From a virus, in IMG/VR virus record IMGVR_UViG_3300024346_000085, positions 1 to 53,903 of that record: a DNA stretch of 53,903 nt; one strand, given 5' to 3'. Of this stretch, positions 1 to 53,903 are shown one piece after another; positions within the stretch are counted from its first letter, which is position 1, and every line of letters begins with the position of its first letter. A program made the position numbers and the translations under genes. The notes under the pieces were generated by a model. It saw nothing but the letters and a program-made list of their open reading frames with translations, searched no databases and was not told the DNA's origin.

Positions 1-96
1 ATCCTTAGCTGAAGATACTGTATTAATATCGTTTCCAAAGAAACTATAGTCTCCGTACCTGTCAAACTTTACGTCTTTATTTATTACTTGTCCCAT
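1..96 (-). CDS. Partial baseplate-region protein, possibly gp25-like wedge protein (5' end only)
   Basis: The first 32 codons of a gene run off the left edge of the window. The ATG at 96-94 follows the stop codon of the upstream gene by one base, and the reading frame stays open to position 1. The visible N-terminus begins MGQVINKDVKF and continues with a GDYSFFGNDINTV stretch. A Gly-Asp followed by an Asp-Ile-x-x-Val pattern near the N-terminus is typical of GPW/gp25-family baseplate wedge proteins, and the position directly downstream of hub and spike-type genes fits that family. Thirty-two residues are too few to decide; this is an inference from position and a weak pattern. It is too short to be picked up by a simple ORF length cutoff but is clearly a real start in the operon. 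Confidence 0.5.
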   Translation of the reverse strand, partial: MGQVINKDVKFDRYGDYSFFGNDINTVSSAKD

Positions 97-97
97 A

Positions 98-409
98 TTA
101 TATTGCCGATAAAACTATTGAAGCTGTTGATAGCATCGCACCAAGATTTTTTATTGGTGGATCAATTATAAACGTAGGCATTGGAGTAACTAAGGTAGAT
201 GGTATGCCTAGGAATAGTAGTGGATTAAATTTAAATATTCCACCAAATCGCATGCTTGTAAAAGGTGAGGAGAATGATATTGGGCCCTGAACAAAGTTTC
301 CGCCTTGTTCATCTACCACTAGAGACATTGGTCCTGATGCAATTCTTATATTAGTATCAGAAAACTCTGCATGACTTAATGAATTTATTGATGACTTTAT
401 TACTTTCAT
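98..409 (-). CDS. Small hypothetical baseplate-region protein
   Basis: This 103-residue protein is not recognised. Its ATG overlaps the stop codon of the upstream gene in an ATGA arrangement (406-409), so translation is probably coupled. The sequence is hydrophobic in its second half without a clean transmembrane helix, is rich in Phe, Pro, Ile and Gly around residues 38-90, and looks beta-prone (GGNFVQGPISF, GIFKFNPLLFLG). Its location between a probable OB-fold baseplate protein and a possible gp25-like gene suggests a baseplate or spike-tip component. No PAAR-type proline/glycine signature was found. The gene is certain from the operon structure; its function is unknown. Confidence 0.75.
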   Translation of the reverse strand: MKVIKSSINSLSHAEFSDTNIRIASGPMSLVVDEQGGNFVQGPISFSSPFTSMRFGGIFKFNPLLFLGIPSTLVTPMPTFIIDPPIKNLGAMLSTASIVLSAI

Positions 410-1101
410 TTACCCGAAAACACCTTTGCATGATAGTAGCACGTTTTAGTTCTTAGCTTAGTTCCTGGAACATTAGTTGATATAGATGCAGTGTCACTAA
501 TATCTTTAGTTCCTTTCTGATCTTGCTCTGTTTGATCAACCCAGGTAGATGTTCCAGCGCTTGTTAATCTAAAGCCTTTTGGCTTAACACTACCATATGT
601 TGATTCTGAAATGGTTGCTATTTGCTTATCAGTAAGATTATACTCTTTCTTAAGAAAGCTTTTAGAGGCATCTGATTTTAAACTTCTACTTGGATCTGCC
701 ATCCTTGCATTATATATCTGTTCTTTAGTTATTATACTAGGATCTAGATCACTTTGCTCCTTAAGAATGCAGCCTGATGGATGTCCAGCAACCATTTTAA
801 TTAAGACTCTTCTACCTATGTATGTGTCTGGATCAATTATAGACTGACTAAGATCTACATCTGATGGGATCTTTAATTCAGTAAGTGTTACTTCATCTTC
901 ACTAAGATTAGCTTCATTGCCAAATAGTGTACCATCAACCTTGATGGCATTGCCATTACTATCAACACCATCTACATTAGGTCTTCTAACTATTACAAAT
1001 AACTTATTACCTTCTGATGATACAGACTCTATTATACCTTCCTCATAGGAAGGTTGAAAGTATCTAATCTTTGCAATTTCTTCTTGCATAATTGATTTCA
1101 T
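406..1101 (-). CDS. Probable baseplate protein downstream of hub (gp5/gpV-position, OB-fold-like N-terminus)
   Basis: A 231-residue protein encoded four bases after the hub gene. The ATG at 1101 is preceded by AGGA about 13 bases upstream; a second Met at residue 5 is an alternative start. Residues about 18-110 read as alternating beta strands (GIIESVSSEGNKLFVIVRRP, then RRVLIKMVAGHPSGCIL), compatible with the OB-fold that opens gpV/gp5-type baseplate hub-spike proteins. The C-terminal half is polar, with a helical KSFLKKEYNLTDKQIATI segment followed by a Thr/Ser/Asp-rich tail. Position right after the hub supports a spike or hub-adaptor role. No lysozyme motif and no triple-stranded beta-helix repeats are visible, so a bona fide puncturing spike is not shown here. 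Confidence 0.55.
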   Translation of the reverse strand: MKSIMQEEIAKIRYFQPSYEEGIIESVSSEGNKLFVIVRRPNVDGVDSNGNAIKVDGTLFGNEANLSEDEVTLTELKIPSDVDLSQSIIDPDTYIGRRVLIKMVAGHPSGCILKEQSDLDPSIITKEQIYNARMADPSRSLKSDASKSFLKKEYNLTDKQIATISESTYGSVKPKGFRLTSAGTSTWVDQTEQDQKGTKDISDTASISTNVPGTKLRTKTCYYHAKVFSGK

Positions 1102-1104
1102 AAA

Positions 1105-4100
1105 CTATATCCTATCATTACTAGATGTCATAAACCTACTGATGACTGCTATGTTTTCTGCCGTACCTTTAATCTCTTCTCCTACTGACTCAAAGTATGA
1201 GTTTTCTTTAAATCCATTTATACCACCTAGGTATGGCATACCTTTTAATTGTAAGGGGTATATTCTTACTGGCTGTCTAGTTGATTCTATTTCCTCTAGC
1301 TTTGCAGTAAACAATCCTATTACAAGTCCTATGGCCCAACCAATAGGGCCTGCCATTCTTGCTAAACCTATTCCTAGTCTAGCAGCTGTGGTAGCAGTAT
1401 TTATAGCGGTAACACCTAGTAGTGCAACTCTGCTTGTACCAAAGGTTGCGGTTAATGCACCAGTAGCTTTTGTAGTTAAACTTGCAGCAGCAGCACCTCC
1501 CCTTAATGCAAGGTCTGCAGCCTTAAATACTCCGTTTGTTAGAAACTTTCTCATCTTATCACTCTTAGAAAGTAGAGAATATGCAGTACTCATTGTCACT
1601 GCTGTAAGACCTGCAGTAGTAGCTGTTGATAAAGCTGCCCCCACCGTATTCTGATAGTTTGTATCTACAGTACCTGGGCCGAACTCTTTACCTAAAATGT
1701 CATTAGATATATTTAGCATTAGCATAGACCTTAAGTATGTTGGGTCTGATTGGAATGATACTTCTGTTCTAACCTTTATCTCATCAACGGCCCTACCTGC
1801 TGCTATGAATAATGTACTAAATAACTTAGAGTAATCAAAATGAGCAGACTCACAATATAGGCCAGGAGTTATTTTAGTAACATATCCACCGTTAAGAGAG
1901 AACTCGTGTACACATTCTCTTATCTTAACTATACCTCTTAAAGATCTATACTCGTCATACAGACCAGCATAGTCTCCAGCTTTAATATTTGGATTACCTA
2001 TTACACATATCGTACCATCATACATCTTCTCTGCTTCTCTTCTTAGTCCTACTGATCCATACTTGTATGCCATATACTTACCATGTATACCAAGCATTGA
2101 AAACTCTCCTCGCCTATGAGCTGAAGGTTTTAGATTATCATCTATCTTCATTTCATAATAGTCGAAGTCTCCATCTTCTATTTTACTTTGATCACCATAA
2201 TATTGAACATTGAGTACTGTATTAAAATTGTCTGTTACTCTTAGGTTGTTTTCAATTATGTTATGGTCTGATGAGAATATATGAAAGTCACAAACTGGCT
2301 TAAATCTTTTACTTCTTAACTTTTTATAAAGTGTATTTTTATTCTGTGGACCAAATATATTTCTTAAGGTAGATGACTCAGCCATTATCCCATTGGCTAA
2401 ATCCCTATAGATATATAGCTGCTCTTTAATTCCAAAGAAGTATGAATGTCTATCTCCATATAGTACTGGCTTTGATAGTGTACCTGGATGTCTGTACTCC
2501 ATCTGCTTAAGCATATTCCATGGGGTACTTCTATATATAGGGAAATCGTAGGCTGCTTGTCTTCCTCCAAATATGTCGAATACTCCTGTTATGTTTGATT
2601 TAAATGTGTCTAACTTTAATGACTCACTAAATATGTTTGAGAACAGTCTTGTCTTAGCGCTATATGCAAACAGCCCAAATGGACTAATTGAACCTAGTGA
2701 TCTAGCTTCTGGGTCTGGGCCAGCCTGAAAAGGTAGATGCCATTTCATCGTACCGAAATGCTCTATTTCACTTGAGTATAATGCACTTGCTATAATTGAG
2801 TCAGTGTCTGCACTCATAAAAAAGTTATCATCGGATGGATCATCACCATGTTCATATGCTATTAACTCTCTACCAAAACCTTCAGCTTCAACTGTTAGCG
2901 TAGCCTCTCCACCTACCTGAGTTATTACACCATTAAAGATGGTCTCAAGCTCATTTGGATTGTTACCATAACCTGCCTTAACATGTAGTCTATTCCCAGG
3001 TCTTATTCTTATCTCGTTAACTGGGAACCTATTCTCACCAGTAGTGTTACTCAGTTCTGGATTCTTATTATCTTTATCTGCATTAAATGCAACATGATCA
3101 TCGGTATATACTGATCCAGGGTTGGCTATACTCATCTGTAGAACATCTACTGGATTATCATCAGAGTTTGTTCCAACTCTCAGTTCAGATATTCCCTTAA
3201 TCTCATAGTATGTATGCTTTCTTAATGATAAGGAATTTTTTAATTCTGTCTCATCTCCATCAACAAGAAAAACCTTCATTGCTGGGAATGCAAGATTTAA
3301 TCCATGCTCATATGAGTAAGCCATTCTCTTTGAATGAAATAAATTTAAGTCCTTGTCTCCGAATGGATCTACCTCTTCTTCTGTCTCCGACTTAAATACG
3401 TCTTTAAATGTATTACCTTCTTGCTCATCTATCTCAACACGTCCTGACATAAACATTGAAGCGCTCAGCTTTGATTTACTCATGTCAGAGTTATTAAGAT
3501 CGGGTGTTACATTCTTAAGGCTAAGCCCGACCTCTTCTCCGCCATTGCTAGCAGTTTTCTGAATGGCTTTACCTATGTCCTCTATTGTAAAGTCAATAGT
3601 ATCTATTTGATCTTTCATTAGGCTGGCGTTCATGTATCGCTCTTGTCTTATAAAAAAGAATGGAGGTATGTCTCTTGGGTCCTCAAACCCATACTCCTTA
3701 AGTGCTCCAGCATTAACTCCTAATCTATTGCCTATATACAGGTCATCAATAGCCTCACCATTAAAGTCTTCTACTATATTATTGTAGTTATTTTGTATTA
3801 GATCTACATACTTAACTGCTTGTGAACAGAACTTATTGCCGGCGTCAGCCATTCTCAGTATCTTATAGAACACTTGCTCCAAGGACCTATCTATCTTAAG
3901 TAAGTCATCACCTCGAAATCTACCAGTTGGATTAAGTCTTTCATCTAGTAGTCTAGTAGAGTTCCTAAAGTCTAATGGGTCTATCTGAGACATTGATCTC
4001 TGGAATGCATCTATTCTACTGCTTCTATCACGAGTGGTCCTTGCCCCTCTTCTTGTTTGTACTGTTGGGAACCTACTGTCGAATTCTGTCTTGGCCATTT

Positions 4101-5577
4101 CTTTTTCTTTACGGACAAGCTGTTGATTTAGATCTAGTAGAACATTGTATAACTGTTCAGCTTCTGAGTCGTAAATAAAGTCTCCTACTGCAGTGATACC
4201 AAATGTAGTTACTGCAAGAAAAGTATCTGCCTTCTCTTGTGCGGTTAATGATTTGTACCATTTTGTCTTTATAAACTCATCAGTAATGCTTTTAATAACC
4301 CGTATCATTATTGATGCTTGTATATCAACTTCTTTAGTTCCAGCGTTAGTGTACTTACTTCTATCCATAAGCTTTCTTACGTCTGATTCTTTTAATGAGT
4401 ATGCATATACATCCTTACCTTGATCGTATGCTGATGCCTGTATTGATTCTGAGTCTACTGCAAAGCCAAATGAAGGAAGTATAGATGTCAGTAAGCAGTC
4501 TACCTTTAATACATTATATGCATCGTATGCTCTGTTCTGCATATAGTTAACATCTATTTTAGATGTTGCATACTTCATAAATGTCACTGGACTTGTTGTG
4601 TCTGAATCCTTTTGATATGAACCAGTAGAATCAAGGCAGAAGTTTACCTGATATCTAGATGGACCTTTACCCATGTATTGTAATACCGGTAAGCTCCAAC
4701 CAGTTAATCTATGTACTGCAAAGTTATTAGACTTACTTACACTTATAACTTCTACTACTCTATTCGTTTCATTTAGATTCACCTTATTATTATCATTAAC
4801 TAAGGAGTTCCACCTAACCCATATGCTCATCTTATCCGAAGGGGTCTCTTTACTACCTTCAGCTATATTAGTGATACCACCAGGTGAAGTTACTATAATT
4901 TCTTCGAAGTCTGAATCTTCTGGAGGTTTTTCTGCTAGGATATCCGGATATCTTATGGCGAAGAATGAATTAGGCTTTTCACTTGAACCGTATTCATTAA
5001 CCTTAGAGAGTCTTTCTCTGATTTCTGGACCAAAATAAGATGCGAACATTTTAGATTGGAAAGGTGTCGATACACTTACTGGCACATACTCGATCTCTTC
5101 TTTAGCGCCACCGGTTAGAGTTTTACTTCTCTTCTTTCTCTCAGACACATCATAAAAACCAAACCCAGCGCAGAATGGAATGTAATTAAAATGTATTAGA
5201 TTAAGGTTAACTATTACCACGCCTTCTCTATTTGTTGTCTGGGTGAATGAATATTCCTGTATGCCAAATATCTGAAAACCATTAGTTGCCTTATAGCTAT
5301 TACCTATATAGGTCGACAGTCTATCTGATTCAATGAATGCAAATGGATACATATCAACCTGTGTTGCTAGGGTGACTAATCTTTCTACTTCAGTTGAATC
5401 TGATAGATCGAATGACAATGATATGTTATAAGAAGTTCTTGGGAATATACTTTTAGATGTGTATGTTGCATCATCTCTTATAAATTGTGCAGTCTTCAGG
5501 TTCCTATGTTGGATGACACTTATGTCATCTGGATTAACCTTTAGTTTTATATTGTTGATAATGAACTCTTCACTCAT
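1105..5577 (-). CDS. Giant baseplate hub protein (gp27/gpD-like core with extra N- and C-terminal regions)
   Basis: This 1490-residue protein is much longer than a normal baseplate hub (about 350-400 residues). Residues about 850-905 hold the classic hub signature: NEIRIRPGNRLHVKAGYG, then FNGVITQVGG, then LTVEAEGFGREL, as in gpD/gp27 late-control proteins. Around residues 1210-1265 there is a second hub-like stretch (AGDYAGLY, RGIVKIRECVHEF, GGYVTKITPGLY). The N-terminal 150 residues resemble phage tail/baseplate domains that fold as beta barrels (SYNISLSFDLSD and following). The C-terminus, about 1309-1425, is Ala/Gly/Thr-rich and ends in a membrane-like segment (GPIGWAIGLVIGLF), unusual for a hub. 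The start ATG shares its A with the upstream stop (TAATG), with AGGG ahead. It should sit at the tail tip, joining tube to spike. Confidence 0.75.
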   Translation of the reverse strand: MSEEFIINNIKLKVNPDDISVIQHRNLKTAQFIRDDATYTSKSIFPRTSYNISLSFDLSDSTEVERLVTLATQVDMYPFAFIESDRLSTYIGNSYKATNGFQIFGIQEYSFTQTTNREGVVIVNLNLIHFNYIPFCAGFGFYDVSERKKRSKTLTGGAKEEIEYVPVSVSTPFQSKMFASYFGPEIRERLSKVNEYGSSEKPNSFFAIRYPDILAEKPPEDSDFEEIIVTSPGGITNIAEGSKETPSDKMSIWVRWNSLVNDNNKVNLNETNRVVEVISVSKSNNFAVHRLTGWSLPVLQYMGKGPSRYQVNFCLDSTGSYQKDSDTTSPVTFMKYATSKIDVNYMQNRAYDAYNVLKVDCLLTSILPSFGFAVDSESIQASAYDQGKDVYAYSLKESDVRKLMDRSKYTNAGTKEVDIQASIMIRVIKSITDEFIKTKWYKSLTAQEKADTFLAVTTFGITAVGDFIYDSEAEQLYNVLLDLNQQLVRKEKEMAKTEFDSRFPTVQTRRGARTTRDRSSRIDAFQRSMSQIDPLDFRNSTRLLDERLNPTGRFRGDDLLKIDRSLEQVFYKILRMADAGNKFCSQAVKYVDLIQNNYNNIVEDFNGEAIDDLYIGNRLGVNAGALKEYGFEDPRDIPPFFFIRQERYMNASLMKDQIDTIDFTIEDIGKAIQKTASNGGEEVGLSLKNVTPDLNNSDMSKSKLSASMFMSGRVEIDEQEGNTFKDVFKSETEEEVDPFGDKDLNLFHSKRMAYSYEHGLNLAFPAMKVFLVDGDETELKNSLSLRKHTYYEIKGISELRVGTNSDDNPVDVLQMSIANPGSVYTDDHVAFNADKDNKNPELSNTTGENRFPVNEIRIRPGNRLHVKAGYGNNPNELETIFNGVITQVGGEATLTVEAEGFGRELIAYEHGDDPSDDNFFMSADTDSIIASALYSSEIEHFGTMKWHLPFQAGPDPEARSLGSISPFGLFAYSAKTRLFSNIFSESLKLDTFKSNITGVFDIFGGRQAAYDFPIYRSTPWNMLKQMEYRHPGTLSKPVLYGDRHSYFFGIKEQLYIYRDLANGIMAESSTLRNIFGPQNKNTLYKKLRSKRFKPVCDFHIFSSDHNIIENNLRVTDNFNTVLNVQYYGDQSKIEDGDFDYYEMKIDDNLKPSAHRRGEFSMLGIHGKYMAYKYGSVGLRREAEKMYDGTICVIGNPNIKAGDYAGLYDEYRSLRGIVKIRECVHEFSLNGGYVTKITPGLYCESAHFDYSKLFSTLFIAAGRAVDEIKVRTEVSFQSDPTYLRSMLMLNISNDILGKEFGPGTVDTNYQNTVGAALSTATTAGLTAVTMSTAYSLLSKSDKMRKFLTNGVFKAADLALRGGAAAASLTTKATGALTATFGTSRVALLGVTAINTATTAARLGIGLARMAGPIGWAIGLVIGLFTAKLEEIESTRQPVRIYPLQLKGMPYLGGINGFKENSYFESVGEEIKGTAENIAVISRFMTSSNDRI

Positions 5578-8500
5578 TAAAGTATCCCTGACCTATCCGT
5601 TATATTTATTTGTGCATTAGTAACCATATCACCATAGAGAACTCTATTTAGATTATTTCTCTGGACATTTTCTGCACTTGACTTAACAGAGGCTACAGCG
5701 TTGTAGTTGTCACCTTCTGTTTTATACTTCCTAGTATAAGCCTTTCTATCTCTTAGTGGCTCTAGTGGCCTTGGGCCACCACCAGTTGTTGGCTGTGTTG
5801 ATGAATGTTGTTCTGGAGCTCTAGTCCCAGAGAGCATAGCTATGGCTCCTAGTCCTAATGCGGCTGGCAATAACTTACTCTTATTCTTAGATGCAAAATC
5901 AACTATCCCCGACTTAACCTCATTATATACAGTTTTACTCTTATGGGCTAGGTTTTCCATAGCATCTTCAGATTCGATGGTTTCCGATAATGGACCAACT
6001 CCACCACCTTCCATTGTTGCAGTCTTTATTGCATCAACCATCTTCCTTATACCAGGTCTATCTTTGTCATAAACCTCTCCAGATATATCCATTAAAGACC
6101 AATTAGTTGATAGTTGCTTCTTGGTAGAGCTATTTGCATATGAGTTAATTAAATCTTCTCTCATTTGAGTATACTTACTAATAAGTTTATTATCACCAGA
6201 ACCCATTATCTTACCTCCAAGTGATTCATCTAAGAATCCCCTTAAGCTATTTCTGAATCCTTCATCTCCTCCATCTTTAGCTAGCCACTTATTTTGAGCT
6301 TCTAGTAATCCCTCGATGACTCCGTTTGGTTTCTCAAGAAACTTTAGTGTGTCTCTATGTTTAGACTTAAGCATATTTTCTGACAACGAGTGAGCTAGCT
6401 CTCTTGCCTGTATCTTTCTTTCTTCACTAAGACTGGAGTTGTTTATGGCCTCCTGAAAGTCTACTGATATTCCTGTGGCTAAAGGTGCTATTGGTTTTCT
6501 ATATCTACCCTTTAAGCCAGCGGCAGTATTATAGGCCCTAAGTTCATCTGGTGACTTTCCAACCATTGATACAGCCTTCTTCTCTGATCCTTTAGGACTA
6601 AGCTCTTTTACTACATCACTTATCTCCGATAGGGCCCTTACGACTCTTGAATTATTAGCCTTTAGTCTAGCCATTTTTTCTGGACTCATACCCTTTATAG
6701 GTAGAACTCTTATTGGGTCACCATCAAAATCCATAGCTGCATTTATTGACATGAATGCTTTTTTTTCATTTGCCATGTTTGCAAAATGTATTGAATCTTT
6801 ACCACCCCTAATTGAATCGTCAATTAACATCTCAGATGCAATTGATGTACCTGGACCCTGTACTGGCTCTCTTGATGTTTGGTTCATAAACGGTAAGCCA
6901 TTGGCAAGCATAATTTTACTTATACCTTTTACTCCTTTCTTGTTAACATCTTCAATAGTAAAATCTTGGCCTTCTATCATACCTGCATCCTTAAGAAAAT
7001 TTAATGCATTATTCCTACTCATAAAGTGTGCTGAGTTTGCATTACCTCCAACCAGATCTACATATCTCTGTGCCATACCACCTGCTGGTTTAGCCCATTG
7101 TATTTTAGATCCTATCGCTTCTAGTTTAGTTGCTTTCTTCGCAAGCCTAGGTCCAATCTTTTGATAGGTCTTAGATAAGTCTTCGGCAGCCTTATTGTAT
7201 TGCTCCCTTAACGGTCTTACTAGATCTTCATGTTTACCAGATGCATCTCTTAGACTTAAGTCAGCTACCATTAGCGCAGCACGCTTCTTGTCTAGAGTCT
7301 TAACAACATCTTCTCCACCTATATTTAAGGTACCAGCATAACCAGTATCTGCTAATGCAATAGGTATAGACTTCATTCCTAATATTTCTTCTGATAGATT
7401 ATATGTGGCGTGTTGCTTTCCTGGTTGTAATTTTGCCCCAGCCTTCTCTAGTATGCCAGCTCTAAGACTAGTATCTTTATTTAATATATCTGATAAAGAA
7501 TTTGGTGACTTTAGTTTATTAGGATCTATGCTTCCTGATTCTGTAGAGTCAATCAGCATCTGGACTTCCATTACTGCTGCCTGATTTACCTTACCCATGC
7601 TCCTGATATCTTCTTTACTTAATCCATCCATCATAAGCTTTGATTGTTCAAGCCAAGATATGGAACCAGTATTGCCTGCACCACTTATTGCTGGACCAAC
7701 ATTGGCTGTAACTGTAGTATTGGAGAATACATTCTTATCTTTATATGCTTCAGATATTATATTCTTAAGTGTAGGCATATTTATTTGTGCACCAGGAGAG
7801 CTCATAGCACCCTTTATAGCCTCTAGTTGAGCTAACCTATCTACTTGTCCAGTTCTAGTTAAGTGCTCACCAGCGGTCTGCCAGACGTCTGCATTACCTT
7901 TATTATCAGTTACTGCCATCATAAGTCTAGCTATGTTAGCTTTCTCATTTCTACTATTAGATGCCATAAATTCTTTAACGTAATTGTCTTGACCTATGCC
8001 ACCATATTTCTTTGCAAAATCATTGTCATTATATCTACCTGCAAGTATTTCTTGTATGTCTCCTAAGCCAGAATCTTCTGCACGAGATATCATAAATGAC
8101 TTACCTACAAGGTCATACTTTTTCATGTAGCTATCGTATCCCTTCTCTAGATGCTTATCTAGATCATCAAATAGCATGCTCTTTCCTAAGAAAGAAACCT
8201 TGCTGCCATCCTTATTTAGTCTTAACTTACCTTCTGACTCAAGTGCTGACATAATCGCTATCTTGCTAAATGTTCTCTCATCTACAACTGTGCCACCTGA
8301 CTTGGATGCTGTGCCGAATACCTTAACGATATCATTTTCTCCTGGCATGTAGATTCCTTTACCAGACAACTCTATTCCTTCAGGTGTATTCTTAATGCTA
8401 TCTATGTATGCGAATGAATGCTGCTTACCAAGCTTGAGTGGAGCACCATCTCCATCATAACCATATATTCCCTGATCAAGTTTAAAGCCTTCACCACTAT

Positions 8501-10205
8501 CTATTAATTCCTTTATGCTAGCAAAGTCTAGTGTAGTATTAAACTTAGGTGCTTCTGCGGACCCTAGGTTTGGTATAACTGTCTTAATAGCTTCTGTGCC
8601 TGCAAGAGATGATGCATACTTTTCATTATATAAAGAATAACCATCACCAAGTGTTACATCAGATCCATATAGCATACTTGATATCTTTCCAATATCAGAA
8701 GATGCATCTATGCGATAACCCTGTACCGAACTATCTAATAGGTCTTTAGCCCCCTTCTGTCCCCTAGCTGCCTGTGCCTTTATGTATTCAGACTTCATTA
8801 TATTCTCACCGAAGTCACCATCGTCTAATGGTAGTTGTCCTCTAAAGTTTACTCTAGATGCACCGGCCTCTTCTGTAGGGAATGCACCTATACTCCAGTT
8901 ACCTGCTGCTTCTGGAGAAATGACTTGTGTTACTGAGTTTATTGACATACGTTCATATGCATCATACTTTGCATCCTGAGCTAGCTTACCAACTATCTTA
9001 GATGCCTCTGATGCTTTAGAAGTGCCCTCGCCTACTGTTGTTAGTTTTCTAAATATCAACTCATTGTCACTATTAAAATCAAGTGCCATACCTAATTCAA
9101 TTGTGCTACTTTTTATCCTACCTAGTGCACTTGACTTATCTCCAGTACTTAATGCATCCTCACCAACATATTCTGTAAACTTATCTAGCATACTCTTAGT
9201 TTGTTTTAATGATGTTATATCTTTTCTACCTTGATACATCAGTATTTCTTCTGGATCAGATCCTCTTAATACATCTTCATGAGTCACCTTCTTTCCATTC
9301 ATTTCTCTTCCATCTAAATATAGTCTACCCATAGCATTAAATTGCTTAGACACAACCTTAGTGTTTCCACTATATGAGTATCTTAATCCATCCTCACTAT
9401 ATCCAGTTAGGGGATATCTTACACGATCACTACCATCAGATGCTGTCAATCCATACTGATCAAGAGTTAGATCATGGTGCCCCATCGCACCAACTAGAAT
9501 CCTAGCTTTCTCTTCTGCTCTTTCTTTTGTATGCCCTAGTATCGTTGAGTAATGATTAGATATAATGTCTAGCTTATTTCTCTCAGACCTACCAGCGGGA
9601 ATATTAATAGGTGACATCCTTTGAGATGGGGAACCTATACTTGAAAGGTCTTGTTCACCTACAATCTTCTGTGAAAAGCCAGACGCTTGAGATATGCTTC
9701 TTAGCTGCTCTTCAGTTAATGTACCTGACTTAACCATGTCTCTAATATTCATTGCATTTATTTCAGAACCAACACTATACTTACCATAAATAGTAGACAC
9801 GTACTCATCAGGGTCTCCTAGGCCAGCACCTACAAATAGATTATGATTAAGTATTTCCGTTAATGAATTTGCTCTATCTGTATATTCAATACCAGCATAG
9901 CCCTTCTTGAAGCTATCCGATGCCCTTTTTCTTAATCCTTCTATTTTAGATAATCTGTTATCCAGATTTTCCATAGTCTTATTCATTAAGTCTGAATAGC
10001 TATCTGTAGCATCTACCTTATACTTTAGAGAGGTACTCTTATTCTTAAGATTAAACTTAGGTAGGTTGTCATACACCGAATAGTAGCCTGCTGCGCCACC
10101 TATTGCAGCACCTGCCATATCTGTTCCATAGCTATCATCGCCTGTCTGAGAATAGGCTCCTATGCTTGCACCTATTCCTCCACCTATTAATTTTGGATTA
10201 ATCAT
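5577..10205 (-). CDS. Giant virion protein with RNA polymerase beta-prime-like DFDGD motif; candidate virion RNA polymerase
   Basis: This 1542-residue protein has no full-length family I recognise. It starts one base after the upstream stop with a GAGAAG ribosome site. The N-terminus (residues 4-45) is a Gly/Ala-rich glycine-zipper-like segment and the C-terminus has a short hydrophobic stretch (about 1442-1458). Residues 1155-1169 read NAAMDFDGDPIRVLP, close to the NADFDGDxMxVHxP signature of RNA polymerase beta-prime, whose three Asp bind catalytic Mg. Upstream, about 1098-1115 (IMLANGLPFMNQTSREPV) is reminiscent of the beta-prime LLNRAPTLHR region, and downstream SPEKMARLKANN resembles the EAQ.EA..LM...N segment. 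YonO and crAss-like phage virion polymerases share this motif. Lying between tail chaperone-position and hub genes, it should be a virion protein, perhaps ejected. A tape-measure or other structural role remains possible. Confidence 0.55.
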   Translation of the reverse strand: MINPKLIGGGIGASIGAYSQTGDDSYGTDMAGAAIGGAAGYYSVYDNLPKFNLKNKSTSLKYKVDATDSYSDLMNKTMENLDNRLSKIEGLRKRASDSFKKGYAGIEYTDRANSLTEILNHNLFVGAGLGDPDEYVSTIYGKYSVGSEINAMNIRDMVKSGTLTEEQLRSISQASGFSQKIVGEQDLSSIGSPSQRMSPINIPAGRSERNKLDIISNHYSTILGHTKERAEEKARILVGAMGHHDLTLDQYGLTASDGSDRVRYPLTGYSEDGLRYSYSGNTKVVSKQFNAMGRLYLDGREMNGKKVTHEDVLRGSDPEEILMYQGRKDITSLKQTKSMLDKFTEYVGEDALSTGDKSSALGRIKSSTIELGMALDFNSDNELIFRKLTTVGEGTSKASEASKIVGKLAQDAKYDAYERMSINSVTQVISPEAAGNWSIGAFPTEEAGASRVNFRGQLPLDDGDFGENIMKSEYIKAQAARGQKGAKDLLDSSVQGYRIDASSDIGKISSMLYGSDVTLGDGYSLYNEKYASSLAGTEAIKTVIPNLGSAEAPKFNTTLDFASIKELIDSGEGFKLDQGIYGYDGDGAPLKLGKQHSFAYIDSIKNTPEGIELSGKGIYMPGENDIVKVFGTASKSGGTVVDERTFSKIAIMSALESEGKLRLNKDGSKVSFLGKSMLFDDLDKHLEKGYDSYMKKYDLVGKSFMISRAEDSGLGDIQEILAGRYNDNDFAKKYGGIGQDNYVKEFMASNSRNEKANIARLMMAVTDNKGNADVWQTAGEHLTRTGQVDRLAQLEAIKGAMSSPGAQINMPTLKNIISEAYKDKNVFSNTTVTANVGPAISGAGNTGSISWLEQSKLMMDGLSKEDIRSMGKVNQAAVMEVQMLIDSTESGSIDPNKLKSPNSLSDILNKDTSLRAGILEKAGAKLQPGKQHATYNLSEEILGMKSIPIALADTGYAGTLNIGGEDVVKTLDKKRAALMVADLSLRDASGKHEDLVRPLREQYNKAAEDLSKTYQKIGPRLAKKATKLEAIGSKIQWAKPAGGMAQRYVDLVGGNANSAHFMSRNNALNFLKDAGMIEGQDFTIEDVNKKGVKGISKIMLANGLPFMNQTSREPVQGPGTSIASEMLIDDSIRGGKDSIHFANMANEKKAFMSINAAMDFDGDPIRVLPIKGMSPEKMARLKANNSRVVRALSEISDVVKELSPKGSEKKAVSMVGKSPDELRAYNTAAGLKGRYRKPIAPLATGISVDFQEAINNSSLSEERKIQARELAHSLSENMLKSKHRDTLKFLEKPNGVIEGLLEAQNKWLAKDGGDEGFRNSLRGFLDESLGGKIMGSGDNKLISKYTQMREDLINSYANSSTKKQLSTNWSLMDISGEVYDKDRPGIRKMVDAIKTATMEGGGVGPLSETIESEDAMENLAHKSKTVYNEVKSGIVDFASKNKSKLLPAALGLGAIAMLSGTRAPEQHSSTQPTTGGGPRPLEPLRDRKAYTRKYKTEGDNYNAVASVKSSAENVQRNNLNRVLYGDMVTNAQINITDRSGIL
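6717..6731 (-). other. DFDGD motif codons (residues 1159-1163 of the 1542-residue protein)
   Basis: The codons GAT TTT GAT GGT GAC encode Asp1159-Phe-Asp-Gly-Asp1163. In cellular RNA polymerases and their one-chain phage relatives the three aspartates of this loop coordinate the catalytic magnesium. Here the preceding Asn-Ala and the following Val...Pro are also present, with two extra residues (Ala-Met) between Asn-Ala and the first Asp compared with the bacterial consensus. Confidence 0.85.
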
Positions 10206-10206
10206 A

Positions 10207-13200
10207 TTACTTCTCTACGTTTAAAGTTATTCCAGATTCTTGTCCCTGACGTATCTCTAAGTCTTTGATTTCGAACCCTTCTTCATATAGCATTTGTGCT
10301 ATGCTTTCCTTAAGATTATGCTTTTCTTTTAAAGCATCCTTTATATCTTTTATTTGAGAAACCACCTGTTCCTCTTGTAGTACTGCAATCATTCTAGATA
10401 ACCTTTCTTTGTCAGATTTCCAGAAGCCAAAATCATGTATGTCTTCATCACCTAAGGTTAGTGTTCTAAGCTTAATATCTTCTAAGTCTATCCTTGGGTC
10501 CCATCCAACAAAGTCTTCATCAGGCATACCTGTAACTTCAGATATAAACTCTTCTGCCTGCTTGTCTGCTATATGCTCCTTGAATGTTCCGTTCTTATTT
10601 GATGATCTATAATTATTATATTCATCTTGGTTCTCTTCTCTAAGTATATCATCTTCAAGTTGTGCTTGCTTCTTAAGTGCCTCATTAACATTCTCGCCTT
10701 TTGCGGATGCTCTTTCTGCCGTGTCTTTCCTGTTCCATATGGTTTGATATATTCCAGAGATATCATCTGGTAGCATCTTAAGTATCTCACCTCTATCTTC
10801 TGTATCAGCATTTACAAATGCTGCAAAGTAGGGTTTCTCATTTGTTGGTAGCGCAATATAAGATCTGAGTAATTCTCTCTCAGAGTCTATATTAGACGCC
10901 AATGACCCATGAACTGTTTTTTCATATGCAGACTTATGTGTTCTTGCTTGCTTGAAGTCTCCAGCATTAGTAGCTTCATTATATAGCCTTCTCTGCTTAA
11001 CATATTCAAGCTTATCAAAGTACTGTTCAACGCCACGCTTTTCGATAATATCTTCAGGAACATATGAATCATCAAACTTAGATATAGTAGTATCAATAGC
11101 AGGCTCTATGAAGTGCTCGATAGGTTTATTCCACAGTGCTAGGTCAGATCCATATAGCTGAGTTTTCTCATAGTCCTCTATGGCTGTTCTCTGATGTAAA
11201 AGTTTACCTGCTGGTCTGAAGAACGTTAGGTACTCTGCTGGTGTTTCAGCATTATGAGTTACTCCTTCCCAGTATGAATTAAGCGCCTTACCTACTGCAG
11301 AAACATTCTTTAACTGTTCATCAGTCTTATACTCATGGAACTTCTTAGTCTGACCTCTTTCTGTCTCCTGATCTCTGATAACAGAAAGCATTCCTGTTTC
11401 ATGCTTAGTTAATGTTCCTGCCTCTTCTCTGCTGTCTATTCTATTCTTTACATCGTAGTAGGCATCTGAACCTAGTGCAACATCGGAAAGAATCTTTAGC
11501 TTGAATATGTCTGGATAATCTTCTGGATTAAATCCCTCTAGCTCTTTATGTATTGCCTGATATCCTGCGCCAGGTAATCTGAATACACCATTCTCTAATT
11601 TTGTATATGGATCACCAGTACTAAAGTTAAGATAGTAGTTACTTTCATCTCCAGGTAGCCATGATGGCATGCTATTCTTTAATGGATTAACTCTATCATA
11701 TACACTACCAGATGATGTTGGTAAGAATCTACGCTGTGCCTCTGTCATGCCAAACATACCACCCAAGTTCATATCCTTGAATGCTCTAGCACTATTTGTA
11801 GCCTCACCTGATCTAGATAGTTGTGGAGCAAGTATCCCATCCATATCCATATCATCTTGCATAAGGCCTAAGGCCCAACCCTTAAGACCCATGAAGTCTT
11901 TCAGTGCACCGAATGACCAGCTACCAGCTTCTTCTAGTGGATTGTATTGTGCAGATGGTGGAGGCAGCATCATGCCGTCAGCTATGAGTGAGGCATCTCT
12001 CTCACTTACTGGTACAGTAAAGTTATAAGTCTTTGTTTCTATTGCATTATTTATTAGGTCAGCAGTACCTGTAGCCATACCTCTAAGTTCTTTTGGTGCT
12101 CCTGACCCTAGTGGACTTGTTACTTGAAGAGTACCAGGCTCCTTGTCAGATAGGTACTGTTCTAGTTTTGGATTTATGATGTCTGGCTTAATGATAGAAC
12201 CGATAGTCTTCTCGAATGTCTTGCCGAAGAACGATGCGAATGATACATCCATTCCCCATACAGCATAAGGCCTATCTTCTTCATGCATCTTTTCGAACTT
12301 ATATGGATCTCTTAGATAATCGAGTGGGTGTAAAAAAGGATTCATAGAGTCTTTAGTTTCCTTATCCCCATATAGAGACTTAGTCTCACCCTCAGACATC
12401 ATTCTGGCATACCAGCCCTTAGTGAAATACTTAGTCTTCTGACCATCGTATTCAGTACCACCAGAGAACCACCATCTGTTTTGCTTAATGGCCACATCTT
12501 TTTCACCAGAGTATTCGGCCCTCAGGTCTTCAGAGCTCTCTCCGATTAATGCTCCAGGTAGAAATGGTATGGCTGCTATGGCCCCAGCAGTTGCTCCAAT
12601 CATTGCCCATCTCTTATTCCTAGTCATACCCTTCTTCATGAAAGGTAATACCTTCTCGGTGTTCTGTGCTAGCTCAGAGTATTCATGTCCCTTAATAGTA
12701 GTCTGGCCAAGCCTAGTAAAGTACGAAGCCATACCACCATGCATTGCTCCAGCTAACGGTAGTCCTGCTAACGTTAGTAGACTAGTTGATCCTGGTGCTA
12801 GATACTCTTGTTCCTCCTTATAGTCCTGGAAGTTATCAGATATCATTTCTGCGTACCCAATATGTGCATTAACTACTGATGTAGATATGCCAGGTATTAT
12901 CCCCTTTGAGTAAGGACTATCTTCTGGTGCAAATGTAGTTGCGAATGAATCTGCGGCTAAGTAAGCTCCTCCAATCATGAGTGACTTCTTTGCTATATTC
13001 TTAGACATCAGCATTAATGATCTTGGTATAGACTGTGTATAGTCTCCACCTGTACCCATGTTAAATGTTACTGATTCACCTAGCCATCTTGCTATTTTAG
13101 AGTCTGGCAAGTATTCCATTAAGTCTGCAAAAGGTTTATCAAATACCTTGGCACCTCTCTCAAATGCTAATCTTGAATACGATCTAAAACCATAGTCGGC

Positions 13201-13977
13201 AGCCAGCTTATGTGAACTATCTGAACCTACTAAAGTTATTTGATCATGACCTTTTCTTTTAAGCACATTAAAATAGCCATCTTCGGTAATACCTTTTATG
13301 TTCGCATATTTTTCTATTACCTTATTTCTATACGAACCTTTCCCATCAACATTGTTTCCTCCATTGATATCCATATGAGTAGGTACTATTCTTGCATGCT
13401 TAAGTAACATTTTTTCGTTACCAAGTTCATCAAGTTCAAATAGTGACCCTTCTTTCACTCTTAATCCAAATCTCCTGTGTCCTGCCGTAAGAGACTTCTT
13501 CTCACTTATTAATAGCTTATCAAGATACTCTTCCATGGCTTCTACTTGGTGGCCAGAGAATGTATAGGATGCCTCCTTACCTAGTGCGAATGGTGATATT
13601 AAGTGTGATAGATTAAATGTTCTAAGTATCTTAAATGGAGATAGCTCCTCCATGTTCCTAACGGCGTTTAATATAACGTCTGAGAATGACTTGTTTCCAC
13701 CCTTTAATTGGGAGTATGAATCTAGGTTTGACTTAGAACCAGAAATGCCTCGTATAGAGGCATCTAGGATTCCGTTGTTTAGGATATTTATTTTGCTTAG
13801 AGCATTAGGATTATCTTTGAATAGCTTGCCTGCAGTTAATACTGCTGCACTTGCTGCACCAAGTAATAGTAGTTTCTCAGTTGCCTCTTCTCTCTTCTTT
13901 CTCTTTGTTTCTTCTGTTACATCGCTTGCGCTTACAATCTTTATTATTGGCTGGCTGTATTGAGAGTTATTCTCCAT
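10207..13977 (-). CDS. Giant tail-region virion protein with multiple hydrophobic segments (tape-measure/ejected-protein candidate)
   Basis: A 1256-residue protein whose start overlaps the upstream gene by 11 bases, with AAGG just ahead of the ATG. Four hydrophobic segments are visible: about 36-49 (LLLLGAASAAVLTA), 326-341, 392-412 and 455-478 (GATAGAIAAIPFLPGALIG). Just after them comes an aromatic-rich block (RWWFSGGTEYDGQKTKYF, GWYARMMS, DPYKFEKMHEEDRPYAV), and later FRLPGAGYQAIHKEL and KLKILSDVALGS. From memory, similar aromatic and RLPGxGY...ILxDVA blocks recur in large uncharacterised proteins of other phages; I could not check this. The C-terminal 250 residues are charged and helical. 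Position after the tube and chaperone-position genes and before the hub is where a tape measure belongs, and the hydrophobic segments suit a protein delivered into or across the cell envelope. Which of this and the next giant gene is the tape measure is unresolved. Confidence 0.6.
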   Translation of the reverse strand: MENNSQYSQPIIKIVSASDVTEETKRKKREEATEKLLLLGAASAAVLTAGKLFKDNPNALSKINILNNGILDASIRGISGSKSNLDSYSQLKGGNKSFSDVILNAVRNMEELSPFKILRTFNLSHLISPFALGKEASYTFSGHQVEAMEEYLDKLLISEKKSLTAGHRRFGLRVKEGSLFELDELGNEKMLLKHARIVPTHMDINGGNNVDGKGSYRNKVIEKYANIKGITEDGYFNVLKRKGHDQITLVGSDSSHKLAADYGFRSYSRLAFERGAKVFDKPFADLMEYLPDSKIARWLGESVTFNMGTGGDYTQSIPRSLMLMSKNIAKKSLMIGGAYLAADSFATTFAPEDSPYSKGIIPGISTSVVNAHIGYAEMISDNFQDYKEEQEYLAPGSTSLLTLAGLPLAGAMHGGMASYFTRLGQTTIKGHEYSELAQNTEKVLPFMKKGMTRNKRWAMIGATAGAIAAIPFLPGALIGESSEDLRAEYSGEKDVAIKQNRWWFSGGTEYDGQKTKYFTKGWYARMMSEGETKSLYGDKETKDSMNPFLHPLDYLRDPYKFEKMHEEDRPYAVWGMDVSFASFFGKTFEKTIGSIIKPDIINPKLEQYLSDKEPGTLQVTSPLGSGAPKELRGMATGTADLINNAIETKTYNFTVPVSERDASLIADGMMLPPPSAQYNPLEEAGSWSFGALKDFMGLKGWALGLMQDDMDMDGILAPQLSRSGEATNSARAFKDMNLGGMFGMTEAQRRFLPTSSGSVYDRVNPLKNSMPSWLPGDESNYYLNFSTGDPYTKLENGVFRLPGAGYQAIHKELEGFNPEDYPDIFKLKILSDVALGSDAYYDVKNRIDSREEAGTLTKHETGMLSVIRDQETERGQTKKFHEYKTDEQLKNVSAVGKALNSYWEGVTHNAETPAEYLTFFRPAGKLLHQRTAIEDYEKTQLYGSDLALWNKPIEHFIEPAIDTTISKFDDSYVPEDIIEKRGVEQYFDKLEYVKQRRLYNEATNAGDFKQARTHKSAYEKTVHGSLASNIDSERELLRSYIALPTNEKPYFAAFVNADTEDRGEILKMLPDDISGIYQTIWNRKDTAERASAKGENVNEALKKQAQLEDDILREENQDEYNNYRSSNKNGTFKEHIADKQAEEFISEVTGMPDEDFVGWDPRIDLEDIKLRTLTLGDEDIHDFGFWKSDKERLSRMIAVLQEEQVVSQIKDIKDALKEKHNLKESIAQMLYEEGFEIKDLEIRQGQESGITLNVEK

Positions 13978-14485
13978 TTTCCTTTTCTCCAGATATTAGT
14001 GCTGCCTCTGCTGGGAACGTAGACTTAAATAAGGCAAACCTTTTTAGTAACTTGTTTACAGGATAGCTTCTTACCTCATCATATGGGGTATTAAAATATC
14101 TAGATACTATTGCTTGTATACTATCTAATCCAGATAGCTCATTCTCATATTGTGAAACTAATGCTTCAGTGGAATATATATGCTTTAGACTTTCTGCTTG
14201 GACTACTCCTGATATAGTAGAGACTATGCCAGCCTCTATGTCATCTATATCAATAGGCTCATCTATACCTAGAATCTTATCAAAAACTAAATCGAATACG
14301 TCCTCTTCTATAAGGGCATCAGAAAGGCCACTCTTGGTGTTGAACCTTAGAAGTCTTAATACTTCATCATAAGTTAGTAGTCTAATTACAAAGACTAGAT
14401 TCGAATACTGAAGCCCACCAATACTTATATCTACATCAGGAAAAGATATAGACATCTTGTCCTCGCCTAGACTTAGTATGTTCAT
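13967..14485 (-). CDS. Hypothetical protein at tail assembly chaperone position (second of pair)
   Basis: A 172-residue acidic protein, not recognised by sequence. It starts two bases after the stop of the preceding gene, and that ATG has no good ribosome site. The internal ATG at 14455 (Met11) is preceded by GGCGAGG at good spacing, so the true start may be there, giving 162 residues. The body is alpha-helical (YDEVLRLLRFN, DDIEAGIVSTISGVV) and ends in a charged tail overlapping the next gene by 11 bases. Two small helical proteins between tail tube and tape-measure-position genes usually are tail assembly chaperones. They are often joined by programmed frameshifting, but I see no X-XXY-YYZ slippery site at this junction. 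Confidence 0.5.
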   Translation of the reverse strand: MNILSLGEDKMSISFPDVDISIGGLQYSNLVFVIRLLTYDEVLRLLRFNTKSGLSDALIEEDVFDLVFDKILGIDEPIDIDDIEAGIVSTISGVVQAESLKHIYSTEALVSQYENELSGLDSIQAIVSRYFNTPYDEVRSYPVNKLLKRFALFKSTFPAEAALISGEKENGE

Positions 14486-14487
14486 TT

Positions 14488-14940
14488 TTAAATAGGCTTA
14501 ATTAATGTTACTGCTATATCATCTGGTACGAATCCAGACTTATGCATGATCTGCTTAAACAGTGTTGGGATGGTGCCTGCATCGGTAGTGACTAACCACT
14601 CAGGTCTTGGCTTAGGCCATAGTAGACATTTTCTAACTACAGCATCTTCATATAAAAGTTGATCATTCATAGCACCTGATCCAGCTATCTGCTTGAATTC
14701 ATTACGCTTTAATGTTTTCCATATAAAGATATTATCATCACCAAGTATACTAGATGCGAAAAATTGACCATGTATAGATCTCCAAAGTTCTAGATCTGCT
14801 TCTGATGGCGCTCCGCTTATTCCCTCTAATGCATCTAATAGCATTGAGATAGAATCTTCTACTTGATTTTCTTGAACTTCTTGAATTTCTTCTGGGTCTA
14901 CTTTACTTGTAGTTATCCCTTCTACGTTTTTAACTTCCAT
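14488..14940 (-). CDS. Hypothetical protein at tail assembly chaperone position (first of pair)
   Basis: A 150-residue protein, not recognised. Its ATG shares its A with the upstream stop (TAATG), with AAGGGAAG ahead. The N-terminal 35 residues are Glu/Gln/Asp-rich and probably disordered; the rest is mixed helix with Trp-rich stretches (LWRSIHGQFF, FIWKTLKRNEF, LLWPKPRPEWL). The section around residues 95-150 (YEDAVVRKCLLWP, IPTLFKQIMHKSGF) has the look of small helical tail chaperones that recognise tape-measure proteins, such as gpE/gpG-position proteins. This assignment rests on location between tube genes and the giant tail genes, so it is an inference. Confidence 0.5.
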   Translation of the reverse strand: MEVKNVEGITTSKVDPEEIQEVQENQVEDSISMLLDALEGISGAPSEADLELWRSIHGQFFASSILGDDNIFIWKTLKRNEFKQIAGSGAMNDQLLYEDAVVRKCLLWPKPRPEWLVTTDAGTIPTLFKQIMHKSGFVPDDIAVTLIKPI

Positions 14941-15509
14941 TATGTAACAACTTCCCTTGCGATAAATTTATATTCATGTATGAGTTGGCCATCATCGGCT
15001 ACTGTTGGAGACATTCCTGATGCAACTATCTTACATTGCTTAAGTAAAAATGTCCTATTAATGTCATCATGATATAGGTTTCCATTATTAAAGACAACTC
15101 TAATATTGAAGCCCTGAGGGAAGGATTGTATGCCTTGCTTAGATTCTTTTGCTATAGCTAAAGCCTTACGATTTCTTATATCTTCTTGTAGGTACTCTAA
15201 GCTTAATGAATTGAATGCTTCTTCTACTGAAAGTCCTGGCTCTATTTGTGATATCATCACGTATTCAAGTATGCACTGCAAGTAGTTTTGATGTGTGAAG
15301 TTTAACTGTATCATACCATTAGTTAATACATTACCGGAGTTTATGAATCCGAATCTTGATTCACCTAGTCCAGATACTGGTCCAGAAGTTAATCCTTCCA
15401 TCCAGCCTATACCAGCAAGAGTATCTATCATAACACTACTGCCAGTCTGACCATTCTCTATGAATACGCTAGTGTCTGCACTAGTATAATAATTAGTATA
15501 AGCACTCAT
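14940..15509 (-). CDS. Tail tube-fold protein, third paralogue (tube initiator/baseplate-tube adaptor candidate)
   Basis: A 189-residue protein starting with an ATGA overlap (15506-15509). The second half, FNIRVVFNNGNLYHDDINRTF, then LKQCKIVASG, then LIHEYKFIAREV, aligns in order with the tail tube protein two genes upstream (FDITLVGANEYGQSSKMTI, GVELMSEAGG, IEKQMSFIAKRI). That is the characteristic closing beta-strand pair of the phage tube fold. The first half is more diverged (SSVMIDTLAGIGWMEG). Three tube-fold genes in a row suggests division of labour, as T4 uses gp19 for the tube and related folds in gp48/gp54 at its baseplate end. Being the last of the three and nearest the hub genes, this is the best candidate for a baseplate-proximal ring. 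Paralogy is seen by eye; the role is inferred. Confidence 0.55.
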   Translation of the reverse strand: MSAYTNYYTSADTSVFIENGQTGSSVMIDTLAGIGWMEGLTSGPVSGLGESRFGFINSGNVLTNGMIQLNFTHQNYLQCILEYVMISQIEPGLSVEEAFNSLSLEYLQEDIRNRKALAIAKESKQGIQSFPQGFNIRVVFNNGNLYHDDINRTFLLKQCKIVASGMSPTVADDGQLIHEYKFIAREVVT

Positions 15510-16207
15510 GAAGTACTCAAATTATCAATTGAGACTCTTAAGCTGTCAGAATTTATATCTTTAACTATCAATGTTTCTTTACCTCTATAGGTACCATCGC
15601 ATCTTGAAACTAGTTCTGATCCAGTTAATACATGAGTCTTGGGTCTTAGATTAGTTATGTCTGAAGCTAATGAGTGTTGCTCTTTCAGGTCCTTAGCTAC
15701 AAAGGATATTGTGCTCTCTGTTATTATGTCGTCTATCGACATCACCTGGCCATTGTTTATAAAGTTTGCAGCATAGATAGTTATTTTTCTAGCAGCGCTA
15801 CTGTATTCTGATGTGAATATACAATGTATATTAAAAGACGTTAAGTCGTCTTTCATGAATGTGTGCATCTCTTTTAGAGATTGATCTGTTTTTTGTTTCT
15901 TTGCAAAGTCAGCTATATCAGTATTCTTAAGCTGCTCCGACAAGTTATATTTATCTATAAACTCTGATAGCTCATCTTTGGAAAACATTATATTAACCAT
16001 TGAGCCTGCTACATATTTTTTACCTATAGCAAATCCGCTAACAGTTGTGTTGCCACAATTGAATACGGGTGCCTTATCTCTATAAACATTATAGGACAGT
16101 GACACTACAGAGCCCATATAGATATAACCTATGTCAGGAAACTCTAACACAATATGTGTGCTAGAGCCCCCAACAGAACTTATAACTTTACTATCAGCTA
16201 GTGACAT
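15506..16207 (-). CDS. Tail tube-fold protein, second paralogue with C-terminal extension
   Basis: A 233-residue protein clearly paralogous to the tube protein immediately upstream. Shared features in order are: a GGSSTHIV start against GGTDIHAV; YRDKAPVFNCGN against DREKAPVYTMGS; AIGKKYVAGSMVNIMFSKDEL against ARGKRLTSGACVFVVFEEDSL; FNIHCIFTSEYSSAARKITI against FDITLVGANEYGQSSKMTI; and MSIDDIITESTISFVAKDL against ISIDDLVIEKQMSFIAKRI. About 45 additional residues follow at the C-terminus (from about residue 188), making it longer than the neighbour. The ribosome site ahead of the ATG is weak (the nearest purine-rich stretch, GGAAG, is about 18 bases away), so lower expression than the main tube protein is plausible. 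It may form a specialised tube ring or terminus. Confidence 0.65.
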   Translation of the reverse strand: MSLADSKVISSVGGSSTHIVLEFPDIGYIYMGSVVSLSYNVYRDKAPVFNCGNTTVSGFAIGKKYVAGSMVNIMFSKDELSEFIDKYNLSEQLKNTDIADFAKKQKTDQSLKEMHTFMKDDLTSFNIHCIFTSEYSSAARKITIYAANFINNGQVMSIDDIITESTISFVAKDLKEQHSLASDITNLRPKTHVLTGSELVSRCDGTYRGKETLIVKDINSDSLRVSIDNLSTS

Positions 16208-16213
16208 ATAAAA

Positions 16214-16789
16214 TTATATTTTCTTCCAGTTAGTAATTCTTTTAGCTATGAAAGACATTTGCTTTTCAATTACTAGATCATCTATTGATATTCCGCCGGC
16301 TTCAGACATAAGTTCTACACCGTGGATTGTCATTTTTGAACTTTGACCATATTCATTAGCACCAACAAGGGTGATATCAAATGGTAGTAACTGGTCAGCA
16401 AGCTGAGCAGACATTCGCTGTGTGAATGTATCTATACTTAGATTACTTACATCCAGGCCACTCTCGTCAAGATCAACACTTCCACCAGCAACATCGTTAT
16501 TGATATTAGCTGTAAAGGTTTTATCAAGATAAGGTTGACTATCTCCAGCTTGTGCTGCCATTGCCTTAAGTAGTGAATCTTCTTCGAATACTACGAAGAC
16601 ACATGCACCAGAAGTCAATCTTTTCCCACGAGCAATTGTTCTAAGATCAGATGAACCCATAGTATAAACGGGAGCTTTTTCTCTATCCGTCTTATATGAA
16701 ACCATCTGTAGCTCACCAAATACTTCGTCACCAAACACAGCATGAATGTCAGTACCACCAAAGCTGTGGAATGTTTTTAAATCTGCCAT
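16214..16789 (-). CDS. Tail tube protein (major tube candidate)
   Basis: A 191-residue protein directly after the sheath gene, the standard place and about the standard size for a myovirus tail tube protein (T4 gp19 is 163 residues). It has the N-terminal GGTDIHAVFGDEVFGELQMVS and KAPVYTMGSSD strands, and a C-terminal FDITLVGANEYG...MSFIAKRITNW pattern shared with two following paralogues. It polymerises as hexameric rings inside the sheath. The start has a strong TTAGGAG ribosome site, better than those of the two paralogues, which suits the highest copy number. A GNRA-type hairpin lies between the sheath stop and this gene. No unusual residues were noticed. Confidence 0.8.
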   Translation of the reverse strand: MADLKTFHSFGGTDIHAVFGDEVFGELQMVSYKTDREKAPVYTMGSSDLRTIARGKRLTSGACVFVVFEEDSLLKAMAAQAGDSQPYLDKTFTANINNDVAGGSVDLDESGLDVSNLSIDTFTQRMSAQLADQLLPFDITLVGANEYGQSSKMTIHGVELMSEAGGISIDDLVIEKQMSFIAKRITNWKKI

Positions 16790-16814
16790 TTATTAATTCT
16801 CCTAAGAATCGTTA

Positions 16815-16830
16815 GAGGACTTTCGTCCTC
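16815..16830 (-). promoter_or_regulatory. Perfect 6-bp hairpin with GAAA tetraloop between sheath and tube genes
   Basis: On the transcribed strand the sequence GAGGAC-GAAA-GTCCTC starts five bases after the sheath stop codon. It forms a perfect GC-rich six-pair stem with a GNRA loop. There is no following U-tract (TAACGATTC follows), so it is not a typical intrinsic terminator. It could stabilise or help process the mRNA so that the tube protein is made at a different level from the sheath. Confidence 0.6.
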
Positions 16831-16835
16831 ATATT

Positions 16836-18836
16836 TTAAATATCGTATGCTAGTTTAACTGAAGTATTAACTTCTCTTAGCTCAAATGCAGGAACGATTG
16901 TAATTGGAATACGTAGCTTACCTCTTCCATTTTCTGCAGGTTCTACTAGAACTGTTGCAGAATACTTAACAACTGAGCCAGAGGCAACAGCATCTTGGAA
17001 GATAGCTTCTACCGCTGTTTGCGCAGCCGCCACAGTTACTTGATTAAGACCTTTACCAATAAATGGTTCTAATCTTGTTCTTATGTTTCTAATGACTGTT
17101 GATACTATGATTGCAGTTGAAACGTAATCGTAATCAGATGCATCAGAAGTAGCTAACTCACCAGACACAACAACTGTACCAACTGTTTTGTTCTGGAATG
17201 AAACATATCCAGCACCTGCAAGCTCGTCAAGTTTAGTCTTCTTAATCGTGTAAGGTAGTGATACTCTAGGTATTAATCTATTAGTAGTTGATTCACCAGC
17301 TATAATAGTAGAAAGTAATCCAGCATACAGACCTGCACCATTAGCTGTTCTAGCATTTAAGCCAAATGAGCCTAGGTTTGGAGTGTTTACAGATCCCATT
17401 ACCACTGATAGGTATTTACCAATATCTATTACTGTACCATTAGAATCAGTTTGTGGATTTCCATCTGGGAAACCTGAATCAGTTTCAAAGAAACCAGCTG
17501 CTCTTGTTATGCTACCAGACATGAACTTATTACCAAGTAAACCAGAACCATTAGCTATAATGTTTCCTGAGAAATCTTCTTGAGGTAATGTTCCTATCCA
17601 CTTAGCTACAGCAGAAGTTGTATTGGCGATAGCCTGAGAGGTTCCGATTACACCAAGAACAAATCTTTCATTCTGTGTGATAGCATGGCACCATGAACCT
17701 AATTGATGTACGAAGTTAACTTCATTAAATCTCTTAGATACTATTGGCTGTCCATTTGAATCTAGTGCAGCAAGATTAATATCAGGAGTTAGGCCTGAAG
17801 CCCCATCATCATACTGAATCTTTTCTGTTCCCCACTCATAAGTTATTTCACCTAGAGCTTCTGTTTTTAATAGGTAGTCAAGCTTATCAGCTGCTACGCT
17901 ACCATCTGCAATATTTGGAGCATCTAGTATTGCTTTACCAACTACTATTTCAGTAGCGATAGTTGTTTCTAGATCTGCGTATGCTTTATCTAGTAACTCA
18001 TAATACTTTTTCCAATTACCTGTAATGTTGTTCTCGCCAGCAGAATATGTGGCACCTGCTACTGTAGCTGGTGTTGAATATTCAACTACTATAACTCCTA
18101 GGTTAGCTGGAGCTGCGTCAAATACAATTTGATCTGCGCCTGCAGTACCTGTTCCAGCACTGATTGTGTAGGTTGCATCTACAGCATCTACTTTAGCAGA
18201 AGAAACTACTGCACCAGTATTACCTGGTAGATCCCAAGTTGTCTCAACTCCATCACCTGTTGTATTAAGAGTACCATCAGCTACTAGGCTAGTGATTACG
18301 TCTTCAAATTTAACAGGGATTGTTGGAGTGCCTGCCCTTAGAGCAAATGCGTCTTTATCAAATCCAACGATGTTAAATAGACCTAAGTCTACTATTGCAC
18401 CAGTTGCATTAGAATAAACAATTGTATCGCCTTGAAAGATTATGATACATGACTTAAGCGCATTAGAAGGCTCTGGTCCAATGTATACATTAAACTTGCC
18501 ACCTGCCGCTACTGTTTCTTCTCTTGTTGCTAGTAAAGTATCAGCACCGAATAGATCAACTATCTCTGCTGCTTCACCACCAATTCTGTAAAGAACTATA
18601 TTCTGAGCTCCGCCTAGCTTAACTTCTGAAAGCTTGCTAATTAACGGAGAGTCTGAACCATAGATGGCACTCGCTTCATTTGAGTCAGTCACTAAGTATT
18701 GAAAATTAGAAGGACCAGAGTATGCTGTGTCTACTATTAATACGATTGGACCAGTGATTGCTGAGTCAATCTGAAGATTTCCATCAAGCAACTCAAGGTT
18801 TACACCAGGTAGGTTCTTATATTTTATTGCTGCCAT
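16836..18836 (-). CDS. Contractile tail sheath protein
   Basis: A 666-residue protein with the start expected of phage sheath proteins: an N-terminal YKNLPGVNLELLDG segment, then GPIVLIVDTAYSGPSNFQYLV and a GGAQNIVLYRIGG strand, typical of the conserved sheath N-terminal domain. The C-terminal third (about 530-666) contains the conserved helix-rich domain: LIPRVSLPYTIKKTKLDELA, SDASDYDYVSTAIIVSTVIRNIRTRLEPFIGKG, then a final beta region AENGRGKLRIPITIVPAFEL. Length is close to T4 gp18 (659 residues), with a variable middle rich in Thr/Ala/Gly. It forms the contractile outer tail. It begins with an AGGAG ribosome site and is followed by a hairpin and the tube gene. Confidence 0.92.
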   Translation of the reverse strand: MAAIKYKNLPGVNLELLDGNLQIDSAITGPIVLIVDTAYSGPSNFQYLVTDSNEASAIYGSDSPLISKLSEVKLGGAQNIVLYRIGGEAAEIVDLFGADTLLATREETVAAGGKFNVYIGPEPSNALKSCIIIFQGDTIVYSNATGAIVDLGLFNIVGFDKDAFALRAGTPTIPVKFEDVITSLVADGTLNTTGDGVETTWDLPGNTGAVVSSAKVDAVDATYTISAGTGTAGADQIVFDAAPANLGVIVVEYSTPATVAGATYSAGENNITGNWKKYYELLDKAYADLETTIATEIVVGKAILDAPNIADGSVAADKLDYLLKTEALGEITYEWGTEKIQYDDGASGLTPDINLAALDSNGQPIVSKRFNEVNFVHQLGSWCHAITQNERFVLGVIGTSQAIANTTSAVAKWIGTLPQEDFSGNIIANGSGLLGNKFMSGSITRAAGFFETDSGFPDGNPQTDSNGTVIDIGKYLSVVMGSVNTPNLGSFGLNARTANGAGLYAGLLSTIIAGESTTNRLIPRVSLPYTIKKTKLDELAGAGYVSFQNKTVGTVVVSGELATSDASDYDYVSTAIIVSTVIRNIRTRLEPFIGKGLNQVTVAAAQTAVEAIFQDAVASGSVVKYSATVLVEPAENGRGKLRIPITIVPAFELREVNTSVKLAYDI

Positions 18837-18849
18837 TATTGGCTCCTAT

Positions 18850-19527
18850 TTATTTTTTTAACCGTATGCTTTCTTCAAAACATACAATTTCTTGTTCTCT
18901 TAGGGTCAGACGTTCATTTGTTCTAAGAAAGAAATCTAATGCTATACCTTGATACCTATTGGCACCGTACTCATTAGTTACCCTTCCATCACCTCTGCCC
19001 TCATAAATTAAAACTGGTACATATTTCCTCAATGAATAGTAATGCTTAATAAGTATACTTTCAAAAAGTGATGCCAGCTTTCTAGCTTGTGAGGTCTTAC
19101 CAGACCAACATTTAAACCTCAATCTATTGTCATAAATAGATTGAAGATGTATTATCCTACCACCTGCATTACCATCATTCTCGTCTCCAAGATATAATGG
19201 TCTGTAATACTTAGTGCCCTTGAATGGTTCCTCATTTGAAGATAAGCATGCTGGTGATCTTTTCTGAATTTCGAATGTGACGATATTTCTATTATCAACT
19301 TCTTCATCAGGATATTCTTCTGTAAAAACGAATTTATCTAAAGATGGCTCATCACCTTCTTTAAGGATATAGTCATTAGATTCTAGTAGTGAATATAATA
19401 CCTCAATAAATCCATCTATGTCAATGAAGTTAGGGCCACTTTCTGGATGTGTTTGGGGGCTGTATCTGCCCTTAAGTTTCTGTGAGTCCATCTTTATCGA
19501 TTGAACTATTGAATCAAAATCACTCAT
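18850..19527 (-). CDS. Probable tail terminator/completion or neck protein
   Basis: A 225-residue protein immediately upstream of the sheath gene. The start overlaps the upstream stop (TAATG). The sequence has a helical N-terminus, then a section rich in charged residues (DEPSLDKFVFTEEYPDEEVDN), a beta segment (RNIVTFEIQKR) and a C-terminal part with RLRFKCWSGKTSQARKLASLFESIL and ALDFFLRTNERLT. A mixed alpha/beta protein at this place, with a strand-helix-strand layout (FEIQKR ... LASLFESILIKHY ... ALDFFLRT), is typical of tail terminator proteins that cap the tube and join it to the head. The call rests on gene order and general fold impression; I recognise no diagnostic motif. Confidence 0.5.
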   Translation of the reverse strand: MSDFDSIVQSIKMDSQKLKGRYSPQTHPESGPNFIDIDGFIEVLYSLLESNDYILKEGDEPSLDKFVFTEEYPDEEVDNRNIVTFEIQKRSPACLSSNEEPFKGTKYYRPLYLGDENDGNAGGRIIHLQSIYDNRLRFKCWSGKTSQARKLASLFESILIKHYYSLRKYVPVLIYEGRGDGRVTNEYGANRYQGIALDFFLRTNERLTLREQEIVCFEESIRLKK

Positions 19528-20030
19528 TACTTAACCCTTGTAAGAATTATAGAATTAAACTCTAACTTGTTATTATCTAACCTATATTTTTTAGTGTTTA
19601 TTGTAAGGTACTCTTCTTCTAATATTATTGGAGTCAGTATTGCACCTGATGCTGTCATTCTAGGTAAGTATATCATATCTCCATTAAGAATGACTCCTGT
19701 ATAATCTGTTATTAAACCTATCCCATACTTCTCAGACCTACCTGCTTCTGATGAATAATCATAAGACCTTACTGTATTGTTCTTAGATATGAAGTACATG
19801 AATCCGTTAATGATAGTTTCATCCCATAAGAAGCCAAGACCATCACAGTCAGAGCATCCTTGTCGGCCCTCTTTAGATACTTCATTCCAGCACGCAGGAC
19901 ATCTTACCGGTAGAAGGTTTTCTTTTCTTCGTGCTCTTCTAAGTATGTATGGTATCTTCTTCTCGTTGCCAAAGTCCTCACCAGTGAATAGCTCGATAAG
20001 TTCTTTTCTAAGATCTAACTCTTCTATCAT
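19527..20030 (-). CDS. Neck-region protein with four-cysteine zinc ribbon
   Basis: A 167-residue protein with a clear metal site: Cys44-Pro-Ala-Cys47, eleven intervening residues, then Cys59-Ser-Asp-Cys62 followed by DGLGF, the arrangement of a zinc ribbon resembling one half of a DnaJ-type Cys-rich repeat. The N-terminal 40 residues are helical and basic (RRARRKENLL). The C-terminal 95 residues are beta-rich (GLITDYTGVILNGDMIYLPR, EEEYLTINTKKYRLD, LEFNSIILTRVK). The gene sits between a helical neck-type protein and the tail terminator candidate, with TAATG overlaps on both sides, so a head-tail connector or stopper role is likely. The zinc site is seen; zinc binding itself is inferred. Confidence 0.6.
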   Translation of the reverse strand: MIEELDLRKELIELFTGEDFGNEKKIPYILRRARRKENLLPVRCPACWNEVSKEGRQGCSDCDGLGFLWDETIINGFMYFISKNNTVRSYDYSSEAGRSEKYGIGLITDYTGVILNGDMIYLPRMTASGAILTPIILEEEYLTINTKKYRLDNNKLEFNSIILTRVK

Positions 20031-20668
20031 TAGTTGACACCTATCTTATACTTCTTGCAGAATGCAGATACTTTGCCTGCTGCTATTGATACTGCTGGAG
20101 TATTATTACCCATAGATGGATACCACTGTCTATAGGATGTATAGTTGCATGGATTACTGCCGCCCTTAACAAAAGAACTGAACCCAGTTGATATACCAAT
20201 TAGACCTTCTATTTCTTCCATGCAATTCTTTGCATCGTTAAGAAGAGAAGTAAGCATACCTGTATCCTTTTCTATATCAAGTGATACCTTTAGGTCAGCT
20301 AAGAACTTAGACTTCTTGACGGACTTAATGAAGTCTTTATGAAATACTCTACCGAACTTATATACAGCAGAACATATTACATACTCCCGCTTAAGCCTAA
20401 ATGCTTCCTGAGGAGATAGTCCTAAGTCAGCTATTATTCTAGTTGTAAGCTTATCATCTATTTTTATTGACTGTTCAAATATTAGCTTAGATACCTGAGT
20501 AAGGTAAGCTGTTTCATCTTCCATGAAGATACTTAAGATATCTGACTCTATGGCATAGAATGGTGATATGAATAGATTATAGTCTTTTACTGTATCATCT
20601 ACTATGAAGATATCATCTGTGTATTGTAGTGTGTTTGGATTAATTGATACTGATAGATTAATATTCAT
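20030..20668 (-). CDS. Probable head-tail connector/neck protein
   Basis: A 212-residue, mostly helical protein not recognised by family. The N-terminus is beta-like (NINLSVSINPNTL), followed by helices (ILSIFMEDETAYLTQVSKLIFEQ, DLGLSPQEAFRLKREYVICSAVYKFG, LLNDAKNCMEEIEGL) and a C-terminal aromatic stretch (CNYTSYRQWYPSMG). The ATG lies in an ATGA overlap with the preceding gene, with AGGA ahead. It is the first gene of a tightly packed trio leading into the sheath gene, where adaptor/completion proteins normally lie. The role is inferred from position and helical content. Confidence 0.5.
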   Translation of the reverse strand: MNINLSVSINPNTLQYTDDIFIVDDTVKDYNLFISPFYAIESDILSIFMEDETAYLTQVSKLIFEQSIKIDDKLTTRIIADLGLSPQEAFRLKREYVICSAVYKFGRVFHKDFIKSVKKSKFLADLKVSLDIEKDTGMLTSLLNDAKNCMEEIEGLIGISTGFSSFVKGGSNPCNYTSYRQWYPSMGNNTPAVSIAAGKVSAFCKKYKIGVN

Positions 20669-21054
20669 GCTGTTCCTATTCTTATGTAACCATTAGATTG
20701 TCTTATTTCTACTGGGTTAGAGAAGTCCATGTCCGCCCTATGTAGGTAGTATGTTCCTGTTAATTGATTCTGAGAAACTATTAGTAATTTGTTTTGTATA
20801 ATATCTAATTGTATAACCCTATACCCGGCACCAGTTCCATCATTGAGAAACTTTATTGATTGAGCATTACCGAAACTTGGAAATGGTTCAGTTAGATCTA
20901 TCCACTTTATGTCACCTTGCGAAGAATCTGTTGCCATATATAATCTACTACCTGACACTATGGATGCAGTCATGTTTTCAAAGTCACTGTAGTCTGCCGA
21001 TGCAGATGCCTCAGCTTCTCCAGCCTGATTCTTAATTATCTTGTGAACAAACAT
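20665..21054 (-). CDS. Small beta-propeller-blade-like protein
   Basis: A 129-residue protein beginning on a TAATG overlap behind a strong GGAGG ribosome site. It consists of repeated four-strand patterns: TASIVSGSRLYMATDSSQGDIKWIDLTE, AQSIKFLN, GYRVIQLDIIQNKLLIVSQNQL and GTYYLHRADMDF. This is what propeller blades look like (label, value read-out, turn). The protein upstream shows the same style, and the C-terminus of the giant adhesin upstream of that carries an Asp-box-like motif. The three may build one propeller or interacting blades. No enzyme motif was seen. It lies between the adhesin region and the neck genes, so a surface-exposed or neck-attached role is possible. Confidence 0.5.
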   Translation of the reverse strand: MFVHKIIKNQAGEAEASASADYSDFENMTASIVSGSRLYMATDSSQGDIKWIDLTEPFPSFGNAQSIKFLNDGTGAGYRVIQLDIIQNKLLIVSQNQLTGTYYLHRADMDFSNPVEIRQSNGYIRIGTA

Positions 21055-21548
21055 TATATTCCTCCTGGTAGATTATATATGAAGTAGTAACCTACAACAT
21101 CGTTGCCCAGTATCTTGGGCTTGTCTTCTACTCCTATGGACTTAAATGAATCTTGTCCTGGGGACAGTATACTATCGAAGTTTAGTCCATCATATGTAAC
21201 CAATAAATCTGATTCTGTGGAAACTATTAGCATATCCCCTAGAGACTTTATCGATGATACATGTTGATCACTACCTGTAGTATGCTCCGGTGATGATCCA
21301 ACTTCAGATATGTCTAGTAGCTTAACTAGATCACTCGTACCTGGATCATATCTCCATAGGCCTCTCTGTCTAGCATTGAAGTATAGCTTGTCATCAAAAC
21401 ACTCCACCTCTACCACTCCACTGAATGGTGAGTCTGGTTCTGTCTTGCTTATTATATCCGCTACTAGCTGCACAGTGTTGCTATTATCTAGTGGGTCTAA
21501 CTTATATATTGATTCATAATTTGCTGCTGGTGTTACTATTACTGGCAC
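21054..21548 (-). CDS. Small beta-propeller-like protein (GTG start)
   Basis: A 164-residue protein with a GTG start at 21548, one base after the stop of the giant adhesin gene; the ribosome site GGAG lies inside the last codons of that gene, implying coupled translation. The sequence has propeller-like blades: VVEVECFDDKLYFNARQRGLWRYD, then HVSSIKSLGDMLIVSTESDLLVTYDG. Each blade has a strand ending in a short read-out and turn, similar to Kelch/NHL-type patterns. It matches in style the next gene (129 residues) and the C-terminus of the previous one. Function is unknown; a host-contact or structural accessory role is inferred from the neighbours. Confidence 0.5.
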   Translation of the reverse strand: MPVIVTPAANYESIYKLDPLDNSNTVQLVADIISKTEPDSPFSGVVEVECFDDKLYFNARQRGLWRYDPGTSDLVKLLDISEVGSSPEHTTGSDQHVSSIKSLGDMLIVSTESDLLVTYDGLNFDSILSPGQDSFKSIGVEDKPKILGNDVVGYYFIYNLPGGI

Positions 21549-21549
21549 G

Positions 21550-24500
21550 TTATGCGTCTCCTAAATTTACTGTTGCTATAAATGTTCCGCCGCTTCCTGC
21601 AAACGTTACCTTAGTATTATTAACCTGATTTGTACCGCTTACATTATGATCAAATATTGAGAATATGGATCCAACTGATTGCCACGATGTACCTAAGTTT
21701 CTAGATATGCTTATATTTTTACTGTCATCATCATAAATTATTATAGCAGTCTTTTCTATCTCACACATGCTATTAACTATTTGATCCACTTCATAGTCGA
21801 ATGAGAATGTATACCTCTTGTTTATATCTGTACTTGCAGAGTAGCTCTTCTTCTCTGGTAGTAGCTGAGGTACTGAGCATATAGACTCAAAATCATCAAG
21901 AGAGAGTTTCTTGCCGAAGCAACATAGGTTTGGAACTTTAATCTTAGCTCTCATTATGTTGCCTGACATAACTAGTAGTTCTGGATCGTACCCAACTTCT
22001 TCAAGCTCTTGTCTTGGAAGCATAGATCTATATCTTACTCCTAGTGAACCATAGTCTTGATTAAGTATTGCGAATGATAATGATGAGTCTAAGTCAATAC
22101 CGTCTACATTTAAGGTTAGCGTTCTAACATCAAATACAGCACCTGGATCTAATTCTTCTGGTAGCTTATATCCATAGTTAGTTATGCTAGCTACCATGAT
22201 CTCTTGGCTATGTCCGAAGTCTGGACCAAATGCATCTATTGTATATGTAGTGTCATTACTATTTGAATTTATGTTTCCAGAAGTACTTGATGCAGCTACT
22301 AGTGTGTAGTCTCCAGCAGGTAAGTATATTACTATTCTAACCATGTTAAGTATATCGTCATAGTTAGTACCCATTTTTATAACTCTATTGGTATTAGTAT
22401 CTATGATATATAGTTCTGGGTTCTTTAGGGACTCAGTTGTATAGTCGAAAACATAGTAGCCTTCATTAAATATTTGTATATTATGTGCATCTCTAGTTAA
22501 GCTATATGGTCTCTTACCTGGAAGATCCTCTAGCGCAGAAGCAGCTATTGTTATTCCCTCGCCATAATTTATATCAGAAGCCAATTGACTCCATCCATTA
22601 ACGCCATCGTAGTATTTAACTAGATCCTTAGAGAATTCCATTTCAGAACTCGTAGGTACATATGTTGGTATAGATATATCGTAATCATATGTTACACTTA
22701 TTGGTCCTGTATCTATGTCTTGTCCAAAGTTTGTTAATAACTCATAGCCCAGTATTCTGTTACCATTGTCTAAAAACAATCTATATGCAGACTTCTCAAT
22801 AGATGTCATGTCCATCTCTATGGATAATGAGTTACCAGAGAATGTAAATACAGTATCTAGCTCGTAAGGAATCTGTCTAGTATTGTACTTCAACTTAAAT
22901 GTCTTAATGTAAGTGTTGGCATAGGCTATGTCGTATAGGAAGAAATATTCTTTTGTCCTAACCTTACCTTTCTCAGACTTAAATCTTAGATTAAAATCTT
23001 TTACCTGCCTTACATCGTTCACCAAACCTATCCTACTTCTAAGCTTAAAGTTTCTAGATTTCAATCCAACCAGGGAAAGCTTATATGTATTCTTCTCAAG
23101 AGAATATACAACAGGTGAGTATTCTTTATTAGTCTTATATCTAAGATTAAATGTTCTAATAGATGCATCTAACTTAGACTTATATCTCAAGAAGAATGTT
23201 GATGTCTTAATCTGAACTAATGTTGTTTTATAAGAGAACTCTACTGGTATGGTTGAGAACCCAAGATCGGCAGATATCATCTCTACTTCAAATGGTGATT
23301 CGGAGTTAACGAGTGTGTTTAGTGCCTCTAAGTTATATCTTAATTGGAAATGATATTCCACTGGTACTCCTTCTCTATATAGTAGGTATTGGAATTCGTA
23401 ATTTTGTTCTATATCTGATATATAATTTAATGTGTAATCAAATTGAAAATCATGTTCGACTAGTGTTATTCTACCAACATTATATGGTAGCGTAAACGTA
23501 TGTGTGTTTGGTGGTGCTAGTATTCTAGAGTTATAGTTATCTGTTATCTCTGACTGGGTTAATGTTTTAGAATATATTGCGAACTCATCCATTGTACCTT
23601 CGAAGAAGTTTGAGTACACAGATCCAACTGGCTCTGCTCCTATGGAAGCCTTCTTAATGTTCGGACTAGTTGAAAATGCTGAGCTATCTGTCCAAGATAT
23701 GTTTCCATTTATAGCTGCCCTACCAACCTCTGTTGAGTTAACGTATATGACTGCATCACCACCAGATTCCATTGTTACTACTAGATGATTGAAACCACCT
23801 ATGAATCCAGGTGAAGCTACAACTAGATCGTTAAAGCTGTTAGCACCTTCTCGCCCCCATCTGAATGATATGCTACTTGGACCAGCAAATAGCGCTATTC
23901 CTCTATAGTCCTCATTGGCACCTTGTGGTAAATATGAATATATATTTCCGTATACAATAGGAGCTATCCATACTTCTATGCTTTGGTTATTTGATTCAAA
24001 TTCAATGCCTGCAGGTATTTGGATTAGACCATCAACTCCATTAAATGCAGTTGATGCAAACTCTATGGATGTTAATCCCTCAGTAGTATTTACATGTAGG
24101 CCATCATAACCATTACCGGTACTATCTGCAGCAACTGACGAAACGCCGTCGTCCATCTTATAGTAAGCAGTTGGTAATTTAGACAGTACTCTGTAGCTGT
24201 ATGTCGGTAATATACCATAGTTATATAGGTCAAATATCTTAGAGGCATTTAGTTCGCTAGTAAATATGGCAACCTCATCCATAAGTCCATCATAATAACC
24301 TTGATAGTCATTAGCATATAGTGGTCCGCCTATGCATGCTGTTACTGTATCACTAGGTTGGAAGCTACCATTTGGAGTTAAAAAGTCTCTTGTACTATCA
24401 AGAGTACCGTTTATATATGTATATAGTGTGGCACTACTATGTTCTGCAACACACACTACATTGACCCATTCACCTACTGGGAGTGTGGCAACTGATGTTA

Positions 24501-27500
24501 ATGCTCTTACTAGGGAGTTAGTGTAGCCTCTCGCCTTAAATACTATCTTACCTGTTGTTGTTAATGATATTGAATGTCCTGGCTCTACTGGTGGGTTAGT
24601 TGAACCTACATTTCCGTTTGATGGTATGAATGTTACTACTGCATTCTGTGTCGGATACTGATTGATTTTTAACCAAACAGATACAGTTACAAAGAGTGCT
24701 CCTTTAAGTGAGCCAACCATAGAGCCTGTTTGTATACGTGAACTAGTACCATTGAAGCTCATTGATGTGCCAGATATACCGGCACCAGCTGCTAGTGTAA
24801 AGCCACCAGTTGCAGTCCCATCATTATCATATACAGTGGAATCATTTATCTTAGTACCAGAAGTTTCTTCCATCTGATAGTATGTCACAGGATCTAGTTT
24901 AGCTATCTCTCTTCCATAGAAACTATCTTGTGCAACTGAGTTAATACCCATTAGGTATCTTTCATTTACTGAACTAGCAGATATGGCATGATCAAATATT
25001 GCAACTTCATCTAGCTTACCTTCAAATATTTCTCCAGTCCAAAATCCAGAAACCTCAAGGTCTCCAGGGTGCTGAGTTATAGTACCTGTTTCAGCTTGAA
25101 TATTAGATAATTGTCCATCGACATATATGCGCATGTTTACACGATCATAGGTACAGACTATGTGATACCATCTTCCCCTATTAGTTATTGGAACTGATGG
25201 CTGCATAAATCTAAGTCCACTACTGGTTCTAAGATAAAAAATAGGATCTATGTCTAATGAATTACCTGCGTTATATATTCCCCAGTTAAAAGTAGTTCCT
25301 TGCTTAACTAAGAAGTATGCACCACTACCTTTCTTCTCCGGATAATACCATAGCTCAAGAGTTAGACCGGTCAAGAAATCAAAAAATGTTGAGTCAGGAA
25401 CAATACCTGAGGTTGTTTTATCAAAGCGTATAGATGTATCTACAATACCATCGGAGCTTACCGTATTAGTATTTGAGAATGTTCCATGTAGTTGATTTGG
25501 CCCACTATCTAGCATAGTAGTATCAGTAGCACCTGCGTCATCCATTCTGTAGTATGCTACTGGTGAGTCTGAGAATATGCTTAACAGGTAATCGTCTGTT
25601 ACTTCAAGTGATACAGTATTTCTTAATGTTAAATACTTTATGTACTCATAGTTAGTCGGATCATTATTATAATTATGGTGATGAAATAGCACTGTACCGT
25701 CTGCAATATCAGAACTCTGGAAACTATCTGGAGTAGTTATTATCTCTCTTAGATTACCATTTGAGAATATAGCTATGTTTAATTTTCCATAGTCATTTCT
25801 TACAAATGAAATTACTATCTTATTTGTTCCATCAATATCTGATGCTAACCATGGGGTTACTGTTCCTGCATCAACCTCTGAAGGTGTGCCACCAATATAG
25901 GATGTGAGCCTACTCTTATTAGTTATTGATTTCCTAAGAGATAACTTGATTGCATTGTCTGATACTATTGGAGAGTAGTATCCAGTTGCTCCTAGTTGAT
26001 AAGATATCTCTCCAGGTATCTTTTTAAAGAAAAGATATATGCTCAATGATGCATCTGTAAAGACATCATTCTGCCATGGTCCATTTGATGTCCTATAGAA
26101 CTCTAACTGAAATCTATTACCTATAGGCTCATTAGCTGTAAGTATGTTAGTGCCTTCAGTGTCAACATTGCCAGTTAGATCAAGTGTAAAATCTTTAGCC
26201 GGTATATCTACTGATGTAAGCTGAGTACCACTGCCTGCTAAAGATAGCTTATTGTGATCGTATGCTTCTGAGTATTCTAGTGTTGGTATTTCTAATGTTT
26301 TATTGTATAGATAGTTAATATCGTAATCTGACAATGTCTTATTAAAGATAAGTACGTCATCCACTACACCATTAGCACCAGTTCCTGACGGGAATCCTAT
26401 TCTGAACCTGGATAAACTACCGCCTGTGGTGTCCTGAGTATAGCTAGAAGTAAGCACCTTGGCCCCATCTACATAAAGACTTATCTCTTTAAGTACGGTA
26501 TCTCTTTTTGCACATATGTGGTGCGTAACGCCATTCTGTATTGGGCTATTAGATGTTTGTGCTACTACATTTGATCCAGATCCATACTCATGCAGGAACT
26601 GTAGATCATTGCCCAGCACAGCTAGGTAATATAATGCATTCGCATCAAGTGATTCTCCAGGCTGCATGCACCCTAGTACGACATGAGAAGAGCTTGCTGT
26701 TGGTATATTTATCCAACACATTGTGGTTATGTCGCCAGCTATATTTAGTTCTGTATTGTCTACTAGCATACTGTGGGTTGAGTCAAATGATGCAGCAGTA
26801 CTATTGGTTATAAGACCTGTTTGGGTCTGTAGACCGCCTATGTATTCACCGTGATAATCGTTAGTCGTAGAGTCTGTTGCGACTGTCCCAGTTAATTCAT
26901 CTAGTCTATAGTGTGCGATTGGATCTAGTTGTACTATTAAGTCTTCATAATTATCTGCATAAAGATATCCAAGCTTACCAATCTGATAATGTCTTCCTAT
27001 GGCATCAGTAGTTATTGAAGTATCGTATGCCGCTACAGCATCTATGTTACCTAGCGGACCACCAGCAAAATATGGTGCCCCATTATATAAGTAAGATCCA
27101 ACTGCGAACTTACCGCCTGGTGCTGTTGCAAATATGTTTCCTGCATATGACACAGTCTGCTCTATTCCATCTATATAAAACTTAGAGGTTCCGGTATTGG
27201 AATCATACCTAAGTACACAATGCTTCCATTCAGAAATCATCCTATAATCGATGGGAGATTGTAATTGGAGACCATTGTCTCTATAGACTGAAGGAAACTT
27301 ATAGAAACCGTCTGCTCCATATATTATCCATCTAGACCCATTATTTAAGCTGTATTCCAGTATCGAGGTACTACTATTATTTGTATAGAAGTCTTTGAAC
27401 CAGAACTCCACTGACTTAATATTATCTAATCTTGAATCTAGTGGTGCCTCTATTCTCTTAGTGTCTACCTCATTAGATCTTAATCCATAATTAAATATAC

Positions 27501-28410
27501 CAGAATCCAAAGCCCAGCTACCTGAAACTGTACCGTGTAAATTATTTCCAGACCTATCATCTACGATATTATTGGCTAAGCTTTCAAATTCCCAATAGAG
27601 TAATGGTGTTGAAAGTAGTACTTCATCTACATAGGCCTGGCCAGCCACTGCTGGGACTGTACCTAATGTACCCATAGAGTAGTTTGACTCTATTTGATAA
27701 CTGTTTAATATCTTGTCATATATAGCAATATTATCTACTGTACCAGTTAACTTATATGCACCATCTGATCTTTGGCCGACCATGTGTGCAGCACTAGATG
27801 TGTCTAATGTTGTTACTAGTGAGAATACTTCCGTACCATTTATGTATCCACGAAGGATCCCGCCATTATAGGTAGCCACAATGTGTAATGTCTGATTAGA
27901 GTAATCAAGTACATGTAGCTTAGTAGTGCCTTGTATATTAAATTGTATACCTGTTGGTACTAAAGATATCTCAAGCAGTCTTCCATTAGTCATCTCCCCT
28001 GCCATATACAGAACTTCAGATACTTGACCTACTGTTACAAGAGAAGTCTTCTTAGCCCACAGCTCTACTGTTCTGACTGATGCACCAGTTTGTATAATAC
28101 CTGTTGGTATAAGAATATGATCGTCACCATCAAATGAAACTGAATTACCGAATAGAGTTAGTGATGGCTCTTGATAGGTTGTTGTTCCAACGTAAGTAGC
28201 ATTATTCTGATTGCCAGTATAGTCTATAGCAGTAGTTCCAGATAATTCATCTGTCTTATAGTAGGCTACTGGTTGCAGAGTAAGGATGTAGTTTGAGTAT
28301 GGATCATTCGTAATTCCGCCAGAATTTACATCGAAGTCAATATTGAGATATGGACTATTTAGGTTGGTACTGGCTTGAGAAAAATCTATGTTTTTATTTT
28401 GATCTACCAT
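21550..28410 (-). CDS. Giant multi-LamG adhesin (2286 residues)
   Basis: This protein is built from six clear LamG/concanavalin-like modules, each opening with a variant of [P/L]xAYYxxDE (VAYYKTDELSG, LLYWEFESL, IAHYRLDELTG, VAYYRMDDAGA, VTYYQMEETSG, TAYYKMDDGVS) and containing an xxYxNGTE/YVDGxQ-type hairpin and a GxxDEVAIF/GTMDEFAIY strand. Approximate positions are 43-250, 265-480, 500-700, 950-1150, 1175-1398 and 1415-1626; a diverged jelly-roll-like module fills 705-940. Residues 1688-1843 hold short FxLRYK repeats. The C-terminus has an Asp-box-like ISRNLGTSW. An in-frame TAA directly precedes the ATG, so the start is fixed, though its ribosome site is weak. Such lectin-like arrays bind glycans, so a tail-surface host-binding role is likely. 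Confidence 0.8.
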   Translation of the reverse strand: MVDQNKNIDFSQASTNLNSPYLNIDFDVNSGGITNDPYSNYILTLQPVAYYKTDELSGTTAIDYTGNQNNATYVGTTTYQEPSLTLFGNSVSFDGDDHILIPTGIIQTGASVRTVELWAKKTSLVTVGQVSEVLYMAGEMTNGRLLEISLVPTGIQFNIQGTTKLHVLDYSNQTLHIVATYNGGILRGYINGTEVFSLVTTLDTSSAAHMVGQRSDGAYKLTGTVDNIAIYDKILNSYQIESNYSMGTLGTVPAVAGQAYVDEVLLSTPLLYWEFESLANNIVDDRSGNNLHGTVSGSWALDSGIFNYGLRSNEVDTKRIEAPLDSRLDNIKSVEFWFKDFYTNNSSTSILEYSLNNGSRWIIYGADGFYKFPSVYRDNGLQLQSPIDYRMISEWKHCVLRYDSNTGTSKFYIDGIEQTVSYAGNIFATAPGGKFAVGSYLYNGAPYFAGGPLGNIDAVAAYDTSITTDAIGRHYQIGKLGYLYADNYEDLIVQLDPIAHYRLDELTGTVATDSTTNDYHGEYIGGLQTQTGLITNSTAASFDSTHSMLVDNTELNIAGDITTMCWINIPTASSSHVVLGCMQPGESLDANALYYLAVLGNDLQFLHEYGSGSNVVAQTSNSPIQNGVTHHICAKRDTVLKEISLYVDGAKVLTSSYTQDTTGGSLSRFRIGFPSGTGANGVVDDVLIFNKTLSDYDINYLYNKTLEIPTLEYSEAYDHNKLSLAGSGTQLTSVDIPAKDFTLDLTGNVDTEGTNILTANEPIGNRFQLEFYRTSNGPWQNDVFTDASLSIYLFFKKIPGEISYQLGATGYYSPIVSDNAIKLSLRKSITNKSRLTSYIGGTPSEVDAGTVTPWLASDIDGTNKIVISFVRNDYGKLNIAIFSNGNLREIITTPDSFQSSDIADGTVLFHHHNYNNDPTNYEYIKYLTLRNTVSLEVTDDYLLSIFSDSPVAYYRMDDAGATDTTMLDSGPNQLHGTFSNTNTVSSDGIVDTSIRFDKTTSGIVPDSTFFDFLTGLTLELWYYPEKKGSGAYFLVKQGTTFNWGIYNAGNSLDIDPIFYLRTSSGLRFMQPSVPITNRGRWYHIVCTYDRVNMRIYVDGQLSNIQAETGTITQHPGDLEVSGFWTGEIFEGKLDEVAIFDHAISASSVNERYLMGINSVAQDSFYGREIAKLDPVTYYQMEETSGTKINDSTVYDNDGTATGGFTLAAGAGISGTSMSFNGTSSRIQTGSMVGSLKGALFVTVSVWLKINQYPTQNAVVTFIPSNGNVGSTNPPVEPGHSISLTTTGKIVFKARGYTNSLVRALTSVATLPVGEWVNVVCVAEHSSATLYTYINGTLDSTRDFLTPNGSFQPSDTVTACIGGPLYANDYQGYYDGLMDEVAIFTSELNASKIFDLYNYGILPTYSYRVLSKLPTAYYKMDDGVSSVAADSTGNGYDGLHVNTTEGLTSIEFASTAFNGVDGLIQIPAGIEFESNNQSIEVWIAPIVYGNIYSYLPQGANEDYRGIALFAGPSSISFRWGREGANSFNDLVVASPGFIGGFNHLVVTMESGGDAVIYVNSTEVGRAAINGNISWTDSSAFSTSPNIKKASIGAEPVGSVYSNFFEGTMDEFAIYSKTLTQSEITDNYNSRILAPPNTHTFTLPYNVGRITLVEHDFQFDYTLNYISDIEQNYEFQYLLYREGVPVEYHFQLRYNLEALNTLVNSESPFEVEMISADLGFSTIPVEFSYKTTLVQIKTSTFFLRYKSKLDASIRTFNLRYKTNKEYSPVVYSLEKNTYKLSLVGLKSRNFKLRSRIGLVNDVRQVKDFNLRFKSEKGKVRTKEYFFLYDIAYANTYIKTFKLKYNTRQIPYELDTVFTFSGNSLSIEMDMTSIEKSAYRLFLDNGNRILGYELLTNFGQDIDTGPISVTYDYDISIPTYVPTSSEMEFSKDLVKYYDGVNGWSQLASDINYGEGITIAASALEDLPGKRPYSLTRDAHNIQIFNEGYYVFDYTTESLKNPELYIIDTNTNRVIKMGTNYDDILNMVRIVIYLPAGDYTLVAASSTSGNINSNSNDTTYTIDAFGPDFGHSQEIMVASITNYGYKLPEELDPGAVFDVRTLTLNVDGIDLDSSLSFAILNQDYGSLGVRYRSMLPRQELEEVGYDPELLVMSGNIMRAKIKVPNLCCFGKKLSLDDFESICSVPQLLPEKKSYSASTDINKRYTFSFDYEVDQIVNSMCEIEKTAIIIYDDDSKNISISRNLGTSWQSVGSIFSIFDHNVSGTNQVNNTKVTFAGSGGTFIATVNLGDA
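22882..23349 (-). repeat. FxLRYK protein repeat array in giant adhesin
   Basis: Residues 1688-1843 of the 2286-residue protein contain recurring short beta units: FQLRYN, FFLRYK, FNLRYK, FKLRSR, FNLRFK, FFLYDI and FKLKYN. Several are 17-19 residues apart. They are repeated at protein level only; the codons have diverged. This looks like a beta-solenoid or stacked hairpin stem between the LamG modules and the C-terminal head. Confidence 0.6.
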
Positions 28411-28439
28411 TTATGAGGTCTACTTGAGGTTTTTGTTTA

Positions 28440-28452
28440 TAGTATAATACTA
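28440..28452. repeat. 13-bp perfect palindrome in the intergenic gap between giant adhesin genes
   Basis: TAGTATAATACTA is a perfect inverted repeat around its central base. It lies in a 58-base gap, rare in this window, between the 1100- and 2286-residue adhesin genes. On the transcribed strand TATAAACA follows at once, which is one base off a T4-type late promoter box. The gap may hold a regulatory site, but there is no independent support. Confidence 0.35.
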
Positions 28453-28468
28453 GGAAGAGCCCTACGTA

Positions 28469-31400
28469 TCAAGCAATGCCTAGTCTGATATTACCCTGTA
28501 CTACTGGATTAATGTTATCAGGGTCATCTACATGGTACGCTATTATCATATATGTTAATGACTGATCGATGTTATTAAAGTTATAGCTAGTACCTGTACT
28601 TTGTGCAACCAGCTGCATCTTGTCTTGATCGAACAATAGTACTCTACCTATAGTAGGTACTCCAAGATTATATATATTCCCACTGATGCTATCTACACCA
28701 ATGAAGTAGTCCTCTATTAATGATCCACTAATATGGCCTTTACCCATCCTATTTAGATTTCTCATATGGACTGTTGCTGGTGCTGTAACGCCGGCGTGCT
28801 TGTCTAGGCCTACATATGGTCTAGCATTTAGTGAAGTAGTATTAACTAATTTATTATTGTGAATTATTAAAGATGGCGAAGATGCTGTACCGTCACCGAA
28901 TAGTTTAAGGCTGTATTCACTATCTCTTAATGAATTTAGTATTACCTTATCTATGCTGTCAAATTTTTGACTCTTGCTGGCTAAGTCTATTAATACAAGT
29001 CTTGTGAGATATGATGCCTGTGTACATATTTCAAGTCCATCTATTAAATTTAGACTACCTATAGGATAATAGATAATCTCTTCAGTTCTATTCCTGGATG
29101 CATATATTCCTCGAATATCATCATCGGTAAGTACCCCATCTATAAGAAATACATTATCTATTAGTCCATTAAAGTTCTGAATATTCTTATCACTAGAAGA
29201 TCCTATGGATGCCTTATGTGTTGGCCATAAATAGCTTGCATTTCTAGTTACTGATGTAGATAGCTGTAAGGCACCATCTAGATAAATTTTTGCAGAATTA
29301 TTCGAACCATCTATTGTTTGAGCGATAAAGTGCCACTGATCATCTACTAGATTTACACCAGTGGACCTAGTTGTGGATGCTCCCCAGTCATAGGAGGCAA
29401 GTACACCGCTTACTAAAAATAAAGAGTATGCTCCTACTTGAACAAATATTGCCGCATAGCCACTTACCGTAACTGATGCCTTAATCCATACACCAATTGT
29501 TGAGGATGTTGGTTGTATATCATGGTCTATTAGTATCGAAGTTCCTGCAACTCCATTAAAACTAAATGAATTACTGTCTGGCAGATTAGATGAAGTGCTT
29601 GAAGTTATTCCTCCATATAGGTCACCATGATTATTGTTTCCAGACACGTCACTTACCGTAGGAGATACTGATTCATCAAGTGGATAGAAGGCAATTGGAT
29701 CATACAGCATTACTGTTTCATTAAATGATAAGGGTGGAACTCCTGACTTTACTGACATTAATAGTAGGATTTCTTCCTGAGATATTACCCTATCAAATAT
29801 AGAAACTTCATCAATTGTATGCGTAGAGAAATATGTGGCTCCTTCCCTAGATGCTACACATAGAGGCTTAGTAGTACTTATGCCTGTAGATACAGATGTT
29901 CCTATTTCTGTTCCTGGTACATCTACTCCATCAACATATATTTTAAATCCAGAAGGTAATCCGTTTCCATTATAGGTAACTACTATTTGATATGTATTTC
30001 CTACCTTAAGTACCACTCCTGTCTCATAGGATATAGCATTAGCTGGCCATGAATTAATTAAGTGAGTTCTTATCTTTCCCTGATTTATTAATATATCGAA
30101 ACCGGTATATGGACTGGTAGACATAATTTTACTAATTATTGCACCTTCAGATGAAAGATCATTTACCTTAACTATGGCAGTTATTGAGTATGACTGTATT
30201 GCGTCTAACTCTAATACGTCTCCAAACTGAGCGTACTGCGCACCATTGAATTTTACAGATGTATTGCTATCTAGTGCAAGAAGTGAAGCAACGCCTGTTG
30301 TAGGTGATCCTACATAGGTTCCTGGATAGGTTGCCATTTCATCAACTACTGGATCTGTACTTAATGCTTCGCCAAGTCTCCAGTATGCTAGTGGAACTAA
30401 GTCCAGCATTGTGCTTCTGTATGAAATTGACATTGCATTGTAGGCGTCGATTATTTCTTGAGTAGTTAGTACTCTATTAAAGAATGATACTTCACCCATA
30501 TATCCAGAATATCTAGATGCCGAACCTACTCCACCAGCATATTCTTGCGCATATGTTCCTAAGTGCCAATTCAATCCCGAACTAGATAGAGAAGAGCTTG
30601 GACCTGATGTTGCTAGCTGACCATCTATGTATATAGATATTGTTGTAGAAGTATATGTTATGGCAAATATAGATGGGACTAACTTCTCAGTAAAACTATG
30701 CGTGAGTATTTGATCTGCCACATAGTTATCACCAGAGCTTGTCTTTACAGTTACGGTAGAAGTTCCAGCCGTGGTGCTTAATAATATTGAGAATGGGAAA
30801 TCTGCATGAGCTAGTGCATAATACATAGAATTAGATATGACTACAGTATCAGTAGAATCTAATGGTTCTGCTATAAACATCCACGTAAATTCTGCTGGAG
30901 ATAGTGCAAATCCAGTATCAACCCTAGTATTATCAGATGGAGTAAATAATTGAAGCTTACCGTATTTTTCCGATTTAAGTTCAGGAGAGAGCGTAGGAAA
31001 GTTTTGGTATGCTCCATTGGAAGTACCTATCTCATCTACTGCAATAGTGCCTGAGCCTTCTCCAAGTCTCCAGTAATGTGTGGGCTGTATTGCAAGGATA
31101 GTATCTCTGAATGTTGTTATCTCTATTTGGTCCGGCCAAATATGTCCACCAACTGTAAAGCCAGACGTATATCTAGCTACACCCTTTGTATACCTAAACT
31201 GATCTAGTGTTCCATAGAAGTTATACTGATATGCTGCATAATCTAACCTACCAAGAAATAGCTCTTGTCCTGCTGAAGAATTCCACGAGGTAATGAAGGT
31301 CTTTGATCCAATACTTACACCGTCTACGAATATCTCTCTAAAGGTACCTTGTCCACATATCGCTATATGGTAGTATACGTCTGGAGTAAATGAGAACGAT

Positions 31401-31771
31401 GCTCCTAGTGAATCGGTACTTGATCCTGTTCCATTTTTAGACTGTACCCAAGATATGCCAGTCAGATTTAATGATACCCAAAAGCCTAAGCTTCCAGGAC
31501 CATAGCCTCTACAGAAAATTACTCTACTTGATGTACTGCTGGCATTAAGCTTTACTCTGAATTCAATAGTCCAGTCATCTACGTAAGTTATTACATGATC
31601 GGCTACTGCTGGTACTGTTGATATATAGTGAGCTGAGGCACCATTAAATGTAAGCTCTCCACCTGAAGGACTTACGTTTCCAGACCAAGAATGACCTATC
31701 TCATCAGTAAGTCCATTATCAAAATATAGTAAGCTAACTACACTAGCAGCATGTGGATCATATGTTGCCAC
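28469..31771 (-). CDS. Multi-LamG adhesin (1100 residues, GTG start)
   Basis: Four LamG/concanavalin-like modules are visible at about 1-210, 230-447, 460-673 and 690-893. Their openings are VVSLLYFDNGL, PTHYWRLGEGS, PLAYWRLGEAL and PIAFYPLDESV, and each has a ligand-hairpin such as EIFVDGVSIG, SIYIDGQLAT, KIYVDGVDVP or KIYLDGALQL. The C-terminal 200 residues are unrelated to LamG; the last part (GRVLLFDQDKMQLVAQSTGTSYNFNNI, with MIIAYHVDD) resembles the carboxypeptidase-regulatory-like beta-sandwich that ends many phage tail proteins. The start is GTG at 31771, directly after the TAG of the upstream gene; the frame has no nearby ATG. Probable tail or capsid surface adhesin binding carbohydrates. 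Confidence 0.8.
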   Translation of the reverse strand: MATYDPHAASVVSLLYFDNGLTDEIGHSWSGNVSPSGGELTFNGASAHYISTVPAVADHVITYVDDWTIEFRVKLNASSTSSRVIFCRGYGPGSLGFWVSLNLTGISWVQSKNGTGSSTDSLGASFSFTPDVYYHIAICGQGTFREIFVDGVSIGSKTFITSWNSSAGQELFLGRLDYAAYQYNFYGTLDQFRYTKGVARYTSGFTVGGHIWPDQIEITTFRDTILAIQPTHYWRLGEGSGTIAVDEIGTSNGAYQNFPTLSPELKSEKYGKLQLFTPSDNTRVDTGFALSPAEFTWMFIAEPLDSTDTVVISNSMYYALAHADFPFSILLSTTAGTSTVTVKTSSGDNYVADQILTHSFTEKLVPSIFAITYTSTTISIYIDGQLATSGPSSSLSSSGLNWHLGTYAQEYAGGVGSASRYSGYMGEVSFFNRVLTTQEIIDAYNAMSISYRSTMLDLVPLAYWRLGEALSTDPVVDEMATYPGTYVGSPTTGVASLLALDSNTSVKFNGAQYAQFGDVLELDAIQSYSITAIVKVNDLSSEGAIISKIMSTSPYTGFDILINQGKIRTHLINSWPANAISYETGVVLKVGNTYQIVVTYNGNGLPSGFKIYVDGVDVPGTEIGTSVSTGISTTKPLCVASREGATYFSTHTIDEVSIFDRVISQEEILLLMSVKSGVPPLSFNETVMLYDPIAFYPLDESVSPTVSDVSGNNNHGDLYGGITSSTSSNLPDSNSFSFNGVAGTSILIDHDIQPTSSTIGVWIKASVTVSGYAAIFVQVGAYSLFLVSGVLASYDWGASTTRSTGVNLVDDQWHFIAQTIDGSNNSAKIYLDGALQLSTSVTRNASYLWPTHKASIGSSSDKNIQNFNGLIDNVFLIDGVLTDDDIRGIYASRNRTEEIIYYPIGSLNLIDGLEICTQASYLTRLVLIDLASKSQKFDSIDKVILNSLRDSEYSLKLFGDGTASSPSLIIHNNKLVNTTSLNARPYVGLDKHAGVTAPATVHMRNLNRMGKGHISGSLIEDYFIGVDSISGNIYNLGVPTIGRVLLFDQDKMQLVAQSTGTSYNFNNIDQSLTYMIIAYHVDDPDNINPVVQGNIRLGIA

Positions 31772-32728
31772 CTATACATACCAAGTGTCTGATGTCTCTA
31801 CTAATACTTGTGAGCCAGATGCTGTACCGAATCCAACGTCCATGGCTAAGAATGTCTTGCCTGCTAGATCTCCATCACCTGTATGTGTCATTAGGTTAGT
31901 AAATGGTCTTCTATGGCATGGTGCTTTAAGGCCAGGCATCATACCTCTCACTACTTGTGGATCTGGATGTGTCAGAAATATATTTGTTATTATTAAATTA
32001 CCATCTATTGGATTAGGGAATGCTTGGCGAACAGTGTTCCCGTAACCAAGGTAGCTATCACATAGTGCTAAGTTTCCATGCATGCCTGCGGCGAATGATA
32101 GTGTAAGGCCAGATATGTCTCTAGCAAAGTATCTACCAGGCGATGTGGTGTTAGCTCCTACCTGTACCATGCCAGGATTATAGTTTGTCTGTATGCCTAT
32201 ATCAGCCTGTATGTATCCCTTATATGTATCAGTAGGGCCGAATGAAATTATGTCCCCTATGAAGAAATAGAAGCTTCCATAAGTAGGAGAGGGGCCTATT
32301 TGTAAGAATACATGTGCCGCCCTTTCATTAGCAACTACGTACCACTTACCATCATTGGCAGCATTACCAATTGTTGCGTTAACAAGCTTTCTTATGTTTA
32401 ATCCGCCTGGTACTTGTGTCTCTGTTGGGAATGGGAATGTGCCAGTATTTATATCTGACATATTTTCATATGCTACTATTCTGGAATCTTTAGGGTCGGT
32501 GTCATCTATTCTATAATGAGTACCAGTTCCTCCGGTTGATACAGAGTTTTTGTAGCAACCTATGTTACCAGCATTAGCAAAAGGTTTTGTCCATCCTGCT
32601 GCAGTCTTTGCGCCGTACCCATTGACTAGGCATGCATCTAGTATGTCTAATAGCGTACTTAAACCGGTACCACTATTTAGTATTGCTGGGGCACTTGCGT
32701 CATCCCACTTGTATAAAGTAACAGCCAT
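31772..32728 (-). CDS. Conserved phage virion/tail surface protein
   Basis: A 318-residue protein. The N-terminal section, VTLYKWDDASAP followed by GLSTLLDILDACLVNGYG and KTAAGWTKPF, then RIDDTDPKDSRIVAYENMSD and TFPFPTETQVPGGLNIRK, is one I recall from an uncharacterised virion protein family of large tailed phages of Gram-negative bacteria. Members typically sit among tail-fibre or adhesin genes, as here. The rest is beta-rich (GSFYFFIGDIISFGP). The gene has a good AGAGG ribosome site and ends at the GTG of the adjacent LamG adhesin. The function in those phages is unknown as far as I know; a structural, surface-located role is inferred. Confidence 0.65.
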   Translation of the reverse strand: MAVTLYKWDDASAPAILNSGTGLSTLLDILDACLVNGYGAKTAAGWTKPFANAGNIGCYKNSVSTGGTGTHYRIDDTDPKDSRIVAYENMSDINTGTFPFPTETQVPGGLNIRKLVNATIGNAANDGKWYVVANERAAHVFLQIGPSPTYGSFYFFIGDIISFGPTDTYKGYIQADIGIQTNYNPGMVQVGANTTSPGRYFARDISGLTLSFAAGMHGNLALCDSYLGYGNTVRQAFPNPIDGNLIITNIFLTHPDPQVVRGMMPGLKAPCHRRPFTNLMTHTGDGDLAGKTFLAMDVGFGTASGSQVLVETSDTWYV

Positions 32729-32737
32729 TATTAACCT

Positions 32738-33667
32738 CTAATAAACTATTGAAATTGGCATAAGCTTAAAGCCATTATTATATGCCTGGAACCCAGGCTT
32801 TCTTTCTATTATTATGAAGTACTTAAATAAATCATCTATAGAAGCGTATGTTGTTTTTATTTTTGGAGTTATACATGTGAAAGGACCTATCGCATTGGCA
32901 CTAGTATCAAAATATGTCCAAGATGCAATACCTATATTACTAGGCTCTCCGCTATATGAGTCTGCACCAGATGTGACTTGACCAAGGGGCAGTATCCACA
33001 TACTCTGATTGTCTGGAGCGATGTACTTTATGTCACTAAGGTTTCCGGCATTTGCTGGAGTACTATCTAGTTGTACGACTACTGTTATACCATCAGAGGA
33101 AACTATTGATCCTGACCACTCTTCTACTAGACTAGATACGTCATAGTCCACAGATCCAAGTCCAGTAAATACTGAATCCTGAGATATGCTTCTTGCTAAA
33201 ACGAACCTTTCCCCAAGCGCTATCAGGTCTGCTGCAACTGGTGTCTTAAATCTCATTGTGACTTGCTCTGAACCTGAGTCGTATGATTGATATATAACGT
33301 CAGCTAAATATTGATGACCGACTTGAGTTAAGCACTGTTCTACTACGCCGACTCTCTTTTGAGCTATTGGGCAACCGGCAAGTCTATTTCCTCTGGTAGG
33401 ATCTACCTCTCCTGAGGTTAGCGGATGTGGAGTAAATATCTTATACTTATCCCACATCACAAAGCTAAAAGAATAGTCTGTAGCGCTTGCTCCAAGATCA
33501 TCAAAGTCTTCAGGAACTATGCTAATGAAATTGATACCATTAAAATAATTGCTTCCCGGAGAATCTTGAAATGATTGAATCTTGGTAGGATCTAAATAAT
33601 CAAGATACTCATCATACATTATAGACGAAGTTTGAAAATCGAAATATGAATGTATCGGGAGTGACAA
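32738..33667 (-). CDS. Hypothetical structural protein (TTG start)
   Basis: A 309-residue beta-rich protein not recognised by family. The start appears to be TTG at 33667: an in-frame TAG lies three codons upstream and the next in-frame ATG is Met17, while GAG sits just ahead of the TTG. Patterns include YSFSFVMWDKYKIF, EQVTMRFKTPVAADLIALGERFVLAR and GITVVVQLDSTPANAG, suggesting beta-sandwich domains. It lies between two small surface-type proteins inside the adhesin region and probably forms part of the same tail or capsid accessory assembly. Non-ATG starts recur in this region, which may lower expression. Confidence 0.55.
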   Translation of the reverse strand: MSLPIHSYFDFQTSSIMYDEYLDYLDPTKIQSFQDSPGSNYFNGINFISIVPEDFDDLGASATDYSFSFVMWDKYKIFTPHPLTSGEVDPTRGNRLAGCPIAQKRVGVVEQCLTQVGHQYLADVIYQSYDSGSEQVTMRFKTPVAADLIALGERFVLARSISQDSVFTGLGSVDYDVSSLVEEWSGSIVSSDGITVVVQLDSTPANAGNLSDIKYIAPDNQSMWILPLGQVTSGADSYSGEPSNIGIASWTYFDTSANAIGPFTCITPKIKTTYASIDDLFKYFIIIERKPGFQAYNNGFKLMPISIVY

Positions 33668-33668
33668 C

Positions 33669-34187
33669 TTACTCTACTCCACGAATCGAAAGAGGTATAC
33701 TATCCGTAACTGTTCCTGACCCACTTATATTACTTGCAGTACGTTTTATCCATAGCGCAATATAGTCATCAGCATCAAGCTGATTAGTTCCGCTCATAAG
33801 TGCAAGTGGAGCAGCTGAAGTAGGCGATGAGAATGTTATGCCTGCAGGTGCTGTATTTTCGTTAGCTATAGTTGGAGCTACGGCATTCTTTACACCAATA
33901 CCTACTTGAATAGAGGCATATGATCCACCGTTAAGATAGACTTCACCATTGGCAAATATCTCAGCAGCATTCTGAGTATCATTATGAATATACACACATC
34001 TATAGTCTGTAGTTCCATTAAAGTTCTCAGCCTTACTTACGTCATCAAACAAGTTGTTTAGTGTTGTGTTAGCTGTTGTTATGATAGCCTCTGCGTTAGT
34101 AGCTCTTTGGCCACCTAGTGAAAGGTTTGGGTTACTATTAGTTGCACCAGCTCCGCCAGTACTTAGTCTTAAAATTATGTTAGCCAT
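33669..34187 (-). CDS. Conserved small virion protein of the LxLSGGA...LGG family
   Basis: A 172-residue protein starting NIILRLSTGGAGATNSNPNLSLGGQRA, followed by LNNLFDDVSKAENFNGTTDYRCVYIHN. I recall this pattern (Ile-x-Leu-Arg-Leu-Ser, an Asn-x-Asn-Pro-x-x-Ser-Leu-Gly-Gly segment, then Leu-Phe-Asp-Asp-Val and Tyr-Arg-Cys-x-Tyr-x-His-Asn) from small beta-sandwich virion proteins found in large marine and enterobacterial phages. The C-terminal half (DDYIALWIKRTASNISG) completes a beta sandwich. It sits with other tail-surface genes. The family memory is mine and unverified; the function is not known. Confidence 0.65.
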   Translation of the reverse strand: MANIILRLSTGGAGATNSNPNLSLGGQRATNAEAIITTANTTLNNLFDDVSKAENFNGTTDYRCVYIHNDTQNAAEIFANGEVYLNGGSYASIQVGIGVKNAVAPTIANENTAPAGITFSSPTSAAPLALMSGTNQLDADDYIALWIKRTASNISGSGTVTDSIPLSIRGVE

Positions 34188-34195
34188 TAGTTATC

Positions 34196-35548
34196 CTATG
34201 CTATGAGTGTTCCGTCGATTTGTTTTATTCTAAACAGTATGTTTGCCGCATCTTCTAAAAGAGTTTTAGCATCATCTGACAAGATGTATTTAATATACTT
34301 TGTTTGTTCTGAGTCAGAACCATTGTTCTCATCAAATGAGTTCATAAATGATGGCATGCCTGTAGATATAGGAGTCCATGAATCTAAGTCTGCTGACTCA
34401 TACCATTGGAATCCTTCACTATAGTCATGAGCACCATATGAAGAAGTTCTGAATAGTATATCTCCGCTATTTTTAGCAGTCAAGAATTCAATCATATAGT
34501 GTACGTTTCCATCAGTCTTATAGTTATTTGATGCGTTAAATATGATTTCGTCTACGCTATTGTTTATAGCATTTATTTTTGGTGATATAGTTCTGCTTAT
34601 AGTATCTGCAGGATACATATATATTGATGGTGGATAAAATAACATCTTATACTTCATGCTACCGTCCACATATATAGATGAATCAGCATTACTATTAATA
34701 AACTCCTCAACCCTATCCTTATTTATAACTGCCTTAAACTGGAGTATGTACTGTCCATCAGTAGGTATATTATCTAAGAAGTGTTCATTTAGGCTATACT
34801 TATCATATATCCTAGTCCACTTAAAGCATGAGTCCCTAAGAGTCTTCCACTTTAATCTCTCTGTACCAATTATCTTATTGGCAATTGTTGGAGTAACTGG
34901 AGTACCTGAGTCATCTACCATCATTTCTTCTGGTCTGTCTTTACTGGGTATTCTTGAGTAGCCTATATAGAGGTCAACTAATGGTTGTAGCTCTTCTTGT
35001 GTTAAGTCTGGAAAATCATTTGTGCCGACTTTGTTAGTCCAGCTACTAAATACCTTACCATTCTGAACTATATCATAGCTGAAGTTAATTCTCTTAATAG
35101 ATGCAATATTATTAGGCAATAAGAAGAACTCTCCGAATAGGAAAGTATTCTCATAGTCAGGATCATTACTGGTTAATGTAGAGTCGAAAAGTAGCTCAGG
35201 GCTACCGCTATTATAGTTATGGATAAGGTTTGATATTAGTAAGCCCTCTTCTGGATTAATTATCTGAGAAGGACTATCTATCTCTAGATTACTCATCTTG
35301 TCTAAGGCAACATTCTGTGAGAAGTATAGTGGTGGTGCCTCTGGTTCTCCAAGTACATTAAACCTGTATCTACCTATTAGCTCTCCACCTATTTCATAAT
35401 ATTCAAACTCATACTCAGATGCCTCTACTATATGGTAGATCTTTCCTGTGGTATTGTTTACGCAGGCATCGCCCACCAGGGTATAACCCGGTGGACAGCC
35501 CGTATATACTTCTTGAGATATTAACTCATTAGGAATATTAAATGGCAT
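34196..35548 (-). CDS. Structural protein with N-terminal CPPGYTLVGDACV motif
   Basis: A 450-residue protein. Residues about 18-30 carry a Cys-Pro-Pro-Gly-Tyr-x-Leu-x-Gly-x-x-Cys loop, the kind of disulphide-loop motif seen in EGF-like and in some phage surface proteins. The remainder is beta-rich with several aromatic strands (EFEYYEIGGELIGRYRF, YKMLFYPPSIYMYP) and a possible helical stretch around residues 220-245. The start is preceded by AGGA. The gene is in the adhesin block, downstream of the 1420-residue protein. Possible tail-fibre or accessory surface protein; I do not recognise the family beyond the N-terminal motif. Confidence 0.5.
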   Translation of the reverse strand: MPFNIPNELISQEVYTGCPPGYTLVGDACVNNTTGKIYHIVEASEYEFEYYEIGGELIGRYRFNVLGEPEAPPLYFSQNVALDKMSNLEIDSPSQIINPEEGLLISNLIHNYNSGSPELLFDSTLTSNDPDYENTFLFGEFFLLPNNIASIKRINFSYDIVQNGKVFSSWTNKVGTNDFPDLTQEELQPLVDLYIGYSRIPSKDRPEEMMVDDSGTPVTPTIANKIIGTERLKWKTLRDSCFKWTRIYDKYSLNEHFLDNIPTDGQYILQFKAVINKDRVEEFINSNADSSIYVDGSMKYKMLFYPPSIYMYPADTISRTISPKINAINNSVDEIIFNASNNYKTDGNVHYMIEFLTAKNSGDILFRTSSYGAHDYSEGFQWYESADLDSWTPISTGMPSFMNSFDENNGSDSEQTKYIKYILSDDAKTLLEDAANILFRIKQIDGTLIA

Positions 35549-35556
35549 GCTTAATC

Positions 35557-38500
35557 CTAAACATCATGTAGGTATGTATACCTAGCTGTTACTATTTTAC
35601 CAGCATCTGAAGAATGGAATCTAAATATTCCTAGGAATCTATTAAACGCCACCTCTCCCTGTACTAGGTTACTATTCTGTACCCATATTACACCTTCTGG
35701 TCTAAATGGATTTATACCTGGCACCGCATCAGCAATGTTAACTATGTTAGAGTTAATTGCGCCAAACGATACTATGGTAGACAGATGTATAGAACCATCT
35801 TCTAGTCTAAGCCATATCTGATCACCCATATTGGCTCTCAGCCTAAATCCATCAGTAGTATTACTACTCGAGTACGTTATGGCAGTTCCTGACTGTATTA
35901 GGTTATCTACACCTGTACTAGAATGATCCTCTAAATACTCAGTTACTTCAGTTCCATTAAGGAATACCTGTAGCATCCTCTCTCTATTGAATGTCTCCAT
36001 GTATACAAACTTAGGATGGAACGCACCAGTGCCACTACCTTGATTACCTATAGCTACAGAGTATGCAGCATATGAGTTTCCAGATATTGATCCAGGAATA
36101 GTAGAGTTAGACACGATAGTTACTGGACTAACCTCTGTTTCATTAGATCTTGTTGGTTTCCAGTATAATGAGTATGCCCCCGCGAATGTTCTAATGTTAT
36201 CCTTAAGGAATCCATCACATGCAGCGAATGTATATCTGTCTCCATTAAACCAGTTAAATGTAGCGTCTACAGTATCCTCAAACTTAATATTTATGCCATC
36301 AACCAATGCTTCTTCAGCAGTATGAGTCAGCTTTGTATTTGTCTTAGGTACCGAATCATTCATTGGCCAGTGTCCATGCACCATTGACGTACTCATCGTT
36401 TGAGTAGAGGTAAGGCTTAATATCTCTACAGCCATTACGTCATAATAATGACATGTAAAGAAAATGCTGTGTGCCAGTTCTGTTGTCTTAACATTAGGCT
36501 CTGAGTGTGCCAATACATTGTCTACGTATACATTAAATGTATGACCATCTAATTCTATACCAAACTCAGTATCTGTTGTCCATGCAGGAAGTGTCGCTAG
36601 TAGAACACCTTCTAAGTACACTAATGCACTTGATGAATTCTGCACAACAAGACATATCCCAATTTGATCCTTTATTGGAGCACTAGTATTCTGTGGAGAG
36701 CTATCTGAATCAAAGCCTACTGAAGTCTGAGATACAGACTTAATCTTAAAGTTTAGCCTAGTACTATCTAATCCATCCCTGTCCCTAACTCTATCTATTA
36801 CTTTAAGGTACTTATCATAGCTACTACCATTAGCATTAACTGTTTTAGTGGGGGCATCATAGCTAGTGTACGCACCAACAGCCTTAACGAAGTCTCCGTT
36901 AGCATCTAGGTAGTCACGCTGAGCTGTAACACCTATGTCAGTTACGTTACTGTTAGGTAAATTCACATGATTAGTATAGTCAAGCTGAACCATTGCATCT
37001 GATACCGCTAACGAACCCTTGTACATACAAAAGTTTCTTACTGTCCCCTTGAAGTAGTTTAGCGGTCCTCTGTAGGTATTATTGCCAAGAACTAGCCTAG
37101 AGTAGTTGCCGAACTTATATGCGCCTCCTAGACTATAGTTATTTAGTATGATACTTCCATCAAGATAGACAGTCATATAGTTATTGGTTGAATCAACTAT
37201 AAAGAACAGTCTATGTTCATTATTGTCGATTGGTCTAGCCCCAAGCATTATCTTTGCACCAGTACCTAATGTGCTTGCCCCACATACAATAGACATCTGA
37301 TTAACATCAGAACTATCCATCCAGTTAAATTCAAACTTTGGAGCATTCATAGACATTACTGTTTTTGTATTTCCATCAGCTATTTGATTAGAAGATACGG
37401 TAAGTGCCCAGGCATTGACCCCATCAACTTCATAATAGTCTTTTTGTTGCACATCAATATAAGTACTGATTCCATCAAAGTTCCATGAGTTAACATCAAA
37501 GTTACTTCTTCTCATTTCTAATGATCCAACATTATTAACTATTGGTGTTCCATAATAGTTTAACTCCCAGGATGAACTAGTATCATTGTAGCCATAATGG
37601 TCTGCTATGGTGTTCTCAATTGAATGACCGAACTCCGAGTCCATACTGTTGAGTGCCAACATCTTGTCTCCATGTACCATTATCCCATTGTCTAGAATAA
37701 AGGCATGACCGTAGTCACCTAAAAACGTAATGGTGTGGTCTACTTGAGAGCCAATTGCTACGCCATATTGATTATGTGTAACTACACGTCTGCTAGATCC
37801 AGTTCCCTCATCGTTCATGAATACTGCATATGGATTACCATAGCTATCGTAAACAAATCCTAGACCTTTAGGGTAATAGAATGCATAGCCAACAAGGGAG
37901 GCTCCACCAAAGGTATACATACCAGATTGTGAATATGCAGGATTGGCATAAAAATCAGTATACTGCCATAGGCCATACTTATGTGCACAAGTAACTGCAT
38001 TAACAGATCCTGTTGCATATTGACGTATCTTATTAGGGTCTGTTTCAGTAGGATCAAGAACATTAATTGTCCTCATTCTAGAAGTAACACCTAGACCAGA
38101 TGGTCCTAGACTCCATTTCTCTATTGATGCGGATGACGTACCATTGCTTCTAACAATAATCATTTGATGATCATTAGCTGCATCAGTATCTCTATCTGCA
38201 TGCATGTATAGAACTTGATCCCAATTAAAGTTTGATATATTAGGTATGGTAAACGATGGGGTAGTACTCTCTGTTAAGTCAGTAAACGATGTTCCCTGAT
38301 TGTCGGAGTATACTAATGCGCCTTCCATAATTGCCCATATTCTGCCGTTCTTACCTAGTGTAACTGCATAACACTTACTTGCATCTATGTGTGGTTGTGC
38401 GAAACCTATTTGGGTTATGTTTCCACTTGGCCTTTCTATTTTATATAGTCCCTCGGTAGGGGATGCTACCCATATATCGGCGCTGTCCGTATTGTCTGAC

Positions 38501-39819
38501 CCGCAGCACTGCTGTGGATTTAGTGCAGTAAGTGGTATTGCACTATCAGCGTTGTAGATATCGTAGTCACCAGTTATATGATTTATTACGGTTACATTAC
38601 CTTTACCATTTCTGTCATCATGCCACCATACAACTGAGTGTTTAGATATTGGGAATGAAGTTCTTGTATCTCTATCAACTCCAAATATTTCAGAAGCAGA
38701 ACCAAAAGCATCAGTTACCGACCTAGTTCTAAATGTATTATTTATCCACCCAGTAAACTTTCTATTAAGAAATGAGTATCTACTGGTGCCAGTATCTCCA
38801 GTCTTATTTATCAATAAGCTATAATGTGTTGGCCATGTATCGTTATTCCATATGCCTGAATGAGTTATTGTTCCGTCGCCAACTGATAATGTATTGACCT
38901 CTTCAAATGGACCAGTAGCTATACTGTTGTGGAAGAATATAGGCTGTAGCATTGGGTCATTTGATGGAAGTACTCTTGCTCTTGCAAGTGACTGATTATT
39001 AATGTTCTGAAAATTCATTGCACCATAGATTCTACCAGTAACTGGCCATGAGTCATTTATGAATGATTTTGGAATATTCCAAGACATATCTGCTCTATAG
39101 TTAGCTGAGTTCTTACTTATGCTTCCAAAGACTTTTACGGAATTAGTATTAACACTGTCCCACCTAATGGACCATGCGTCATTCTCATCAAGGGTAGAGT
39201 TATACCCCATTGTGTAATAATCATTTCTACCTGCTGCTCCTAGCATATAAGATGCTGAGACACCAGCTGGGTCGTAGGCATCGACATTACTTACTGCATT
39301 TCTTGCCATACCATAGATACCAAAGTCAGCAACACCAAACGTATTGTCTTCAAGAAACTCTATTCTATAGTATATATCTAGTATCTGAGTAACTCCCTGA
39401 ATACATGCAGTATCAAGCTTAGTATAAGCATCAGCAGTAGCCGTAGTACCTGAACTTGTGGCTGTAAGACCTATGGTATTTATGGTTCTTTCTGATCCTG
39501 ATGGATAAAATCTCTTCTGCCATTGACCATGCATAGGAACCGTATCTGTCTTATTTATGAAACGTGGAGTAGTTATGCCAATTTCAGTTGCACCATAAGC
39601 AATAACTTCTGGTACACTATTGATATACTTATTGGGTTCAGCTAATGATGATGAGATAAATATGTTACTTCCTATTTGTCCACCATTAACAATATTCCTC
39701 ATAGCATATTCTGTTATGAGATTTTCAACAGTTCCTTCTTCTTCTACACATAGTGTATCTGAGTTTCTTAGTTTCCAGGTAATTATACCTTTTAGTTTTA
39801 AGTTATTAGCGTCTTGCAT
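35557..39819 (-). CDS. Giant tail surface protein with beta-propeller and LamG modules (1420 residues)
   Basis: The N-terminal 330 residues carry NLITEYAMRNIVNGG and TTPRFINKTDTVPMHGQWQKR stretches like those of phage tail-fibre attachment regions. Residues about 390-760 are propeller-like, with blades such as DIWVASPTEGLYKIE, a GRIWAIMEG strand and an Asp-box-like YSDNQGTSF near residue 503. A LamG module spans about 780-945 (FDGISTYIDVQ, MTVYLDGSIIL, GTVRNFCMYKG), with a second jelly-roll-like module at about 1010-1180 and a third beta domain to the C-terminus. The start shares its A with the upstream stop. This is most likely a host-contact protein on tail or capsid. I found no depolymerase catalytic motif by eye. 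Confidence 0.7.
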   Translation of the reverse strand: MQDANNLKLKGIITWKLRNSDTLCVEEEGTVENLITEYAMRNIVNGGQIGSNIFISSSLAEPNKYINSVPEVIAYGATEIGITTPRFINKTDTVPMHGQWQKRFYPSGSERTINTIGLTATSSGTTATADAYTKLDTACIQGVTQILDIYYRIEFLEDNTFGVADFGIYGMARNAVSNVDAYDPAGVSASYMLGAAGRNDYYTMGYNSTLDENDAWSIRWDSVNTNSVKVFGSISKNSANYRADMSWNIPKSFINDSWPVTGRIYGAMNFQNINNQSLARARVLPSNDPMLQPIFFHNSIATGPFEEVNTLSVGDGTITHSGIWNNDTWPTHYSLLINKTGDTGTSRYSFLNRKFTGWINNTFRTRSVTDAFGSASEIFGVDRDTRTSFPISKHSVVWWHDDRNGKGNVTVINHITGDYDIYNADSAIPLTALNPQQCCGSDNTDSADIWVASPTEGLYKIERPSGNITQIGFAQPHIDASKCYAVTLGKNGRIWAIMEGALVYSDNQGTSFTDLTESTTPSFTIPNISNFNWDQVLYMHADRDTDAANDHQMIIVRSNGTSSASIEKWSLGPSGLGVTSRMRTINVLDPTETDPNKIRQYATGSVNAVTCAHKYGLWQYTDFYANPAYSQSGMYTFGGASLVGYAFYYPKGLGFVYDSYGNPYAVFMNDEGTGSSRRVVTHNQYGVAIGSQVDHTITFLGDYGHAFILDNGIMVHGDKMLALNSMDSEFGHSIENTIADHYGYNDTSSSWELNYYGTPIVNNVGSLEMRRSNFDVNSWNFDGISTYIDVQQKDYYEVDGVNAWALTVSSNQIADGNTKTVMSMNAPKFEFNWMDSSDVNQMSIVCGASTLGTGAKIMLGARPIDNNEHRLFFIVDSTNNYMTVYLDGSIILNNYSLGGAYKFGNYSRLVLGNNTYRGPLNYFKGTVRNFCMYKGSLAVSDAMVQLDYTNHVNLPNSNVTDIGVTAQRDYLDANGDFVKAVGAYTSYDAPTKTVNANGSSYDKYLKVIDRVRDRDGLDSTRLNFKIKSVSQTSVGFDSDSSPQNTSAPIKDQIGICLVVQNSSSALVYLEGVLLATLPAWTTDTEFGIELDGHTFNVYVDNVLAHSEPNVKTTELAHSIFFTCHYYDVMAVEILSLTSTQTMSTSMVHGHWPMNDSVPKTNTKLTHTAEEALVDGINIKFEDTVDATFNWFNGDRYTFAACDGFLKDNIRTFAGAYSLYWKPTRSNETEVSPVTIVSNSTIPGSISGNSYAAYSVAIGNQGSGTGAFHPKFVYMETFNRERMLQVFLNGTEVTEYLEDHSSTGVDNLIQSGTAITYSSSNTTDGFRLRANMGDQIWLRLEDGSIHLSTIVSFGAINSNIVNIADAVPGINPFRPEGVIWVQNSNLVQGEVAFNRFLGIFRFHSSDAGKIVTARYTYLHDV

Positions 39820-40919
39820 TAGCCACCACCGATACTTCCCTTATTTTGTCTTGTTAGTTGTGAAGAAAAGCTAAGCACTGATCCATGCTGAGCTAATTCA
39901 AATATGTTTGTATTGCTCTTCTCTATTAAAGAGCGTCTATTCTCTGTACCTATTATAGCACTAGAAGTAACTACGTGCTGTGCTAATCTAGCTGGATCTA
40001 AAATATCTTTTTGACCTATCTGGGCCCTGGTTGTAGTAGATAATATTGATCCCATTACTCCAGATATATAGGGTATTCTATCATGCCTAATAGCACTTTT
40101 AATATTTGGTTCTACATAAATTCTATTAGAGTCTATTTTTCCTGGTAGTCCATTAAAGTCATATATAAATCTTAGCTTATATGGAACTAACTTATTTCTA
40201 CTATTTACTATTGATATAGATTTATCTGGTGGATATGCACTATTAACTACCTGATAGACGCCATTATAATTCTCCAAAAGATCAACTCTTACTAGCTTAT
40301 CTGGGTCTGGTATATCTTCCCATGAGGCAGCTCTAGTAGCATTATTAGACTGGAAGCCATCCTGTCCACTAGGTATTGTTGTTGCTTCTGATGTGAAGTA
40401 TAGGTCTGACTTTTTAGCACCAGTTAAATTCTGAACTCCAAAGCCACCGCCATCAAATATAATTCTATCTGTAGGTGTTCCAAATACTGTTACCTTATCA
40501 TGATTAAGTATACCAGTTTCTCTATTAGTAACTTGCAGAGCAAATACTTTATCGGTATTGTCACCATTGGACTTTGTTACTATTGTGTCTTCTTGTGTAG
40601 GTGTTGCTATTAGTGAAGGTAATCCTGAGATCTGTTCCCATTGAATTAGTAGCTTATCAAATGATACGCCTGATATGATTGCATCTAGTGTTAGTTGGTT
40701 GCCACATATTAGTGTTTTGTCTTTGCCGGCATAAACGTATGGTTCTAATGGTACTGCATATAGGTATACTATCTCACCACCTGATGTTTGTCTCTCTTTA
40801 AGCTTAAGTCTAGAACTAATGTCTGACTCTGATAGCATTCTAGATTCAGCAGCACCTAATGATGAGAACCTCTGCTTCTTATAGATGTAACTACTTCTTG
40901 AGCTTGACTTAACTGGCAT
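39819..40919 (-). CDS. Structural protein with PKD-like domain
   Basis: A 366-residue protein with a Ser/Arg/Lys-rich N-terminal 45 residues (probably disordered) followed by a PKD/K319-type Ig-like domain at about 60-147: AGKDKTLICGNQLTLDA, then IQWEQISGLPS, then FALQVTNRETG and HDKVTVFG. The WEQISG and following LQVTN pattern is diagnostic of these domains in surface proteins. A beta-rich remainder follows (DLYFTSEATTIPSG, IVNSRNKLVPYKLRFIYDF), ending in a short helical, Gln/Ser-rich tail. Overlapping TAATG junctions link it to both neighbours. A role as capsid or tail surface decoration is inferred. Confidence 0.6.
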   Translation of the reverse strand: MPVKSSSRSSYIYKKQRFSSLGAAESRMLSESDISSRLKLKERQTSGGEIVYLYAVPLEPYVYAGKDKTLICGNQLTLDAIISGVSFDKLLIQWEQISGLPSLIATPTQEDTIVTKSNGDNTDKVFALQVTNRETGILNHDKVTVFGTPTDRIIFDGGGFGVQNLTGAKKSDLYFTSEATTIPSGQDGFQSNNATRAASWEDIPDPDKLVRVDLLENYNGVYQVVNSAYPPDKSISIVNSRNKLVPYKLRFIYDFNGLPGKIDSNRIYVEPNIKSAIRHDRIPYISGVMGSILSTTTRAQIGQKDILDPARLAQHVVTSSAIIGTENRRSLIEKSNTNIFELAQHGSVLSFSSQLTRQNKGSIGGG

Positions 40920-42007
40920 TATGCACCTGTGATTATAAATGTCTCTGGATCTGAGACTAAGTTTTCAGTATCCTCTTTTATCTTTAACAAGATTACCTTT
41001 GGTGAGTCTAGCTCATATGTTATTACATACTTCTTAGATTCATTAAACATGCCCATCTGTGTAAGTAGATAATTGTTAAATGCGTAAGATATATCTATAT
41101 TAAATGCATCTGGAGTTATAGAGGCTTCTTTAATTTCATTTGGAAATTCAATATATATCTTATCTGGATAGACGTATCTATATGATGCAACTACATTAGC
41201 CTCTGCTTGCTCCTGAGCAACCGTAGAACCTAATTGAACTGTCTCATAGTAGTCTAATATGTTTTGTTGGCTTATCCTTGTAGAGGTGTTTACAGGGCTC
41301 TCAATTACCTCTGAGTCTAGGTGTGTAGAGATTGCCTGAGTCTTAGTTGTACCAAGTCTTATTATCTCTTCAGTAGTTATCTCAAACTTCTCTCCAAGAA
41401 GAAAAGGTACATTTGGATTAAACCTTATTGAAGCTGTTCCATTAAGTGGAATTACTGTACTAGCATTCTTAATATTTAGTGAGTAGTTGTCTACAAGTAC
41501 TGAGTCTTTTAGTAGAGAAAAACCAACAACATGCTGGCCAGAAGATAGGTTTGATTGAGATGTTACCTCTAGTTCGAATATTGCATCTTCACTAGTACCT
41601 TCTCTATCTATATCAATAAAGATTTCTGAGCCACCCACGGACACAGTTTTGTCCACTAGGTAGGATAGCGGAGGCAAGTCTTTGCTGACTATTAAGTAGT
41701 AGTTTGAATTAGGTAATAAAAAGTCTTCCGGATTTATAGTTAAAATATATCCATCAGCAACCTGAGTTAGGCTTGTTTCATATTGTACCCGAGAATATTC
41801 TGAACTATCTATTATCTCATTTAAAAATATATCGCCAAGGTTAGGAACGTTCTGTTCCTTATGAACTCTTGTTAATGCAATATAGTTATCTATGCTATAA
41901 AGATCAGGCTGCTCAGAGAGAAGAACTTTAATATTCTCCCCTACTGGCAGAGCTTTTAGCTGATGTTCAGAATTGATTATATCTATTACATCAATTCCTA
42001 TAGCCAT
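40919..42007 (-). CDS. Hypothetical beta-rich structural protein
   Basis: A 362-residue protein not recognised. It is predicted to be beta-rich from its alternation (GYILTINPEDFLLPNSNYYLIVS, IFELEVTSQSNLSSGQHVVGFSLL, KIYIEFPNEIKEASI, KVILLKIKED), with Ig-like spacing. Residues about 215-260 are more helical. It lies two bases after the acidic protein and shares a stop/start A with the PKD-containing protein, so all three are likely made together after the capsid terminator. Probable virion accessory protein; function unknown. Confidence 0.5.
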   Translation of the reverse strand: MAIGIDVIDIINSEHQLKALPVGENIKVLLSEQPDLYSIDNYIALTRVHKEQNVPNLGDIFLNEIIDSSEYSRVQYETSLTQVADGYILTINPEDFLLPNSNYYLIVSKDLPPLSYLVDKTVSVGGSEIFIDIDREGTSEDAIFELEVTSQSNLSSGQHVVGFSLLKDSVLVDNYSLNIKNASTVIPLNGTASIRFNPNVPFLLGEKFEITTEEIIRLGTTKTQAISTHLDSEVIESPVNTSTRISQQNILDYYETVQLGSTVAQEQAEANVVASYRYVYPDKIYIEFPNEIKEASITPDAFNIDISYAFNNYLLTQMGMFNESKKYVITYELDSPKVILLKIKEDTENLVSDPETFIITGA

Positions 42008-42009
42008 TA

Positions 42010-42591
42010 TTAAGCTTCCTGGATAGCAGTAATTATAGTAGTTCTATTTCTAGTATCTGACTCTATTGTTACCAACTTTTCTTTTTGGTCTTCAGTAAGT
42101 CTAGCTGACTTAAGTTTTCTGTTTACTATTTTAGCATTGCCTACTAGTAGTTTCTTAAGCTCTTCGTCTTCGCTGTCAAGAGTTGAGTCTTGAGGTAGTT
42201 TATCAGCAGGAACTATTTCATCCTCTACTTCTACTTCTTCATCTTCTTCTTCATCAGTCTCATCTTCGATTTCCACTTCTTCTTCCTGTTCAAGTTCTAC
42301 TTCTAGAATTTCAACTTCAGATTCAATAATGTCTTCAAATCCATTAGATGAATTTAATCCGATAGAATTAGCAGTTGACTGTCTAAGTTTACCGTTCTTG
42401 ATTAACTCTATTACTTGAATAGCAGCTGTTTCTGACTGCAGAACACCACAGGCAATAGATGTTGCGACAGTTCTTAAGAACGCATCTGGCTTACCATCTA
42501 GATTTATTTTAACGTCACCGTCAGATCTCTTAATAGAAAAATCATCTATAAAGATAAATGCGCCGTGAACTAGTCTGATTTTAATTTCCAT
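42010..42591 (-). CDS. Acidic low-complexity protein
   Basis: A 193-residue protein in three parts: an N-terminal 85 residues of mixed fold (IKIRLVHGAFIFIDDF, then TVATSIACGVLQSETAAIQVIELI), a central Glu/Asp/Val-rich stretch from about residue 86 to 130 with nearly every second residue acidic, and a basic helical C-terminal 45 residues (AKIVNRKLKSARLTEDQKEKL). It is the first gene after the capsid terminator and candidate late promoter, with a TTAGGAG ribosome site. The acidic linker recalls scaffold-like or DNA-mimicking segments, but nothing shows either. Function unknown. Confidence 0.55.
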   Translation of the reverse strand: MEIKIRLVHGAFIFIDDFSIKRSDGDVKINLDGKPDAFLRTVATSIACGVLQSETAAIQVIELIKNGKLRQSTANSIGLNSSNGFEDIIESEVEILEVELEQEEEVEIEDETDEEEDEEVEVEDEIVPADKLPQDSTLDSEDEELKKLLVGNAKIVNRKLKSARLTEDQKEKLVTIESDTRNRTTIITAIQEA

Positions 42592-42639
42592 ATTAACTCC
42601 TAAATGTATTATGGTTTAACTGTTGTAAAGTATATCTTA

Positions 42640-42647
42640 TATTTATA
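42640..42647 (-). promoter_or_regulatory. Candidate T4-type late promoter box TATAAATA
   Basis: The transcribed strand reads TATAAATA here, the exact T4 late-promoter core, lying just after the capsid terminator and 49 bases ahead of the next start codon. If used, it would give a leader of about 43 bases. The same eight bases occur at about 1398, 32446 and 34720 inside genes, in line with chance in AT-rich DNA, so the match alone is weak; its position between terminator and gene start is the argument. Confidence 0.45.
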
Positions 42648-42650
42648 CAT

Positions 42651-42681
42651 AAAAAAAGGGATAGGTAGACCCCATCCCTTT
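42651..42681 (-). terminator. Intrinsic terminator after major capsid gene
   Basis: On the minus strand AAAGGGATGGG pairs with CCTATCCCTTT across a five-base loop (eleven pairs including one G-U), followed by a run of U's (seven counting the stem end). It begins 23 bases downstream of the major capsid stop codon. This is the only strong intrinsic terminator seen in the window and splits the head genes from the adhesin region. Confidence 0.88.
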
Positions 42682-42703
42682 ATATATATCTACAGGTTAG
42701 AAA

Positions 42704-43927
42704 TTACTTTCTAACGATTGGTGCGATACCAGATACTGTAGCTTGTGGAGGTAGTACGATCTCATTAGGATCAACACTTACGTTCTTAGCTACTGATACT
42801 GCTAGGCCTTCATTGAAAAGAACCATACCATATCTTTCTCTGATCTTGATCTTCATGATGTCTCTAGCTGGATCATCCCACTGTTCTGACATTGGATCTT
42901 CTGCAACTACGATAGCACCTAAGTTAGATGTATCCATCATGATTATAGAAGTAGTTTTATTCACAGTATCAAACGGAACGTTTGGTGAAGGAATAATTCT
43001 TAATCCGCCAAATGGGAACAAGCCAGGCATAGTCATTGTAGACTGTTGCGTTGGAGCTCTTTCTGCTGGAGAAGGGTCCATTGCTGTAGGTCCTTGCATC
43101 TTACCTAGTGACTTCCATACATCTGGTGTATTAGGAGAAACGTTAGTTGGTAAGCCGTTGAACCATGCGCCTTGAGTACCACCTGATTGTAGAGCAAACT
43201 CTCTCAATACTGGATCCTTAAGGAATGTAGCCCATGCTAATGGGTGAACTAGACATACGTTTGGAGTAAATCCACGCTCTAGTGTCTTAGCATACATGTC
43301 GAATAAATCATCAACTGTCATTGAACCGTTACCAGCTCCAGTTAAATCTCTACCAGAAGTTCTACCGATTTCTGAGTTAGCAGGGTTAGAGTTATCAAAT
43401 ACAACAACACCTAGTCTGTTAATTAGATCGAAGATCTTTCTTTCTTTGTTTCTAGCCATTGCGTAGCCAGCTTGTCTTAAGTGAAGACCGATAATATCCC
43501 ATTGAGAATACTTGATCATTTCTTCAGTAACCTTAAGTGCAAGACCTGATTTACCAATGTTGGCTGTTACAGTACCGTTACCAGTCTGGATTCCGAATTC
43601 AGGATATTCCTGACCTTCTGCCATATCTAGTTGAATACCGCCAACTGCACCCATAGTGCCGAATGTAATAGTAGATCCATATCCGTCATAATCAATTCTG
43701 CTTAGTAAGCTTGTACCGATTAGGTTAGGTTCTACTGCTTCCTGTACTACCTCTGAAATAACACGTTTAAATGTTAAGGGTGAGCTAGGAGTTGAGATTG
43801 CATCCTGAATACTTGTTTTGCAACCATCTGAATTAATACCACCGTTACGGAATGTATATCTTAAGTCAGCTATTTCGTCTTTGATCTTTAACTCTGCTGG
43901 AGTCCAGTGATCTCTGAATTTAAACAT
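42704..43927 (-). CDS. Major capsid protein (HK97-fold type)
   Basis: A 407-residue protein placed after protease/scaffold and the probable decoration gene, with its own strong AAGGAG ribosome site and a terminator right behind. Recognisable features are the N-terminal helix, the SPLTFKRVISEVVQEAVEPNLIGT segment that resembles the N-arm/E-loop entry of large-phage capsid proteins, a long spine-helix-like region (EEMIKYSQWDIIGLHLRQAGYAMARNKERKIFDLI), and a P-domain-like C-terminus ending GMVLFNEGLAVSVAKNVSV. Size fits an HK97-fold shell protein without large insertions. Cleavage of the N-terminus by the co-encoded protease is possible. It forms the icosahedral shell. Confidence 0.88.
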   Translation of the reverse strand: MFKFRDHWTPAELKIKDEIADLRYTFRNGGINSDGCKTSIQDAISTPSSPLTFKRVISEVVQEAVEPNLIGTSLLSRIDYDGYGSTITFGTMGAVGGIQLDMAEGQEYPEFGIQTGNGTVTANIGKSGLALKVTEEMIKYSQWDIIGLHLRQAGYAMARNKERKIFDLINRLGVVVFDNSNPANSEIGRTSGRDLTGAGNGSMTVDDLFDMYAKTLERGFTPNVCLVHPLAWATFLKDPVLREFALQSGGTQGAWFNGLPTNVSPNTPDVWKSLGKMQGPTAMDPSPAERAPTQQSTMTMPGLFPFGGLRIIPSPNVPFDTVNKTTSIIMMDTSNLGAIVVAEDPMSEQWDDPARDIMKIKIRERYGMVLFNEGLAVSVAKNVSVDPNEIVLPPQATVSGIAPIVRK

Positions 43928-43941
43928 TATAATCTTGCTCC

Positions 43942-44892
43942 TTATCTATTTTGAAGATTAATTCTTACTAGACCGTAACCAGCTGAATAAACTAGTGTGT
44001 CTGATTTTCCTTCTGATGCTGTTCCCGGCATTTTTTCAAGGTCACCAAAGTTATCGTATCTAGTACGTACTCTGTCTAGGTAATCTCTTACTAGTCTTAG
44101 ATCTGTACTAAGTACCTGACCTATTACTTCAGCAGGAGAAGTTGTTGTACCATAACCGTATCCAGAATCATCAGCAGTAATTACAAAGTTAGAATCTTCA
44201 TCATAAGTTACGAACATACCTGATTTAACTGTACCAGCAGCAGCGATCATAGATCCCATACCAGCAAAAGGTGCAGCATCATAAGTTGCTTTGTTTTCTA
44301 CTAAAGGTAATTCGATTTGATAATCACAAACGAATGCCACTTTATTCTGTAGACTAAAATTATAAGTATTGAAATCAACTGGGTTTTCGCCATTACCACC
44401 TGGATGTGCCCAGTAGTTATATGAAGAAACACCAACTGGATTAGAGATAGTGATACCTTGTGCTAGAGGAGCTCCGCCAGCGATGTTGAACAATGATTTA
44501 ACAACAGGTTCTCCATCTGTGACAGCAACTAAGTTAGCGTTATTAGCGCCACGTCTAACATCATCAATTGTATATTTTGTTAATCCTGGTAATGCATCTG
44601 CTGACGCTTCACCATTAGCATCGAAGTCTGCTTTATATGCAGCAGCTTGCTTCTTAAGACCTGCAGGTACGATGTAACCATCGCTATCCATTGCAACAAC
44701 TTTACCACCAGAAAGTACAAAGTACTCTTCGAAGTAAACATTGAATCTTACCGCAGCAAGATATGGAGCAGGCATAAATTCACCAGCAGGTCTAATGCCT
44801 TCTGAGAATTCGAAATTTGGTGTAATGTGGCCACGGTCATCATAAAACTTATGCTTGAACGGTCCAACTTGACTGTATGGGTTATTTGCCAT
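43942..44892 (-). CDS. Probable capsid decoration/stabilisation protein
   Basis: A 316-residue protein encoded between the protease/scaffold fusion and the major capsid gene, the usual place of head decoration proteins (lambda gpD position). It is beta-rich with Gly/Ala/Asp turns: VYFEEYFVLSGGKVVAMDSDGYIVP resembles the SPY/beta-tulip-type start of small decoration proteins, and GMFVTYDEDSNFVITADDSGYGYG followed by IGQVLSTDLRLVRDYLDRVRT looks like the K-value/exchange loops typical of these domains. The length exceeds lambda gpD (110 residues), so extra domains are present. GGAG ribosome site. The role is inferred from position and strand pattern. Confidence 0.6.
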   Translation of the reverse strand: MANNPYSQVGPFKHKFYDDRGHITPNFEFSEGIRPAGEFMPAPYLAAVRFNVYFEEYFVLSGGKVVAMDSDGYIVPAGLKKQAAAYKADFDANGEASADALPGLTKYTIDDVRRGANNANLVAVTDGEPVVKSLFNIAGGAPLAQGITISNPVGVSSYNYWAHPGGNGENPVDFNTYNFSLQNKVAFVCDYQIELPLVENKATYDAAPFAGMGSMIAAAGTVKSGMFVTYDEDSNFVITADDSGYGYGTTTSPAEVIGQVLSTDLRLVRDYLDRVRTRYDNFGDLEKMPGTASEGKSDTLVYSAGYGLVRINLQNR

Positions 44893-44908
44893 TATTTATT
44901 GTCTCCAA

Positions 44909-46648
44909 TTATGCAAATGTAAAATTATCTGGAAGCTTCTTAGCGTCTTCTAGATCTTTTAAATATTTTCTAGCGGCACTAAAGCCTTGCTTCTTAAAGA
45001 TGTTCTTGTACTCAGATTTTACAACATCGATATCTAACAATACATCATCTGCACTATCTTCAACATTGTCTTCAACTGATCCATCTTCATCTGATAATTC
45101 GCCAGAATCATCTGAAGCATCTTCAATATTTACAGAGGTATCCGTGACTTTATCTTTATCAGACTCATCAGTAATGGTTTCCTCTTTAGAAGTATCTTCT
45201 TCCTGCTTAGCAGCAAGTCCAAGGTCTTCTAGTTTATCGTTTAAAGAGTCTAATGTTCTAGATTCAAGCTTACCTCTATAGGTAGCATCTTCTAGCTTAT
45301 CTTCTTTATTTAGAATTTGATTTATCATAGCTGACTTATACTTGTCAGTCAATGCATCTATCTCTTTTTCTAGGCCTGCAACTTCCGCTTCTAGAATTTC
45401 GTTTCTTTGACCCAAGAATGAGTCGTTAACCGTGAATGAATCTTTTAGTTGATCAACCACCGCTACAGTAACTTTAGCAGCTACACTGTCAGCAAGTTTG
45501 TCATAATCAATTCCGACATCATCAGTATCTGTACTATCAGAAACATCTTCATCAGTTTTAACTGAATCAAGTAGTTCTTTCTTAGCATCTTCGATAGATA
45601 TGTCTTTACCAAAAAGATTTGCAAATTTACGATCAAGCACTTCTCTGGCTTCATCTAAGTCTTTAGAGTCTTCTGCATCTGATAAGATTTCATATGCAGC
45701 AATAATATGTGCTTTATCATTTACTGGAACAGCTTTGTCATTCGCAAAAAGGTATGACGTTTTTCTAAGCTTTCCGTACTGCTCATCTTCTAGAGCAAAA
45801 CTATTAAGACCTAGAGCTTTTAAAGTGTCGGAAACAATACTCTTGTCCGAAAGAATATCCTTTAACTTTTTCTTCAATTTATTAACTCCTTTTTTTTCTT
45901 CTACTTCAAAGTCCAGAATCTCAAATTTCCCGTTAGAGAAAATTTCTTGATTAGCTTCGTCGTTGATTACTTCACTGACAGCGTTTTTATCTGCTGGAGT
46001 GTTGACGTATGATACCTCATTAAACTCCATTTTGCCACCTATAAGAAAAGCTTTTTCGCCATCATATGTTTCGCCTCTCCAGTGGTTACACCTATCTTCG
46101 TAGTCAGTAGAGTCATCTTGGGTCATTTTATCTGTACCACAGATACTACAAACCGCTTTGTCGACACCACCTCCGATTGAGACAGTTAGATATCTTTTAT
46201 CCATCACTTTTTCGATGGCTTCAGAATCAGTTATTTCAGCAACTAATTCCACGTGACCTAAACCCTTGTATCCTTTCTTCTTGAAGTCTTTATTCTTCTT
46301 GACGAAATCTAGTATAGCATCGACACCATCTACTGGGTCTTTAACGTCTTTAACGTCTGCTACTATTTCAGGGTAGTCTATATATTTAGCCTTAAGTACT
46401 CTACCTACAGCATCTGCATTAGAGTCATGAGCAACCATTACAGGCTTACTGTATGGCTCTACAAATGACTTAACTCCTGATTTCATTCCATGTGGGGTAT
46501 AGAAAAAGTTATTAGCATTTACTATACCAGAATGAGAAGCTTCTATTTTAACCTTAATACTTTTAATGTCTGAATCCTTAGATGCATCCATCAACCTAGT
46601 ATAATCGGCGTCATTTAATTTTAATGTTATTTTAAATTTGTTCTTCAT
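44909..46648 (-). CDS. Prohead protease fused to scaffold domain
   Basis: A 579-residue fusion. Residues about 30-225 are protease-like: ASHSGIVNANNFFY, KPVMVAHD with His74 as catalytic His candidate, GHVELVAEITD (His132), and RYLTVSIGGG with Ser157 as nucleophile candidate, then the FNEVSYVNTPAD closing strand. An inserted zinc-knuckle-like set, Cys167-x2-Cys170 with Cys187-Asn-His189, sits before WRGETYDG, as in several phage proteases. From about 250 to 579 the protein is highly charged and mostly helical, with a coiled coil near 413-460 and a very acidic Asp/Ser/Glu stretch at about 485-540, as expected for an internal scaffold. It shares a TAATG junction with the portal. The scaffold part should be removed during head maturation. 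Confidence 0.82.
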   Translation of the reverse strand: MKNKFKITLKLNDADYTRLMDASKDSDIKSIKVKIEASHSGIVNANNFFYTPHGMKSGVKSFVEPYSKPVMVAHDSNADAVGRVLKAKYIDYPEIVADVKDVKDPVDGVDAILDFVKKNKDFKKKGYKGLGHVELVAEITDSEAIEKVMDKRYLTVSIGGGVDKAVCSICGTDKMTQDDSTDYEDRCNHWRGETYDGEKAFLIGGKMEFNEVSYVNTPADKNAVSEVINDEANQEIFSNGKFEILDFEVEEKKGVNKLKKKLKDILSDKSIVSDTLKALGLNSFALEDEQYGKLRKTSYLFANDKAVPVNDKAHIIAAYEILSDAEDSKDLDEAREVLDRKFANLFGKDISIEDAKKELLDSVKTDEDVSDSTDTDDVGIDYDKLADSVAAKVTVAVVDQLKDSFTVNDSFLGQRNEILEAEVAGLEKEIDALTDKYKSAMINQILNKEDKLEDATYRGKLESRTLDSLNDKLEDLGLAAKQEEDTSKEETITDESDKDKVTDTSVNIEDASDDSGELSDEDGSVEDNVEDSADDVLLDIDVVKSEYKNIFKKQGFSAARKYLKDLEDAKKLPDNFTFA

Positions 46649-48531
46649 TATTTAGATCCTATAAGGACATTATTTACATAAACGTTTAATATGTCAATAG
46701 TTTTGTCTACGATGGTAGTTATTTTAATAGTATTAAGTGACTTAGAACTTAAGTCATCACACATTCTAGTTACTGCATTCATAACTTCTCTTTCTAGATT
46801 CTCGTCCATATATTCAGATGAATCCATAATTCCACTAGTCATTCTTCCTACAGAATAGTCTGAGAATAATCTCATTGCCTTAATAGATATTCTATCTAGG
46901 CTTTCACCATTTTGTATAGATCTAATTAGAGAGGTAGAAATATAGTCCCTTGTCTTCTTATTCTTTGGACTAGTTATACTAGCTGCAGATTTCTTAGCAC
47001 CTTGTGCTTTAGTATTCTTAGTCTTTGTATTTCCAGACTTAGTCTTCTTAGTTGTAGAACTACTTGAACTAGACTTCTTAGGTGTAGAAGATGATCCTCC
47101 ACTCGCCCCTGCTGGTCTTGGTGTAGCTTTAACTATTTTAATCTGTTGCTCAGCCTGGAACTCATTGATCTGATTTTGTCTATTGACCTCTAGTTCATCC
47201 ATATACTTCTGACTTCTATAGCCAGATGTTTCCCTCATCTGCTCTTCTGTTAGAGGTTCCTTACCTATGAATTCTCTAGCTTCATTATGTAGTGTAAGGC
47301 CAGAGTTCATCATATTAAGTGCATGACTTTCTTTCTTAATCATCTCATCAGTACTTGTATTTCTAAGTGTTAAGAACACTCTATCTTCGGCTGATATTTC
47401 AAATGGGTGAGCATATTTGCCAGTCTCTAATAGAAGCTCATCAAACATTTCTCTTGTTATAAGGTCTTCCATTTCTACCTGATAATCAATTACTGAATCA
47501 GCAAGTGATGCTGAAAGCACTTCACCTGTAGCTCTACCTGTTGTATCTCCATCACCGAAGTCAATACCTGACATTCCTAAGCCTGCATAAACACGCTTCT
47601 TGAAGTGATCAAGATATGATTCTACTCTTAGTGCTAATGATTCTGAACCTATGGCATTAACCTCAACTCTTTCAGAGGTAACTAATCCACCATTATCCTC
47701 TATGTTAGCTAGAAGCTGAGTAGCAGCTGAAACTTCAGATACTCCATTGGGCATAGTTCTAGCTGGATTCTTATCGGTACCAACCTTCACATGTATTATA
47801 GGAAATAATGACTTATATATCAAAGTCTCTACAGATTCCTCTATTCTTCTTAATGCTAGAATATCATCCTTAACAGCCTCTAATGGAGGTGTTCCCATTG
47901 TGTAGCCTGTACGCTTATCGTAGGCATCATGAATAATATTGTGCTCAGGGAAGTCCCTATACTTATTACCTGTTATATGTTGTCTAAATTTCTTACCTTC
48001 ACCAGATTCATTAATCTTGGTTTCTATAGTTTCTGGAGCTAAGTTGAACCATGCCGCTATTGGTTCTACTTCTTTAACGCCTCTATATAATCTCATCTTA
48101 CCAGATGAAGCCGACTTCTTTCGTACCTTAACTATGTAAGCGTTATGAAAAGTAATTATATTCTTAGCTGTCTCTCTTAGGAGCTTTCTGAAAGGTATTC
48201 TAGATACGTATGCTATCTCATCTAGTCTTCTCTTAACGTATGCTAAGTTCTCTGCATTCTTACTGGTTATCTCATAGCCTTGCTTAAATACAAGTGTCTT
48301 CTTCTTTTGGAACGCTCTAGATACTAATGCTTCAGTATCAATTATTCTTCCGTATTCATACAGATCATATTCATGTCTTATGAAGTTCTTGTTACCATAC
48401 CTTCCACTATTAGCAAAAAATGAAGTCGTAGGATTCCTCACCCTATGTAAGGTGAGACTCTTAATCTCATCACTTATATCTGATGTCTTACTTAGAGCTC
48501 TATAGTTTGTCTTGTGTATAATGTTAGTCAT
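46648..48531 (-). CDS. Portal protein
   Basis: A 627-residue protein with the sequence style of portal proteins of large myoviruses: an N-terminal RRLDEIAYVSRIPFRKLLRETAKNIITFHNAYIVKVRKK segment (wing), EPIAAWFNLAPETIE, FPEHNIIHDAYDKRTGYTMGTPPLEAVKDDILALRRIEESVETLIYK (stem/clip region), YAGLGMSGIDFGDGDTTGRATGEV and DLITREMFDELLLE. The C-terminus (about 470-540) is an unusually Ser/Lys/Thr-rich linker of low complexity followed by a helical tail. It forms the twelve-part ring at the DNA entry vertex. Position between terminase and protease supports this. The low-complexity linker is longer than I would expect. Confidence 0.82.
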   Translation of the reverse strand: MTNIIHKTNYRALSKTSDISDEIKSLTLHRVRNPTTSFFANSGRYGNKNFIRHEYDLYEYGRIIDTEALVSRAFQKKKTLVFKQGYEITSKNAENLAYVKRRLDEIAYVSRIPFRKLLRETAKNIITFHNAYIVKVRKKSASSGKMRLYRGVKEVEPIAAWFNLAPETIETKINESGEGKKFRQHITGNKYRDFPEHNIIHDAYDKRTGYTMGTPPLEAVKDDILALRRIEESVETLIYKSLFPIIHVKVGTDKNPARTMPNGVSEVSAATQLLANIEDNGGLVTSERVEVNAIGSESLALRVESYLDHFKKRVYAGLGMSGIDFGDGDTTGRATGEVLSASLADSVIDYQVEMEDLITREMFDELLLETGKYAHPFEISAEDRVFLTLRNTSTDEMIKKESHALNMMNSGLTLHNEAREFIGKEPLTEEQMRETSGYRSQKYMDELEVNRQNQINEFQAEQQIKIVKATPRPAGASGGSSSTPKKSSSSSSTTKKTKSGNTKTKNTKAQGAKKSAASITSPKNKKTRDYISTSLIRSIQNGESLDRISIKAMRLFSDYSVGRMTSGIMDSSEYMDENLEREVMNAVTRMCDDLSSKSLNTIKITTIVDKTIDILNVYVNNVLIGSK

Positions 48532-48538
48532 TTAGTTC

Positions 48539-50314
48539 CTACTCTTTTAATAGATCTAGTGTGTCCCTTAAGTTATCTATGGTTCCACAGTTTAATTGTA
48601 TAGGTTTATTAGTTATATTTCCAGAGAAACCAGATACATTAAGATCTATAGGATCTCTTGCATTAAGTCTAGCCTTAGCTTCTGCAGTAGGATTAGTTGT
48701 TATAGTACTGCTTCTTTTTGGTGTTTGGTATTCAGTTGGCAATGTGTCTGACTCTAGCTTCTCTGATATAGCTCTTCTGAATGATACATCATCGGTAGTA
48801 TTAAATGTAAGCACCTCTTCTATTATTCTACTTATCTCAGCATCAAGACTGTTCTCGTTCTGGCCAAATATAAGTACCTGCTGATTGTCAGCTACTACTA
48901 GATCATCTATGTTTGTCCTAGGAGACTTGGTAGCTCTTGGATCAAGGCCTTCACCCTTAAGTACGTCTTCAGCTACCTGTATGGCATTATTAATTATTGG
49001 ATCCATGTGAGCATTCTTTATAAACTCATTCATAGAGCATTCAAAGAAGCTTAGTCTTGGATTAGCTGAAGGTCCTTCATTTGGAGTTAATAATATAGCT
49101 ATGTCTTCGTCTTTAGATTCTACTATGGTAGTAGTAGAATTAAAGGCATCACCTATTACAGATGCTATATCATCAGTTGTGAATGGCTTAGTTTTTCTAT
49201 TAACTGACCTATAATCACTGTCCTGCTCTCTACATATTTCATCTAGAGCTGTTGCCTTAGACTTGTTTTCTATCATAGCCATAAGTAGATTACTAACCAT
49301 TATTAGTTGAAATAATGCTTCTGCCTTTTCTACAATATTGTTTCCACTTCTTTGTGGCTCACATAGTAGATAATCTTTAACACCTAATAGGTCTTCTATT
49401 GAAGACTGTAGAGATGCTGCACTAGACTCAATTACTAATGCTGCTTGCTCAAATGTTTTCTTAGCTGAGTCAGTCATACCTCTACCGGTGGACTTAACAT
49501 CATTATGAAGTTTACTAACCACTCCGCTATAGTCTTCTGGGTTATCTTCCTCTATGCCTAATAACTTAAATTCCTCTGCTGTTAGCTGATCCTTAAGATT
49601 ATATGTAGTTGGTATATTATCAACAATAGATCTTATTGCCTCTAATAAACATCCAACTGGACTTAGGCCATATTTAACTAGTGCTACAATAAACTTTAGT
49701 AGTGATGATATTATTGAACCTATTATACCCATTATAAAAGATAGTATTGAGAAGGATGCTAATAGTAGTCCTGACATAAGTTTAAGTATAGCTGCTAGTA
49801 TTATGGCAAGTATCTTTATTAGATCTGGTATACATACGAAGGATAGCATATAGGTGAACTGACAAAAATTAGGTCTATCTACATCGAAGAAGGCTTTTAT
49901 GTCTTCTATGAACTTACTCACGCTGCCCCATATATCTCCGAATACTTTATCCATATCAAAGCTAGGTAACTCTCCCAGATCACAATTAATACAGTCGTCC
50001 TGCATTCTTCTTCTTACGGAGGATGTTATTGAGTTTGCTACCTGGTCTGGCTTAGAGGTATTCGACCCAGTGGTTCCAAGTTCTACTTCATCAACGTCTT
50101 GAGAGACATTACTTGAAGTCTTCATGTCGTCAGATAGTTCTGTTAGTAGTGCTTCATATTCATCAGCCTGAGCAAACATTGCAATAGGTATAACCTGAAG
50201 ACAATTATCGTTCTCTAATGCTTTTGAGAATGCATCAATTATCCTTTGAGCATGAAGCAGTGCTTCTGAAACACCCATATCTGTTTCTGATGTAGTCGGT
50301 GTAAAATTATCCAT
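48539..50314 (-). CDS. Unknown virion-region protein with long membrane-like segment
   Basis: A 591-residue protein not recognised. Its central part (about 152-214) is an almost unbroken hydrophobic stretch long enough for two to three membrane helices (FTYMLSFVCIPDLIKILAI, ILAAILKLMSGLLLASF, LSFIMGIIGSIISSLLKFI). It is flanked upstream by two Cys at 108 and 111 (CINC), with Cys151 and Cys161 inside it. The N-terminal 100 residues and the C-terminal 350 are charged, helical and soluble-looking. It has no clear ribosome site, starting six bases after the preceding stop codon begins. Head-gene clusters rarely encode such a segment; it may be an internal head protein ejected into the membrane or a head-assembly anchor. 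Function unknown. Confidence 0.6.
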   Translation of the reverse strand: MDNFTPTTSETDMGVSEALLHAQRIIDAFSKALENDNCLQVIPIAMFAQADEYEALLTELSDDMKTSSNVSQDVDEVELGTTGSNTSKPDQVANSITSSVRRRMQDDCINCDLGELPSFDMDKVFGDIWGSVSKFIEDIKAFFDVDRPNFCQFTYMLSFVCIPDLIKILAIILAAILKLMSGLLLASFSILSFIMGIIGSIISSLLKFIVALVKYGLSPVGCLLEAIRSIVDNIPTTYNLKDQLTAEEFKLLGIEEDNPEDYSGVVSKLHNDVKSTGRGMTDSAKKTFEQAALVIESSAASLQSSIEDLLGVKDYLLCEPQRSGNNIVEKAEALFQLIMVSNLLMAMIENKSKATALDEICREQDSDYRSVNRKTKPFTTDDIASVIGDAFNSTTTIVESKDEDIAILLTPNEGPSANPRLSFFECSMNEFIKNAHMDPIINNAIQVAEDVLKGEGLDPRATKSPRTNIDDLVVADNQQVLIFGQNENSLDAEISRIIEEVLTFNTTDDVSFRRAISEKLESDTLPTEYQTPKRSSTITTNPTAEAKARLNARDPIDLNVSGFSGNITNKPIQLNCGTIDNLRDTLDLLKE

Positions 50315-50317
50315 AAT

Positions 50318-50902
50318 TTATATTGTCGCCGCTATCCTTAGGTTTGGTGGAACGTCAGGTGTGTTTAGTATGGCTATTTTCTTAGCCCTTAGATTTTTTG
50401 TGATACCTTCTTTATCTACAGATATTATAATCTTATTCTGAGTTATATTAGATATAGCACCAGTTGTATTAACTGCTGGTGAAGGTACTATTGTGCGTCT
50501 CCATGTGAATGAAGCTGCATTGTTTGCTATCTGTGTATCTAGAACTGCGTTAGGTAACGTATTGGGAGTACTACTAGCAGCCGTAGAGTATGAACCTATT
50601 TGTACCGATGTGGTACTACCAGGTGCACTTGAAATGTGTGTATGTGGTGTCTCTGGATGTGTATGTTGAGGGATACTATGTGTATGAGGAGTTATGGGAT
50701 GTGTATGTTTCCTCAATGCACTACCTAGAGCTGTGAGCTTACGCTCTACTTCATTACAGAAGGTTTCTACTTTTTGCTCATAAATTTTAGAATCAGATAC
50801 TGCAGAGAAGTCTTCAGCCGCATACTGATATATTTCCATATATAGTTCTGCTCTTTGTTTCTGCATATAGCTAGACATGCCTGACTTATTAAATGTAGAC
50901 AT
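50318..50902 (-). CDS. Small protein with period-seven His-Thr-His array
   Basis: A 194-residue protein with a helical N-terminus (residues 10-62, RAELYMEIYQYAAEDF and ETFCNEVERKLTALG), then four His-Thr-His triplets at residues 66-68, 73-75, 80-82 and 87-89, exactly seven residues apart and separated by Pro-containing spacers. The rest is Thr/Ser/Asn/Pro-rich with beta strands (ITQNKIIISVDKEG). HxH motifs bind metal along the axis of trimeric fibres such as T4 gp37, so a metal-stabilised trimeric stalk is the natural reading. It lies between terminase and portal genes with TAATG coupling. No family recognised. Confidence 0.7.
   Translation of the reverse strand: MSTFNKSGMSSYMQKQRAELYMEIYQYAAEDFSAVSDSKIYEQKVETFCNEVERKLTALGSALRKHTHPITPHTHSIPQHTHPETPHTHISSAPGSTTSVQIGSYSTAASSTPNTLPNAVLDTQIANNAASFTWRRTIVPSPAVNTTGAISNITQNKIIISVDKEGITKNLRAKKIAILNTPDVPPNLRIAATI
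50636..50707 (-). repeat. Codons for four His-Thr-His repeats, period 21 bases
   Basis: These 72 bases encode four His-Thr-His triplets with an exact spacing of seven residues (21 bases) between triplet starts. Spacer residues vary (PITP, SIPQ, PETP), so the array is conserved at amino-acid level rather than being a recent DNA duplication. Confidence 0.8.
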
Positions 50903-51180
50903 TAGGTACTCTTATTAATTATCTCTGATGCTTTAGCTTTAGATCCAGCTCTAACTATCTTTAGACATTCCATAAACATATCGAATGTTATAAAGTCCTT
51001 ATTTGGATCATTACTTCTATCTCCGAATACGTGGTCTATAGAAGAAGAAAGATCAGAGTCTTTATTATTGACCCTGACCTTTACTCCGGATAGATTGTCG
51101 TACAATGTCTTTTTTATATCCTTTAAGTCTTCTATTCCTTCACTGAAGTCAGATAGATAATCTTCTGTTTCTCTAGTCAT
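50902..51180 (-). CDS. Small hypothetical protein
   Basis: A 92-residue acidic protein, helical at both ends (TRETEDYLSDFSEGIEDLKDIKKTLYDNL, then FITFDMFMECLKIVRAGSKAKASEII) with a short beta segment (VKVRVNNKD) between. It starts three bases after the previous stop and shares the A of its stop with the start of the His-Thr-His protein. No family recognised. Position in the packaging/portal group suggests a small head-vertex or head-completion protein, without direct evidence. Confidence 0.6.
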   Translation of the reverse strand: MTRETEDYLSDFSEGIEDLKDIKKTLYDNLSGVKVRVNNKDSDLSSSIDHVFGDRSNDPNKDFITFDMFMECLKIVRAGSKAKASEIINKST

Positions 51181-51183
51181 AGT

Positions 51184-51618
51184 TTACTCATACTCTAGAT
51201 TTATTTCTATATTAAGCACTTCATTAAGAGGAGTCTTAGAAGTTATTAGTAGCCATAAAGATATAAAGTCTCCTGCCATAGGGCTAGGATATGTATAGCT
51301 ATTAAAGTTTGGAAGCGCAGAAAACGCTTCTACTCCTGGCTCACTAGTGCCAACTATAGTTTTAACTGAGAACATGTCTTCTATTCCTTCTTCAGAAACA
51401 GATGCCCTTACATAGCTAACTACTTCACCCGGTGCTACAACTATGTAGTATTTTCTAACTATTTGCTGCAACGGATCGACTGTAATATAATGTTCGGATA
51501 GCTGACTCAACTCAATCAAGCTTTCTGAAAGAGGATCAAAATAGCATATGCCTACAGCATTATCTACCATCTCATTAGTTACCGTAACTGTATTTACTGA
51601 TTGTGCTATGTTTGTCAT
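51184..51618 (-). CDS. Small hypothetical beta-rich protein
   Basis: A 144-residue protein starting in an ATGA overlap with the terminase stop codon, so translation is coupled to terminase. Alternating strands (NTVTVTNEMVDNAVGICYF, HYITVDPLQQIVRKYYIVVAPGEVVSYVRASV, FISLWLLITSKTPLNEVLNIEINLEYE) suggest a small beta sandwich. It is not recognised. Being next to terminase and the His-Thr-His protein, it may belong to the same head-vertex or fibre-like assembly. Confidence 0.6.
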   Translation of the reverse strand: MTNIAQSVNTVTVTNEMVDNAVGICYFDPLSESLIELSQLSEHYITVDPLQQIVRKYYIVVAPGEVVSYVRASVSEEGIEDMFSVKTIVGTSEPGVEAFSALPNFNSYTYPSPMAGDFISLWLLITSKTPLNEVLNIEINLEYE

Positions 51619-53651
51619 CCGAAACTTGCTCTCCCTTTACCTTTTTTCTTAGCGAACCTTACGTTTGTCTCATTGCCAACTCTATAAAGACCATCAGATC
51701 CTACCTTTGGCAATGCTTTTCTTATTTCGCCTAAGCTTGTTGACTTGTCAAATGTTGATCTATTATAGCCTGATATTCCTCTATTGAACAGACCAGTTGG
51801 TTTCTTTCTTGAACCAGGATTTGCAAACAACGTTTCTGGATTATAGTCAAATGGATCTGATATGTCTAATTCATCATTACCCTTCATGTAGTCTCTAGAT
51901 ACAAGCTTAACTATTACATCACTTACCTGTGAATTTAAGAACTGAGAATATTCCATACTGAAACCAAGAACAGCAAGCATAAATGCATCTAAGTCATGGT
52001 CACCTATTCTTGCATCTTCTGCAGTGAATGTAGGTCTTCCAGTTGGTGATCTACTCTTAATTATATAGTTGCCCATTTGAGCCATTAGATCTTTATCATA
52101 GTCCTCATCAAATACGAACATTTGTCTTTCAAGGTATCTAACAGCATTCTCAACCATATAGGTCTTCATGTCTCTTTTTTCTTCTTGACCAGTTATTACA
52201 TCTCTCACTTCAAGTTTAGATGAGAAGTTTATACCTACTAGCTCTGCTAGCTTAATGTCTGGATGATCAGGTGGAAGTGTACCAAACTGATCTAGTGCAT
52301 ACTGCTTTATGAACTGTATCTGACTTGTGCCGAATCCTTCGTCTACATATAGATGATCAAACTTATATCTTCTATTCATGGCTATAATTCTCTGTACTGC
52401 CTCAACCTGAGACCATCCATCTTTAGATACTGTTTCATATTCAGCTACAAAGAATCTCTTATTAAGCTTATCAAATGCTAGAGCTACTATCCTAGTGCCT
52501 ATCCTATCATCGTTCCAGTCACAACCAAGTATTACTATATACTTATCTCTATTCTTAAGAACATCATCTCTTTGCGCCTGAGACATGTCTTGGTGTACAC
52601 ACTTATCAATATAGAAATGCTGGAATACACCCATCTCAGATGCACCAAACTCAGCTATGATTTCCTGTATATATCCAACGTCTGTAAGCTGATCCTTAAA
52701 GTCAGTGTCTAGATTGTCATTGTAGTGAGGTAATACGAATGTTGGGAAGTGGAACTTCTTATAGCCAGCTAATTTCTCTAGATCAAATAATGTCTTCTTG
52801 CCATCAGGTGTGGATGCTACCCATAATTCTGTATCTGGGTTATCCGCTAAGATAGCTAGTATAGCTGCGAAATCTTTTTCGCCCATGTAATCCACTTCAT
52901 CTAGTACTATTAAATTAGCTGACTGTCCACGAACTGAACCTGCCCCAGATGAACCTGTTGTGAAACCTCTTATACGAGAACGATTAGTAAACTGCATTAG
53001 GTAGTTTGGAGACTTTACGTCCTTAATTACTAGGTCGTTATATGAGCCCCAATCAGGATCCAGCCTATACAAGAATTCTCTAACCTGAGTTACAAGTTCT
53101 TCTGCCTGTACTTCATACGGAGTTACTATAAGAACCTTATAATTATCGTTAGTTAGAACACGATGTAATATGTTTAGTGCTAATGAATATGTTTTACCAA
53201 CACGTCTACCGCATCTATATGCTCTACGCTTGGCTGTACATCTAACCATTTGCTCCTGATACCATCTAGGACTAAACATTCTTCTATGTTCAGGTGTTCC
53301 TACGTCAATATATCTATCGGCCCATGCATAAGGGTTAGCCATCTCTTCTAATTGCTGCACATCCTCTTCTGAGAACATGTGTCTTATCTCTTCGTTTATG
53401 AGCTGACTAGAAGACGCAAGACCATTACATTTAATGGTTATTTTACCATGCTGCTTCATTTGGTTATCTATGCATATTTCACACATAGACTTAACTGCTT
53501 CACCAGAAAATTCTCTAAGCGCTATTGCACTCTCAGGAGTTATCCTATTGTTTTCATCAGTATCCAGTATTGGTACTTCTGGGAACTTATCTTTTAGATA
53601 ATCCTTCCAATATACTTCACTTAGAGGGGTAGCTTTTTCCTGGCCTTCCAT
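51615..53651 (-). CDS. terL: Terminase large subunit (TerL)
   Basis: A 678-residue packaging motor. The ATPase part has an adenine-binding-like YQEQMVRC at about 131-138, Walker A CGRRVGKT at 147-154, Walker B LIVLDE at 247-252 and the coupling motif VASTPDG at 278-284. The nuclease part has GCDWNDD (Asp378), YVDEGFG (Asp437) and DHDLDA (Asp551, Asp553), the RNase H-like acidic residues that cut concatemeric DNA. Length is near other large-phage TerLs (T4 gp17 is 610 residues). Residues 590-678 form a basic, low-complexity tail. It starts two bases after the preceding short ORF, with AGGA about nine bases ahead. The small terminase is not in the window. Confidence 0.95.
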   Translation of the reverse strand: MEGQEKATPLSEVYWKDYLKDKFPEVPILDTDENNRITPESAIALREFSGEAVKSMCEICIDNQMKQHGKITIKCNGLASSSQLINEEIRHMFSEEDVQQLEEMANPYAWADRYIDVGTPEHRRMFSPRWYQEQMVRCTAKRRAYRCGRRVGKTYSLALNILHRVLTNDNYKVLIVTPYEVQAEELVTQVREFLYRLDPDWGSYNDLVIKDVKSPNYLMQFTNRSRIRGFTTGSSGAGSVRGQSANLIVLDEVDYMGEKDFAAILAILADNPDTELWVASTPDGKKTLFDLEKLAGYKKFHFPTFVLPHYNDNLDTDFKDQLTDVGYIQEIIAEFGASEMGVFQHFYIDKCVHQDMSQAQRDDVLKNRDKYIVILGCDWNDDRIGTRIVALAFDKLNKRFFVAEYETVSKDGWSQVEAVQRIIAMNRRYKFDHLYVDEGFGTSQIQFIKQYALDQFGTLPPDHPDIKLAELVGINFSSKLEVRDVITGQEEKRDMKTYMVENAVRYLERQMFVFDEDYDKDLMAQMGNYIIKSRSPTGRPTFTAEDARIGDHDLDAFMLAVLGFSMEYSQFLNSQVSDVIVKLVSRDYMKGNDELDISDPFDYNPETLFANPGSRKKPTGLFNRGISGYNRSTFDKSTSLGEIRKALPKVGSDGLYRVGNETNVRFAKKKGKGRASFG

Positions 53652-53653
53652 TA

Positions 53654-53896
53654 TTATATTCCTATAATTCTTCTGTGTTTCTTATCTTCTATGCATAATA
53701 GTACTGTGTAGATATAGCTAGGGTCATAGTCTTCTTTTGAGTGAGTAAAGATTAGCTCGCTAACTGTGAGACCTCTTGCTTCTCCAGGACAGGTACTTAT
53801 TCTTATACTTGATCCATTATTTAACTTGATGTTACGGGTATTAGCCATAGATTCTATTAGCATATTTTTAGGTATGAAACTTACTATCTCATTCAT
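53654..53896 (-). CDS. Short ORF at window edge resembling a terminase-type ATPase segment; possibly partial
   Basis: An 80-residue reading frame ending two bases before terL. The frame is open to the window edge, so its true start may lie beyond it. The stretch LNNGSSIRISTCPGEARGL with LTVSELIF resembles the strand-loop-strand before Walker B in TerL itself (FTNRSRIRGFTTG...VRGQSANLIVLDE), but the acidic Walker B pair is replaced by THSKED. It may be the tail of a gene for another ATPase, or a diverged terminase-like fragment. The similarity is by eye and short. Gene reality is likely given the tight spacing to terL. Confidence 0.5.
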   Translation of the reverse strand: MNEIVSFIPKNMLIESMANTRNIKLNNGSSIRISTCPGEARGLTVSELIFTHSKEDYDPSYIYTVLLCIEDKKHRRIIGI

Positions 53897-53903
53897 TACA
53901 TCT

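Follow-up and report, generated by a model that had tools for sequence, protein, structure and literature searches.

Two-barrel (double-psi beta-barrel) RNA polymerases form a superfamily that includes the cellular beta and beta-prime subunits, QDE-1, YonO, the crAss phage protein gp66 and gp96 of phage P23-45. Those that are packaged in virions allow phage transcription to start without the host enzyme. YonO of SPbeta, QDE-1 and phi14:2 gp66 each carry both barrels and a DxDxD motif on one chain; gp66 is found in the virion of a phage with a short tail, and neither YonO nor QDE-1 is known to be carried in virions. The phiKZ-type jumbo-phage enzymes (vRNAP and nvRNAP) are also of the two-barrel type, and provide a virion polymerase in combination with a contractile tail, but are assembled from several subunits encoded by separate genes. 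The closest described system in terms of gene position is gp96 of Thermus phage P23-45, a biochemically proven one-chain virion RNA polymerase with a DFDGD motif that is fused to the tail tape (PMC10770324; PDB 8h2m, 8h2n). Its gene fills the tape-measure slot in the tail module, with the polymerase located at the N-terminus of a 5002-aa tape measure in a phage with a long non-contractile tail, and this tail-tape form has so far been known from a single group of Thermus phages, whose tails are non-contractile (PMC10770324).

The window considered here is the whole stretch of DNA analysed, an IMG/VR viral fragment of 53,903 bases with genes for the large terminase, capsid and tail. An open reading frame on its minus strand encodes a 1542-aa protein, hereafter the window protein, which like gp96 is a single chain encoded in the tape-measure slot. 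The surrounding tail module is arranged as follows.

1105..5577, minus strand: baseplate hub with a gp27-like domain, downstream neighbour (phrog_8809, E 4e-129; ME3 baseplate hub protein, E 5e-89)
5577..10205, minus strand: candidate one-chain two-barrel RNA polymerase, 1542 aa, in the tape-measure slot (open reading frame, seven slot homologues, Foldseek)
10207..13977, minus strand: orf145-like virion protein, 1256 aa, upstream neighbour (36% identity to ME3_35 over 92%)
13967..14485, minus strand: tail-chaperonin-position gene, orf144-like (synteny with ME3_33/34 and the 0305phi8-36 lineage, PMC2147016)
14488..14940, minus strand: tail-chaperonin-position gene, orf143-like (synteny; PHROG match of unknown function)
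16836..18836, minus strand: tail sheath (phrog_16991 tail sheath, E 2.9e-74)

The strength of the sheath match indicates that the tail is contractile. Beyond the sheath and tube genes the order runs through the two chaperonin-position genes, the orf145-like gene and the polymerase candidate to the baseplate hub, and the same order is found in the Acinetobacter jumbo myophage ME3. A first-pass annotation had placed the gene between tail chaperone-position genes and the hub, and this placement was confirmed in the window, in ME3, in Bacillus phage KLEB27-3 and in a set of phage-like plasmids, such that the chaperonin-to-hub slot is shared by the ME3-like phages and by Firmicute elements of three genera. 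Bacillus phage 0305phi8-36, which belongs to the same lineage, also shows this order; the protein in the corresponding slot (gp146, from orf146) was assigned as the tape measure on the basis of tail length, and orfs 143 and 144 are described as the only non-structure genes near it (PMC2147016), which points, indirectly, to a slot protein that is part of the virion. Which protein sets tail length in the window's lineage is not settled, and the orf145-like protein, which has hydrophobic segments at residues 35-53 and 460-478, is an alternative candidate for the real tape measure.

The orf145-like gene is present as two open frames in two IMG/VR contigs (L010:9998-13776 and L014:2674-6976), and as two genes with another ORF between them in KLEB27-3 (L003:9827-16980). 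The splits fall at roughly one place, around residues 650-800 of the window copy, and could reflect a recurrent frameshift, an inserted element or an assembly error. A DMDMD sequence at residue 709 of the window's orf145-like protein was also considered, and was discarded as it is not kept in ME3_35, KLEB27-3 or MTATph1.

Residues 1155-1169 of the window protein read NAAMDFDGDPIRVLP, with DFDGD at 1159-1163. The first-pass annotation had drawn attention to this stretch as a beta-prime-type catalytic signature, and both the motif and the flanking segments that it quoted were recovered in the translation. It had also cautioned that a short motif can arise by chance, which was assessed with 20,000 shuffles of the protein's own sequence. 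Any DxDxD appeared in 36% of shuffles and DxDGD in 4.4%, an R.P followed 40-50 residues on by D.D.D appeared in 0.7%, and DFDGD in only 0.055%. The caution thus holds for the bare triad and not for the full DFDGD. Since a bare DxDxD is so readily obtained, the motif alone is weak evidence and conservation must decide.

Homologues were therefore the material of most weight. A tblastn search of 50,697 phage records returned a single match, ME3_36, annotated as 'hypothetical protein' (E 3e-32, 25% identity). Six more (L005, L007, L009, L010, L014 and L015) came from IMG/VR scans in which the orf145-like neighbour and the window protein itself served as queries, and all of the homologues occupy the same slot. 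Scans of genome collections, and a plasmid search with the window protein as query, found no relative. In the resultant alignment (A7), which comprises the window protein and seven homologues with 19-28% identity to it, the triad reads DFDGD, DYDAD, DFDYD, DHDQD, DGDQD, DFDFD, DFDQD and DFDQD. Only the three aspartates, D1159, D1161 and D1163, are fixed, and these are invariant in all eight sequences; their loss in close homologues, which the first-pass annotation held would refute a polymerase, was not seen. The glycine of DFDGD is absent from all seven homologues, which counts against the polymerase reading. An R-E-P motif lies 43-47 residues upstream of the triad in every sequence. The conserved features of the window protein are listed below.

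10083..10190, minus strand: N-terminal glycine-zipper-like segment, residues 6-41 (sub-threshold Pfam Gly-zipper matches; conserved in homologues), possibly a membrane or tail-lumen element
6216..8798, minus strand: conserved core of the candidate polymerase, residues 470-1330 (conservation profile; the homologous fragment of L009 was the target of structural model 2)
8640..8645, minus strand: D521-G522, invariant 8/8, resembling the DG at the barrel-B entry of YonO (TDGCGM) and gp96 (LGDGALG); equivalence inferred
8301..8324, minus strand: K628 ... K635, both invariant 8/8, candidate barrel-B (beta-type) lysines; inferred
6864..6875, minus strand: SREP, residues 1111-1114, counterpart of the beta-prime NRAPT or R-x-P loop (R1112-E1113-P1114 invariant 8/8)
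6717..6731, minus strand: DFDGD, residues 1159-1163, putative Mg-binding triad of barrel A, beta-prime type (aspartates invariant 8/8; in register with the Firmicute slot family)
6588..6593, minus strand: K1205-G1206, invariant 8/8
6474..6500, minus strand: RKPIAPLAT, residues 1236-1244, after the triad in the place of the bridge-helix/trigger-loop region (R1236, K1237 and T1244 invariant 8/8; inferred)
6357..6380, minus strand: E1276 ... K1280 ... H1283 (ENMLKSKH), invariant 8/8
5826..5885, minus strand: C-terminal NK and weakly hydrophobic segment, residues 1441-1460 (N1441 and K1442 invariant; the segment exceeds the hydropathy threshold in L007 only)

Could the motif nonetheless be a chance occurrence in an unrelated helical tape-measure protein? 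A bare DxDxD would be expected by chance in roughly one in three proteins of similar length and composition, and the window protein has no family match. Conversely, the triad and the REP are present in all homologues, a profile links them to a second DxDGD family, and the 50 structural matches listed for the core of one homologue, described below, are all to RNA polymerases. Judged on sequence comparison, the retention of the triad in eight of eight proteins at such low identity is decisive and settles the motif as real. The chance reading, together with that of a purely helical tape measure, is rejected on the combined conservation and fold evidence, and the chance reading can be considered effectively refuted.

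Six-frame scans of three related phage genomes (approximately 213,000 residues in open frames of at least 100 aa) revealed R.P followed by D.D.D at a spacing of 30-50 residues only three times, in the slot ORFs of ME3 and KLEB27-3 and in a 141-codon ORF of ME3. Apart from the latter, and a KLEB27-3 ORF with an N-terminal DPDFD, the triad with an upstream R-x-P was found in no further long ORF of ME3 or KLEB27-3. These phages may therefore rely on the slot polymerase and the host's enzyme as their sole polymerases, although they could also have a second enzyme that lacks these motifs. A search with PF05183 (RNAi RdRP) gave no match in nine related records, and the positive control was equally silent, so that the negative is uninformative.

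Around the motif the window protein resembles gp96, with REPVQG...DFDGDPIRVLPIKG in the former corresponding to RNPVMG...DFDGDTLVVLPKGL in the latter, where RNPVMG is 38 aa before DFDGD. The resemblance does not extend further: hhalign of the family profile against the single gp96 sequence aligned 18-21 columns around the motif (E ~0.05) without wider homology, and against the single YonO and phi14:2 gp66 sequences gave no significant alignment. The proteins differ also in architecture, the window protein being associated with a contractile tail, much shorter at 1542 aa, composed mostly of the polymerase-like core, and with its triad at residue 1159. No match to the window protein was found in Pfam, PHROGs or PDB sequences, which counts against the polymerase reading, and neither it nor its homologues match a curated RNA polymerase family. 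The lack of a curated match is not disqualifying, however, since gp96, a proven polymerase, likewise has no Pfam RNA polymerase match.

A second family of slot proteins was identified in Firmicute elements. It comprises gp034 of KLEB27-3 (2434 aa, RYPTINQ...KADYDGDF), which is annotated 'structural protein', and relatives on four phage-like plasmids of 204-240 kb from Cytobacillus, B. halotolerans, B. licheniformis and Paenibacillus; none is annotated as a polymerase. RYP and DxDGD are invariant in all five members and are followed by GKxxIGxxSN-like blocks, of which the RKPIAPLAT segment of the window protein is the putative counterpart. The two families share the slot and align over approximately 235 columns, in register on R-x-P and the triad (profile-profile E 6e-5 to 2e-4), whereas the second family differs in its length (2288-2434 aa), in a strict DxDGD and in an extra N-terminal exonuclease-like region. 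When compared with all PDB sequences, its best match was the phiKZ RNA polymerase beta-prime protein PHIKZ055 (E 0.005), with RYPT...EADSDGDYL aligned to RNPT...NADFDGDQL; gp034 alone matched Pfam RNA_pol_Rpb1_2 over the same stretch, with an E of 0.015 that is below the cut-off. As far as alignments alone can establish, the second family is the bridge at the level of sequence between the window protein and cellular-type RNA polymerases.

The exonuclease-like N-terminus is a feature of the Firmicute-branch slot proteins (L003:17004-24308, L065:4863-11729, L067:7779-14702 and L004:12513-16442), with weak to moderate Pfam scores for RNase_H_2, DNA_pol_B_exo2 and RNase_T and matches to PolB exonuclease regions in the PDB. 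Its presence would place nuclease-like and polymerase-like domains in one tail-slot protein. The slot protein of Moorella phage MTATph1 (L004:12513-16442) has the exonuclease-like region and no DxDxD, and the next gene along carries a transposase annotation; this protein may have lost its polymerase part.

Structural models were predicted with AF2 for residues 210-1400 of the window protein (model 1, mean pLDDT 54.9) and for the homologous core of L009 (model 2, mean pLDDT 65.8, pTM 0.52). Values for 10-residue blocks were higher at the motif, at approximately 63-85 across most of the region in model 1 and 62-91 in model 2. Both cores are mixed alpha/beta with many strands, as opposed to the purely helical tape-measure fold that the first-pass annotation had named as a refutation. 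In model 1 DFDGD sits between a helix and a strand, after which comes a long helix, the arrangement known from beta-prime, and the same order of helix, DxDxD loop, strand and helix is predicted in model 2. The conserved RKxIAPxAT block also lies after the triad, and the identification of these elements with the bridge helix and trigger loop is an inference.

Foldseek comparison of model 1 with the PDB (350,542 chains) placed a plastid RNA polymerase first, with QDE-1 chains at most of the next ranks, these two accounting for most of the top 14 matches (E 0.026 and up). With model 2, all 50 of the matches listed were catalytic subunits of two-barrel RNA polymerases (best E 0.0066, probability up to 1.00), spanning the large subunits of Pol II, III and IV, ASFV, poxvirus, archaeal and plastid enzymes, bacterial beta-prime and QDE-1. 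QDE-1, a top structural match, is a single chain with both barrels, as is proposed for the window protein. The gp96 structures (8h2m, 8h2n) were absent from the 50 matches listed for model 2, and no E-value among the matches listed for either model reached 0.001 or below, which counts against the polymerase reading. Despite the weak E-values, a match list filled entirely by one functional class is not the behaviour expected of a wrong fold. Against viral predicted structures the sole strong match was ME3_36 itself. It should be borne in mind that AF2 may partly recall the motif. A double-psi barrel around the motif is accordingly no more than partly supported, by the nature of the matches and by models of moderate confidence. 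With respect to a second barrel with conserved lysines, K628 and K635 are invariant in all eight sequences and are candidates for the barrel-B active-site lysines; this role is inferred, their position relative to the triad not having been inspected, and there are no data on spatial proximity.

Taken with the invariant aspartates, the two-barrel Foldseek matches and the beta-prime-like order of elements lend support to the first-pass interpretation of the gene as a polymerase, with activity inferred. We consider it probable that the gene at 5577-10205 encodes a highly diverged one-chain two-barrel RNA polymerase, in a contractile-tailed phage of the ME3 / 0305phi8-36 type whose tape-measure slot it occupies, and that the protein travels in the tail and is ejected together with the DNA. 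The conserved motif, the synteny and the structural resemblance are observed; catalysis, virion location, ejection and early transcription are inferences. Barrel A would hold Mg2+ via D1159, D1161 and D1163, aided by the R1112-x-P1114 loop, with barrel B supplying basic residues, most likely K628 and K635, and the bridge helix and trigger region would correspond to the conserved stretch that follows the triad. Most likely, the protein would be assembled inside the tail tube and, upon sheath contraction, be ejected with or ahead of the DNA, to transcribe the first phage genes during their entry into the cell.

Whether polymerisation has been retained is a separate matter. The protein could feasibly be a tape-measure or tail-lumen protein that descends from a two-barrel polymerase and has lost activity, with the barrel kept for folding, DNA binding or tail packing. 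Its slot and synteny match those of the orf146 tape measure of 0305phi8-36 (PMC2147016), DFDGD is relaxed in the homologues (DHDQD, DFDYD, DFDFD and so forth), and the MTATph1 slot gene without DxDxD suggests that the domain is dispensable in the slot. Likewise, no promoter motif was found in ME3, where over-represented k-mers considered as phage promoters were mostly intragenic and none was convincing. Set against these points, the three aspartates, the R-x-P and two distant lysines are invariant in eight of eight sequences at approximately 20% identity, while the residues between the aspartates vary freely; retained metal chemistry would be expected to give such a pattern, and a relic would not. 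That only the putative metal-binding residues are kept within the triad motif argues for retained catalysis, by inference, and the aspartates and R-x-P are similarly kept in five of five proteins of the Firmicute family. Loss of activity is therefore regarded as unlikely.

Another reading is that of a non-virion, YonO-like polymerase that only happens to be encoded among tail genes and acts after its synthesis in the infected cell. Phage 0305phi8-36 offers a precedent in gp99, a separate RNAi-RdRP-like/YonO-like enzyme whose gene is not part of the structural module (PMC2147016, PMC7824862), and the presence of the window protein in virions has not been shown. However, the chaperonin-to-hub slot is conserved in three Firmicute genera and in ME3-like phages, the KLEB27-3 relative is annotated as structural, and the N-terminal glycine zipper, weakly hydrophobic C-terminal segment and conserved C-terminal tail of the window protein resemble features of tail proteins. 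The tail slot and the relative's annotation argue, inferentially, for presence in the virion and ejection, and the non-virion reading appears very improbable.

The first-pass annotation had regarded a one-chain, DFDGD-type polymerase in the tail of a contractile phage as new. The tail-position type is already known from P23-45 gp96 (PMC10770324), and what appears to be new is its occurrence in a contractile-tailed lineage. No description of a contractile phage with a one-chain polymerase in its tail slot was found in the literature consulted, which did not extend to the supplementary survey of PMC10770324, where some of the present proteins might be listed. If the polymerase reading is correct, the coupling of tape-measure slot and RNA polymerase would be a recurrent solution, present in a second, unrelated tail type and including an isolated, growable phage (ME3) as well as Bacillales phage-like plasmids. 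It would also account for an unannotated giant gene of this lineage, yield one-chain polymerases, very diverged and relaxed in their DxDxD, that are missed by standard family searches, and render the passage of a polymerase through a contractile tail a directly testable question. A broader suggestion, which we hold only tentatively and at slightly less than even likelihood, is that tail-carried one-chain RNA polymerases are an old and widespread trait of the 0305phi8-36 / ME3 contractile supergroup, in the tape-measure slot and in phages of both Gram-negative and Gram-positive hosts, and that in the Bacillales branch they are fused with an exonuclease-like domain in a tail protein of 2300-2400 aa, so that a single ejected protein would deliver both RNA synthesis and nuclease chemistry before the genome arrives.

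Two minor observations were made on the wider elements. The Bacillales 'plasmids' of 200-240 kb (NZ_CP065512, NZ_CP114067, NZ_CP035189 and NZ_CP048288) contain this lineage's tail module and probably represent phage-plasmids. In the window, two giant proteins (21550-28410 and 28469-31771) with at least ten Laminin_G_3 (concanavalin-like) domains are encoded between the tail and head genes, a position at which ME3 has nothing comparable.
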